Assembly: GCA_964017185.1 (NCBI GenBank)
Contig: OZ024869.1
Coordinates: 57,190,761 to 57,254,760, forward strand
Length of the DNA stretch: 64,000 nt
Direction: 5' to 3'
DNA from: Rugalucina vietnamica
Taxonomy: Eukaryota > Mollusca > Bivalvia > Lucinida > Lucinidae
The notes under the pieces: generated by a model
Seen by the model: only the letters and a program-made list of their open reading frames with translations
What the model was told of the DNA's origin: nothing
Database searches by the model: none
In this document: piece by piece, positions 1 to 64,000 of the stretch
How the letters are laid out: each line of letters opens with the position of its first letter
Position numbering within the stretch: the stretch's first letter is position 1
Program-made: the position numbers and the translations under genes

Positions 1-665
1 GTGGTCCTCTTTATAAATCCTGCCAACCGTGCCCCTGGGGTCCATACGTACCCCGCCCCGGGGGCGTCATGGGAAAAACATAAAAAAATCTTCTTCTTCG
101 AAACCACAAGGCCCAGAGCTTTCATATTTTGTTTGTGGCAATGTATAGTGTTCCTCTTTATAAATCCTGCCAACCGTGCCGTGTTGGGGTCCATACGGGC
201 CCCGCCCCAGGGGGGGGTCATGAGTAAAATATAAAAAAAAATCTTCTTCTCCGAAACCACAAGGCCCAAAGCTTTCATATTTTGTTTTTAGCAATGTATA
301 GTGGTCCTCTTTATAAATCCTGCCAACTGTGCCCCTGGGGTCCATACGGGCCCAGCCCCGGGGGTGTCATGGGAAAAACATAAAAAAAATCTTCTCCAAA
401 ACCATATGGCCAAGAGCCTCATATGTTGTGTGGACCAATGTATAATACTCTCCTTTATAAATGCTGCCAACGGTGCCCCTGGGGTCCATACAGGCCACGC
501 CCCAGGCATGTCATTATCTACCATAGACTTATAATGGAAATTTATGAAAAAATCTTCTCTGCAACAGCATGTAATGACACAAAGCTTGTATATTTGATAT
601 ACAATATTGTCATGAATCCTGCCAATCTTGCCCCTGGGATCAAATATGGCCCCACTCCGGAAGGT
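1..665. repeat. Tandem array of ~150-bp units
   Basis: About four and a half degenerate units start near 1, 148, 301, 447 and 605. Each opens with a version of CCTCTTTATAAATCCTGCC, then a GC-rich CCCCTGGGGTCCATACGGG stretch and an AAATCTTCTTCT run. The array is cut by the window edge. The AAATCTTCTTCT..ACCA.AAGGCC part also occurs in the 450-bp family that follows, so the two are probably related. The open frames here are periodic translations of the repeat and are not genes. Confidence 0.85.
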
Positions 666-719
666 CATTATAGGACCCTGACCTTGTTAGATGATTTTTT
701 CAAGTGAACCAAAATGGCA

Positions 720-2028
720 GAAAAGAGGATACACAATCCAGACAAGAGCTCTTCTGCTGATGTAAGTAGGGTTTCAAGGTCACATGACCAAGATGGCCAC
801 CATACCCATATATGGTAAAAACCCCAATTACTTTGTCCAGTGACTGCACTTGTTGACTCGCAGGTGAGCGATTGTTGCCCATTGGCTACTTGTTTATGTA
901 GTATCCTTAGGATAGGGGAATGAAAGTTAATATAAATAGTCAAGGTCACATGACCAAGATGGCCGCCATGGCTATAAATAGCAAAAACATTTAAAAATCT
1001 TCTTCTCAAGAACCAGAAGGCCTATGAATTTGAAACTTGGCATGAAGCATCAGGGGAGGAGCTCTACAAAGTTTATATAAATCATGACCCTGGGATGACC
1101 TTGACCTATTTTACGGCAAGGTCAACATAGGTCGCCCATGCATTTGACAGGAAAAACTTTATGGAAATGGGCTCATGGACTGAATATTTATGATTCTGAA
1201 AAAAAAGGATCCCAGAGGCAGGTCTGCCCCCACCCTGGGGCAATATACATGTATATTACCATAATATTCAAATATCTTTTTCTCTGAAACTGCTTGGCAA
1301 ATCAAAGCCAAACGTCTTGTTGAGTATTCTTACGAAAAGAGAATGAAAGCTTATATCAATGGTCAAGGTCACATGACCAAGATGGCCGCCATGGCTATAA
1401 ATAGCAAAAGAATTTTAAAAACTTTCTCCAGAACCAGAAGGCCTATGATTTTGAAACTTGGCATGAAGCATCAGGGAGGGCAGCTCTACAAAGTTTATAT
1501 AAATCATGACCTTGGGATGACCTTGACCTATTTTATGCCAACATAGGTTGTCCATGCATTTGAATGGGGAAAGTTAGTAAAATGTAATTAAATGGGGGGG
1601 GGGAATTGCGGGGAATATGCCAATGGACTGAAGATGTGTTGATGGAAAAATGTCCTCAGGGGGTTGTCTGCCCCCGCCCCCGGGCTATATACATGCATAT
1701 GACCATAATATTCAAAGATCTTCTCTGAAACCACTTGGCCAATCAAAGCCAAACCTTTATGTGGAGCATGGTTAGGAAAGGCGAGTGAAAGCTAATATAA
1801 ATGTTCCAGGTCATATAACCAAGATGGCCGCCATGGCTATAAATAGTAAAAACCATTATAAATCTTCTTCTTCAGAACCAGAAGGCCTTTGATTTTGAAA
1901 CTTGGCCTGAAGCATTGTATAAATCATGACCCTGGGATGGCCTTGACCTATTTTATGGCAAGGTCAGCTTAGGTTGCATATCCCAGTTCTCATGTGAGCG
2001 TTTACAGGACCATTGGTCCTCTTGTTTG
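720..2028 (-). repeat. 450-bp repeat family, copy A (minus)
   Basis: Units of roughly 450 bp carry three landmarks: an AAGATGGCCGCCATGGC block (near 953, 1379 and 1822), a GACCTTGACCTATTTTA block, and a TATACATGTATAT block beside a CCCCxGGGG hairpin. The minus-strand head of the family lies at about 1990-2028, the reverse complement of AGAGGACCAATGGTCCTGTA. Other copies occur at 8222, 35750, 37729, 47880 and 55333, plus a head fragment at 43236. The coding potential is only apparent. Confidence 0.8.
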
Positions 2029-2436
2029 AGATTACTGTAGCTGGTGTTGTGCCTTGTGGCGGCCCTAAAAAGTCTTCCCGTACATCATCCATCAGTGCAG
2101 ATTATATTTTCCTTTTTGGTCCTTTAAGATCAGTGAGGGTATTCTGATAAATCAGAAATTCATTATCCATTTAGATTCATTTTCTAACCGACGTTTTATA
2201 TATTTGGCTCTATTATATTCTTTTTATCGACTATCTGTTGAAAGTTGCAAAATGACAGTATTTCACTTTGGCTCCAATTTGCCAAATCTAAAGGGTAACT
2301 GAAGAGGCTTAGGTAGCCGAATCCGCGGTATGACCCATCCATTTTCTCATTAATATGCTAACTTAAAGGATCTCAGTATTTGCGACAGTGATATAGAAAA
2401 GATAATTGTGATAACAACAACTATATTCGATATGGT
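2029..2436. other. Intergenic, no gene seen
   Basis: AT-rich sequence with many stops in all frames. No recognised repeat or conserved protein is visible. Confidence 0.5.
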
Positions 2437-3260
2437 GACTTGGTTTACAAATTTAAGAAACTTGTAGGACGGTATGATTTTTCAGTTCAGAAAAATCACG
2501 ACGTTACAGACGTATAGGTTATAACTTGAATGTTATGCGACAGCATCCTTAGTTTTTAACCCAATCATTTGATAACTATGCTGCCTTCTTTAATTGCACG
2601 CCGGTGGGTCGGGCGTCAGACTATGATGGCCCCGACATAAAGCTATTCATTCTATTTGTTTGGGGCCGGACCTATTTGTATGTTGCTTGGCCCACCGGGG
2701 TTAAACAGATGTTTTTCTTTTGCTCCGGGTTTCAGTAAGTTATTCGGCGCCCAGGGATCGCTTACTGAATCTGTTGAATCCTCGGTTTTGATTTATCAGG
2801 GTGGGTATCATGATTTATTTGTTTGCCCTTGATGATTCATTGACTAGTTAGAGATTCGCCACGAGGACCGAACAACTGGCTAAATGTTGTGAACTACTGC
2901 AGAAGATGAAGGTGAGGTTAGGCGCCTGTAAAACCAGTTTAAGTCCCCCCATCCCCAGTAATTTCATTTATATTACTGATCCTTCTGTTGTAGTTCCAAT
3001 TGTTTTATGTTTTCATGGAGTCGAAGTTTTGGTCTGTTTGAACCTTATGTACGTTTTCATATTTTTATTTAAGTTCGGGTAACTGAATGACCGCCTTTTG
3101 GGAAATAGCTGCTCTCTCGGCTTAAGATACGTTTTCTTAGGATAAGAACCTTATCTGTCAATTTAGTTTTTCCCACCTCGATTTTGGAGTGGAATTTCTT
3201 TCAGATTGCGCCTTTTCCTGATCATTGCGTACTTGTACCTTTTTGTCAACATTTTATCCG
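2437..3260 (+). mobile_element. Degenerate retroelement-like repeat, copy 1
   Basis: This 820-bp stretch matches 41064-41978 and partly 42417-42855. Shared landmarks are GGTGACTTGGTTTACAAAT, ACGTTACAGACGTATAGGTT, GCACGCCGGTGGGTCGGGCG and GATGATTCATTGACTAGTT. In the best-preserved copy (near 41060) it encodes a short basic C-terminal-looking segment ([10 protein letters not shown].. then ..[18 protein letters not shown]). This looks like the tail of an element's ORF plus its 3' non-coding part. I cannot name the family. This copy is frameshifted and not functional. Confidence 0.55.
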
Positions 3261-3310
3261 AGGGATGTTTTAGAAACCAAGCGCATCTTCCTCAGCATTG
3301 TTTACAAAGT

Positions 3311-3660
3311 CTGCACGGGGGGGATTCTGGTTACCTGTATTTATTATGATACTGATTTTTGAAAATATTCAAAATGTAGGGCAAACTTGTGAATCTGACC
3401 GAAACTGTTATATCAAAGCAGTCACGTATCGAAACTTTGAACTAGTTTCCTATTGCATATTTGCCTCTCTAGTTTGATTTATACTAGAATCCCCCGTGCC
3501 CATGGAGTGCCTACCGCAGGCACCCAGAGAATTATCTACAAATAGCAGTAATTCACCAGTTTTGCATAACATGTATCTTCTGCATCTCAGCTTTCAAAGG
3601 TAACCAGAATTCCCCGGGCAAACAGCAATAATTCATGAGTTTTCTGGTTACCTGTATTTC
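3311..3660. repeat. Small nested inverted repeats
   Basis: GGATTCTGGTTACCTGTATTT near 3326 reappears inverted as GGTAACCAGAATTCC near 3599 and directly near 3640. GCACGGGGGG near 3312 pairs with CCCCCGTGC near 3490. This is consistent with a decayed short inverted-repeat element or two nested ones. No target duplication could be assigned. Confidence 0.4.
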
Positions 3661-3702
3661 CATAATTGATTCCGTGTTAGCATAGGGCCAGCAGATATTA
3701 TA

Positions 3703-3905
3703 TTGGTGAAGCACGGTTGCCTAGTGGTAAGAATGGTGGACTCTAGTAAAATGGTCATAGGTTTGAACCCGACGTCGGCCTTGCTATGTCCTCTCCATCT
3801 TCAACATTTTTGCCCATTTACTTCAAACATCATACTTGTTTGAGTTGATAATAGCATATTGTTAAAATTGTGAAAGCAGTTTTGTTTGATTTGATGCTTT
3901 ACCGC
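3703..3905 (+). mobile_element. tRNA-derived SINE
   Basis: The head is tRNA-like. An A-box-like TTGCCTAGTGGTAAGA lies near 3719 and a B box GGTTTGAACCC near 3760, with the spacing expected of a Pol III internal promoter. A non-tRNA body follows. The acceptor and anticodon stems are too poor for a working tRNA, so SINE is the better call. Confidence 0.65.
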
Positions 3906-4361
3906 TATCAAATATATGCCATATGGCAATGTTGGGACCGTTGCCCCCATTTTATAGGATTCCCACACAACGTTAGCGGTTATGATGTCATGATAATATT
4001 ATGTGAATGAGATTTAAAATGTAACCACCCTACTAGAGAACTAACGTTAGTCGAACTAATGCTTAAAATTAAAAATTAATTATTTTACTTCATTTACACA
4101 GAAAGCTCATGGAATAAATGCGTTCTTAAAGATGCGGATGTTGGCGTTTAGACGGAATATTTCCATCGGTATTCCGTTAGACCTCTCCATGTCACGAGAG
4201 AGGAGCGAGGTCACGAAGTGTATCGGAGTGCATGTTAGCCAGCTGATCTAGTTGGCGTTATGTGTCAAACATGGTGAAGGAAAACGGAGAGTATGGGGAA
4301 AATCACGACTTTGGGCGGGCGTATATGTATGAATGATTTCACTTAACCTTGTCAAGTACGT
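3906..4361. other. Intergenic; repeat remnant, no gene
   Basis: Around 3920-4000 there is a remnant (TTGGGACCGTTGCCCCCATT .. GATGTCATGATA) related to the arms at 4836 and 5989. The rest shows no gene or clear repeat. Confidence 0.35.
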
Positions 4362-4768
4362 GGACAATTCGGACCTTGGCTAATTCGGACCTTGGCTAAT
4401 TCGGACCTCGGCTGTGGACAATTCGGACCTTGGCTTATTTGGACCTTGGCTAATTCGGACCTCGACCACTGGTCAATTCGGACACCGCAAAATTGAGGTC
4501 CGAATTAGCCAATGATTTTTCGGAAATAGGGTCCGAATTAGCCAAGGTCCGAATCGGATTGAGGTCCGAATTAGCCAATGTCAGAATCTGTTTAGGGTCC
4601 GCATTGACCACTGTGAAACAGAAATAAGGTCCGAATTAGCCAGTGCTTGAATGATTTAAGATGGAAGGATTGCCTGTGTCTTCGAATTATAAATAAAAAT
4701 TCATTATTCTTACTCATGCCATTATTTCATGCATTACTCGCGAGTTAAATAGTTTGTTTTGTTGATTA

Positions 4769-4823
<55 letters not shown>

Positions 4824-5343
4824 TGTGGCTCAGCATCCTAGTCAACAGCTATGGTGATGTCGGGACGTTGCGTCTATTTTGTAGGACTTGTATCCAAAAT
4901 GACGATGTCATGACACCCAAAATGCTCTTGAAAATATAACCATGCAAGTAAACACTAGGGCTATTATGTACATGTATGGATGGTTTGCCTTTAACCACTT
5001 TTCCTAATCACGCTCTGACCAATCAGACGGTCGGTCAGTAGTGAGTAAGCTTTGCCTGTAGGCTCGTTTTTAATTTGAAGGCAGTTTTCTTACATAATTC
5101 ATAGGTCCGAACTGACTAATGGAAAAGGTCCGAATCGACCAAAGGAAAAGGTCCGAATTGACCAATTGAAAAGGTCCGACTTGACCAAGAGAAAAGGTCC
5201 GAATTGACCAAAGAATTTTTCTTTTTGAGGTCCGAATTGACCAATAAAAAAGGGTCCGAATTGACCAAGGGTCGGGGTCCGAATTGACCAGTGGTTGAGG
5301 TCCGAATCGACTAGGGCCGAATTAGCCAAGGTCCGAATTGTCC
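4362..5343. mobile_element. Foldback element of AATTCGGACC repeats
   Basis: The left end begins GGACAATTCGGACC and carries many copies of (G/C)(A/C)CAATTCGGACC or TGGCTAATTCGGACC. The right end (about 5104-5343) carries the same motif in reverse, spaced about 27-31 bp, and finishes GGTCCGAATTGTCC. The arms are therefore inverted arrays of a decamer around a unique core with a (TTGA)n tract. No target duplication is obvious. The 96-codon minus frame over the right arm is a periodic reading of the repeat, not a gene. Confidence 0.65.
4767..4822. repeat. (TTGA)n microsatellite
   Basis: About 14 nearly perfect TTGA/ATTG tetranucleotides sit in the core of the foldback element. Confidence 0.9.
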
Positions 5344-5755
5344 ATAATTCCCTGGTCAGACTCAGACCGTCTACGCGGTCAAACAGCAATCGTTCTGCAG
5401 CCTGGCATAAGCTTTGCCTGGAGGCACAAGCTGCGCTAGTGATCGCGGGCCCCAGTGATCGCGGGCCAGAAAGTTTCGAAGTACCGAATGAATGTCACGT
5501 CCCTTGGATTTGTAATGAATCGTGTGTGTGCATACAACACCTTTTTAAAGTTCGTAACGATTTCTCCGGGTCGTGACAAATAACTACAGACTCTTTTGAA
5601 GTAAAACGAGGTACCGAAGCGCATCGATTTTAACGATTCACCATTGAAACACACCCCCACAACCTGCTGTTTTGATTGGTGCAAAATCGATGCGTGTCAA
5701 CAACCTTGACCTTAAATATAAACAATGTGTATCTGGTTATCTCAGTGGTGTCAGA
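5344..5755 (+). promoter_or_regulatory. Putative ACMSD upstream region
   Basis: This is the 5' flank of the first coding exon. A TATA-like TTAAATATAAAC lies about 40 bp before the ATG, which would leave a very short 5' UTR. A small tandem GATCGCGGGCC pair lies near 5451-5466. The transcription start cannot be fixed from sequence, and an upstream non-coding exon is possible. Confidence 0.25.
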
Positions 5756-5812
5756 ATGAAGATAGATATTCATACACATATTTTGCCCGAAAACTGGCCG
5801 GACCTGAAAGAG
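5756..5812 (+). CDS. ACMSD: ACMSD exon 1
   Basis: Codes [19 protein letters not shown] (residues 1-19), the family's usual N-terminus. His6 and His8 form the HxH zinc-binding pair at the end of the first barrel strand. The ATG is the family start. The exon ends at GAG|GTAGG, phase 0. Confidence 0.93.
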
Positions 5813-7525
5813 GTAGGAAATTAAAGTACTTTCCTAGTCGCGAGAAAACCCGACTATGTTAACATAAACCGGCGCTCATTAGGACCATGAGAAATACAAA
5901 TAGATGGACTGCATGTGCCTCCATGCAAAGCTTATAACCAACTGACCGAATCCAACACCCAAGTTGTTTACTTGTGTTTTTATTATGTTTTGGGTGTCAT
6001 GACATCCTAATGTGGGGTAGAAATCCGATAAAGTGGAAGAAACGTCCCGACATTACCATTGCTGTTGACTGGGACGCAAAGCACTGATCTATGCATCAAG
6101 CAAACAAACAATAAACACGTTTTAAAATAGCTAGCTTCCACTTTTAGATTATGTGAATAGCTATTTTAGAATTTAAGACACCTATTTTAAAAGTTGCATC
6201 TTTAATTTTCGCGAAAGCAAATAAACCTGTAAACATTGGTAAAGCATGCAAAAAAGAAAGAGGATTGGTCACACAAAACATATTTTTCCACGGCCCGGGT
6301 CAAATGTTCATGAATTTAAAACAGTACATATTTCCTATTGTTAACAAATCTTTATAAACAAATAAATGCATTAATGTTTTGATGTAATTTGTAAGACAGC
6401 TTTTAAAGTACATCATTGTTTCATGTAACAAAATATCGCAGTGGAAAATATCGCACTAGTTTGATAATTGAGTTGCGTCTACAAAATAACTATCATCGGT
6501 CATTTTTTAATGTATACCCTCCCCGCCGCACCCACCCACACACAAAAAGCATCAGTACAGTTTATTTTACTTTATTACAATCATCAACTTTTCAGGAAGA
6601 CCACGTTTTCTAACAAAATAACGCTTATATCGCCCCAAAGGCGTGTCATTTACCGGCACAAGAAAATAAGTTTGCACCGGTCAGTTTATGCAAACGTTGT
6701 CAAGGTACAGAGATGTTCTTTCGATCTTTGCAGCATGAAACGCTCAATATTATAAGAATCCGATTGGGTACTCTAGCCATAACACCAACAAAACCGTGAA
6801 TACGTTCAAAGAGCAAGATGACCAGTTCTTTCTCAGTTAGATAGTAACCCAGTATTGAAACGAAGCTATCGTGCACAACATAGTAGCAGACAAATCAATT
6901 ATTATCATACACATGTACATGTAGATAACCACAACAAAAAAAAACCGTGTTGGAGCGGTCTGTCAAGAATTTACGGGGGCGACGGTGGGGTGGGGGGAGC
7001 TTATTGCTGTTTACGACTAACACTGCACATTGTTGCGCTTTGCAAGGTTGTGCCATGTAGAGAAGATTCAAACAGGCTACTGCTCTTCCAAAATGATATT
7101 CAAAGGCAACATTTTGAGAGCTCTAACCTCTGAACTTACACTGTGATTTGGGGCACAACTTATTGACAAGTATTATTCACTATGTTCGGTTTGTGTGACT
7201 CAGAGGTACGGGTATGGTGACTGGGTACAGCTACACCACGACTGTGCCACGGGCATGGCCAATATGATGAAAGGAGGAAAGTTCTTCAGGAAAGTTGAGA
7301 GCAACTGTTGGTCTCCTGAACAGAGGATTCGGGAAATGGACGACACTGGCGTCGACGTACAGGCTCTGTCGACAGTGCCAGTCATGTTCTCTTACTGGGT
7401 AAGCCCGACAGACTAGATAGTCTATAGATAGTCTATACTATTTAATGCATATCACAGAGTAGCGAACTGTCAGTGTAAACACAACATTAAACATTCACCA
7501 GCGTGTAGATTGTAGACATATAAAG

Positions 7526-7559
<34 letters not shown>

Positions 7560-10500
7560 CAGACAACCGTATGTGATCAAAACGGGATAAACGTGAGGCA
7601 ACGCAGGGGAACGGGATATGCAAACGTAGCAGGCCGTGATAACCGTGCACAACGTGGCAAAACGTGGCAAAACGGGATAAACGTGAGGCAACGCAGGGGA
7701 ACGGGATATGCAAACGTAGCAGGCCGTGATAACCGTGCACACCGTGGCAATTTTTTGACAGTTTAAAAATCTGCCACGGCAGTCACGGCGGAAATGAGAA
7801 GCGTAATGGATCGTGATAAAACGGACTGAACGTAACACTACCGTACGTGACAGTACGTAACAGTACGTAGCGAAACTTGGAGGTGGTCCGTAGTGCAACG
7901 GGGAGCTAGTGAATAGCCCGGCAAGCTATGGATCTTCCACGTTCAGCTGCATTTGATCACGGCCGTCTCAAGTCTCGTCCCGTTTCCTACGGAATACTCA
8001 ACACGTTTTGTTGCGTTAAGTTACGGTTCGTTACGGTCTTTGACGGTGTTGACCCCGTTCTACTGCGTATGTCACGATCAGGGCGCGTGAAGTTTGAAGA
8101 TATATAGAGGATATTTGCTTTTTTGAGGTGAATACCAAATATATTTCATCGAGTGAGTTGAAAACATCAGAATTTTCACGAGTGTGCAGCACGAGTGAAA
8201 ATTTTTATGTTTTCAACTCATGAGAAACCAGAGGACCAATGGTCCTATAAACGCTCACCTGAAACCCGAGATATATACCAATAGAATGGTAATATACATG
8301 TATATAACCCCAGGGCCGGGTCAGAGCAACCCCTGGAGTCAATTTCTTTTTGAAAACATAAAACTTCAGTCCATTTGCCAATTTACTGCAAGTTTTGCCC
8401 TTCAAATGACATTTAAACAATTTTCCCCATTCAAATGCATGGGCGACCTAAGTTGACCTTGCCGTAAAATGGTTCAAGGTCATCCAAGGGTCACAATTTA
8501 TATAAACTTTGTAGAGCTACATTGCCTGATGCTTCATGCCAAGTTTCAAAATCAAAGGTCTTCTGGTTCTGGAGAACAAGATTTTTAAAGGTTTTTGCTA
8601 TTTATAGCCATGGCAGCCATCTTGGTCATGTGACCTTGACCATTTATATACACTTTCATTCCCACCTCCTAACAATGCTCCTTATAAAGTTTGGCTTTGA
8701 TTGGCCAAGCAGTTTCAGAGAAGAAGATCTTTGAATATCACTGTAATATACATGTATATTGCCCCAGGGTGGGGGCAGACAGACCCCCGGGGTCCAAATT
8801 TTTTCAGAATCATAAATATTAAGTTCATCTGCCCATTTCCTGCAAGTTTTTCCCTACAAATGACATTTTAACACTTTTCCCCATTCAAATGCATTAGCGA
8901 CCTATGTTGACCTTGCCATAAAATAGGTCAAGGTCATCCCAGGGTCATGATTTATGTAAACTTTGTAGAGCTCCAGTCACTGATGCTTCACACCATGTTT
9001 CAAAATCATTGGCCTTCTGGTTCTGGAGAAGAAGATTTTTAAAGGTTTTTTCTATTTATAGCCATGGCGGCCATCCTAGTCATGTGACCTTGACCATTTA
9101 TATAAACTTTCTTTCCCCCTTCCCAAGGATGCTCCATATGAAGTTTGGCCTTGATTGGCCAAGCGGTTTCGGGGGAAGAAGATGTTTCATTATTATGGAA
9201 ATATACATGTATTTAGCCCTGGGGCAGGGGCAGACAACCCCCCAGGGGCTAAAATTTTCCATTTACATTAATCTTCTGTCCATTTGCCTATTCCCAGTAA
9301 GTTTTACCCATTAAATAGCATTTTACAATTTTTTCCCTTTCAAATGCATTGGCGACCTAAGTTGACCTTGCCATAAAATAGGTCAAGGTCATCCTAGGGT
9401 CATGATTTATATATACTATGATGGGCCCGCTTCCCCGATGCTACATACCAAGTTTCGTGGAAATTGGCCCTCTGGTTCTGGAGAAGAAGATTTTTAAAGG
9501 TTTTTGCTATTTATAGCCATGGCGGCCATCTTGGTCATGTGACCTGGACCATTTATATAAACTTTCGTTCCCTCTTCCTAAGGATGCTCCACATGAAGTT
9601 GGGCTTTGATTGGCCAAGCGGTTTCAGAGGAGAAGATCTTTGAAATTGTGAACGACGACGGACGACGACGGACGCCGGAGCATGGGTATACTATAATCTC
9701 ACCTGTGAGCCTTCGGCTCAGGTGAGCTAAAAAAGCAAATTTTCTTTTTATTTTATATAATACACGGGCATTTTCCAATAAACAAGGCAGGCGGTGAAAA
9801 TGCAAAAAAAAAAAAAAAAAAAAAAAACACAAACATTTTTGAAAACACAAATAATTTTGGTACCTCATTGTTCCTTACGTTCTACCTAAGAAAATGAATA
9901 CCCACACTTTATGTTTTCGTTCACAAATAACGGAGTTATCTATAGAGATTTTTATATGACAATTTTCATATCGTACCTCGTATCAACCCGAGAACTCCGT
10001 ATCAGCCCTCGACTCTCGTATCAGCCCGAGGGCCGAAGGCCCGAGGGCTGATGCAAGAGTCGAGGGCTGATACGGGATTCGAGGGTTGACACGTTTATCA
10101 TATATTTTACTTCATGACCATTCTTTTCCTTTCTTTGTTATATTTATTTATTTTTTTATTTTATTTTATTTTATTTATTCGTTTTGACATACCGCCAAAG
10201 CGTGCAGTAGAGTGCATATTATTTCTGCAATAGCACAAATCGAAAATTCGTCTCGACATGACAAAATACTGTTGCCTGTGACATAAAACCACAATCCACA
10301 CAAATCTAAAACAGCAGTCACACATTAGCGTATAAGTGAAACGCGCGCCGGTCGTGTTGAAAAATTGCAAAATTCCACATACGCCAGACACACGTCGGAG
10401 ACACGTTCGAAACGCGTTACGAGTACGTTGTGTACGCTTGGTGTACGTCCGGCGCGCGTCGCTGTATGTCGCCAAAAATCATCGCGCGTTTCGTGCGCGT

Positions 10501-13281
10501 TTGGGATCAAAAAAAATTTAAACATGCTTAAAAATTTTCTAGAAGCTCGGCGTGTCCCGGGCGTGACTTATACGTTTCGAATAAGTTCCACGCGCGCTGC
10601 AGGCACGTTGAATACGCTTCGAACGCGTTTGGCGAACGTTTGAGGCACGCCAGTGTACGCTCCACGCGCGTTCCGATTTTATGAGATATTGCTTCAGTAG
10701 CGTGCCCCAAGCGTGTGTGCGGCGCGCGTTGAACGTTCGCTGCGCGCCTATAGCGTGTGCTTAGCGTGTCTGGGACGTAAGACAAACGTACATGTCGGCG
10801 GTATACTACCTAAAACAGCAGTCACACAGTAGCGTATAAGTGACACGCGCGCCGGGCGTGTTGAAAAAATAGCAAAATTCCACATACGCCAGATGCACGT
10901 CGGAAACACGTTCAAAACTCGCTACAAGCGCTTTGGGTACGCTTGGTGTACGTCCGGCGCGCGTCGCTGTACGTCGCTAAAAGTCTATGCGCGTTTCGCG
11001 CGCGTTTAGACTCAAAAATGTTTTAAACATCCTTAAAAATTTTCTAAAAGCTCGGCGTGTCTCGGGCGTTTGACTTATACGTCCTGAATAAGTTCCACGC
11101 GCGCTACAGGCGCGTTGAATACGCTCTGAACGCGTTTAGCGTGCGTTTGAAGCACGCCAGTGTACGTTCCATGTGCGTCCCGATTTTATTAGATGTTGCT
11201 TCAGAAGCGTGCCCAAAGCGTGTGTGAAACGCGCATTGAACGTTCGATGCGCGCCTGTAGTGCGTGCTTAGCGTGTCTGGGACGTATCACAACCGTGCTC
11301 CAAAACTTTTAGATTTTTATACGTCCGGCACCCGCTTCAGTCACGCGCTATGTGTGACTGCTAAAGCGAGTTAAAGGAACAAATTAATTTTTATACGTCC
11401 AAAGTCTTCAGCGTGTTGAGATTTTTCATATGCCCGGCGCGTTTGGGTTATACGTTACTGTGTGACTGCTGTTTAATGAACTCAATACAATAGGAGCCGA
11501 GTGCTCCGAGTCAATCATTGGTGATACGGTGATACTCCCTAGGGATGATATGGGTCACGTGGGTGTGTGATACGAGTGATATGGCTTTTTCTCCCTTGGG
11601 AATGATATGGGTTTTATCAATTTTTGAACGGATACGGCTTTCGAGATACTGTGCCGCGATACGTGAACGTAAAGTTCTCTTGTCTGTATCTCATATGCAA
11701 AAAGAACTTATTTTCTCCCTCACTTCGTTCGTCCGCAAATAAATATAGTCTTTTGTAAGACATTGACAAGCGAAAGTAATCGATTCAGTAACCATTCTTC
11801 GGAGAAATATAGAACAAACACAATTTTAGTTGGAATGCCGTTGTTGCTTCATTTTTCACAGAAAGACATGTACAATTAATTCCAGCAGTTTAAAACTGTC
11901 TATATATACAGTATAGCTATTATACAATTAATGTACGTCCCCTGGTCATCTACTGCTACGGGTGTACAGTGACTGTCATCTCTCCGAACACATTTCTTAA
12001 ACTTTCCACAACCTGAAACTTAGAACACTTTGTTAGACGCAAAGTCGAACAAGTACATATAAATACTAGTATAATTATCAACCTTTGGCTCATCTTCAAT
12101 CAACAGGCAATCACATTCAACAGTTGTTTAATAAAAAAAATCTTAAATATCCAACTTTCAATTAATACCATAATATAGAAATCATCATTATAAAATTAAT
12201 CGTTTGATTTGTAGACATCTCAATCTTATCGAACGTTGTGATCAACCATTTTTTTATGTCCAAATCGTCTATCCTATGAAAGTTCTAAAACACTGACACG
12301 GAAAAATTTGACGAGAAAACGAAACTGTAATCTGTGAAGCTAACATATATTCTTTATATACTCATCAAAAGAAGTTTTGCTCCATTTAGATTTTTTCATA
12401 TTTTAAGTGACATTTTAACTAACAAATTTTAAACCTAGCTTTTTGAATTTGCACAGTCTGAAAGAGTTTGATAATGTGTGGGATAAGACCAAAAATTGTT
12501 GCGGAAACGATTTTAGGAAAATTTGAAAATTCCCATTTTCTGTAAATGCTGAAAATTGGAAAATCGAAAAAAATTCACAAAAAATGCCACAGCATTTAGA
12601 ACACAATTTTGTTTCCAAATTTAGTCCCTTAGATGACCCAGGTAAAAATAAAATTCGCTGCACCCCCAGAGGTACCAAGGTTGCTATATACCACATTGTA
12701 GGTATTTTTATGCTGAATTCAATGCACAATGTTGTCAGTCTGGCAACCTGTGCAGAAAGTTTGTAAACACGACTTTGTGGCCAGGGTATGACAAAATCTA
12801 TTTTTTCCACCAAATATTAAAACGCGATCGTAGTGCTTCCCTGTTTCATGTCTGTTAGTTACTGTTAGGTCTAATGATAGGTGTAATGACTCTTAAAGTA
12901 TTAGAAGGGTGGTTATCTCTGCAGGAAGTTTGCAAGCACAATTTTGTATGGCCAAGGTATGACAAAATCTAATTTTCTACCAAATATCAAAACTTTATCG
13001 TAGCGTATCTTTGTATCATGTATGTCACTTGCTAATGGTTTTAATGACTCTAAAACATTTGAAGACGTATGATAGCACTAACGAAAGTATATGACAATGA
13101 GTTGTTATGTTTCAAGGTTTACATAGGGGGTACCACCTCTTGAACCATATTGTTTTTTGGGTGAAAATCGAAAATTATACAAAAAATGGCTAACATATTT
13201 AAAACAATTTATGCATTTATACTTCATATAGATCTATATGGCTTTTCATTATGCATGAAATAACAAATAGCATTCTAGTCG

Positions 13282-13325
<44 letters not shown>

Positions 13326-16235
13326 CAAATGAACACAATTGCATGTATATTCAATACCTATAACAGAGTACATGTAATAAACACATGAATCATTGCAATT
13401 ATGAATGGAGTATTTTGACAAGCTCACTGACTACAAACAACTTTTCGATACCGTTCTTATTTTACCAAAAATTCCAGTATTTAAATAATTGATTTTGCAT
13501 ATTCATGAATATTCACCAATTTTTTTAGAAATGGACTTTCCCACAAATATCATTTGGGTGAGCTCATTTACAATTTCAGGGGCATCAGCAGTGATTTTTG
13601 TTTTCATTTTCAATGAAATTCCTTTTAGCAAACAGAAAAGCCCCACACATGGGGTGGTACATTTGTGGCTTTACTATCTGCATATGTCCCAAAAGGGACA
13701 GCAAGCTTATACTGTATGAATTAATATACGAAATCGGAAAAGAGTAGCGGAAAATTAGGGGTACATACAAAATGACATGTTTTTAACTTGCTTCAAGGAC
13801 AAAGCAATTTTACATTAATGCCTAACATTTTAAAAAATCATTTAAATTTGTTAATTCATGAAAATTTATATTAAAAATAAAGAAATGTAGAATCATCTGG
13901 CCAAAAATAGGGGTACTACTTACACTAACACTTGTTCCGGGGCTGTTTATAGACCCAGGATGCTGAAAGTGTCATCAAAAGTATCCTATGACAATGCACT
14001 AATGCCTTCAAACCTGGTATGAGAACCTCAGATTTTCAGTTCATAGATACTAATGAGAACTTTTGTACTTGGAGAAAAACGAGTTAGTTAAATGTTTTAC
14101 CTACAAAATAACTTGTGTATCTAGTCAAAGAAATGCTGATAATTGCTGAAAATGGTATCAAGAGCTTGCTGCGGCAATATAATATCACCATGTATGTCAT
14201 TGGATTTTTCGATACATGAATAAAATCTTAAGGAATTGGAGAAAAATGTGAAAGAATTAAAGTGGTATACCTATAAAACCACATGTGTATCTTGGCTACC
14301 CATAACCCTAGACAGCTTAAATTGCTATCAAATGAATGCTAGGACAATGTACAATGACAATGCTGTATAAAATCTGATTCTTTGTTTCACAATCATTTAT
14401 ACAAATCTTAGAAATAAGAGACGAATCACGGAAAAATGAAGTGAATATACCAATAAAACCATATATAACATAACTACCAATATACCCATAGAGCTAAGAT
14501 TGGCATTAAATAATTGTTATGACAATGTTTCATTGTCATGTGGTAAAATACATGTATGCACAGTTTATAGGACGTGTTATTCTGACGAAGGATAATATCA
14601 AATTTTCTATTTATACCCGAACATTTTGAAATTATAAGCAATGATCACAAAACTTTATCTAGCATGGTTTCTTTTATCAGACAAATGGACAATAATACAT
14701 GATCCTAGTGCTTTGTGCACCATTTCAGCCCTCTAATGCTATCGGCAGTCGAAATCGGAGTGATCTTGTTAGTATACCCCCTTCATTGTTTGTGTGATTT
14801 ATTCAAGGTTCTTATAAATATTCATAAAACAAAAAAGAAACAATTCTGACAGATACCATGGTTATTTTGAATTGTCCTAGCATCCTAATTCCGCCCCTCT
14901 AGGGCCATCATTAGCCAAGATAAACGCGGTTTTATAGCTACACCACATTCTTCCGCATTTGTTCTCCAGTTTCTAGAATTTTTTATAAATATTCATGATA
15001 CTAAAATCAAATGATGTGTATATAATAGCGTAATGTGATACAATATTAACCCAAACACACTCTTGATACCATTTTCAGCCTTTTAGAATCTTTCTTTGTC
15101 CGGATATAAACCTTTAAGAATCTTTTTTCCCCAGATATAAGTTGCTTTGTAAGCGAAACTGTTAATTCTTTCCATTTTCTTCTCAAATTTCTCAAGCTTG
15201 ATAAACATTCATGAAACTGAAAACTAGATATGCATATGTCTGATTTGAAGGCAACAGTGCTTTAAGACATATTATTCATTTGAATCAATTTTTAGCATCC
15301 CCGGGTCTATTAACAGCCCAGGAACAAGTGATTTTGTAAGTAAAACCTCTATTTTGGCAATATTTTCTCTGATTTCTTATGTTTTATAAATTCTCATGAA
15401 TTTGCAAATTCAATTATTTCAAATATTACGTTTGAATGTAAAATTGCTGTGTCCTTGTATTACTATTGTACGAATAAGAGTATTCTGGAGCGTGTTGTTG
15501 CTTGGGATATGAGTAATTTATAAGTACATTCCATTCTTTAGAATCACATTGCGGGTGACTGTGGAAAGTTTTCAATTTTGCATCATGCAAAATTAATGTT
15601 TTCGTTGTCGAGGAAAGTATTTGTTTGCATTTAGGCGGCCCCTCTGACCAATCTGGCAGCCATAAATCTTGTGCTAGGTATATGTTTTATTATCCACCCG
15701 AAACCCTTCAACGGCTATAGTCTTTCCTTTGTTTTGTTTTTCTGTACTGAATTTTCAATTTTTAAATAATTTTTCACCATTATGGAAATGAAAATATACC
15801 CATTTAGGCCCATAACAGCAATAAATTTGTCAAGTGATATTACTAGTGTAATAACAATGTAACAATGATAGGTTGGTTGATTGCATGATTTTCTATAATA
15901 CCCAATCCTTCCTTGCTTTTTTCGTGGCTATCAAACTGTTCATTGTTCATGTAATGCAAAATAGATTTGTCCTCAAACATAAACTGCACTATGCAAAAAT
16001 GCATGATTTCCAAGCCAACCATCAACACGATTCTCGATGATGGGGATATACCTACCAAAAATGATCGTATCTCTGTGGTTGCTTATCATAGACCACTAAA
16101 CGTGGTCTCATTTTAGAGCTTTGACATAGCCATTTCTTTTTTTGGTTTTGATAAGAATGACATATCAATGAAGCATTTCATAACTATACTGACAGAGTTT
16201 CCGGCAAATGCATTTAGCAGACCAATGACATCAAA

Positions 16236-16294
<59 letters not shown>

Positions 16295-19200
16295 ATTATT
16301 TTATTAATTAATCAAGTTAAACGTTTACAAACAAAGTTCAATCCAGCAGCAAAAACTACATACCGAATTTAATTCAAACATAGCTCCAATACTTACATAG
16401 AGATCCCGGAACGACAAACTTTACATCTACAATTAAAGGATGTATATATGCATATCGACAAGACTTGTGAATAAACTGTGGAGAGAGAAGTTTGTCAGTG
16501 TAGAAATAAGATTTAATGAACCAACAGGCTATTTCCATGCGTTAACAAGAAAAAAAAAAATGACAAATTAAAAATCCTATTTTATTGTGCACAAGTTACC
16601 CCACCCACCAAAGACAAATTAAAGTATTTTGGTATGGTTTCTGAAATAAATCGATTCAAACGTGTTTTTGTGTATTATCTAACCATTTTCATAACATTTT
16701 GTTGTCAATTTGAGTTCATACACCCAAAAGAACATTGTTTGAAGACAATTTTCGTTCAACCTATGGAATTCACGTACTCTATATTTTCGCGCACCCCTTC
16801 CCTGCATTTGCGTGTTTACACGGAACCTGCACAGGTTTACAGCTTGACAACATTGTGCATCGTGTTCACCATGCTTCAAGCTTTAAAATGATGTATAGGA
16901 ACCTTGGTACCTCGGGGGGTGAAGCGAACTCCGTAAATAGCCCACATATTTGATTTCATCTAAGGGACTAATTTACACACAAGAGCTCCAAAGCTAATGA
17001 TTATGCCTAAAAACAATTTAAACAATCTCAGAATTTTAGTAAAAATTCATTTTTTGACAAAATTGCAATTTTTTAGAAAAACAAGAGATAAATATTGGAA
17101 AAAAATGAGTAAAATCGAAATTCATTCCAATTTTGGATCACTATGAGATGTTTTGACACCAAAAGCTGCCGCCTGTTTTCTTTCTGTTAAAGGCAATCTC
17201 ATGCCAAAGATGTTGCATGAGCACTTTTTTGATATGCAGCTTTTTAAAAATTCTGAATTTGGATGGGTTGAAAACCAGTACCTCCAGTTAAACATTAATG
17301 GGTGCTGCATGTTGTGTTTGTAAGAAAAAAACAACCCATTTTAATGGAGAGATGAGTTACTTAGAATTTAAACAAAATCGCAAAAATCATAATTTTTGGT
17401 CAAAAATAATGTTTTTGTCAAAACAAAAATCAATTTTTAGTTTTTTGCTTTAAATGATTGCTTTCAGTATCTCGAATGAGGATGTGAAACGAATTCGGGG
17501 TTGGAAGCCCAGAAATAAAGATGTGGGCTTTTTGCTGCATCCCAAATTTTGGTGTTTTCAAAAACATGCCTTTTTGCACATTTTTATTTAATATTTTAAG
17601 AAGAAATATTCATTTGTCATTCAGGAAGTCCAGCCCTTTAAGATGGTATTAAGTTTTAAAAGTTTATTTGAAAAATATCTATACCACGGGGGTGATTCAA
17701 TTGATACCACCTGTGCTGTCGTCCGAGACGTTACTGCATATATTGCTGTCGTCCGAGTATTCCGGTTTTCGTCCGAGTACTACGGCTGTCGTTATCATCG
17801 GTGCCCCTATTTCAGTGCCCACAGGGCCAACAGATCGTCGCTAATCAGCGCATTTATCACCGAAAATTGTCAAGAAGGTATTTATCGTTATTACAAACGT
17901 CTTTCCAGTTTTCTTAACATAAAGACAATCACAAGAATTTATTTTTAGTACAAAACATCGTTTTCTCGCGTGTTTTTCTTACTTTCAACATATGCAACCA
18001 TTCCATGTAAGCGAAAGTATCAGGGATATTACGCTTTCCATTTAGCCTTTGAAAGCTGTAATCATTTACCCAATTCATTGCGTCCTTCAAATTTTATTTT
18101 CCGTTTTTAAAAAGCGTGATACGGCTGTCGCTGACCCCTGATACGGCTGGCGTTTGTTTATTGGTCAGTACGATACGGCTGTCGATAGTATTTCGAGATG
18201 GCATATTGCCCGTTGAAATCAAATTCAACATATTTTATGCATTTATTTTGTAGTTTCTGAATAATTTTCGTATGCTACTCATAAAAGGACGACTATACAG
18301 ATCGCTAGAAAGCATAACAGTAACCTCGAACAACACAAATGCTACAAATAGTCTCTTCTGTAATGTCATATAAGATGATTAGTGAAGTCACATGAATGAA
18401 CAATGAGTCTCTAAGTACAAACTTTGCATAACATGTTTTCTGAAAATGAAAACGATTTATAAGCTGACACAGTGTCGGGAAACAAACTCCGTGTATGTTA
18501 AATTTTGTGCATACGTTAGAGAGCGCGTTCGTACTGCACATACTGTCGGAAATCACGTATTGCTATATTCATATGAAAGAAAATATTTCACACATATCCT
18601 ATCATATGCGGCACAGTATAAGAACTCTTTAGCAAACTTTTCTTTCTTTGAAACATTTGTCAACATCCAGAACACTTCGGAACTTAAATGTTTCGAAGTG
18701 TTCTCGGGGTCCAGATGAAAGTATGTGATTTTTTTACAGTTTCATATACAGTCATATGATAGTACATTTAAAATATTTCACAAATGACTCATGCAAACGG
18801 CATCACAAATTTTCCGAACTTAGGTCGGACAACGCACTCGAATAGCAGAATAACTAGCTCTTTCCCAACGAGGTAGTCATCCGGCTATGTCGCAACCAAA
18901 ACCAAAGGCAACGAACACAACAGAGAGGCAGGCAAAATAAGCAGTCGTATCATGAAGATAACCCACCTTTCGTGGGACGCCGATGAGCGTATTTACTATG
19001 GACAACGCCGAAAACCATTTTTCCTGGGCACATAGAGGTAGGCACAATTAGCAATCGTATCATGAAGATAAACCACTTGTCCTGGGATGCCGATTAGCTT
19101 ATTTACTGGGAAAAACAGCGAAAGCCATTTCTCCTGGGGACATTTTATAAAGAAAGAAAATAAATATAGTGTTCAACTGGCGAACATATGTAACAAAAAA

Positions 19201-22200
19201 AAAATGATGTAATTAAGTTAAAATCCAAACCAGAAATTTAGAGATTATTATTATAATCAACAAAACCATTTTTTCCTAGAAAAGCGAAACCACCATTTCT
19301 ACGAGGACTGCGAAAAGGAAAAACGGTATGATGAAATTAAACAACGTGCTAAGCTGGCTAAAAGATATAAATATACAAAATGCCGATGCAGTAAAGCCAA
19401 AACCAGAAGATACTAGGCGAATAGGAGACCAACTTTACTAGTTCACCAAAAAGTAAATTCGCGAAACCAAGAAAAGGGGGGTGGGAGTCAAATAAAAATA
19501 TGAAATCATTGTATTCGACTGGAAATCAACATCCCAACCCAAAGACATCCCAAGCGGGACAGAAAGAACAACACAATGTATCACAGAGCACAACCAACAC
19601 ACGTGAACCTTTGTATCGCAGAGCAGAATATTACATTTCGCGCCATTTAATGACATTCGAGAGCGACTACAAGAAAATATACACATGAATGCAATATTAT
19701 AAGGTATTATGTACTAGTCATTTGTAACAACGGGCCCCCACCCCCGGGGAATAGCGGGAATTTTGACTTTTGGTCCAGCAAATCATCGCTAAAAGCAATC
19801 CTCGCTAAAAACCCACCCTGTGAGGACTGCTTGTTGGTAAAATCACTGCTGTTTTCTCCACAGGCTGCTTTAGATTTCACGGCCCGTTTCCCACGCATTG
19901 TCGTAGCAAAACTTTGGTCAAAGCCCTGCTCATTTCCACGGCTGCCCCCGCCCTCCCCATGGATGGGGGCGGACGGGCGTGGTTACAAATGGCTAAAGTG
20001 CATTACACAAATGATCAATCAGTCAATTTCGCCACAGTGTCTTTTTCCGCTGTAAGACAATCGTGACGCTCATCAAAGTTTAAATTGTATACATTACACT
20101 TTCTGATTTGAATAATGCATGCGAAAATGAGAAAGCAAGGCAACCGGTCACTGTATAGACGACGTTCAATATTTATATTTGAAAGTGCGGCGGTGTGTCA
20201 TGTAAATATCTTACTTCGTGTAACCAACCCACCGTGGTTTATCGTTAGAAATATGAACAAAGTGAAATAGATGTTATTTCATTCATATTTCTGAAATCTA
20301 GGATGCCTTAAACTTAGTTTTACCCATATATTTTCAATTATTACCTGTTCTAAATTGTCGACATCCGTAACGAGTTTAACCGACAGCCGTATCACACATA
20401 TTTACAACTGATCGACAGCAGTAACACCAAAAGTTAAACGCCCCTTCAAACCCTTTCTGCTTTGGATTTTTTATAACTGTAAAAGGTTTTATCTTTGCAG
20501 TTATGTTTTCCATGTTGTTCAATAAATGGTTAGAACTGAGAGATGCTGATTATTAAAGTATTTGCATATTTATGTGATTTTTGCTTTTTTACGATTAAAC
20601 ACATGGTTGTATGCAAACTAGCGACCCAAAAACCCGTACAAACATATTGCACGATAGACAAATATCTAACAACACATTCTAGCAGAAAAAAGGATAAATA
20701 ATACCTTCAAATACAATCACGAGCCGCTTTTACGTGTGTACTGTTTGTGTAACGACAGCCGTAGTACTCGGATGGAAACCGGAATACTCGGACGACAGCA
20801 ATATATGCAGTAACGTCTCGGACGACAGCACAGGTGGTATCAATTGAATCACCCCCGTGTATACTAGACATTATTTTAAAATGAGAAAAATATTAACTGG
20901 TGCAAAACTTCTTTTGATGAGTATATATTCTTTATTTCCTCCATGTAGGAGAGCACATAGTACATGATACATACAATACACAATGTACAATATACAAACA
21001 AATAGGACAAAACAAAGCGAGCAAATAAACATAATAATAGAAAGACAAAAATACACCTATCAAGCAATACATAGAAAGGTTTGATTGAAAGTAGTCAATT
21101 TGCCTACTAACCCAAATGTTTTACAAAAGAGCGTAAAACAAAGATACAAGGCAAATTAAACACGTATATTGAGTTAAGATAACTCTTTGTGGACGCTCCC
21201 TTGCCGAAACGAAATACAAGAGAGTAGGAATGAGCATGTCTGAAGTCAAAAAACTATTGTCAGTCTTACAGATTAAATTTTAGCCACATGCTCCGGAGAT
21301 GTGGAAAGGCCACACTCCAGAATTCAGACATATTAATATCGAGGATAAAATCAGGACGTACTTCTCCTAAGAGAAAAGAAGTCAGAGAAATTTTATCCAG
21401 GCCTCTTAGATACATATAAACTTGGGGATTGAATACATAGAATCTATCTTTCATTATGTAAACATGCACATTCACTAATGCAATGATCAACGGCATTGTT
21501 ATAAAAACAATTGCATTTATGGCATACCTGAACATCACAATCCAGAATACTTCGTCATCTGGACAACTATTTAAAGACTGATTTAGACTAACTGGTGAAA
21601 ATTCTTGAAATTGCAGCAATCATGAATGTCTGGCTTTCGCTGCCAGTTTTGTAAAGGGTCACTGATGAAGGTTCATTACCCGAAATTGTACAATATGGCC
21701 CACCTCTCTTTGAATGTTTTTACTGCTTCCAAAGGATCTAACAATTATATTTTATTTAATCTTTCAGCTCAGTCAATTTAAAACGAAATCCTCGTGGTAA
21801 CTCGTGAACAAATACCAGCATTATTCAACTGAAAGACCGACCGAAAAGAAATGGATATATTTTGTAGTAAATATATGATAAAGGCTGATATCAGTCACTA
21901 GTGACTTTTGATATCAGTGAGATTTGATATCAGTGAAATTTCATATCAATGAAAATACCAATTTTATCAAGTTTTGATATACATTGGTTTTCACTGTAAA
22001 GTATAAAATAAAAAAATGGCATGTCATGCTGGGACAAGTTCCTTCATATTGGAGCAGTCACTATAATAGTGAACAATAGAGACCATACGCTGCACTATGT
22101 CATTGAAGAAGAAATTCTTAATCAACTCGGCAGTCGGTTGTTGAGGACCGCGGTTGTTATCATATCAAAGGGCTTATTCTTATATAAAAGGCACAAAAAG

Positions 22201-25200
22201 GCTTTAAATTGCATGGTGTCTACGTTTCGTCCGTGGCTGACCTTGACAGAACGAAAAAAAAAAACAAAAAAAAACGTGTTACGCCTTGGTCAAAACGCAA
22301 CTGACCTCAAAATAACGTAACCTGTCGTAATAGAATCGTGATAGATCGTGGACAACCGTAACGTACCTTAGCGCCTCCGTGACACACCGGCTTATCACTA
22401 TCACGGCTTGTTACGGATATCGTAATACAACGTAATAAAACTTATTAACGAGACATAATAGATCTTGAAAGCAGAGAAATATATGACCACAGTTCCACGG
22501 CACGCTACGTTTCAAGCAAACGGGGCTGTACATAGTGTAAACGCAGTTTTAAAACGTCAGTTGCGGTACACTGAAAAAAGTCGCGACCCACCGCTAAAGA
22601 TTTGCAGATAAAATGCGAACGGAAAACGTAGCATTAACTGTTTCGTACCACAGAAAAGCTTACAGGTGCGCCTTTAACGACAATAAAATTATTTTTGTTT
22701 TTGCGTTCACAGACTTGGGCTATAAAGCGTGAAATACCTTGAATTTCGCTAAAAACGTCATGTAACATGTAACAAAAAAGGCCGTGCATGAAAACTCAAA
22801 TTATTCCTTTGGAGATAGTTATTGATGAAATTACGGGAAATTCGGCCAGTGAGTTTGGCAAATGGTATGCGTACGATGGCGTGATTTTCAGAACTTTGTG
22901 ATGAAAAACATCGAAATGATTACGAGACAAAACAAAAGTAAATTTTGTAACATTTTTTAAAATACCGCGATTTTTTTTCTAATTTCAATTTTCAAATCTG
23001 TATTAAAATTAAACGAACAAACAAATATATTACCGAAATACATAATTAGCGTACATGAGATAGGTGAAGTTTTAATCGAAATAATAGCCTATTCATATTA
23101 AATTCGGTATTAAGCCAGATCTTAAGAAATGTCCCAAAACGTCAATTTGCATAACATATTTCTTAGTTGTTTTCTTTCAGTGCATGCGCAAAAACATATG
23201 GCGTATTAAAAGACACTTATAAGGGCATAGAAAAAATACATCTAGATTGTATTTTTTGTCATTCTGCGTCTTCTATCTATGAAAATATAGACAAAAAACC
23301 AAATCTTAAAAAATGTACGCCTTTTTGACGTTATGACCATTGAGCCGCCCCATGGGAAAACCAACAATCTGCATATGCGAAAACAAAGGCGCAGATCTGC
23401 TTCGCAGTAACTGCGAAGCTGATCAGCGCCTTTGTTTTCGCTACTCGGATAGTACAATTCCTCTTCTACTTATATCCGAAATTTCAAGCTTATAGCTCTT
23501 TTCTGTGCTTGTACATATCGGTTTGTGTCCGACCTGTTCGGAAACCACATTGTTGGTTTTCCCACGAGGCGGCTCATATAATATCAACCGGCGACGGTCC
23601 CAATAAAAATTCTAGAAGTTTACAATAAAGTGAATACGAGTTGCCGGCATTAAATAGCGAGTGAGCGAGCCAAATATTTTTATTTGACAAAATATCATGT
23701 CACAGGACTGTGAGAACCTTCCATTTAACATACGATATTTAGCAATTATCATGAAGACTTTTAGGACGTTTCGGACGTTACAATTGCGTTCCGCAACTTT
23801 TGTCATAATTGAACAAGTACGTATGTAGCCTGGTATATAATTATGTATATTATTTTATTATGTATATTATTAGGCCAAGCCTGAAGACACACTGGATCTC
23901 TGTAAACTTCTCAACAATGATCTTGCCATGACAGTGAAGAAATACCCGACACGATTTGTAGGTCTGGGTACACTTCCCATGCAGCATGCAGACCTGGCAA
24001 TTCAGGAGTTAAAGAGATGTAAATACGAACTGGGTACGATCTTTGGTTTTCTATCTATTTTCCTGCCGTAAGGATCGGTCGCGGTAGCTCAGTCAGGAGC
24101 AAGGCTTCTGGAAATCTCTTCTTAGTTTGACGCTAACCTCGGACATATTTTTGTGGAACTTTAGTCCGTCTGCTGCTGATGGCCAACAATGTTCATGGAA
24201 TTACATTATTTGAAACTCGTCAAAACCTGACGGCAACGCAGAAAGTGTGTATTCTGTGTAGTTGTGCGCTGCTTGTCTGTCGGTGGTCATACATGTTATT
24301 CAGTCGCGAGTTACTGAGTTCTGGCATTTGACCTATTAAGCCAGCTCATTATAGATAACCATGCCTTTTTTGCAGGTTTTAATGGTGTACAGATTGGATC
24401 ACATGTAAATGACTGGAACCTCGACTCAGAGGAGCTGCAACCAATTTTTGCGGTAAAGTTGTCTCTCTAACCCCTCGGTATGCCACGGATGCGTCTTAAC
24501 CCCTGTTACTTTCCCTGTCTGCATACGTGCGTCCGTCCACTTTGCCATTGTTAGACCCAATAATGTGGTAACCATCTTGAAAGAAATATAGGCCACAATT
24601 CCACCTATATACTGAGTCCTCGACGGACCATTTGTAATTTTACTCGCTGAACCTTGGAATCAAGGATGGATCAACTTTGAATAATTATTAATTAGTTTTA
24701 AAAAAAACTTATATTAGCCGACTGCCGGCATGTGTCACTTTAAAACTACTTGTCCATTGCCATTGACTGATTTTTGTCAATACAACACATCGAAGGCATA
24801 CTATGGTTCAAATTTCTTTTATTATTCAGAAGCCATTATTCATTTGTTACATGCAGGCAGCAGAAGAGCATGGTGTATCCATCTTTGTTCACCCCTGGGA
24901 TATGGAGATGGGAGGTAGAATGTCTAAGTATTGGTTGCCATGGCTGGTAGGTGAGTACATGTAAGTTATCATTGGTTGCCATGGCTGGTAGGTGAGTACA
25001 TGTAGGTTATCATTGGTTGCCATGGCTGGTAGGTGAGTACATGTAAGTTATCATTGGTTGCCATGACTGGTACATGTAGGTGAGTACATGTAAGTTATCA
25101 TTGGTTGCCATGGCTGGTAGGTGAGTACATGTAGGTTATCATTGGTTGCCATGGCTGGTAGGTGAGTACATGTAGGTTATCATTGGTTGTCATGGCTGGT

Positions 25201-28200
25201 AGGTGAGTACATGTAGGTTATCATTGGTTGTCATGGCTGGTAGGTGAGTACATGTAGGTTATCATTGGTTGTCATGACTGGTAGGTGAGAACATGTAAGT
25301 TATCATTGGTTGTCATGGCTGGTAGGTGAGTAAATGTAGGTTATCATTGGTTGCCATGGCTGGTAGGTGAGTACATGTAAGTTATCATTGGTTGCCATGA
25401 CTGGTACATGTAGGTGAGTACATGTAAGTTATCATTGGTTGCCATGGCTGGTAGGTGAGTACATGTAGGTTATCATTGGTTGCCATGGCTGGTAGGTGAG
25501 TACATGTAAGTTATCATTGGTTGCCATGACTGGTACATGTAGGTGAGTACATGTAAGTTATCATTGGTTGCCATGGCTGGTAGGTGAGTACATGTAGGTT
25601 ATCATTGGTTGTCATGGCTGGTAGGTGAGTACATGTAGGTTATCATTGGTTGTCATGGCTGGTAGGTGAGTACATATAGGTAATCATTAGTTGCCATGGC
25701 TGGTAGGTGAGTACATGTAGGTTAGCATTGGTTGCCATGGCTGGTAGGTGAGTACATGTAGGTTATCATTGGTTGCCATGGCTGGTAGGTGAGTACATGT
25801 AAGTTATCATTGGTTGCCATGGCTGGTAGGTGAGTACATGTAAGTTATCATTGGTTGCCATGACTGGTACATGTAGGTGAGTACATGTAAGTTATCATTG
25901 GTTGCCATGGCTGGTAGGTGAGTACATGTAGGTTATCATTGGTTGCCATGGCTGGTAGGTGAGTACATGTAGGTTATCATTGGTTGTCATGGCTGGTAGG
26001 TGAGTACATGTAGGTTATCATTGGTTGTCATGACTGGTAGGTGAGAACATGTAAGTTATCATTGGTTGTCATGGCTGGTAGGTGAGTAAATGTAGGTTAT
26101 CATTGGTTGCCATGGCTGGTAGGTGAGTACATGTAAGTTATCATTGGTTGCCATGGCTGGTAGGTGAGTACATGTAGGTTATCATTGGTTGTCATGGCTG
26201 GTAGGTGAGTACATGTAGGTTATCATTGGTTGCCATGGCTGGTAGGTGAGTACATGTAGGTTATCATTGGTTGCCATGGCTGGTAGGTGAGTACATGTAG
26301 GGTATCATTGGTTGCCATGGCTGGTAGGTGAGTACATGTAGGTTATAATTGGTTGCCATGGCTGGTAGGTGAGTACATGTAGGTTATCATTGGTTGTCAT
26401 GGCTGGTAGGTGAGTACATGTAGGTTATCATTGGTTGCCATGGCTGGTAGTCGAGTACATGTAGGTTATCATTGGTTGCCATGGCTGGTAGGTAAGAACA
26501 TGTAGGTTATCATTGTTTGCCATGGCTGGTAGGTGAGTACATGTAGGTTATCGTTGGTTGTCATGGCTGGTAGGTGAGTTCATGTAGGTTATCGTTGGTT
26601 GTCATGGCTGGTAGGTGAGTACATGTAAGTTATCATTGGTTGCCATGGCTGGTACATGTAGGTGAGTACATGTAGGTTATCATTGGTTGTCATGGCTGGT
26701 AGGTGAGTATATGTAGGTTATCATTGGTTGCCATGGCTGGTAGGTGAGTACATGTAGGTTATCGTTGGTTGTCATGGCTGGTAGGTGAGTACATGTAGGT
26801 TAATATCATTGGTTGCAATGGCTGGTAGGTGAGTACATGTAGGTTATCATTGGTTGTCATGGCTGGTAGGTGAGTACATGTAGGTTATCATTGGTTGTCA
26901 TGGCTGGTAGGTGAGTACATATAGGTTATCATTGGTTGTCATGGCTGGTAGGTGAGTACATGTAGGTTATCATTGGTTGCCATGGCTGGTAGGTGAGTAC
27001 ATGTAGGTTATCATTGGTTGTCATGGCTGGTAGGTGAGTACATGTAGGTTATCATTGGTTGCCATGGCTGGTAGGTGAGTACATGTAGGTTATCATTGGT
27101 TGTCATGACTGGTAGGTGAGTACATGTAGGTTATCATTGGTTGTCATGGCTGGTAGGTGAGTACATGTAGGTTATCATTGGTTGTCATGGCTGGTAGGTG
27201 AGTACATGTAGGTTATCATTGGTTGCCATGGCTGGTAGGTGAGTACATGTAGGTTATCATTGGTTGTCATGACTGGTAGGTGAGTACATGTAGGTTATCA
27301 TTGGTTGTCATGACTGGTAGGTGAGTACATGTAGGTTATCATTGGTTGTCATGGCTGGTAGGTGAGTACATGTAGGTTATCATTGGTTGTCATGGCTGGT
27401 AGGTGAGTACATGTAGGTTATCATTGGTTGTCATGGCTGGTAGGTGAGTACATGTAGGTTATCATTGGTTGTCATGGCTGGTAGGTGAGTACATGTAGGT
27501 TATCATTGGTTGTCATGGCTGGTAGGTGAGTACATGTAGGTTATCATTGGTTGTCATGGCTGGTAGGTGAGTACATGTAGGTTATCATTGGTTGTCATGG
27601 CTGGTAGGTGAGTACATGTAGGTTATCATTGGTTGTCATGGCTGGTAGGTGAGTACATGTAGGTTATCATTGGTTGTCATGGCTGGTAGGTGAGTACATG
27701 TAGGTTATCATTTGTTGTCATGGCTGATAGGTGAGTATAGTAGGTTATCGTTGGTTGTCATGGCTGCTAGGTGAGTACATGTAGGTTATCATTGGTTTCA
27801 ATGGTATAGTACATGTAGGTTATCATTGGTTGCCATGGCTGGTACATGTAGGTGAGTACATGTAGGTTATTATTGGTTGCCATGGCTGGTACATGTAGGT
27901 GAGTACATGTAGGTTATCATGGTTGCCATGGCTGGTACATGTAGGTGAGTACATGTAGGTTATCATTGGTTGCCATGGCTGGTAGGTGAGTATATGTAGG
28001 TTATCATTGGTTGCCATGGCTGGTAGGTGAGTACATGTAGGTTATCATTGGTTGGCATGGCTGGTAGGTGAGTACATATAGGTTATCATTGGTTGCCATG
28101 GCTGGTAGGTGAGTACATGTAGGTTAGCATTGGTTGCCATGGCTGGTAGGTGAGTACATGTAGGTTATCATTGGTTGCCATGGCTGGTAGGTGAGTACAT

Positions 28201-31200
28201 GTAGGTTAGCATTGGTTGCCATGGCTGGTAGGTGAGTACATGTAGGTTAGCATTGGTTGCCATGGCTGGTAGGTGAGTAAATGTAGGTTATCATTGGTTG
28301 CCATGGCTGGTAGGTGAGTACATGTAAGTTATCATTGGTTGCCATGGCTGGTAGGTGAGTACATGTAGGTTATCATTGGTTGTCATGGCTGGTAGGTGAG
28401 TACATGTAGGTTATCATTGGTTGCCATGGCTGGTAGGTGAGTACATGTAGGTTATCATTGGTTGCCATGGCTGGTAGGTGAGTACATGTAGGGTATCATT
28501 GGTTGCCATGGCTGGTAGGTGAGTACATGTAGGTTATCATTGGTTGCCATGGCTGGTAGGTGAGTACATGTAGGTTATCATTGGTTGTCATGGCTGGTAG
28601 GTGAGTACATGTAGGTTATCATTGGTTGCCATGGCTGGTAGTCGAGTACATGTAGGTTATCATTGGTTGCCATGGCTGGTAGGTAAGAACATGTAGGTTA
28701 TCATTGTTTGCCATGGCTGGTAGGTGAGTACATGTAGGTTATCGTTGGTTGTCATGGCTGGTAGGTGAGTACATGTAGGTTATCGTTGGTTGTCATGGCT
28801 GGTAGGTGAGTACATGTAAGATATCGTTGGTTGTCATGGCTGGTAGGTGAGTACATGTAGGTTATCATTGGTTGCCATGGCTGGTAGTCGAGTACATGTA
28901 GGTTATCATTGGTTGCCATGGCTGGTAGGTAAGAACATGTAGGTTATCATTGTTTGCCATGGCTGGTAGGTGAGTACATGTAGGTTATCGTTGGTTGTCA
29001 TGGCTGGTAGGTGAGTACATGTAGGTTATCATTGGTTGCCATGGCTGGTAGGTGAGTACATGTAGGTTATCGTTGGTTGTCATGGCTGGTAGGTGAGTAC
29101 ATGTAGGTTATCGTTGGTTGTCATGGCTGGTAGGTGAGTACATGTAGGTTATCATTTGTTGTCATGGCTGATAGGTGAGTACATGTAGGTTATCATTGGT
29201 TTCAATGGTATAGTACATGTAGGTTATCATTGGTTGCCATGGCTGGTACATGTAGGTGAGTACATGTAGGTTATTATTGGTTGCCATGGCTGGTACATGT
29301 AGGTGAGTACATGTAGGTTATCATGGTTGCCATGGCTGGTACATGTAGGTGAGTACATGTAGGTTATCATTGGTTGCCATGGCTGGTAGGTGAGTATATG
29401 TAGGTTATCATTGGTTGCCATGGCTGGTAGGTGAGTACATGTAGGTTATCATTGGTTGCCATGGCTGGTAGGTGAGTACATATAGGTTATCATTGGTTGC
29501 CATGGCTGGTAGGTGAGTACATGTAGGTTAGCATTGGTTGCCATGGCTGGTAGGTGAGTACATGTAGGTTATCATTGGTTGCCATGGCTGGTAGGTGAGT
29601 ACATATAGGTTATCATTGGTTGCCATGGCTGGTAGGTGAGTACATGTAGGTTAGCATTGGTTGCCATGGCTGGTAGGTGAGTACATGTAGGTTAGCATTG
29701 GTTGCCATGGCTGGTAGGTGAGTACATGTAGGTTATCATTGGTTGTCATGGCTGGTAGGTGAGTACATATAGGTTATCATCAGTTGCCATGGCTGGTGGG
29801 TGAGTACATGTAGTCTTTCGAGAAGGATTTGACGCATTTATTAAACTCTTAAAGCTCTTAAACGATAAACGTCAAACGACGTTTTAGCGTTACACTTTAT
29901 TGCATTAATAGCATGCCTATTTTACATCGTTTTATGTATAACGTCAACGACCTATCTTTAAGTCCCCTAAGCCCCATTGTCTCGGCTGGATCGAATAAAA
30001 TCGTTTTGAGAAAAGAAGCCTGAAAGATTTACGTTCCCATAGCGCATACTATGTTATGGTTTGGAAGCTTAATTGTAGAATTATATAAGAAAGAATGCGT
30101 ATTTTCCGAAAACCTGTATTTTCATTTTGCTATTCCATGGCAACCATGGGGTCACATAACTTTAATGTTCCCATTTCTGTGACGTAAACGATGATGCAGA
30201 ATATCGTTATACACCTCTCATCATACGACTCTGTCTTGGTATGCCAGGCGTTAGCAAACGTGTACAAAAATCGTGTTTCTCGTAGCCGAAATGGACTATC
30301 TATGTCCGATTGGGATAAAAGAGCCCAAAATAGACTTTTCACGGTGAGTACATGTAGGTTATCATTGGTTGCCATGGCTGGTAGTCGAGTACATGTAGGC
30401 TATCATTGGTTGCCGTGGCTGGTAGGTGAGAACATGTAGGTTATCATTGGTTGCCATGGCTGGTAGGTGAGTACATGTAAGTTATCATTGGTTGCCATGG
30501 CTGGTACATGTAGGTGAGTACATGTAGGTTATCATTGGTTGTCATGGCTGGTAGGTGAGTATATGTAGGTTATCATTGGTTGCCATGGCTGGTAGGTGAA
30601 TACATGTAGGTTATCGTTGGTTGTCATGGCTGGTAGGTGAGTACATGTAGGTTATCATTGGTTGTCATGGCTGGTAGGTGAGTACATGTAGGTTATCATT
30701 GGTTGCCATGGCTGGTAGGTGAGTACATGTAGGTTATCATTGGTTGTCATGGCTGGTAGGTGAGTACATGTAGGTTATCATTGGTTGCCATGGCTGGTAG
30801 TCGAGTACAAGAAGGGTATCATTGGTTGCCATGGCTGGTAGGTGAGTACATGTAGGTTATTATTGGTTGCCATGGGCGGTAGGTGAGTACATGTGGGTTA
30901 TCATTGGTTGCAATGGCTGGTAGGTGAGTACATGTAGGGTATCATTGGTTGTCATGGCTGGTAGGTGAGTACATGTGGGTTATCATTGGTTGCCATGACT
31001 GGTACATGTAGGTGAGTACATGTAGGTTATCATTGGTTGCCATGGATGGTAGGTGAGTACATGTGGGTTATCATTGGTTGCCATGGCTGGTAGGTGAGTG
31101 CATGTAGGTTATCATTGGTTGTCATGGCTGGTAGGTGAGTAAATGTAGGTTATCATTGGTTGCCATGGCTGGTAGGTGGGTACATGTGGGTTATCATTGG

Positions 31201-34200
31201 TTGCCATGGCTGGTAGGTGAGTGCATGTAGGTTATTATTGGTTGCCATGGCTGGTAGGTGAGGTGAGTACATGTAGGTTATAATTGGTTGCTATGGCTGG
31301 TAGGTGAGTACATGTAGGTTATCATTGGTTGCCATGGCTGGTAGGTGAGTACATGTAGGTTATCATTGGTTGCCATGGCTGGTATGTGAGTACATGTAGG
31401 TTATCATTGGTTGTCATGGCTGGTAGGTGAGAACATGTAGGTTATCATTGGTTGCCATGGCTGGTAGGTGACTACATGTAGGTTATCATTGGTTGTCATG
31501 GCTGGTAGGTGAGTACATGTAGGTTATCATTGGTTGCCATGGCTGGTAGGTGAGTACATGTAGGTTATCATTGGTTGTCATGGCTGGTAGGTGAGTACAT
31601 GTAGGTTATCATTGGTTGCCATGGCTGGTAGGTGAGTACATGTAGGTTAGCATTGGTTGCCATGGCTGGTAGGTGAGTACATGTAGGTTATCATTGGTTG
31701 CCATGGCTGGTAGGTGAGTACATATAGGTTATCATTGGTTGCCATGGCTGGTAGGTGAGTACATGTAGGTTATCATTGGTTGCCATGGCTGGTAGGTGAG
31801 TACATGTAGGTTATCATTGGTTGTCATGGCTGACTACATGTAGGTTATCATTGGTTGTCATGGCTGGTAGGTGAGTACATGTAGGTTATCATTGGTTGCC
31901 ATGGCTGGTAGGTGAGTACATGTAGGTTATCATTGGTTGCCATGGCTGGTATGTGAGTACATGTAGGTTATCATTGGTTGTCATGGCTGGTAGGTGAGAA
32001 CATGTAGGTTATCATTGGTTGTCATGGCTGGTAGGTGAGAACATGTAGGTTATCATTGGTTGCCATGGCTGGTAGGTGACTACATGTAGGTTATCATTGG
32101 TTGTCATGGCTGGTAGGTGAGTACATGTAGGTTATCATTGGTTGCCATGGCTGGTAGGTGAGTACATGTAGGTTATCATTGGTTGTCATGGCTGGTAGGT
32201 GAGTACATGTAGGTTATTATTGGTTGCCATGGCTGGTAGGTGAGTACATGTAGGTTATCATTGGTTGCCATGGCTGATAGGTGAGTACATGTAGGTTATC
32301 ATTGGTTGCCATGGCTGATAGGTGAGTACATGTAGGTTATTATTGGTTGCCATGGCTGATAGGTGAGTACATGTAGGTTAGCATTGGTTGCCATGGCTGG
32401 TAGGTGAGTACATGTAGGTTATCATTGGTTGCCATGGCTGGTAGGTGAGTACATGTAGGTTATCATTGGTTGCCATGGCTGGTAGGTTAGTACATGTAGG
32501 TTATCATTGGTTGCCATGGCTGGTAGGTGAGTACATGTAGGTTATCATTGGTTGCCATGGCTGGTAGGTGAGTACATGTAAGTTATCATTGGTTGCCATG
32601 GCTGGTTGGTGAGTACATATAGGTTATCATTGATTGTCATGGCTGGTAGGTGAGTACATGTAAGTTATCATTGGTTGCCATGGCTGGTAGGTGAGTGCAT
32701 GTAAGTTATCATTGTTTGTCATGGCTGGTAGGTGAGTACATGTAGGTTATCATTGGTTGCCATGGCTGGTAGGTGAGTACATGTAGGGTATCATTGGTTG
32801 CCATGGCTGGTAGGTGAGTACATATAGGTTATCATTGGTTGCCATGGCTGGTAGGTGAGTACATGTAGGTTATCATTGGTTGCCATGGCTGGTAGGTGAG
32901 TACATGTAGGTTATCATTGGTTGTCATGGCTGACTACATGTAGGTTATCATTGGTTGTCATGGCTGGTAGGTGAGTACATGTAGGTTATCATTGGTTGCC
33001 ATGGCTGGTAGGTGAGTACATGTAGGTTATCATTGGTTGCCATGGCTGGTATGTGAGTACATGTAGGTTATCATTGGTTGTCATGGCTGGTAGGTGAGAA
33101 CATGTAGGTTATCATTGGTTGCCATGGCTGGTAGGTGACTACATGTAGGTTATCATTGGTTGTCATGGCTGGTAGGTGAGTACAGTTGGTTATCATTGGT
33201 TGCCATGGCTGGTAGGTGAGTACATGTAGGGTATCATTGGTTGCCATGGCTGGTAGGTGAGTACATGTAGGTTATCATTGGTTGTCATGGCTGGTAGGTG
33301 AGTACATGTAGGTTATCATCGGTTGTGATGGCTGGTAGGTGAGTACATGTAGGTTATCATTGGTTGCCATGGCTGGTAGGTGAGAACATGTAGATTATCA
33401 TTGGTTGCCATGGCTGGTAGGTGAGTACGTGTAGGTTATCATTGGTTGCCATGGCTGGTAGGTGAGTACATATAGGTTATCATTAGTTGTCATGGCTGGT
33501 AGTTGAGTACATGTAGGTTATCATTGGTTGCCATGGCTGGTAGGTGAGAACATGTAGGTTATCATTGGTTGTCTTGACTGGTAGGTGAGAACATGTAGGT
33601 TATCATTGGTTGCCATGGCTGGAGATGGGAGGTAGAATGTCTAAGTATTGGTTGTCATGGCTGGTAGGTGAGTACATGTGGGTTATCATTGGTTGGGTTG
33701 CCATGGCTGGTAGGTGAGTACATGTAGGTTATCATTGGTTGCCATGGCTGGTACATGTAGGTGAGTACATGTAGGTTATCATTGGTTGCCATGGTTGGAA
33801 CATGTATGTGAGTACATGTAGGTTATCGTTGGTTGTCATGGCTGGTAGGTGAGTATATGTAGGTTATCATTGGTTGCCATGGCTGGTAGGTGAGTACATG
33901 TAGGTTATCGTTGGTTGTCATGGCTGGTAGGTGAGTACATGTAGGTTAATATCATTGGTTGCAATGGCTGGTAGGTGAGTACATGTAGGTTATCATTGGT
34001 TGTCATGGCTGGTAGGTGAGTACATGTAGGTTATCATTGGTTGTCATGGCTGGTAGGTGAGTACATGTAGGTTATCATTGCTTGTCATGGCTGATAGGTG
34101 AGTACATGTAAGTTATCGTTGGTTGTCATGGCTGGTAGGTGAGTACATGTAGGTTATCATTGCTTGTCATGGCTGGTAGGTGAGTACATGTAAGTTATCG

Positions 34201-37200
34201 TTGGTTGTCATGGCTGGTAGGTGAGTACATGTAGGTTATCATTGCTTGTCATGGCTGATAGGTGAGTACATGTAGGTTATCATTGGTTGTCATGGCTGGT
34301 AGGTGAGTACATGTAGGTTATCATTGGTTGCCATGGCTGGTAGGTGAGTACATGTAGGTTATCATTGGTTGTCATGGCTGGTAGGTGAGTACATGTAGGT
34401 TAATATCATTGGTTGCAATGGCTGGTAGTCGAGTACATGTAGGTTATCATTGGTTTCAATGGTATAGTACATGTAGGTTATCATTGGTTGCCATGGCTGG
34501 TACATGTAGGTGAGTACATGTAGGTTATTATTGGTTGTCATGGCTGGTAGGTGAGTACATGTAGGTTATTATTGGTTGCCATGGCTGGTAGGTGAGTACA
34601 TGTAGGTTATCATTGGTTGTCATGACTGGTAGGTGAGTACATGTAGGTTATCATTGGTTGTCATGGCTGGTAGGTGAGTACATGTAGGTTATCATTGGTT
34701 GTCATGACTGGTAGGTGAGTACATGTAGGTTATCATTGGTTGTCATGGCTGGTAGGTGAGTACATGTAGGTTATCATTGGTTGCCATGGCTGGTAGGTGA
34801 GTACATGTAGGTTATCATTGGTTGTCATGGCTGGTAGGTGAGTACATATAGGTAATCATTAGTTGCCATGGCTGGTAGGTGAGTACATGTAGGTTAGCAT
34901 TGGTTGCCATGGCTGGTAGGTGAGTACATGTAGGTTATCATTGGTTGCCATGGCTGGTAGGTGAGTACATGTAGGTTATCATTGCTTGTCATGGCTGATA
35001 GGTGAGTACATGTAGGTTATCATTGGTTGCCATGGCTGGTAGGTGAGTACATGTAGGTTATCATTGGTTGTCATGGCTGGTAGGTGAGTACATATAGGTT
35101 ATCATTGGTTGCCATGGCTGGTAGGTGAGTACATGTAGTCTTTCGAGAAGGATTTGACGCATTTATTAAACTCTTAAAGCTCTTAAACGATAAACGTCAA
35201 ACGACGTTTTGGCATTACACTTTATTGCATTAATAGCATGCCTATTTTACATCGTTTTATGTATAACGTCAACGACCTATCTTTAAGTCCCCTAAGCCCC
35301 ATTGTCTCGGCTGGATCGAATAAAATCGTTTTGAGAAAAGAAGCCTGAAAGATTTACGTTCCCATAGCGCATACTATGTTATGGTTTGGAAGCTTAATTG
35401 TAGAATTATATAAGAAAGAATGCGTATTTTCCGAAAACCTGTATTTTCATTTTGCTATTCCATGGCAACCATGGGGTCACATAACTTTAATGTTCCCATT
35501 TCTGTGACGTAAACGATGATGCAGAATATCGTTATACACCTCTCATCATACGACTCTGTCTTGGTATGCCAGGCGTTAGCAAACGTGTACAAAAATCGTG
35601 TTTCTCGTAGCCGAAATGGACTATATATGTCCGATTGGGATAAAAGAGCCCAAAATAGACTTTTCACGGACCTGTTCAGTATACAAGTATATTGACATAA
35701 TCAATGATATTGCGATAATCAATGATATCACAGTTTCCGTATCAAAGATAACCAGAGGACCAATGGTCCTGTAAACACTCACCTGAGATCTGAGATATCT
35801 ACCAATAAATGTTTGAATATATTGTTCATATACATGTATATAACCCCTGGGGCCAATTGCTTTTTCAAAATCATAGTCCATTTCCTGAAGGTTTTCTCTT
35901 CAGTAACAGCTTTCTGCATTATCTGACCCAAGTTGACCTTGCCTTCACATTTTTCATGGTCATCAGAAGGTCATGATTTATAAACACATTGCAGTACTCT
36001 TAAGTCCCAATTGCTTCATGTCTAGTTTCAATAGGTTCAGCAGTTCCAGAGAAGAAGATTTTGAAGAGTTTTTACCTTGTATGGGCCCCAGGGGGGTACT
36101 CTCATTTTTTGTGGATACATAGGCGAGGCCCCAGCTTCTACCCCTAAACCCAAAAAATTACTGAGATTTGCTGACCACCCCCAAAAAAATACCAGTCCTA
36201 TCAGGCATACCCAAAAAAATACTTGAACTTTTAGCTTATCCCAAAAAATTACGTATTCATCTTTTTTATGCCTTTGATGAAATTTTATCACATCCATATG
36301 ATCTAAGCTGTTGGTGGGACGTTAAATCCCAAATCAACCAACCAACAGAACACGTCACAATACAGTTAGTATATGTAGGAACTAGGAAGTAAATACCAAG
36401 TTGGATAAAATTTAAAGATTTTCAAAGTGCAAGTCTTAATGATGGTTTTGATTCCATTTGATTTGCAATCCAAACAACATCATCATGATCAAGCTTCCAA
36501 AATTTCACCGAGACCAGTCATAAGGCATGGTCGCAAACAAAATTGAATCTTAAGGCCTTGTAAGACATAAATGTAAGCCACTCTTATCTTTATAGAAATA
36601 AAGAGATTTCCCAAGAAATGTGCAAAACCCAAAAAATTACTTAGAATTATAGATGACCCCAAAAAAATAATTCAGAAAAGGCATGACCCCCAAAAAATAT
36701 CCATAAAAAGCTCACTACCCTAAAAAATAACTAATTTTTCTGAAAACCCAAAAAAATACGGAAATTCAAAATTTTGACCCCAAAAAAGTCAGCCTCGCCT
36801 ATTTATACAGAAAATTTCAGAGTACCCCCCCCCCTGGGGTATGGGCATGGCGACCATCTTGTACATGTGACCTGGATTATTTATATACACATTGGTTTTC
36901 CCCATTAAAATGCATAGGCGACTTATGTTGACCTTGCCGTAAAATAGGCCAAGATCATCCCAGAGTCACAATTTATAAATACATTGAAGTACTCTGTCAC
37001 TGATGCTACATGCCAAGTTTCGTTGAAATCGATCCACCAGTTCCGGAGAATATTTTTTAGGGTTTTTACCATATATGGGCATGGCGGCCATCTTGGTCAT
37101 GTGACCTGTATTATTTATATACACATTGGTTCTTCCTTCCTGTAGATACTTCATGCAAAACTTGGCTTTGATTGGTCAAGCGGTTTCAGAGAAGAAGATC

Positions 37201-40200
37201 TTTGAATATTTTTGTAATATACATGTATATTGCCCTAGGGTTGGGGCAGACTGACCCCTGGGGTCCATTTTTTTTTCAGAATCATAAATCTTCAGTCCAT
37301 TTGCCAATTTCCTGCACGTCATTCCCGTCAAAGGACATTTTAAGAGTTTTCCCATTCAAATGCATGGGTGACATATGTTGACCTTGTCGTAAAATAGGCC
37401 ATGGTTATCACAGGGTCATGATTTATAAACACATTGTAGTACTTTATTCCCCGATGCCTCATGCAAAGTTTTTGTTGAAATCGGTCCAGTGGTTCCAGAG
37501 AAGAAGATTTTGAGGGGGTTTCACTATATATTGGCATGACGGCCGTCATGGTCATGTGACCTGGATTATTTATAAACACTTTCGTCCCCCCTATAAAATT
37601 TGTCTTTGATTGGCCAAGCGGTTTCAGAGAAGAAGATCTTTGAAAATTGTGGACGAAGGACAGACGCCGGATCATGGCCATTCATAAGCTCTCATTGTGA
37701 GCCTAAACGGCTCAGTTGAGCTAACCAACCAGAGGACCAATGGTCCTGTAAACGCTCACCTGAGATCTGCTGCATATACCAATAAATATGTTTGAATATT
37801 ATGGTAAATAACCCCAGTGCAGGGACAGATGAAGCCCTTGGGCCATTTTCTTTTTTCAGAATAATCAATATTCTGTCCATTTGCCAATTTCCTGCCGGTT
37901 TTCCCTTCAAATGACATTTTAAGAGTTTTCCCCGCGACATATGTTAACCTTGTCGTAAAATAGGTCAAGGTCTTCACAGGGTCATGATTTATATACACAT
38001 TGTAGTACTTTAGCCATCGATGCTTCATGCCAAGTTTTGTTGAAATCGGTCCACCGGTTCCGGAGAAGAAGATTTTTGGGGCGATATATTGCCCCGGGGT
38101 GGAGGCATATGAGCCTCTTGGGTCCTTTTTTCAGAATCATTAATATTCAGTCCCACTGCCCATTTTCTGCAAGACTTTCACTTTAAATGACATTTTAAAA
38201 GTTTTCCTCATTCAAATGCATTGACGACCTATATTGACCTTGCCGTAAAATAGGTCAAGGTCATCACAGGGTCATGATTTATATATACATTGTAGTGCTT
38301 GAGCCATAGATGCTTCATGCCAAGTTTCGTTGAAATCGGTCTACCGGTTCTGGAGAATAAGATTTTTGAAGGGTTTTTACCATATATGGGCATGGCAGCC
38401 ATCTTGGTCATGTGACCTGGATTTCTCATATACTAATTGGTTCCCCTTTCCTATAGAGGCGTCATATAAAATTTAGCTTTGGTTGGGCAAGCGGTTTTAG
38501 AGAAGAAGATCTTTGAAAATCGTGGACAACGAACGGATGGACGACGACGACGGACAGACGCCGGGTGCCTGCTTATCCTATAAGCTCACCTGTGAGTCTT
38601 CGGCTCAGGTGAGCTAAAATGCAGATAATGCAACAAATAAAATGCGTTCAACTGTACTTTTAGGTGCTCTACTGTAAATGGAAAACAATTGGTTTACTTT
38701 CTTTTATTTTCTCAGGGATGCCGGCTGAAACAGCCACTGCTATTTGCTGTATGACAATGGGTGGTGTTCTTGAAAGATTTCCCGGCCTCAAAGTTTGCTT
38801 TGCGCATGGAGGTATGCCGTTGTGCTGGTCACGATGTAAGGGTTCAATGCCGGTTGCTTGGCTTGCGCAAAGAAGGAATTCTGGGCTGTCAGCCATAAAT
38901 TTCTTGAAGGTTTGAAACGAATGCGCACTTGACGTTGGTAAACCAATCATTAAGGGGAGGAACCAATGACATATCGACAGATGCCCATAATTTCCAGAAT
39001 CCACGAAAGTAAAACATTACATTTTATCTTTAGACAAGGTCTCTGGACTTAATTTCAGAGAAAAACACAAACTCTACGAGGTTGAAATTGTAGTTAGTTC
39101 ACGGTTCCATTTCCAAAGGCATTCGCCGGCCAAACAAGTGATCATTAGGGCACAATGAACGGTAAAGAGACAGTTTGGCTTGTACGTTATTTTCCAGGTG
39201 GTGCCTTTCCATTCACAGTTGGTCGAATAGAGCACGGTTACAACGTGAGGCCAGATCTGTGTGCTACTAACTGCAAAACAAGTCCTAGAAATTTCCTTGG
39301 CAAGTTTTATACGGATGCACTAGTACACGATCCTCGGGCGCTAGATTTGTTAGTGGATGTTATTGGAGAGGTATCATTTGCTAATGTAACACACTTTTAT
39401 GAAATTAACCAAACACCTTTATTTTAGGTAAATAAAATTAATGGTGTGGTAATTTTGGGGCCTTTTTTAAGCGGTGTCTCAAGTACATTAACAATCCACT
39501 GGTGTGTTAAAAGTCGACCATTAATGATTTAGTTTAGAAGTTAAACAATACATCTGAATTATTTCGGTCAGTGGGTTAGAAAATCTTTTAATTCGGTGTT
39601 CCGTTGCTAATTTGCTAATAATAAAAATGGAAATGATCGTTTGTCTCTCACTAATGAGAAGGAATATCGTTATTACGATGGTTGACCAGGCCAATTCTAG
39701 CTCTACACTGTCGGTTGCAAGTATCATGGAATCTGCTGGTGGCCAATTGGTCTTTGCTTTGTATTCTTTGCGCTTTCTTTCAGCTTCACAGATTTTTTTT
39801 TTCATAGAGAGCTGCTCCTTTGTTAATGAGACCTCGACACTTTGATCGCTCCGGTGCAGTCTGTTCCCCTGACCCCATTGGTATTTCAGAGTCTTCAGGG
39901 AAGCTTTGAGGGTGTCTTTGTAGCTTTTCTTCTGGCCACCTTGAGAGCGCTTTCCCATAGACAACATTCGTTGGAAGTCGCGCATTAGGCATTCTTATAA
40001 CATGGTCTGAATCTTGCATTTCAGCTACCATCTGCTTGTATAGAGTCCTTAAAATGTAATTTCTTTCCCCAGACCACCAGGGACTGAAATGACCTCCCTG
40101 ACTCTCGGTTTTCCACCGCTGAAATGTCAGATGATTGTGTGTCCAAGTTCGCTTCACTCGTGCGTTCTAGGGACTAATTTCTCCCCCATCCGAACCCCCT

Positions 40201-43200
40201 GGTGAAATAATGTCATCTGGCCAGTAAACTATTCGGATTCAGATTCAGCATGACGATGATATACTGTACAGGTCTCACATGTATACAGGAGGCTTGGCAG
40301 TACCACAGCCTTGCAGGCTTGATGTCAAGTTTGATTCCATTTCACTCCTAGACATTTGCACGGAGTCTTCCGAATGCCACCCTGGCTTTTGCAATTCTGG
40401 CAGTGGCCTCTTTCATCAATGGAGAGAGTGCTTCACAGTTAGGCGAATTTATCAACAACTTTTAAGTTTTTGTCCATTAACTTTGGTGGTTGGTTCATTG
40501 TATGTTACCAGGTTCTGGTTGGTGTACAACCTGTTGTATTTTTGTGCTGATTGTGAGATCAAAGTTACCACATGACTGTGAGACGATCCATGGCTCTATG
40601 CATTTTTGCCTCTGAGCTGACATTCTTATCCACATCATGCAGCTCATCTAGCACATCATACTGCATCTTACTTTTGGCTTGCAACCTAAGGTTGAATATG
40701 TTGCCATCAAAACGGTACCTGATTGGAAAACCAGTTTCACTGTCATAAAAGCATCCATGAGCATGGCAAAAACATCATGCTGAACATTGTTGGTGCCATA
40801 ACACAGCCCTGTTTGACCCCATTCGTTACCTCAAAGGGTTCAGAATAGTAAATTTTCCGTTTTTGGATGGTGACGTTCCTCGTCGTGCTTCTTATGGTGT
40901 ATACATTTCGCAGCTTATTAGGTTTGCTAGAGTCTGCAATCATGTTAGAGACTTCAACGCTCGAAATAAATGTTAAACGGCCAAACTTCTCCAACAGGGC
41001 TATCGGTATCATAAACTTCGAAAAACCTTTTCTAAATTTTATCGTAGACACTATTAATTGCTTTCCAAATATAATGTTGGGTTAAAGACGCTTTTAAGTG
41101 AGGGCCTTTCGGAACCTGAATTTTATGGTGACTTGGTTTACAAATTTAAGAAACTTATAGGAAGTAATGATTTTTCTTTTCAGTTCAAAAAAATCATAAC
41201 ACGTTACAGACGTATAGGTTATAACTTGAATGTTATGCGACAGTCTGCATGCTTAGTTTTTAACCCAATCATGGTTGATAACTACGCTGCCTTCTTTAAT
41301 TGCACGCCGGTGGGTCGGGCGTAAGACTCTATGATGGCCCCGACTTAAAGCTATTCATTTTAGTTGGTTGGGGCCGGAGCTTCTTGTCTGTTGCTTGGCC
41401 CACCGGGGTCCAACTGGTGTTTTTCTTTTGCTCCGGAGTTAGTAGGTTATTCGGCGCCCAGGGGTATCTCCAACGTCGGACAGCTTACTCAATCTGTGAG
41501 TCCTGGTTTTTGATTCATCAGGATGTTTATCGTGATTTATTTGTTTGTTCTTGATGATTCATTGACTAGTTAGAGATTCACCACGAGGACCGAAGAACTA
41601 ACTAAATGTTATAAACCACTGCAGAAGCTGAGGGTGAGGTTATGGCCATGTAAAACCGGTTTAAGCCCGCCAGTAACTTTGTGTTACTGATCGTTCCAAG
41701 GCGATACTTCTGTGGTGGTTCTTTTTGTTTTATGTCTTGGTGTTTAAATTTTTGTGCTGTTGGCGCCTTGTGTATGTTTTCATATTTTTAGTTAAGTTAA
41801 CGTAACTGAGTGGCCACCTATTGGGAAAATAGCTGCTCATTCGGCTTACGATATGTTTTCATGGTATAAGTACCTGATTGTTAGTTTGTTTGTTTTTTTC
41901 CACCTTGGTTTTTGGAGTGGGAATCTTTTTCTGATTACGCCTTTTCCTGATCTTTGCCTACTTGTACTTTCTACATCATTTTGCACTCGTGCCTGAATGC
42001 CATCATGAAATTGCCGCACCACTGCTATGAATCTCGGTGGACAGCCAAACTTGGCCATGATTTTCCAGTCCATCATGACTAACTTTGGTGAGGTCGACAA
42101 ACGTCATGTTTAGATCTACATTCTGTTCTTGGCATTTCTCCTGAAGCTGTCTTGCTGGGAAGATCCCTCTGTCTTTTCTGAATCCACATTGAATTTCTGG
42201 GATAAGTTGCGTCTGATCAAGATTAACATTCAGGCGCTTTAACAATTTTTTTTCCAGTATCTTCCCAGCAATGGATAGGAGGTAGATGCCTCTGTGGTTG
42301 TCACTGACTTGGGGATTTCCTTTCCGCTTGTATACATGTAGGTGTATTATGGATGCATCCTTAAATTCTTGTGGGATATCCTCCTTCCTCTACATACAGT
42401 GAAACAACTCTTGAGTGTTATAACTTGAATGTTATGCGACAGTCTGCATGCTTAGTTTTTAACCCAATCATGGTTGATAACTATGCGGCCTTCTTTAATT
42501 GCACGCCGGTGGGTCGGGCGTCAGACTCTGTGATGGTCCCGACTTAAAGCTATTCATTTTAGTTGGCTGGGGCCGGAGCTTCTTGTCTGTTGCTTGGCCC
42601 ACCGGGGTCCAACTGGTGTTTTTCTTTTGCTCCGGAGTTAGTAAGTTATTCGGCGCCCAGGGATCTCCATCGTAGGGCAGCTTACTCAATCTGTGAGTCC
42701 TGGTTTTTTATTCACAAGAATGTTTATCATATTTATTTGTTTGTTCTTGATGATTCATTGACTAGTTAGAGATTCACCACGAGGACCGAAGAACTAACTA
42801 AATGTTATGAACCACTGCAAAAGCTTAGGGTGAGGTTATGGCCATGTAAACTCAGACTACCCTTAAAATGAAAGTGGTATGAAATTTCCATAGAGAATTG
42901 ATGGTGTGTAAGTTTGCTCGTGCAAAACTGTTAAAATGGCAAGAAATTTCCAATCGACCTTAGAAATGATTAAACATGATGACTATCATGCACTTTTGCA
43001 ACTTTTGAAAATTTTGTGAAATCAGTTCTTAGGGACTTTTTATCACTTTGGTTTTTAGGATAGTGTGGTTTAAAGAACAGCTGTTGCATAATTTCAAATG
43101 ATGCATAATTTCAAAACAAGTGGCAAATGATAGGGCAATAAAACTGCTAATACGTATATCATATAATTCAAAACTTGATTAATTATCGATTGCCTTCAAA

Positions 43201-46200
43201 GTTTGACTCCTAACTTTTTGACCAGTATATATAGCAGATCTCAGGTGAGCTTTTACAGGACCATTGGTCCTCTGGTTGGTTATGGGGGCCGGGTGGCTAC
43301 CTAGCTAGGTAAGAGCTAGAAATCTTGCTTTTCATGTATGTTTATTAATTTTATATGATGGGTTGTGTTATCTTTTTTCCACTGGTATTTGGCTCTAGAT
43401 TTTAAGCTTGGTTCTATCAATTTATGGGATGTGTTTTCACTCTTAAAACTTGTTTGAAGTTTCCCTGTGTCTGGTCCAACCCCACCTATAGAATCTGTTA
43501 GTCAATTGATGTCTTGTATATACAGTATTGTAAATCTTCATTATTTATCAAGTTGTGTGATTTCCCCATATATGAAGGCTCTAGAGAAAATAAACTGTAG
43601 TTCGCTATCTACGTTGACATAATTTGTCTTAGCATTTGCTGTTATACAGGATCGTGTTGAACATTTCGTAACAACATCGTGAGGGTCTGACTATTTCGTT
43701 ACAGGATCTTGTTATATGCGGCTCTGACTGTTTCGCTACAGGATCGTATTATATGCGGCTCTGACTATTTCGTTACAAGATCGTGTTATATGCGGCTCTG
43801 ACTATTTCGTTACTGGATCGTATTATATGCGACTCTGACTACATGTATTTCGTTACAAGATCGTGTTATATGCGGCTCTGACTATTTCGTTACAGGATCG
43901 TGTTATATGCGGCTCTGACTAGTTCGTTACAGGATCGTGTTATATGCGGATCTGACTATTTCGTTACAGGATCTTGTTATATGCGGCTCTGACTATTTCG
44001 TTACAAGATCGTGTTATATGCGGCTCTGACTATTTCGTAACAGGATCGTGTTATATGCGGATCTGACTATTTCCTTTTTATTTATACATTATTTAAAGAG
44101 GAGAGCACATTTAGCTGAAATAAGCTAGTCTACCATGTGTCCCTCTAAAACATATATACATATATTTACAAACATGCATAGTAAAACAATAAAAATATTA
44201 AAGGTATGTTTAAAATATTTAAAAAAAAATAATTACAGTGAGATGTTTTAAAGGCACATAAAACATATGATTGTGTCAGCTCATTTAAAACATGATTGTA
44301 CCAAAGCACAAAATATGATGTTAAGTTATTGCACCAAAAGATAAAAAATAAAAGCATATACAGTTTAAACATGAGACTTGATGTTTCTTTTAAAAGCATT
44401 AAGTGACGTTGATTTTCTAACTGATTCAGGCAATTGGTTCCAAAGCCTAGGTGCTGTTGAGGAAAATGAACGGTCGAATATCGTCGTTTTCGATCTTGGT
44501 ATCATTGATCTTGGTATCGATAATGTGCCATTTGAAGATGATCGTAGCGTACGAGTATGAGTCTGTGATACAGGAATTAGTAGGTCAGATACGTAGGACG
44601 GAGTAAGGTTATTTAAAGCTTTATAAGTAAGTACCGCTTTGTTATAATTATGGCGTTTCTTTATGGGTGCCCAGCCTAGTTCCTGAAACATGTCAGCGGA
44701 TGCCGTATCGAAATTAGTGTTCAGAATTATACGCGCTGCTCTCTTTTGTAGTTTTAATATACGACTGATCTAAGTTATTTTTCGATGTCGCACCCCATGT
44801 ACAGGAGCCGTAATCAATTAACGGAAGAACGTAACCCCAGGAGCCGTAATCAATTAACGGAAGAATGTAACCCTGGTAATATACTTTTTGGGCTTCAACT
44901 GAGATGTAATTTGAGAGCTGTCTCAGAAGTGATATTTTAGATGATAGTGTTGTACATAAATCTTGTTATATGCGGCTCTGACTATTTCGTTACAGGATCG
45001 TGTATATGCGGGTCTGAATATTTTGTTACAAGATTTTGCTATGTGAGGGTCAGACTATATCGTTACAGGATCTTGTTATAGACATTTTTCACTTTTGAAC
45101 GTAAATGCTGCTGGCGCTTGCGGTTACGACTTTGTGTGTGATGGGCGACGACTCGTGAGGGCATATTTGAGACGAAGGCGAGGGGCTATATGAAGAATTA
45201 CTTAGTCAAAACTACCAACAGCCCACCGGAGGTGTATTAAATGAGACACGCAAAAAACGAAATTGTCCAAGACGCCTAGCTGAATAGTTCAGTAGGTAGA
45301 GAGTAAGACATAGAATCGAAAGGTCCTGGGTTCGAGTCCGGGTAGGACAAAAATTATTTTTCCTTTTCTTTGTTTCTTCCTTTTTTCGCACCTGTGAATT
45401 TAAAGCTTAAAAAATTAAAAAGAAATAAAAACAAAGGAAAAAAGAAAATAAAATTTTATCTATTGGCAAATGCAAGAATCACAAAATGCAATGCTGCATT
45501 TAATACTAAAATCGTAAGTTTCTGGATTAAACTGTCTAGTGAGAAGGCAGACCGCATGTATAGGTTTTTTATAGGTCTTGTTGGAAGCCGAGATATTGAT
45601 CGTCATTAGGTACAGATAATGTGGATAGGATAAGCTGACCGCCTCTTATGACTAAAAAATTACGCAAGCGTCCCCCGTGGCCGAGCAGTTCAGAGCGCTG
45701 TTTCATAATCACTTAATCATCTCACCGTTGTGTCTGGTGTGAGTTCGAGACCCACAATGGCCACATGTGAGACAGGCCAAGTTCTGTTTGCGGGTGTGCC
45801 AGGCGGTTTTTCTCGGGGTACTCCCGTTTTCGCCCCACCTACTGTTTGGCGCTTTTCATATGAGCTGAAATAATCTTGAAAGGGACGTAAAACTGAATTT
45901 TAACAAATACACAAGACACCAAATCAAAAAGTATAGTCACGGTACATGTTCAGATATATGTGTATTACGTATTAGATGTAAAACTACAGTTTCACGTGCT
46001 ATCTCGTGAGCGAACGATGTTTATTTTGTCGATGTCTCGTTTTGAGCCCATTCGACAGTAGGAAGAGCGATTGGGGCAATACCCTACATGTAGCTACAAT
46101 ATGCCTAGCCACACAACTGTTTTTGTTAATTGTAGACTTTCAACAGTATTTCTGCCATATCGAGTGCGATGGTTACGATATGCGTGTTGTTTCACCTGGT

Positions 46201-47733
46201 TGAATTCAAATAAATAAATTAAAATCAAACTAACACAATTATATTATTTTCATGAGTTTCTAAAGTGTTTCCGTAGAGGACGCATAGTGTTTCAGTCGCC
46301 CCATAGTTTACTTTTGATGTTCGCCATTTTCACATACACGTAGAAGCAATTTTGGACACTACACATTCTGTCAAAGTGCACAAATTATTCATTTGTTTCA
46401 CAAATAATGGTGTATACAGTCTTCACATTGATACGTGTTTTCTTAAGATAATTGCCTCGTGTATTGTCCCTTTTAACAGAATGGACGCTGGTCTTGTTTG
46501 GAAAGAGCTAGTAATTTTGTTTTTTATGCCTGTTGTTAAATTGCTTGTGATGTGTTGCACCGCCATGTCTCTCCCGCCTGGTGTCTATGTTAGGATGGGA
46601 AATTTAATTGTATAGATTCTTGGTCATTCTATTGTTACTTGATTACAGATAAGGGTCTCATTGTGCTCATTTCTGATCATAATGATGCGTTTTTATACAA
46701 TTTTCGGCCCGTTAAAGATTATTTTAGTTCATATGAGACGGGTAAATCAGTAACAGGAGGAAAAGAGGAGAACCCTGAGAAAACGAACTTGCACACCCAC
46801 AAGCAGAACTTGGTTTTGTGTCACCCTTGATTGTAAGACTGATCAATTGGGCAGCAACCTAAGGCGAAGAGTTCATTGTCTTGGTGTTGGTAGTTGCCAA
46901 AGCGATATTGCTGCGCTGAAGGTTGTTTTAATCCATTTTATCACATGTTGTGTGATGTTGCATCAATCTTTGTTGTAAGGACTTTGATTGTATCGCAAGC
47001 ATATACGATGGTGCTGACACTGATAGACAATACCCGAATACACATATTCATGTACAGTATACCACGCAGACATTTCACGTGTCCATTTACCGACCTTTTA
47101 TACAAACGTACCGCCATTCATGATTCTAATATATATACATGTAACAGGGGAAATTTAATTGTGTTGTGTTTGGCTATTGAAATTTTGTCCTAGGGCCCAT
47201 CGACAAAACAAAGATCATATCAAGCCGGATCAGTTATCAAACCACATTGCAGCTTGGAAAGCCGAACGCAGTTGGTGTTAAGGGCATGCGTTCTTTTGTC
47301 CTTTTTTAACATTTAAAAGTACGATTTCTATCATGATAAAGTTTATACTGAACCTATTAAGCAAGCCTCTATGGTGCAGTGGTTATTTCACGTGCCTTAT
47401 AAACCAGAGATGGCAGGTTTGATCCGGGTCTTCTTGCGTCTGTCGGATGAGACTATAAACTGAGGTCTCGTTTCCATATGACCTTTGCTGTTGGATTAAC
47501 GCTCAAATCAACAAACCGATTCAATTTATTATTTATTTAAATTCAGATTGAGTACGAAGCTTATGTGCTTATATGCTTGCCCGATTCCGGACGCAAAGAT
47601 GGGTCCGAATGAGTAAGGTTGAGAATGATCAAATGTTGTAGATCTGCCGTCAGCATGTGTAATACATGTGCACTAAAACGGCACCCTATATCATGACGAT
47701 ATCATTACAAAACCTTATCAAGCAAAATACAGT

Positions 47734-47770
<37 letters not shown>

Positions 47771-49762
47771 TTGAAAAAAAAAATGAAAATTTTCAATTCA
47801 ACAGTTTTGATATTTTCTTATTTGTTCAAAACATAGATTGTGGACACAAGATAGAACGAATACTCACAATCTATGTTTTCAGAAGCATAGACAACCTAAG
47901 TTGTCCTTGTCTTATAATAGGTTAATGTAATCCCTGGGTCATATATAGACTTTGTAGATGCTTCATGCCAAGTTTCAAAATCATAGGCCTTTTGGTTCTG
48001 AAGAAGAACAATTTTAAAGGTTTTTTTCAATTTATAGCCATGGCGGCCATTTTGGTCAAGTTACCTTGACCATTAATACAAACTTTCGTTCCCCTTCCAC
48101 GAAGTTTGGCTTTGATCGGCCATGCGGTTGCAGAGAAGATGTTTAAATATTATAGTCATATACATGTATATATCCCCCCAGGCAGGAGCTGACAACCACC
48201 CGGGTCTTAATGTTTTCATAAAAATAAATCTGCCCATTTGTATTATCATAGCAAGTTTCCACCCTTTTAATTACATTTAACTAATTTCCCCATTTAAATG
48301 CATGGGCGACCTACATGTAAGTTGATCTTACCGTAAAATAGGTCAAGGTCATCCCAGCGAAATGATTTATACAAACTTTGTAGTGCTTTTAATATTGTTT
48401 GATGCTTCATGCCAAGTTACAAAATCATAGGCCTTCTGGTTCTGGAGAAGAAACATTTTAACGGTTTTTGCTATTTATAGCCAAGGCGGCCATCTTGGTC
48501 ATGTGACCTGGTCCATTTATGCAAATTTCGTTCCCCCTTCCTAAGAATGCTCCGCAAACAGTTTTAACTTTGATTGGCCAAGCTGTTTCAGAGAAGAAGA
48601 TCATGGTAATTGTTGACAGACGACGACGGACGGACGACGGGGCATGGCCATCCTATAAGCTCACCGGGCTCATGTGAGCTAAAACTAGATATACCCCTGC
48701 ATACTCAAGTTTTGCCTTATAAAAGCGTTGTTCAATGGGGTAAACATGTCATGGACATGTTATCCTGATTAGGATAACAGACCATGCTCGATATTACTTA
48801 AAATGTTTCAAAACGTTGTAAGGCGTAGAATAAAAAAACACTGCACATAAAATTAAAGATCAACTAAATGTTTCAAATCGTAAATCTTGCCATGTTTACA
48901 TGTAAAAGGAATTCTGTGTGTTCACGAAAAACATGTGAAATGTAGCTAAACAGAGCCAATGTACGTATATACATGCACCAGTATGTTGAAAGTCACATGG
49001 CGATAACAAATAGTTGATAGTTGTTTTCCCACCAACAGTTATCGTCATATGCAGACGGGATCTCGGTTTATAGTGTCACCATAAAGCCATGGGCAGCTCA
49101 GAATTGAACAAGCGATCCCTAGTTATACACACGAGTGTCAAAAAATAATATTCTGCACTGGAAGCTGTTTTATTCGCGCCAAGCATTTGTAAGGCCGACT
49201 CGCGTTGAACGCGTAATGTATCTTTAATGGCAATCATGACAGTTGATGATGCGATTTTGTAAACATGTCGTGTCAAAGGCCACTTCTGGTTCATTGTTCA
49301 ATTAGAATCAGACAGTTAAACGGGAAGACAACAATAATCATTGTTACCATTGCATATGATAACATTGTTTACGATTTATATGTTTAATTGCTGTCTGGAT
49401 TTCTTTATTTTTGCATTTTACCAATGCATATAGGTTTTAAGTTTTTATTTTTTTTTGTTTTGTCCCAGTCAACATTTTTTTCAGTCATGTCGGGACGGAG
49501 CCAACGCTTCCTGGGTTTAACCAGTTAGTAAGGAGTTAATGTGTCTTGCTCAAGGACACAACACGGCTGGCGCCTGTGGGGATCGAACCCAGGACCTCTC
49601 AGGAGTCAGACGCCCTACCACTACGCCACCGCGCTCCCTAATAATTTTGTACCAGTCTTATATCAACTACATGTACGTATTTATTCTCGACATGTGATTT
49701 TACGAAGCGACTGACTGAACCACTGCGACATGAAGTCATCTACGGAACTTGCGTGCGCGCGC

Positions 49763-49793
<31 letters not shown>

Positions 49794-51248
49794 TGTGTGT
49801 GTGCTCGCATAAAGAATATTGTCGTCCTGTTTTAGGGTAAGCAAGATACGTTATGAAAAACGAACTGTATGTTTCTCAGTCTATAAACATTCATTTTCTT
49901 GAAAATGATTCTGTTTTAGTTTGAAGTTTAATTATACTCGTATTTATTTGAATTCACCCAGATAAACATCACGCATAGTTCAAGAGAATAAAGGAGGATC
50001 AGAAAGAAAGCCTTTGACTTTGAAAAAACATCCCAAAAATCGTAATTATCGCATTCAAAATGCTGAAATACTGTGGAAGGTCTACAAAACCTCAACTTAT
50101 TTCTATGTCTATGCAAAATTGTAGCTAGGATATCGCACTTATGACTTGCAGATGATTGTCTAATGGACTCAAAACGAAACATCAACCGTATAAATAACAT
50201 CAAGATTTCGAGTATCTGTTTGAAGTACATGTATAAACATGCCAAAATAAATTATGTTCTCTCACGAGACAGCACGTGGAACTGTAGGTCTTACACCTAA
50301 TAAATATACATATATCTTTACATGTACACTATACAGTGTACTGTTTGAGTTAGTGCCTACGTCCGCGGAAAACAATTTTAAGTCGTTCAGGGTGGCTATC
50401 CTTATCCTAGCCACATTGTGCCTGTACAAGCCTTCAGTATATTCATATTTTCATGTCTCCCAGAAAGAAATATTGACGCGAGGATAGATCAGCTCTTATA
50501 CCAAAAATACGATCGAGCTCCCAATACAAGAGAAAACATGGGCTGCCGTCTCAAACTTCAATTCCTTTACGATTTAAGAATTTAATGTAGTAGGGCATTT
50601 CATGATTCTTGCATTTGCCAAAAATATAATCTGCTGATAATATATGTTTTATTTCCAAAGCTTTTTTGTCACAAGAGAGACAAATAAAGAAAAGAAAAAT
50701 GTGATGCGTCCGGGACTCGAACCCAGCACCTTTCGCTTTCAATTCCAAGCACGCTAGCTACTGAGCTACAGAGCTAGACGTCCTACGCTATAGCATTTAT
50801 TGCATGTCTTATTTAATTCGTCTTCGTCGGGCTATTGGTAGTTTTGACTAAGTAATTCTTCATATCGTCCCTCGTCTTCGTCTCAAATATGCCCTCACGA
50901 GTCGTTCCCCATCACACGGAAAGTCATAACCGCAAGCGCCAGCAGCAGTTACGTTCAAAAGTGAAAAATGTCTTATATGCGGCTCTGACTATTTCGTTAC
51001 AGGATCGTGTTATATGCGTGTCTAAATATTTCGTTACAGGACCGTGTTATATGCGGGTCTGAATATTTCGTTACAAGATCGTGTTATATGCGGCTCTGAC
51101 TATTTCGTTAAAGGATCGTGTTATATGCGGATCTGACTATTTCGTTACAGGATCGTATTATATGCGGGTCTGACTATCCCTTTCCTCTCGGAGAACACCA
51201 CCCTGGGAAACTTATAGAATCCTCTGATCTGGCCGACGAAGTCAAGGT

Positions 51249-51297
<49 letters not shown>

Positions 51298-51883
51298 TGG
51301 ATGGCGAGTGATAAGCATTCGATGATGTTTATATTTTCATCTGAATGATTTAGCCGTGGTGGCCTAATGGATAGCGTATTCGCTTAGCAATCAAGAGGTT
51401 GCGGGTTCGATACCCGACTGGTACATATGCATGTATTGTTGGTGACGAATATTCACCTTGCTGCAATAAAGGCAAACCGCCCATAGGGATGCAACAACAT
51501 TGAGCACATGTTCATAAACGTGTTGGCAGTAAATAAAACGGTCACTTCTTTCGTTTGTCAGTTATGACACTTTATCTGACAGATCATATTGCAAGGGCAA
51601 TGTCCCGTGCCAGATATAGGAGGTCAGTATCTGTATTCCTTCTGACAAGTGAACGTAAATGAGCGTCATCAGCAACTACTGAAACAAACCATTGATCTAG
51701 CTTACCTTAATGTAGCATGTAGCTTATACTATCGGCGACCTGTTTTTAACTATAGACACAAGTTTCATTTATGCTAATTTCCATCCATTTGTTTTGCAGG
51801 CAAAGCTACTGTCGGACAACGCTTGTACATTTCTGGGTTTGGACAAAATCAAATATGGACGTGGTTGTAAAACCGATATTTAG
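5756..51883 (+). CDS. ACMSD: ACMSD, nine-exon gene (whole span)
   Basis: Encodes 2-amino-3-carboxymuconate-6-semialdehyde decarboxylase, a cytosolic zinc enzyme of the amidohydrolase superfamily. It diverts the kynurenine-pathway intermediate ACMS to 2-aminomuconate semialdehyde and so limits quinolinate and NAD+ synthesis. Nine exons join without a frame break to 343 codons plus stop; the human enzyme has 336 residues. Visible catalytic residues: HxH at 6 and 8, Arg48, His175 (FVHPWD), His225 (CFAHGGGAF) and Asp292 (SDYPFP). These correspond to known ACMSD metal and substrate ligands. Intron phases are 0,0,1,0,1,1,0,0. Introns 2, 5 and 7 are very large (16.5, 13.8 and 11.8 kb) and repeat-filled, while introns 3, 4, 6 and 8 are 340-560 bp. 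The exon 5 donor and exon 8 acceptor have each spawned a minisatellite. The gene looks intact. Confidence 0.95.
5813..7203 (+). other. ACMSD intron 1
   Basis: AT-rich, with the second arm of the exon-1-flanking inverted repeat near 5989-6075. No gene is seen. The short open frames at 6416-7133 have no recognisable protein content. The acceptor is TGTGTGACTCAG|AGG. Confidence 0.7.
7204..7398 (+). CDS. ACMSD: ACMSD exon 2
   Basis: Codes residues 20-84, from [10 protein letters not shown] to TVPVMFSYW. It includes Arg48 in the GGKFFRK segment, the counterpart of the substrate-contacting Arg47 of the human enzyme, and the strongly conserved RIREMD and [14 protein letters not shown] blocks. Borders are CAG|AGG and TGG|GTAAG, both phase 0. 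An open frame runs through the donor for a few more codons, but the family homology stops exactly at the splice site. Confidence 0.94.
7528..7559. repeat. Poly-T tract (intron 2)
   Basis: About 32 T in a row, possibly the tail of a retroposed copy on the minus strand. Confidence 0.85.
7561..8100. repeat. CpG-bearing ACG-rich repeat with 90-bp duplication
   Basis: Dense in ACGT/AACG words, unlike the surrounding intron. A 90-bp unit beginning AACGGGATAAACGTGAGG is tandemly duplicated at 7581-7670 and 7671-7757. Similar ACG-rich sequence occurs at about 22240-22690, suggesting a dispersed family. No protein is credible here; the long minus-strand frame follows from the duplication. Confidence 0.6.
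8222..9731 (+). repeat. 450-bp repeat family, copy B (complete)
   Basis: Opens with AGAGGACCAATGGTCCTATA and closes with the hairpin GTGAGCCTTCGGCTCAGGTG followed by AGCTAAAA. Between them lie three tandem ~455-bp units, each with GACCTTGCC(G/A)TAAAAT..GGTCAAGGTCAT, ATGGCGGCCATC and a TATACATGTATAT block. GACGACGGACGACGACGGACG precedes the tail. This copy defines the head and tail of the family. Confidence 0.8.
9804..9827. repeat. Poly-A tract
   Basis: About 24 A in a row, soon after the tail of copy B. Confidence 0.85.
9976..10093. repeat. 118-bp hairpin palindrome
   Basis: The two arms of about 58 bp (CCTCGTATCAACCCGAGAA.. and its near reverse complement) meet at GGGCC-GAA-GGCCC. Each arm repeats GTATCAGCCCTCGA or TATCAGCCCGAGGG twice. 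Probably a miniature foldback element. A strong cruciform or RNA hairpin is expected. Confidence 0.85.
10307..10790. mobile_element. CpG-rich MITE, copy 1 (3'-truncated)
   Basis: Starts CTAAAACAGCAGTCACACA, followed by TAGCGTATAAGTGAAACGCG. It contains dozens of CGCG/GCGTGT words. It matches copy 2 at an offset of about 503 bp but stops after GGGACGTA, so it lacks the inverted 3' end. Frames on both strands are composition artefacts. Confidence 0.75.
10810..11475. mobile_element. CpG-rich MITE, copy 2 (complete)
   Basis: The left terminus AACAGCAGTCACACAGTAGCG pairs with the right terminus CGTTACTGTGTGACTGCTGTT. The ~665-bp body is packed with CG dinucleotides in an otherwise AT-rich intron. 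There is no ORF, so the element is non-autonomous. A third copy lies at 60153-60806. Confidence 0.8.
11476..12540. other. Intron 2 sequence, nothing seen
   Basis: AT-rich with frequent stops. Some GATATGG/GATACG words recur at 11525-11660, but no repeat unit or gene can be supported. Confidence 0.5.
13284..13325. repeat. (AAT)n microsatellite
   Basis: About 14 AAT/ATA trinucleotides in the left foldback arm. Confidence 0.9.
16233..16295. repeat. (AAAT)n microsatellite
   Basis: About 15 AAAT tetranucleotides in the right foldback arm. Confidence 0.9.
17111..17679. other. Intron 2 sequence, nothing seen
   Basis: AT-rich; no gene, and no clear partner in the opposite foldback arm. Confidence 0.4.
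17685..20859. mobile_element. 3.2-kb TIR DNA transposon, TSD TATAC
   Basis: Terminal inverted repeats of 110 bp (17685-17794 and 20750-20859) begin CACGGGGGTGATTCAATTGA and differ at only about two positions. They are flanked by the direct 5-bp duplication TATAC (17680-17684 and 20860-20864), so the ends are well defined. GCTGTCGT(C/T) and TACGGCTGTCG motifs recur in the TIRs and subterminally (near 18120, 18173, 20381 and 20752) in mirrored orientation, as expected of transposase-binding repeats. The interior has no open frame longer than about 90 codons, so the element is non-autonomous. The CAC start and 5-bp duplication recall Transib-type elements, but the duplication is AT-rich and no transposase is present. 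Superfamily left open. Confidence 0.88.
20880..21620 (-). mobile_element. Possible non-LTR retrotransposon 3' fragment
   Basis: The minus-strand frame 21619-21266 (117 codons) looks like a frameshifted C-terminal tail of a mollusc LINE (..SCPDDEVFW.. motif). It is followed by an AT-rich 3' region with a GGAGAGCACATAG box like that in the LINE tail at 44071. No RT motif is seen. Tentative. Confidence 0.3.
21621..23341. other. Intron 2 sequence with repeat fragments
   Basis: Around 21885-21985, GATATCAGTGA-like words recur five or so times (short tandem). 22240-22690 is ACG-rich like 7561-8100. The rest is AT-rich without a gene. The 99-codon frame at 22021 has no recognisable features. Confidence 0.45.
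23342..23575. mobile_element. 234-bp MITE, copy 1
   Basis: The ends GAGCCGCCCCATGGGAAAAC and GTTTTCCCACGAGGCGGCTC are imperfect inverted repeats. The interior holds a long palindrome around GCTTCGCAGTAACTGCGAAGC, extended by CGAAAACAAAGGCGC on each side. It is the same length as the copy at 62045-62278 and highly similar. No ORF. Confidence 0.85.
23576..23873. other. End of ACMSD intron 2
   Basis: AT-rich tail of the intron with no distinct repeat. It ends in an AT-rich TATTATTAG acceptor with a poor pyrimidine tract. Confidence 0.5.
23874..24033 (+). CDS. ACMSD: ACMSD exon 3
   Basis: Codes residues 85-137 and the first base of codon 138: [16 protein letters not shown].. to ..CKYELG. Conserved blocks are [10 protein letters not shown] and the helix after it. 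Borders are TAG|GCC and CTGG|GTACG, phase 1 at the 3' end. The acceptor is weak by eye, but the reading frame and homology fix it. Confidence 0.93.
24034..24375 (+). other. ACMSD intron 3
   Basis: 342 bp. Near 24075 there is a tRNA A-box-like GGTAGCTCAGTCAGGAGCAA with no convincing B box, perhaps a truncated SINE head. The acceptor is TTTTTTGCAG. Confidence 0.6.
24376..24452 (+). CDS. ACMSD: ACMSD exon 4
   Basis: Completes codon 138 and codes to residue 163: [16 protein letters not shown].. ending ..[15 protein letters not shown] matches the conserved barrel strand of the family. Donor GCG|GTAAAG, phase 0. Confidence 0.93.
24453..24856 (+). other. ACMSD intron 4
   Basis: 404 bp, no repeat recognised. 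It ends in TTACATGCAG. Confidence 0.6.
24857..24950 (+). CDS. ACMSD: ACMSD exon 5
   Basis: Codes residues 164-194 and the first base of 195: [18 protein letters not shown].. to ..YWLPWLV. His175 in FVHPWD is a zinc ligand. The exon ends at CTGGTAG|GTGAGTA, a strong U1-matching donor. Its last ~20 bases plus ~21 bases of intron form the 41-bp unit of the array that starts here. If splicing skipped this donor, the frame would reach TAA at 24962-24964, five codons into the intron. Confidence 0.95.
24931..35138 (+). repeat. 41-bp minisatellite made of the exon 5 splice donor
   Basis: The array starts inside exon 5 and continues to 35138, interrupted only by a 530-bp block at 29814-30343. The consensus unit is ATTGGTTGCCATGGCTGGTAG, then GTGAGTACATGTAGGTTATC. 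The first half is coding sequence (residues YWLPWLV) and the second half is the intron start. By length there are roughly 230 units. Common variants are GCC/GTC before ATGGCTGG, an inserted CATGTA giving a 47-bp unit, GTAAGTTATC for GTAGGTTATC, and GTCGAGTAC. Almost every unit keeps the GGTGAGTA donor core. Because 41 is not a multiple of 3 and each unit brings an in-frame stop, the array cannot be coding. The minus-strand frames through it are periodic artefacts. Confidence 0.97.
29814..30343. repeat. 530-bp block, copy 1, inside the minisatellite
   Basis: Unique sequence starting TCTTTCGAGAAGG and ending CTTTTCACG, joined on both sides to 41-bp units. It is nearly identical (three differences noticed) to 35139-35668, at a constant offset of 5325 bp. 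The right join creates ACG|GTGAGTA. A minus-strand frame (..[10 protein letters not shown]..) is present in both copies but is short and unrecognised. Confidence 0.93.
35139..35668. repeat. 530-bp block, copy 2, end of the array
   Basis: The same block as copy 1, but followed by non-repeat sequence. This is probably the original right flank of the minisatellite, and the internal copy arose by unequal exchange. Confidence 0.93.
35750..37722 (+). repeat. 450-bp repeat family, copy C
   Basis: Head CCAGAGGACCAATGGTCCTG at 35750. GACCTTGCC, ATGGC(G/A)ACCATC and TATACATGTATAT landmarks recur. Tail GTGAGCCTAAACGGCTCAGT. The copy is interrupted by the inverted-repeat element at 36086-36839. Confidence 0.75.
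36086..36839. mobile_element. 754-bp MITE with CCCAAAAAATAC repeats, TSD TATGGG
   Basis: The inverted ends CCCCAGGGGGGTACTCT.. and ..AGAGTACCCCCCCCCCTGGGG are flanked by the direct 6-bp TATGGG (36080-36085 and 36840-36845) inside a 450-bp-family unit whose other copies read straight through. About ten copies of CCCAAAAAA(A)TA follow one another from 36149 to 36790. A SINE-tail fragment (GGGACGTTAAATCCCAAATC, near 36317) sits in the middle. No ORF; non-autonomous. Confidence 0.8.
37729..38617 (+). repeat. 450-bp repeat family, copy D
   Basis: Head AGAGGACCAATGGTCCTGTA, two units, GACGACGACGGACAGACGCC before the tail, and tail hairpin GTGAGTCTTCGGCTCAGGTG then AGCTAAAA. It lies directly after copy C, so C and D are a head-to-tail pair. 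Confidence 0.8.
38618..38715 (+). other. End of ACMSD intron 5
   Basis: Unique sequence with a good pyrimidine tract, CTTTCTTTTATTTTCTCAG, before exon 6. Intron 5 totals 13,765 bp. Confidence 0.8.
38716..38811 (+). CDS. ACMSD: ACMSD exon 6
   Basis: Completes Gly195 and codes to the first base of residue 227: [17 protein letters not shown].. to ..KVCFAHG. His225 in CFAHGG is the family's catalytic/metal-site histidine. The donor GGAG|GTATGC is phase 1. The frame is open past the donor, but homology resumes only in exon 7. Confidence 0.94.
38812..39197 (+). other. ACMSD intron 6
   Basis: 386 bp of unremarkable sequence. Acceptor TATTTTCCAG. Confidence 0.7.
39198..39370 (+). CDS. ACMSD: ACMSD exon 7
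   Basis: Codes residues 227-284: [20 protein letters not shown].. to ..LLVDVIGE. It contains the conserved [11 protein letters not shown] loop and the YTDALVHDP block. The donor GAG|GTATCA is phase 0. The methionine upstream at 39155 is intronic and not a start. Confidence 0.95.
39371..39637 (+). other. Start of ACMSD intron 7
   Basis: AT-rich; no feature. Intron 7 runs to 51150. Confidence 0.5.
39638..42416 (-). mobile_element. Non-LTR retrotransposon, fragmented copy 1
   Basis: The minus strand carries frameshifted pieces of the same RT-bearing ORF seen at 53160. 42245-42003 holds the start of the RT domain (..CGFRKDRG.., ..[12 protein letters not shown]..). 41050-40743 holds [20 protein letters not shown]. 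40157-39786 holds the C-terminal [10 protein letters not shown].. to ..[10 protein letters not shown] segment. The 3' end near 39640 carries the TCTCACTAATGAGA hairpin shared by all copies. It is interrupted at 41064-41978 by another repeat. Pseudogene. Confidence 0.82.
41064..41978 (+). mobile_element. Retroelement-like repeat, copy 2
   Basis: The best copy of the repeat seen at 2437. The frame 41058-41324 gives 88 codons with [11 protein letters not shown] and [14 protein letters not shown], and a longer non-coding tail follows. It is nested in the minus-strand LINE: the LINE protein resumes on both sides (QARVQND to the right, YTIRSTTRN to the left). The family is unnamed. Confidence 0.6.
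42417..42855 (+). mobile_element. Retroelement-like repeat, copy 3 (truncated)
   Basis: Begins abruptly at TATAACTTGAATGTTATGCG and runs to GAGGTTATGGCCATGTAAA. It is closely similar to 41220-41660. Its left end abuts the LINE fragment. Confidence 0.65.
42856..43639. other. Intron 7 sequence with repeat fragments
   Basis: 43236-43280 is a minus-strand head fragment of the 450-bp family (CAGGACCATTGGTCCTCTG). Near 43292 there is a tRNA A-box-like GGTGGCTACCTAGCTAGGTA, possibly a SINE head. Otherwise no feature. Confidence 0.45.
43640..44070 (+). repeat. 37-bp minisatellite of the exon 8 acceptor, part 1
   Basis: About eleven units of TTCGTTACAG then GATCGTGTTATATGCGGCTC and TGACTAT. The first ten bases equal the end of intron 7 and the next 27 the start of exon 8. 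One unit near 43850 has a CATGTA insertion. The right end is cut by a LINE fragment. Confidence 0.93.
44071..44955 (-). mobile_element. 5'-truncated LINE tail inside the acceptor array
   Basis: The minus-strand frame 44691-44365 (108 codons) reads ..[20 protein letters not shown].. and ..[14 protein letters not shown].., the common C-terminal region of CR1/Jockey-like non-LTR retrotransposons. DYGSCTWGA-like residues lie upstream, out of frame. 37-bp units abut both ends, so it inserted into the minisatellite. Confidence 0.8.
44956..45080 (+). repeat. 37-bp acceptor minisatellite, part 2
   Basis: About three and a half diverged units between the LINE tail and the TIR element. The last one breaks off at TCTTG followed by the TTATA target site. 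Confidence 0.9.
45269..45352 (+). repeat. tRNA-like module in the left TIR
   Basis: A-box-like TAGTTCAGTAGGTAGAGAG, and a perfect B box GGTTCGAGTCC in a pairing TCCTGGG..CCGGG arm. The anticodon arm is poor. Its inverted partner lies at 50704-50785, so this is part of the TIR and not an independent tRNA gene. Confidence 0.65.
45671..45905 (+). mobile_element. tRNA-derived SINE (Ser/Leu-like head)
   Basis: The head GTGGCCGAGCAGTTCAGAGC resembles the 5' half of class II tRNAs. B box near 45742 (GAGTTCGAGACC). The body has CGGGGTACTCCCGTTTTC and ends in a GGGACGTAAAAC tail typical of mollusc SINEs. Confidence 0.7.
45906..47360. other. Interior of the long-TIR element, no gene
   Basis: AT-rich with several 65-100-codon frames that show no conserved motif. 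Nothing recognisable. Confidence 0.4.
47361..47520 (+). mobile_element. tRNA-derived SINE
   Basis: A-box-like TATGGTGCAGTGGTTATT, B box GGTTTGATCC near 47416, then a body with GTCGGATGAGACTATAAACT and a CAAATCAACAAACC tail. Similar tail sequence occurs near 36317. Confidence 0.72.
47737..47767. repeat. Poly-T tract
   Basis: About 31 T in a row inside the long-TIR element. Confidence 0.85.
47880..48690 (+). repeat. 450-bp repeat family, copy E (headless)
   Basis: Two units with CATGCCAAGTTTCAAAATCA, ATGGCGGCCAT and GACCTTGACC blocks, ending GACGACGGACGGACGACGG and a shortened tail hairpin then GTGAGCTAAAA. The head is missing. It is nested in the long-TIR element. Confidence 0.72.
49465..49640 (-). 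mobile_element. tRNA-derived SINE
   Basis: On the minus strand: GCGGTGGCGTAGTGGTAGGG (A box), GGTTCGATCCC (B box), then GTCCTTGAGCAAGACAC, a central box shared by several animal SINE families. The tail is related to the inverted pair around exon 1. Confidence 0.78.
49754..49802. repeat. (CG)n(TG)n alternating tract
   Basis: About 24 bp of alternating GC followed by about 24 bp of alternating GT. An alternating purine-pyrimidine run, potentially Z-forming. Confidence 0.9.
50704..50785 (-). repeat. tRNA-like module in the right TIR
   Basis: Minus strand: TGTAGCTCAGTAGCTAGCG (A box) and GGGTTCGAGTCCC (perfect B box and T arm). It is a better tRNA match than the left copy, but the acceptor stem does not close well. 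Confidence 0.65.
50973..51178 (+). repeat. 37-bp acceptor minisatellite, part 3, ending in exon 8
   Basis: About five units. The last is the authentic intron 7/exon 8 junction, after which sequence changes from GACTATTTC to GACTATCCC. The two decoys next to the real acceptor read TTAAAG|G and TTACAAG rather than TTACAG|G. Confidence 0.94.
51151..51246 (+). CDS. ACMSD: ACMSD exon 8
   Basis: Codes residues 285-316: [20 protein letters not shown].. to ..ADEVK. Asp292 in SDYPFP is the family's metal-site aspartate. Both borders are phase 0. The first 27 bases are repeated upstream in the 37-bp array, and the donor AAG|GTGCTC runs straight into a (TC)n tract, so both edges are unusual. Confidence 0.95.
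51248..51299. repeat. (TC)n microsatellite at the exon 8 donor
   Basis: About 24 TC dinucleotides begin four bases after the exon end and occupy donor positions +4 onward. Confidence 0.93.
51356..51535 (+). mobile_element. tRNA-Arg-like SINE (intron 8)
   Basis: GTGGCCTAATGGATAGCG (A box) and GCGGGTTCGATACCCG (B box in a good T arm) give a tRNA-Arg-like head. A 3' body with AAAGGCAAACCGCCC follows. The acceptor ends mispair, so it is probably a SINE and not a tRNA gene. Confidence 0.65.
51800..51883 (+). CDS. ACMSD: ACMSD exon 9 (terminal)
   Basis: Codes residues 317-343: [20 protein letters not shown].. then stop TAG. The NA..FLGL helix is the family's C-terminal signature. The acceptor TTGTTTTGCAG is strong. 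No canonical AATAAA is visible in the following 100 bp. Confidence 0.93.
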   Translation, partial: AKLLSDNACTFLGLDKIKYGRGCKTDI

Positions 51884-52091
51884 AACAGTTTGAAGTCTTA
51901 TAAAGTATTCGAAAACGTATAGATGAAATTGCCTAATCGCTATCAAGATAACTAATAACTAATTGCAAGAACCTTACATGATATACAGAAAAAAAACAAG
52001 ACTTTTTGAAACATCGGGCCTCCTTTATACCATTTCTTGTCACGTGATTTTGTAAAATATGTTGGAAGCAAAAGATCGTTGTAGGGAAAAT

Positions 52092-52130
<39 letters not shown>

Positions 52131-53134
52131 CAGAAAACTAAATCATGTAGTCATATTAGGAAACCCTATGATTAATAGCTACTTACTGTACGCAATGGAA
52201 GTGCTTGATCAGCCTGGTTAGAGTTCTAGTCAATACTCGGCTGACGTTCCTTTCTGTTGCTGTGTCTGGGTGTAGCTCATGTATTATCAATGCATCTGTC
52301 ACTCACGTGAAGAATGAATATATGTTAATGTATGTTAATGGCGACATTTAGTTATTTGTTTCTGATGATTAATGTTTGATTACATCCGTGTTTTAAATAG
52401 TTATTAATATTAATATAAATGTATATGAAGTTGAAGTGTAATTGGTTTGTGATATAGCCCAGTCTTGACCTCCGACTGGTCGGGAGTTAAACTAGACAAC
52501 AATCATGATTGTGCAGTATGCGAAAGAAACATCAGTATACTAAACTGTTGTGCAAATGCAGTTAATCAGTTGCAAAATTACCAAATAAGCAAACATCAAG
52601 AATCATTGCTGAAACCGACACATTTAAAACAAGAAAGAAAAAGAACCACAATTGAAGTATCCCATTGGAACGTTCAGTAATACAATATTACTGGGAGAAG
52701 ATGAGTCTTAAACTGGTTTAACGGATGCCTAACTTCACCCTCGGCTTTTTTAAGTAAAGAAAAAACAAAAACACAAAAGGCCACTTGTTTAGTTCATATA
52801 GTGAATATCCTACTAGTCATTAAATATCACGGTCTAATAAATAAATCACGACAGCACCATGGTTTAATCAAAGACTAGAACAGATACAACAAGTTGCATG
52901 GTAACTGGAGATAACACCACCACTGAAAATCTGAAGCAAATCAGATACACCAGTTGAGCCTCTGTGCTCTTAGCAACAGACAAGAAAGCTTCCACCCAAA
53001 CGAGCTAAAATGAATGGCTTTGAGGCATACAATTAAAGAAGGTCAAAACCTAAGCACACAGACTGTCGCATACAGACATTACATTTGTAATGTAGAAGGC
53101 TTCAGATTCCAAGATGGTTTTTCATCGTGCCGCT
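51884..53134. other. ACMSD 3' flank, no gene
   Basis: AT-rich. A poly-T tract of about 40 lies at 52090-52130. A short minus-strand fragment of the retroelement-like repeat lies near 52690-52745 (TAAACTGGTTTAACGGATGC). No polyadenylation site can be fixed. Confidence 0.45.
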
Positions 53135-54512
53135 AATTAGTAGAATCGTCCAATCTTTGTTCATCTTGATCAGAATGGACTTATCCCAGAAAGTCAATGT
53201 GGATTCAGAAAAGACAGAGGGACAATAAACATGATCTTCACAGTCACAGCAAGACAGCTTCAAGTAAATGCCAAGAACAGAATGTAGATCTATACATGGC
53301 GTTTGTCGACCTCACCAAAGCTTTTGACACAGTTAGTCGTGATGGACTCTGGAAAATCATGGCCAAGTTTTGCTGTCCATCCAGATTTATAGCAATGGTG
53401 CGGCAATTTCATGATGGTATGCAAGCACGTGTGCAAAATGATGGAGAGTTCTCTGAACCCTTTGAGGTAACGAATGGGGTCAAACGGGGCTGTGTTATGG
53501 CGCCAACAATGTTCAGCATGATGTTTTCTGCCATGCTCATGGATGCTTTTCAGGACAGTGACACTGGTTTTCCAATCAGGTACCGTTTTTGATGGCAATA
53601 TATTCAACCTTAGAAGATTGCAAGCCAAAACTAAGGTGCAGACTGATGTGCTAGATGAGCTCCTCTATGCAGATGATATGGACAAAAACTGAAAGTTTTT
53701 GATCAATTCATCTACCTGGCAAGCACTCTTTCCAGAGCAGTGCACATTGATGATGAGGTCACTGCCAGAATTGCAAAAGCCAGTGTGACATTCGGAAGAC
53801 TCCGTGCAAATGTCTGGGAGCGTAGTGGAATCAAGCTTGACACCAAGCTGAAAGTCTACAAGGCTGTGGTACTGCCAACCCTCTTGTATGCATGTGAGAC
53901 CTGGACAGTATACCAGCGTCAAGAGACTTAACCATTTCCACTTAAGCTGTTTTAGAAAGCTGTCAAAAATCAAGTGGCAAGACAAGATTCCAGACACGGA
54001 GGTCCTGAAGAAAGTAGGGATGCAAAGCATGCTTACTGTCTTAAAGCTAGCACAGCTAAGGTGGACTGGCCATGTTATAAGAATGCCTGATGAGCGATTT
54101 CCAAAGAAAGTCTCCTGAGGGAAAGCGCTCTCAAGGTGGCCAGAAGAAACGCTTCAAAGACACTCTCAAAGCCCTTCTGAAGGATTTCGACAAGCCAATT
54201 GGGTCTTAGGAACAGACTGCACAGGAACGATCAAAGTGGCGAGGTCTCGTCAACAAAGGAGCAGCTCTCTATGAAAAAAGAGAATCTGTGAAGCTGAAAG
54301 AAAGCGCAGAGAACGCAAAGCCAATACCAAAGGACCATCAGCTGTTTCCATGACAATGACTTGCTCTACTTGCAACCGACAGTTTAGAGCTAGAATTGGC
54401 CTAGTCAGCCATCGAAGAACTCACCAACACACACGAACCTATTCATGAAATAATGATGGTCTTTCTCATTAGTGAGAGACGAACGACAATTAGTAGAATC
54501 GTCCAATCTTTG
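53135..54512 (+). mobile_element. 5'-truncated LINE with 25-bp target duplication
   Basis: The insertion 53160-54487 is bracketed by a perfect 25-bp direct repeat (53135-53159 and 54488-54512, AATTAGTAGAATCG..TTTG). Plus-strand RT pieces follow one another with frameshifts: [43 protein letters not shown], the YADD catalytic box near 53665, then a C-terminal WTGHVIRMP domain and a final Cys/His finger (C..C..H..H) near 54360-54425. The 3' end is a TCTCATTAGTGAGA hairpin without a poly-A tail. Inactive. Confidence 0.9.
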
Positions 54513-55332
54513 ATCCGCCTCAGGTCAGTCGTGTCCTACAACCTTACTCCTTTTCAATGGTCAATGAATGTCAAATTCATTTATTCTTGGTTTGTAGAAG
54601 ATGTATACTTTCAATATATACTTAAGTTAGGTTGATTAAATCATAATTATGTCACTGATGATTTAATCATTCCGGTGAAAGAATTTTTTGAACTTTCCGG
54701 TCGTGATTTTGTACTTTTCTAAACCCTTTAGAGCATGGATAATGTTCATTTTATCATCCTGACAGTAAATGTTATTGGTTTTAATTACATATTTATAGTA
54801 TAGCTAGATCTCGCACTATTTTTAAGAAGAAACGGTATAAACAGGATTTTTTTTTCAGTATATAACTATATACATTATAGTCAGAAAAGAAACTGGTGTT
54901 GTGACACCTTAATATACTAGAGCACATCATAACTTATGTTGTATTACCTGGTTCATACTGGCTCTGTATAATTAGTTTTCTGTCACAAACCTCATATCGT
55001 AGTTGTCATTCCATCCGCATTCTCTTTCGTTACTCTAACAATGTCTTGGTCAAAGCTGCGTATCTGCAGAATCAAAATGTACCGTACCTGGACATATATG
55101 GTATTCAAAAACACCAACCTCGCAATAAACACGTCAAAACAAGCCGTTTTATGCCATAGTTTGTGATATCGTAAAGACCCTCCCTTTCTTGTAAACAAAC
55201 GCACTTGAATAAAAAAGAAAGAAATGCCTCAGAAATGTGTCGACAGCTCAAATGTACACCAAATCGGGTTAGTTTTTACAATGATATACACGTATATAAA
55301 GCATACGCGTGTATTAGATCACCGATTCAGTT
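54513..55332. other. Intergenic, nothing seen
   Basis: AT-rich with no gene or recognised repeat. Confidence 0.5.
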
Positions 55333-55565
55333 TAGCTCATCCGAAACGTTAGGCTCACATGGTGACCCATGGTGAACTTATAAATTTAGTATACAAATGA
55401 TCCGTCGTGCGTCCACACATTTCAAAGGTCTTCTCTGAAATCGCTTGGCCACTGTGAACCAAGCTTTATGGTTAGGGGGTGGTAACGAAAGTTTGTTCGC
55501 GAGATCTTGGTCATGTGCTCTGTCAAGATGTCCACTCTGCTCAAAACCTTTCCTTCCAGATCGAG
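55333..55565 (-). repeat. 450-bp repeat family, fragment F
   Basis: Tail-side fragment on the minus strand: GGCTCACATGGTGA near 55350, TCAAAGGTCTTCTCTGAAAT at 55421 and TTGGTCATGTG near 55507. Diverged and truncated. Confidence 0.5.
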
Positions 55566-56247
55566 TCAGCCAATCTCTAATTTGACATAATTTACGCCAT
55601 AACAAGCCCAAAAGGAGAAAAAAATAACTTAAAACTTTATCACCAAATCATCCATGAACATGTTGACAGGAGAAAAAGTTAAAACATGATCTGATCATTC
55701 GTCTCTCACCAATGAGAATGACTATCTTTATGTCTTGAATATTGGATTTGCATGTGTGTTGATAAGTTCTTTGATGGCTGACTTGGCTATTTCTGGCTCC
55801 AAACTGTCGGTTGCAAGTGGAGCAAGTCAATGTCAAGGAATCAACAGGTTACCCATTGGTCTTGGCTTTGCGTTCTCTGTGCTTTCTGTTAGCTTCACAG
55901 ACTCTCGTTTCTTCATAATGAGCTGCTCCTTTGTTGATGAGACCAGTTTGATAGACCCTGTGCAGCCTGTTCCCAAGACTGTATTGGTATGTCGAAATCC
56001 TTCAGAGAGGCTTTAAGGGTGTCTTTGTAGCGATTCTTCAGGCCACCTTGAGAGCGTTTTCCCTCCTGTAATTATCCATAGAAAACTCTTTGGAAGTCTC
56101 TCATTAGGCATTCTTATAACATGGCCAGTCCATTTTATTTGTACTAGCTTAAAACTGTATGCATGTTTTTGCACCCCTGCCTTTTTCAGGATCTCAGTGT
56201 CTGGAAACTTGTCTTGCCATTTGATTTTAATAGCTTTCTCAAACAGC

Positions 56248-56291
<44 letters not shown>
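56248..56291. repeat. (TTA)n microsatellite
   Basis: About 14 TTA trinucleotides inside LINE copy 3. Confidence 0.92.
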
Positions 56292-56648
56292 TTATATTAT
56301 GATTATAAGTGGAAATGTTACATGGCGTTGGTATACCGCCCATGTATCACATGCATAAAAGAGGACTGGCAGAACTATAGCCTTGTTGACTTTCAGTTTG
56401 GTGTCCAGCTTGATTCCTTTTCGCTCCTAGACATTTGCACGGAGTCTTCCAAATGCCACGCTGGCTTTTGCGATTCTTGCTGTAACCTCATCATCAATGT
56501 GCACTGCTCTGGAGAGAGTGCTTCCCAGGTAGGTTAATTTATCGATCACATTTTTGTCCATTTACAGAGATGGTTCATTGTATGGTCTTCTAGGTGCTGG
56601 TTGGTGTACAACCTCTGTCTTCTTTATGTTTATTATAAGATCATAGTT

Positions 56649-58270
56649 ATACCCACCGCAATAACGAAGTTATAAGGGGGGATATACTGTTTTCACGTTG
56701 TCCGTCCGTCTGTGCGGGTCTCCGTCCGTCCGTCCGTCCGTCCGTAACACTTTGTTTCCTTAATATCTTGAAGCCCCTTGGCCGGAATTTCATGAAACCT
56801 TGCACACACATACATATTGATATTATGATAAAACATAAGGGGCTAGGTGGCAGTTTTGTGAGAGTTATTGCCCTTTGTAATTCTTCATGGTTGTGTTTAT
56901 ATGCATATGTATAGTGCCTTCATGGGCCGATCAACTCCTACCACAATTTTCCATGAATAACTCTGAAACTTTACAAATACAATGGAGACATGTTTGACAT
57001 TTGCATGAAGTAGTTTGATAGTGAAAACATAATTTTTGACAAAATTACAACTGAGAAAACATAGACAATTTTTCATGAGCATTTTCTATTACAGGTATGG
57101 TAGTGGCTATACGGGCCGATCAACTCCTACCACATTTTTGCTGGAGCCATTTGATACTTTGCCACCACAATACAGACACATTGGACATGTGCATGAAGAA
57201 ATATTATTTTGAAAAAATAATTTTTAACAAAATTGCAGCTGTTTGAACTTAGACAATTTTTGTGCATTGTTTTCAACATGAGTTCCATGGTAGTGCCTAT
57301 ACGGGCCGATCAACTCCTACCACAGTATTTGCTGGAGCCATTTGACACTTTGCCATCACAATACAGACACACTGGACATGTGCATGAAGAAATATTATTT
57401 TGGAAAAATAATTTTAACAAATTTGCAGCTTTGTGAACTTAAACAATTTTTGTGCATTGTTTTCAACATGGGTTCCATGGTAGTGCCTATACGGGCCGAT
57501 CAACTTCTACCACAGTTTCTGCTGGAGCCATTTGACACTTTGACTTCACAATACAGACAAATTGGACATGTGCATGAAGAAATATTATTTTGAATAAAAT
57601 ATTTTGACAAAAATTACAGCTGTTTGAACTTAGACAATATAGACAATTTTTATGAGCATTTGCTATGGTAGTGCTTATACGGGCCGATCAACTGCTACCA
57701 CAGTTTTTGCTGGAGCTATTTTATACTTTGCCTTCACAATACAGACACACTGGACATGTGCATGAAGAAATATTATTTTAAAAAAAATATTTTTGACAAA
57801 ATTTCTTCTTTTGAACTTAGACAATTTTTTGTGCAAGTTTTCAACATTTATTTTAAGGTGTGCAGATACGGGCCGATCAACTCCTACCACAGCTTTTGAT
57901 GTAGTGATCTGATACTTTACCTTCACAATAAAGACATGTTAGACATTCGCATGAAGAAGTTTTATTGTGAAAATGTAATGTTTGACGAAATGGCAGCTTT
58001 GTGAACTTAGAGAATTGTTGTGCATGTTTTAATCATGCGGATGCTTGTAAAGGGTCCAGTTCTTTTCTAAATCCAAAATTTCAAGCCTCTAGCGGTCTTC
58101 TGTGCTCGTACAGACCGGTTTGTGTCAGACTTGTTCAGAAATCACATTGTTGGTTTTCCCACGAAGTGGCTTATTTATAGTTTGCATCATAAACAGCTGA
58201 AAGTCAGTTGTTTTTTTACTGATTTTTACTTTGCGGGGGGTATCTAATAAGCTTGCTTATTGTCAATTCT
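56649..58270. mobile_element. 1.6-kb insertion with six 188-bp repeats
   Basis: Splits LINE copy 3. The left end ATACCCACCGCAATAACG and the reversed right end ATACCCCCCGCAAAG (58244 backwards) may be short TIRs, and TTAT appears at both LINE junctions. Inside are (GTCC)n near 56700-56740 and about six tandem units of ~188 bp starting near 56914, 57101, 57291, 57480, 57668 and 57858. Each carries ACGGGCCGATCAACTCCTAC. A truncated 234-bp-MITE end (58058-58172) is nested near the right side. The frames seen are repeat readings. Confidence 0.68.
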
Positions 58271-58440
58271 TGTTATCACATGATTGTAAAACTTGATCCA
58301 TGGCCCTCTACATTTTTTGCCTCCGGGCACTTTTATCCATTTCATCTGCATAGAGGAGATCATCTAGCACACCAGTCTGCACCTCAGTTTTGGCTTGCAA
58401 CCTTCTTAGGTTGAATATTTGCCGATGCTTTCTAAAGACA

Positions 58441-58813
58441 TACTTTCTATTTACCAGTTTTAAACAATCGTAAAATCTGACATATGCTTTAACATTTTCT
58501 TTTACAACGGTTGTAAATGTAAGTCCATTTCGAAATAAAAAATATACCCAAATTTACTTTTTGACTTAAGTGTTTTGTAGGTAAACTGCCGTTACCCCTT
58601 AAATATACAATCAAAACTATTGCGCTGCCACGAAAACTGAACGCCAAGTTAATGAAGTCGAAAGACAAGAACCCAAGTCAAATTATTTCAAGATGACCGC
58701 CACGTGAGGCGCTGAAAAGTTAAAGCTACAAGGCACGATGATTAAAATCATTCTTTTGTTTAAACGAATTCTGATTATAAGACTGGTGAAAAACATGTTT
58801 TAAGAACTTGGGC

Positions 58814-58817
<4 letters not shown>
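58441..58817. other. Intergenic, nothing seen
   Basis: AT-rich, no supported feature. Confidence 0.5.

Positions 58818-58863
<46 letters not shown>
58818..58863. repeat. (TC)n microsatellite
   Basis: About 23 TC dinucleotides. Confidence 0.92.
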
Positions 58864-58868
<5 letters not shown>

Positions 58869-58947
58869 TACATACGTGGGATCCAAATGTATCCCTATTT
58901 GACATCGCACACGTTGGACCTAAAAGTATCGCATACCTAGCTTAAGG

Positions 58948-59290
58948 CCCGCTCACACCACAACGTATGCCAACGTATGAAAAAAATATCCAGTACGTTG
59001 TTGTACGCTGTTATACGCTGTTTAATCTATGTTAAAAATCCGGAAAGGGGCTCTGTCTTAACTTATACAAAGTGCACGCTTAGCGCACGGAACGTGTCTA
59101 ACGTATGAGTAGCTTATTCATAACGTATTCCTGGCGTAGCATGACCTATAAAGCATATAACAGCGTACGCCCAGCGTTAACATAGCGTTCGTGACTAGCG
59201 TATGTACAACGAATGTCTGAAGTACGTATTCCAAACGTACGTGCACAGCGTGCTTCTAACGAACTGGGCGTTCGTCAAAAAGGGTGAGTC
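58948..59290. repeat. ACGT/GCGTA-rich repeat
   Basis: Opens GCCCGCTCACACCACAACGT and repeats words such as AACGTATG, TACGCTGTTATACGC and CAGCGT. The composition is like the CpG-rich MITEs at 10307 and 60153, and it is probably a distant relative. Ends not fixed. Confidence 0.5.
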
Positions 59291-59315
59291 AAATATATGT
59301 CCAGCAAAAAGTACA

Positions 59316-59316
<1 letters not shown>

Positions 59317-59370
<54 letters not shown>

Positions 59371-59371
59371 A
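59317..59371. repeat. (TAAA)n microsatellite
   Basis: About 13 TAAA tetranucleotides. Confidence 0.92.
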
Positions 59372-60152
59372 AGGAAATAAAAGATGACTAAAGAAATCCG
59401 CACACCTAATTATTCGGATGCATTTTGTGGAATTCTTATATCGTTTCTCAGAAGAATCATTTCCTATAATTAGGCAGAAATGAGTATATGGGTCAGTTAA
59501 CAAAAGTTGCAAATCACAAATAATTACAAATAATTAACTGGAGATTATAGAATTATACCAAAAGCCTATGAAGGCGAAAGCCTGCATCGGCAGTAGGTTG
59601 AGGAAACACATTTGACTAATTTCTGCGGCTTCCCGCGCAGATATTTGTTCTATAATTAGAACAGTCATTGCGAGGAGAGCATGTCGAGATAGCAGCAGGA
59701 GTGAATCAACGATTGCATGGACTCTTATAAATGATAATTAACATGTACATGATACTCAGCGATAACCATTAGCAATTGTGGTGGTATGGCGATATACAAA
59801 TGAATGTTAATAAAATATTTAAATATCAACCAACGTACCCTAAAAGATCATATACATGTTATGATAAATCTTTAAAATTGCATTTGAATAACTTCATCAC
59901 AAATGGCGGAAGATTTCAGGGTGTATACGGGTGAGCATCTGTCTAAACTTTGAGAGAAGCATATAATTAATGAAAGAAAATAACGTTTTGACAAAGCTGT
60001 AAACAGTTTTAGTGAGCTTGTGACTACATTTGGTGAAATGTATGGTCGCAATGTAAAAGGAGCCAGAAAAAAATTCTCGCTTTTCTGTTCAACTTTCATT
60101 TGGATTGTGGAAAACACTTCGTGACATTTTCAAAGCAAATAGAAATTAGAAG
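59372..60152. other. Intergenic, nothing seen
   Basis: No gene or clear repeat. Confidence 0.5.
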
Positions 60153-60806
60153 GTAAAGCAGCAGTCACACATTAGCGTATAAGCCAAACGTGCGCCGGGC
60201 ATGTTGACAAAAAAAGTAAAATTCAACATACGCCAGGAGCACGTCGGAGACACGTTAGTAGCGCGTTACACGCGCGTTTTGTACGCTTGGTGTACGCTTG
60301 AAGCACGATATACGTTGCTGTAAGTCGCTTAGCACTCCAAGCCCGTTTGGGCTCGAACAACTTTAAACATGCTTAAAAATTTTCTAGAAGCTCGGCGTGT
60401 CCCGGACGTGTGTCTTATACGTTTCGAATAAGTTCCACGCGCGTTACAGGCGCGTTGAATACGCTTCGAACGCGTTCGGCGCACGTTTGAGGCACACCAG
60501 TGTACGCTACATGCGCGTTCCGATTTTATTAGATATTGCTTCGGTAGCGTGCCCCAAGCGTGTGTGAGACGCGCGCTGAACGTTTGCTGCGCGCCTGTAG
60601 TGCGTGCATAGCGTGTTTGGGACGTACTCTAAAACTTAGTGATTTTTATATGTCCGGCACACGCCTCAGTCACGCGCTACTGTGTGACTTCTAAAACGAG
60701 TTAAAGGAACAAATTAACTTTTATACGTCCAAAATCTTCAGCGTGTTGAGATTTTTCATACGCCCGGCGCGCGTTCGGGTTATACGCTACAGCTTCACTG
60801 TTGTTT
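60153..60806. mobile_element. CpG-rich MITE, copy 3
   Basis: The left end GCAGCAGTCACACATTAGCG and the right end CGCTACAGCTTCACTGTTGT are inverted. The body aligns along its length with 10810-11475. Dense in CGCG words, no ORF. Confidence 0.8.
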
Positions 60807-62044
60807 AAAATGTGTGATTTGCTCGCGATTTTCAACTTTCATGAATTAGCAAATATCATGGTTTTTCTTATCTTTTGTTAGTCGCACATTTGTAAAAGAT
60901 TGCAAGTATTTGAAAGATTTACTGATTCGGCCAATAGTTTTTTCAGGCATGTCGGCATAGAACATGCTTCTGTTGAATTTCCTATTTTAAATGCATGGTT
61001 TTATAATACGTATTCTAAACAGAAAGTCCTTGATACGATGTATATATATAGTTTTTACGTGAAGGAAACATTGCGATTCTGGTCTCAATTACATATCCGT
61101 TGTCAATAACATGTTTTCAGTTTTCTCAAAAGGAATTTTGCAAAGCGTCTCTATGCTACATTTGAAATTTATGATAACGGCCTTGACACAACATACATAT
61201 TAATGAAATAATTGGTCTAACAACAGGTTCAATTATGGCCAATTTTATGCCTGCTGTGCGATACAGATGGCGTTGCAGAGGTGCGATTTACCTATCCCAT
61301 GAGCCGTTTCTATTTATAGCAACACCGTTTCAGGCCTGCTACGTCATCACATGTTATCGGTATGGGGGAAATTAGTACTGTGCCTTTCCAATACATGCAG
61401 ACTTTCTCCTATTCATCTACTTTTGATTATACTTAATTAGATCATCGTATTTAGTGACTCAGCTACTGTGTATACCAAATATTGAAACAAACAAATTGCC
61501 ACGACCAGTAAAAGATGTTTGTCATGAGTTATAGAAATGTATATTATGATATGTAGCGTATTTAAGATTCACGTCTGTTTCTATCTTTTAACACTTCTCA
61601 CAGCTAAGGAAGTCTCCCATAACAATGTCTCAACAACTTTTAATTGCTACTAAATGTTAACATTTGATATACTGAAAATAGGCAGCAAACCTGCTTAAAT
61701 TTCCAGATACCTTTGACATTCAATTTGGTAATTAGCATATATTTGAAAGGTGACTAATTTACAACAATTCTTTGGCGCTGTACATGAACACGAAGGTACC
61801 TCCGTGACATGAATTATATCTCCACTTTCGACTTACTTGAAGTCGTAAGATATAAACTAGATAAAAAAAAAATCCGACCTTTACAATGTTATTAAACAAT
61901 CTGACCTTTTTGTTGATTTGGTAAAGTCTAAAACATTTTAGAGCCGTGCAAAAATATGACAACCGCACCAATCGAATATACTGTATGTCATGTTGTGCCC
62001 TGGGGACATTTGAGAAACGCAATAAATGACAAAACCAAGTATTT
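60807..62044. other. Intergenic, nothing seen
   Basis: AT-rich; scattered frames without conserved content. Confidence 0.5.
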
Positions 62045-62278
62045 GAGCCGCCCCATGGGAAAACCAGCAATCTGCATAGGCGAAAACAAAGGCGCAGATC
62101 AGCTTCGCAGTAACTGCGAAGCTGATCAGCGCCTTTGTTTTCGCTACTCGGATAGTACAGTTCCTCTTCTACTTAAATCCGAAATTTCAAGCTTCTAGTT
62201 CTTTTCTGTGCTTGTACAGGCCAGTTTGTGTCAGACCTGTTCGGAAACCACATTGTTGGTTTTCCCACGAGGCGGCTC
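62045..62278. mobile_element. 234-bp MITE, copy 2
   Basis: The same termini and palindromic core as 23342-23575, and the same length. ATTT flanks both ends (62041-62044 and 62279-62282), a possible 4-bp target duplication. It lies about 370 bp upstream of the Yellow-family start codon. Confidence 0.85.
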
Positions 62279-62651
62279 ATTTGTCTTTGGAGACAGATTA
62301 CACATTGTACGTCCTATTGGTTTATTTGACAATGCGTGACGCAGTTGACGTTATGAAATACCGCCATACTTGTTAAACCTGGTTAAGGTAGAGACTTATA
62401 ATTAGTATAGTGTAACTTTTCTGAAGAACTTAAAATTTAAATACATGGAATTTTGAAACGATCGTTTTAGTATATAGATCTGGGACTATTGAAATTGCAT
62501 AAATTCATGAATCAACGTTACGTACAAATTAAGATGTGCAGTTAATCTTTGACACAATGTTTAGAGTGGAAGACTTCCTTAAATCAACATTCGTAAAACG
62601 AATACCGTTTTAGCCTTAGATCCTATCGGGAATTACGCATTCTTTATCGAT
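62279..62651 (+). promoter_or_regulatory. Putative upstream region of the Yellow-family gene
   Basis: Contains a TATA-like AGTATATAGATC near 62469, about 180 bp before the ATG. The start site is not determinable, and a 5' non-coding exon is possible. Confidence 0.2.
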
Positions 62652-63965
62652 ATGAATCTAGAAGGAACTGTATTCAGTTTTCTGCAAATATTAATAGCGT
62701 GTAACCTCATATTCGGGCATGGAGACCACGGTGACGCCGAGACGTTATTTCGATGGAAGACTATTGAGTATGATTGGCCATCACGTGTGGACAAGGAAAC
62801 AGCTTTGGCAGACGGAAGATTTATTCCTGATAACAATGCTATTAACGGAATACATGTCTATAATGATCGGATTTTTGTGACAGTGCCGCGTTTAAAGCCT
62901 GGCATTCCATCGAATCTAAATACAATTGTGAAAGCAGCTAGATCTAAACGTTTCTTGAGTAGTAAGACGGTTCTAAGACCGTATCCCAGCTGGGATATGC
63001 AAAAACAGGGAAATTGCAACGCTTTTCAGAAAGTCCAAAATATTGAAATAGACCCAAAGCGCGGAAAATTGTTTGTTATTGATACAGGAGGAGTACAAGA
63101 TGAGTGCCCGGCTAAACTGGTTATTTACGACGCTAATACTGACAAGGAGATTCATCGTCATATATTCTCGGAGACAGTTGTGCCTAGAGGCTCGAACTAC
63201 TTAAATGATTTGGTGATGGATTACGTTGGTGGAGACGATGTAAAGTACCTGTACATAACAAACCAAGGAGATTATTCTATAGTCGTATACGACATAGAGA
63301 ACGACAATTCCTACTCATTTTCTCATCCTACGATGCGGCCTGAGGCGAACAAAACTGATATAAAGATATCAGATAACGTGGTGCGCGTCAGCAACGGTGT
63401 TAATGGCATAGCGATATCTGTAAATTTTGATTATGTGTACTACAGTCCAATAGCCGGCACCGGTCTGTATCAGATACCGACAAAGGTCCTCAGAAACTCT
63501 ACAGCAAACTTCGACAAATATGTCAGAAAGGTTGGTGACAAACCGTCGCAAGGAGACGGGATGGTTATGAGCATAAAGAATAGCTTATACTTCTCAGCTT
63601 TAGCTCAGAAAGCCATTGTTATGTGGGAAATTGAAAAGGATATCTTGCGTTACGGCTCAGAAGGAAAGGTTAAAATGAGATCCATAACGTACGAAACCGA
63701 AGATCCCCGTATGGAATGGGTTGATTCACTTGCGTTGGATTCATTAGGCTATTTATGGTTCACCACAAGCAGCTTACAACGGCATATCTCAGACAGACTC
63801 AGAAACGATACAGTGAATTTTATGATATGGCGAGCTTTTGTTCATGAACCTAGTTACGCTTATTTTAGAAGTTTCTCGCCTGTCCCAAGTGCATCCAGTC
63901 AAGTTGCTCTTAGCACTCTTTATTTGACATCGTGTATTCTCTTGTTGATTGAGAACCTAAGATAA
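62652..63965 (+). CDS. Yellow/major-royal-jelly-family secreted protein
   Basis: An uninterrupted 437-residue ORF. Residues 1-22 form a hydrophobic signal peptide (TVFSFLQILIACNLIFG). The rest is an MRJP/Yellow six-bladed-propeller domain. Visible family marks are GRFIPDNN.. at 56, FVTVPRLKPGIPSNLN at 75-90, YPSW at 111, Cys122 and Cys152 flanking the FVIDTG strand at 141, CPAKLVIYD at 152, and GVNGIAIS at 249. N-glycosylation sequons are at Asn233, Asn282 and Asn385. The last ~20 residues are hydrophobic after a small-residue stretch (SASSQ), compatible with a GPI-attachment signal or membrane tail. Some insect members act in dopachrome conversion; the substrate here is unknown. Being intronless beside a multi-exon gene may indicate retroposition or simply a compact gene. 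Complete. Confidence 0.92.
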   Translation: MNLEGTVFSFLQILIACNLIFGHGDHGDAETLFRWKTIEYDWPSRVDKETALADGRFIPDNNAINGIHVYNDRIFVTVPRLKPGIPSNLNTIVKAARSKRFLSSKTVLRPYPSWDMQKQGNCNAFQKVQNIEIDPKRGKLFVIDTGGVQDECPAKLVIYDANTDKEIHRHIFSETVVPRGSNYLNDLVMDYVGGDDVKYLYITNQGDYSIVVYDIENDNSYSFSHPTMRPEANKTDIKISDNVVRVSNGVNGIAISVNFDYVYYSPIAGTGLYQIPTKVLRNSTANFDKYVRKVGDKPSQGDGMVMSIKNSLYFSALAQKAIVMWEIEKDILRYGSEGKVKMRSITYETEDPRMEWVDSLALDSLGYLWFTTSSLQRHISDRLRNDTVNFMIWRAFVHEPSYAYFRSFSPVPSASSQVALSTLYLTSCILLLIENLR

Positions 63966-64000
63966 CCAAATATACGCGGCCATAGTTTGATCAATATCTA
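63966..64000. other. 3' flank to window end
   Basis: Too short to hold a supported feature. Confidence 0.5.

Follow-up and report, generated by a model that had tools for sequence, protein, structure and literature searches.

Why does a splice donor recur about 230 times in the intron that it opens, and are its copies kept for use or carried along as passive repeats? The locus lies in a window of 64,000 nucleotides of Rugalucina vietnamica DNA that contains an ACMSD-like gene with the following parts.

5756-51883, + strand: ACMSD-like gene, nine coding exons, intact 343-codon frame, Amidohydro_2 match
5756-5812, 7204-7398, 23874-24033 and 24376-24452, + strand: coding exons 1-4 (gene model)
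24857-24950, 38716-38811, 39198-39370, 51151-51246 and 51800-51883, + strand: coding exons 5-9 (gene model)
24857-24950, + strand: exon 5, whose final 21 bases supply the exon side of the first repeat unit; residues 163-194 of ACMSD matched in the PDB
38716-38811, + strand: exon 6, 96 bp, frame preserved if skipped (gene model)
51151-51246, + strand: exon 8, its first 26 bases forming the exon part of a 37-bp unit; PDB match to ACMSD 281-313

The full-length frame is intact and matches ACMSD. Pfam Amidohydro_2 matches the gene product with an E value of 1.1e-53, and ACMSD chains in the PDB match a peptide joined from two exons (6.6e-22). The Pfam search with this two-exon peptide and the NCBIfam search for the ACMSD identity of the gene returned no match. 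No second ACMSD copy or second haplotype was present among the scored genome matches in the one assembly.

The 41-bp repeat unit, ATTGGTTGCCATGGCTGGTAG/GTGAGTACATGTAGGTTATC (the slash marks the splice junction), comprises 21 exon and 20 intron bases across the exon 5/intron 5 junction. Tandem Repeats Finder places the array at 24930-35138 with a period of 41 and 246.9 copies. Wrap-around alignment divides it into 247 segments: 231 clean complete units, 14 segments (units 118-131) that overlap or adjoin a 531-bp duplicate of the 3' flank, unit 211, which contains a copy of the exon sequence immediately 5' of the array, and one partial unit. The junction-spanning repeat of about 230 copies reported in the earlier note is thereby confirmed, as is its origin in a genuine splice donor, copy 1 being the real end of exon 5 (24950) in the predicted gene model. 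The exon-proximal unit thus holds the gene's own 5' splice site, and later units carry donor sequences. The array is arranged as follows.

24948-24957, + strand: real 5' splice site TAG/GTGAGTA, array copy 1 (gene model; U1 duplex -12.0 kcal/mol)
24930-29813, + strand: donor minisatellite, segment I (Tandem Repeats Finder, wrap-around alignment)
29814-30344, + strand: internal duplicate of the intron sequence flanking the array on its 3' side, 531 bp, matching 35139-35669
30345-33620, + strand: donor minisatellite, segment II (Tandem Repeats Finder, wrap-around alignment)
33621-33650, + strand: copy, inside the array, of the exon 5 sequence upstream of the unit, that is, of the array 5' edge (sequence match)
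33651-35138, + strand: donor minisatellite, segment III, ending at the true 3' edge (Tandem Repeats Finder, wrap-around alignment)

Among the best-scored candidates, all 112 of 112 genome matches to the 41-bp unit lie inside this array. Two copies of the 3' flank are present, 99% identical (29801-30344 against 35126-35669, 541/544 identical, the alignment taking in 13 array bases), the 5' edge recurs within the array, and internal blocks of ~0.8-1.1 kb recur at 94-98%. Such duplicates would be expected if two haplotypes or repeated read blocks had been joined serially during assembly. That an artefact of this kind accounts for much of the copy number is unlikely, given that the array segments differ by many unit variants and that segment I by itself holds more than 100 units. 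The flank copies and similar blocks could nonetheless be partly assembly artefacts, which would count against the neutral reading favoured below.

The real donor has the strongest U1 duplex among the eight donors of the gene. The statement that nearly every unit keeps the donor core is slightly strong: it holds for GT, present in 219/231 units, but AG/GTGAGT is intact in only 195/231. That most decoys match U1 was borne out, pairing with the U1 5' end being at least as strong as that of the real donor at 192 of the 1471 array GT sites (real site counted in), against 0-4 sites in 10 dinucleotide shuffles and none in 53 kb of the remaining + strand. All 205 of the 205 other TAGGTGAG donors would, as predicted from the frame, yield a stop after codon 198. 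Both results would suit a selected U1 sponge or splicing brake, in which the decoys recruit U1 and block premature polyadenylation or cut ACMSD output through poison splicing. The same may be said of two human repeats: longer ABCA7 VNTRs go with reduced expression and increased skipping of exon 19 (excerpt of PMC5954066), and the CBS VNTR is listed with reduced activity (excerpt of PMC1395315).

Selection for such a device predicts that the donor bases are better conserved than the other bases of the unit, a comparison that the earlier note had set beforehand as the sequence half of its own refutation, and no excess conservation is seen. Variation in the eight donor columns is about that of the remaining 33 (0.031 against 0.036 over all units; 0.055 against 0.055 over distinct unit types), and a one-sided Mann-Whitney test gave p 0.80 for unit types and 0.85 for all units. 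Among 41 windows ranked from the most conserved, the donor stands 28th-29th with eight columns and 18th-21st with nine; the GT pair alone ranks 31st-37th, among the less conserved pairs. Only as an intact 8-mer does the donor stand higher, as 12th best kept of 41 windows, which counts against a neutral reading. Selection on the donor bases thus finds no support in all clean units or in distinct types with 8-, 9- or 2-column windows. Variants with a dead donor have multiplied too, six units sharing TC for GT, and arrays of the same kind occur at unrelated genes. The exon copies inside the array drift without constraint: a Pro-to-Ser change is present in 93/231 units, and the distinct exon-part variants comprise four synonymous and 18 non-synonymous changes, where 13 and 47 are possible. 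The proposal that the repeat is kept donor-competent therefore finds no support in this comparison, the view of the ACMSD array as a maintained decoy device is weakened, and we regard a selected sponge or brake as very improbable.

The AG/GT at the join of every unit (consensus) might also serve recursive splicing, each TAG/GTGAGT doubling as acceptor and donor and the intron being excised in multiples of 41 bp. Visual inspection of the unit TTGGTTGCCATGGCTGGTAG shows no run of pyrimidines ahead of its AG, and we give ratchet splicing hardly any credence. Among U1 trapping, suppression of polyadenylation and an expression brake, the consequences earlier suggested, a length-dependent effect on splicing or expression would be the most credible, given ABCA7.

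The same gene contains a second minisatellite, whose 37-bp unit, TTTCGTTACAG/GATCGTGTTATATGCGGGTCTGACTA, spans an acceptor and abuts exon 8.

43649-44073, + strand: 37-bp acceptor minisatellite, block 1 (Tandem Repeats Finder and sequence comparison)
44961-45080, + strand: 37-bp acceptor minisatellite, block 2 (Tandem Repeats Finder and sequence comparison)
45081-50972, no strand: insertion splitting the acceptor array; inverted-repeat ends of ~300 bp, 82%; TTATA on both sides
50973-51150, + strand: 37-bp acceptor minisatellite, block 3, abutting exon 8 (sequence comparison)

In the gene model, the real exon 8 acceptor is the last copy of this array. Neither the 41-bp nor the 37-bp unit forms arrays at other genome sites among the scored matches, and none of the gene's remaining 14 internal junctions showed a comparable array. 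In the junction-duplication scan of the gene, the exon 3 acceptor gave one weak match. The exon 8 donor was rejected as a duplicated junction, the places shown being a CT microsatellite. Two junction arrays in one gene are somewhat unlikely under random placement (post hoc P 0.025 with the 17 repeat loci listed in the gene, and 0.002 with the six loci of unit 20-60 bp), which counts against the neutral reading.

A partial pattern census of the 1.09-Gb genome found 38 other donor-bearing arrays. The first donor ends an exon with homology support in 13 of these (phosphatase, APC1, SLC6, Cep57 and others); in 14 the exon at the first donor is backed by an open frame only, nine appear unrelated to exons, and a further two fall in neither group. 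The census omits a dispersed 41-bp family (10 places) and the ACMSD array, which lies outside its pattern because the ACMSD donors are followed by A; a 53-bp family at C9/C10 was entered once. Complete sub-lists cover 311 of the 406 donor-triplet matches, and arrays of mixed sub-class were seen only among the first matches listed. Arrays were called not exon-like from the listing at C7:32882627, from low complexity at L045 and on 136 upstream bases at L071, and L042 and L066 have irregular edges. We take several array exons to resemble JADE, SC5D, GABA-B receptor, UCHL3, PLC-beta and Furry. Pfam backs the families peptidase C12, 7tm_3, PH_14 and MOR2-PAG1_C among the array exons and gives no family support for the JADE-like and SC5D-like ones; the L079 exon is named a P-loop exon because its best match is a Schlafen helicase model. 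Three control peptides 5' of non-exon arrays had no Pfam match. E values near 1e-4 from repeats are unsafe, since the repetitive control peptide L066 reached 3e-4, below the cut-off. The acceptor-array pattern gave 228 matches genome-wide against 188 in the control; exon-like sequence follows in three of 14 places checked among the matches listed (L090, L094 and L099), and the L094 exon has acetylcholine receptor homology with E 1.4e-4, Pfam giving only E 0.16. This sample is too small for setting acceptor rates against donor rates.

These arrays might mean that minisatellites are born preferentially at splice donors in this genome, for example by pairing between a donor-like exonic RAGT and the donor while the duplication forms, or as a result of breaks linked to transcription. 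An exon-like donor is the starting point of up to 27 of the 36 resolved arrays (13 by homology). An open frame of at least 50 codons ends at the first donor in 13 of 22 inspected arrays without homology (4.7 expected from window positions drawn at random, P 1.2e-4), and 10 of the 22 have a good acceptor within the open frame (expected 3.9, P 0.002). A frame of at least 50 codons ends at 21% of random window positions, so the open frame alone is weak evidence; a good acceptor lies within the open frame at 17.5% of these positions. The breakpoint falls within the donor consensus in five arrays (JADE-like, L076, PLC-beta-like, phosphatase and SLC6), as their units carry just 2-4 intron bases, and donor-motif triplets per single site exceed the reversed-motif control 3.4-fold (406/37,610 against 168/52,680, the matches not being independent), an excess that also tells against the neutral reading. 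Nonetheless, the homology-supported 13/36 agrees with single donor-motif sites (P 0.26) on the assumption that 30% of these are real donors. The search pattern demands intact donors and so biases the breakpoints, and the exon-base share of the unit shows no clear departure from uniformity (KS p 0.097, 19 arrays). The triplet excess is also limited to GTGAGT: neither AGGTAAGTY (97 against 111) nor AGGTAAGTG (47 against 44) exceeds the control. The wider pattern AGGTRAGT, outside the census, gave 982 matches against 234 in the control, many from ACMSD. We consider a birth preference at donors unlikely.

The explanation that is probably correct is that splice junctions have been tandemly duplicated time and again, for the most part neutrally, leaving the arrays as passive repeats rather than a maintained device. 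The founding event would be the tandem duplication of a short stretch spanning the junction of exon 5 and intron 5, and growth to ~230 copies would involve ordinary unequal exchange or slippage with kilobase-scale block duplications. In a donor-spanning duplication copy 1 would stay joined to the exon and all other copies would go into the intron, so that the mRNA is unchanged while the first donor wins. This donor can be expected to win, since its transcription comes first and no other lies beside exon 5 and the exon's acceptor; as it stays with its exon, the duplication would be tolerated. The downstream donors would be inherited passively, without selection. The likely cost is leakiness, the use of a decoy adding a premature stop; the long donor-dense intron may also lower expression or skip exon 6, as in ABCA7, and length-dependent mis-splicing of the ACMSD array is, by that analogy, possible. 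Junction arrays arose independently at the exon 8 acceptor and at other junctions in the genome as well.

A broader claim, possible but doubtful, is that splice junctions seed minisatellites genome-wide in this animal. Donor-spanning arrays, and some acceptor-spanning ones, would then sit in dozens of unrelated genes, would arise at true splice sites more frequently than at the same sequence in other places, and would together form a class of splice-site VNTRs that adds length-dependent expression noise. Counting ACMSD, this animal genome has at least 14 homology-supported donor cases, and perhaps about twice as many, which suggests that splice-junction VNTRs, known from a few studies of human disease, are no peculiarity of humans. 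Junction arrays offer natural tests of how the spliceosome chooses the first donor when hundreds match it in strength, and for gene annotation and medical genetics they are a warning that exon edges can conceal repeats.

The earlier note took a donor-bearing minisatellite to be an undescribed class; those of ABCA7 intron 18, CBS and IFI6 had already been described. Turri et al. (1995) are said to have found that the IFI6/6-16 minisatellite supplies multiple splice donor sites. Its unit is 12 bp, in about 26 copies. As in the ACMSD array, many donors are present and downstream units serve as donors, according to the excerpt of PMC4526556; unlike it, the IFI6 unit is shorter, the copies are fewer and donor use is observed in mRNA. 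The human CBS 31-bp VNTR, c.1444_1467+7(16_21) at exon 13-intron 13, likewise crosses an exon/intron junction, with 24 exon and 7 intron bases by its coordinates, and CBS also has a 68-bp intron/exon junction duplication (844ins68), as ACMSD has an acceptor array (excerpts of PMC2630376 and PMC1395315). It differs in gene, unit and organism and in having 16-21 copies against ~230. At the exon 8 acceptor the parallel is potato RdRp, where a tandem duplication across an intron/exon boundary takes in the 3' splice junction, although there a single duplication turned into a new intron (excerpt of PMC4974935). The human ABCA7 intron 18 VNTR is of similar scale to the ACMSD array (25-bp unit, 298-10678 bp, ~12-427 units), the exon before it has the first GT of the repeat as its real donor, and use of the donor one unit downstream gives an out-of-frame transcript, as predicted for the ACMSD decoys; its unit, however, begins exactly at GT without exon bases, and its effect on splicing and expression was measured in human (excerpt of PMC5954066). 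One-unit retention in ABCA7 was unchanged with VNTR size while exon 19 skipping did change, so decoy use need not rise with length, a point against the favoured explanation (same excerpt). By the layout of its unit, the ACMSD array belongs with the donor-bearing splice-junction minisatellites exemplified by ABCA7, CBS and IFI6.

The 41-bp minisatellite that the earlier note described at the exon 5/intron 5 junction of an ACMSD-like gene is real and lies where it was claimed, with a period of 41 and 246.9 copies. Its unit is ATTGGTTGCCATGGCTGGTAG|GTGAGTACATGTAGGTTATC, and copy 1 supplies the 3' end of exon 5 in a host gene of nine exons whose 343-codon frame is intact. This gene matches PDB chains of ACMSD as well as Pfam Amidohydro_2 (1.1e-53). 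Neither a second ACMSD copy nor a further locus of the 41-bp unit was found among the scored matches in the 1.09-Gb genome of this animal. Wrap-around alignment cut the array into 247 segments: 231 clean complete units, 14 that overlap or adjoin a copy of the 3' flank located inside the array, a single one that holds a copy of exon sequence from further upstream, and one partial segment.

24930-35138, 41-bp donor array
29814-30344, inner near-identical copy of the array 3' flank (source 35139-35669; 541/544 over the alignment)
33621-33650, partial copy of the array 5' edge, inside the array

Blocks of 0.8-1.1 kb within the array also repeat at 94-98%. These blocks and the inner flank and edge copies stem from duplication of blocks or, for some part, from an artefact of the assembly.

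The further proposal that the donors are kept competent finds no sign in the sequence, as the eight donor columns (AG|GTGAGT) diverge about as much as the rest of the unit. GT is intact in 219 of the 231 clean units and AG|GTGAGT in 195. Over these units the divergence is 0.031 in the donor columns versus 0.036 in the other 33 (0.024 for the non-donor columns when the single fast column 9 is omitted), and counting distinct unit types yields 0.055 for both. Ranked from the most conserved of 41 circular windows, the donor is 28th-29th with 8 columns, 18th-21st with 9 columns, 31st-37th for GT alone, and 12th when windows are scored by the number of intact 8-mers. Six units share TC in place of GT, which indicates that dead donors multiplied too. 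The exon copies drift: an identical Pro-to-Ser change occurs in 93/231, and the 22 distinct exon variants include 4 synonymous and 18 non-synonymous changes (possible, 13 and 47). Unremarkable donor columns, multiplied dead donors and drifting exon copies together argue that the high donor content reflects recent common origin. Such an array could arise by tandem duplication across the donor followed by neutral growth, which we consider the best explanation.

Of the 1471 GT sites that the array contains, 192, among them the real donor itself, are predicted to pair with U1 as strongly as the real donor does; ten shuffled versions of the array gave 0-4 such sites. Extension of exon 5 to any of the further TAGGTGAG donors (205/205) would run into a stop after codon 198. 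Skipping of exon 6 (96 bp) would be in frame and leave 311 residues, and skipping of exon 5 would break the frame. Because the decoy donors would lead to a stop and exon 5 skipping is out of frame, leaky donor choice would reduce functional ACMSD mRNA, and a cost of the array to its host gene is plausible.

The same gene carries a 37-bp array directly 5' of exon 8, with the unit TTTCGTTACAG|GATCGTGTTATATGCGGGTCTGACTA (11 intron and 26 exon bases), whose last copy is the real exon 8 acceptor.

43649-51150, 37-bp acceptor array, whole extent, adjoining exon 8 and split by insertions
43649-44073, further block of the acceptor array
44074-44960, ~890-bp insertion
44961-45080, further block of the acceptor array
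45081-50972, ~5.9-kb insertion flanked by TTATA on each side, with inverted-repeat ends (~300 bp, 82%)

A premature stop is predicted for all seven other exact TTACAG|GATC copies. Among scored matches in the genome, the 37-bp unit occurs at the exon 8 locus only. Arrays thus occupy 2 of the 16 internal junctions of the gene, for which random repeat placement gives a post hoc P of 0.025 with the 17 repeat loci listed in the gene and 0.002 with the six repeats of 20-60 bp units. The exon 8 donor, tied with that of exon 3, is the weakest U1 match among the donors of the gene. A CT microsatellite (51247-51297) begins right at this donor (AAG|GTGCTCTC).

The genome was searched for three AGGTRAGTB copies separated by 18-48 bases, with the reversed motif as control, yielding 406 matches versus 168. 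Single sites number 37,610 for the donor motif and 52,680 for the reversed motif, such that donor triplets per single site are 3.4-fold those of the control; the matches cluster in arrays. The excess is uneven among motif sub-classes: AGGTGAGTB triplets number 201 versus 9, AGGTAAGTY 97 versus 111 (no excess), and AGGTAAGTG 47 versus 44. Complete sub-lists (AGGTAAGTY, AGGTAAGTG, AGGTGAGTK and AGGTGAGTC, gaps to 45) account for 311 of the 406 matches, and the rest are covered only as far as they appear among the matches listed for AGGTRAGTB and AGGTGAGTB. The census yielded at least 38 distinct donor-bearing arrays, a number that excludes a dispersed 41-bp family (10 places) and counts a 53-bp family once. 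Sequence was examined for 37 of them, and the simple repeat C7:32882627 was judged from its listing.

Exon status of the 38 census arrays at the first donor (L numbers are array handles).
Exon end with homology support, 13: peptidase C12, 7tm_3 receptor and SLD5 (these three score under Pfam's own cut-off); PH_14; P-loop NTPase (NPHP3_N and others); ECM29; tyrosine phosphatase; PGAP1; APC1; MRP1/ABCC; SLC6; Cep57; MOR2-PAG1
Open frame alone, 14: L051, L069, L070, L072, L076, L084, L087, L104, L107, L108, L109, L110, L111, L113
Not exon-like where inspected, some at irregular array edges, 9: L042, L043, L045, L066, L068, L071, L083, L085, C7:32882627
No exon call, examined sequence ending before the array edge, 2: L105, L106

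A frame of at least 50 codons ends at 21% of 4000 random window positions, and an open frame is weak evidence for any single array. Across the 22 inspected arrays without homology, 13 have such a frame (expected 4.7, P 1.2e-4), and in 10 the open frame contains a good acceptor (expected 3.9, P 0.002); the homology set gives 8/13 and 10/13, respectively. Given this excess, some of the 14 open-frame arrays are real exons. Assuming that 30% of single motif sites are real donors, finding 13 of the 36 resolved arrays at real donors is unremarkable (P 0.26) whereas finding 27 there would be an extreme outcome (3e-8), so whether recurrence exceeds chance turns on the weakly supported open-frame arrays. 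Across 19 arrays, ACMSD included, exon bases make up 0.27-0.96 of the unit, with no clear preferred position (KS p 0.097).

Several arrays have features of their own. In L051, L076, L078, L082 and L088, and by eye in L111, the duplication breakpoint lies inside the donor consensus; a donor-like stretch upstream in the exon then gives a unit with only 2-4 intron bases. The 44-bp AT-rich array L042 (C1:26186662-26188642, - strand) frequently contains TTCAG|GTAAGT, an acceptor and donor back to back that resembles a repeated recursive-splicing site. The 53-bp family occupies several nearby places in both orientations (C9:1.23-1.62 Mb; C10:8.49 Mb, L111 and L112), perhaps within a duplicated gene family. 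The dispersed 41-bp family, which contains AGGTAAGT and spans seven contigs (L061, L074 and eight more places), is perhaps a mobile satellite. In the ECM29-like gene (L080, C5:40531642-40538978), 48-bp donor units are listed across ~7 kb, in a possibly interrupted run. Array L068 (C2:17441144) has ~35 near-identical 26-bp units with GTGAGT, followed by sequence of tRNA-derived look by eye.

The recurrence of donor arrays across the genome and the co-occurrence of a donor array and an acceptor array in one gene are worth following. Among the matches listed from the open-licence literature, no title or abstract start announced a description of donor minisatellites in invertebrates or across a whole genome. 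The class itself, which the earlier note took to be undescribed, is already known at ABCA7, CBS and IFI6. In ABCA7 intron 18, the first GT of a 25-bp VNTR (298-10678 bp, at most ~427 units) is the exon 18 donor; one-unit retention is out of frame and independent of VNTR size, and longer VNTRs are associated with more exon 19 skipping and lower expression (PMC5954066). CBS has a 31-bp VNTR, c.1444_1467+7(16_21), the coordinates of which denote 24 exon and 7 intron bases, as well as a duplicated 68-bp segment spanning an intron/exon junction (PMC2630376); a listing places the VNTR at exon 13-intron 13 with reduced activity (PMC1395315). In IFI6, repeat units supply donors (PMC4526556). A tandem duplication crosses an intron/exon boundary in potato RdRp (PMC4974935), and human duplicated genes include exon-intron boundaries with internal tandem repeats (PMC2812944). 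The ACMSD array is a further, large case of these already described donor minisatellites.
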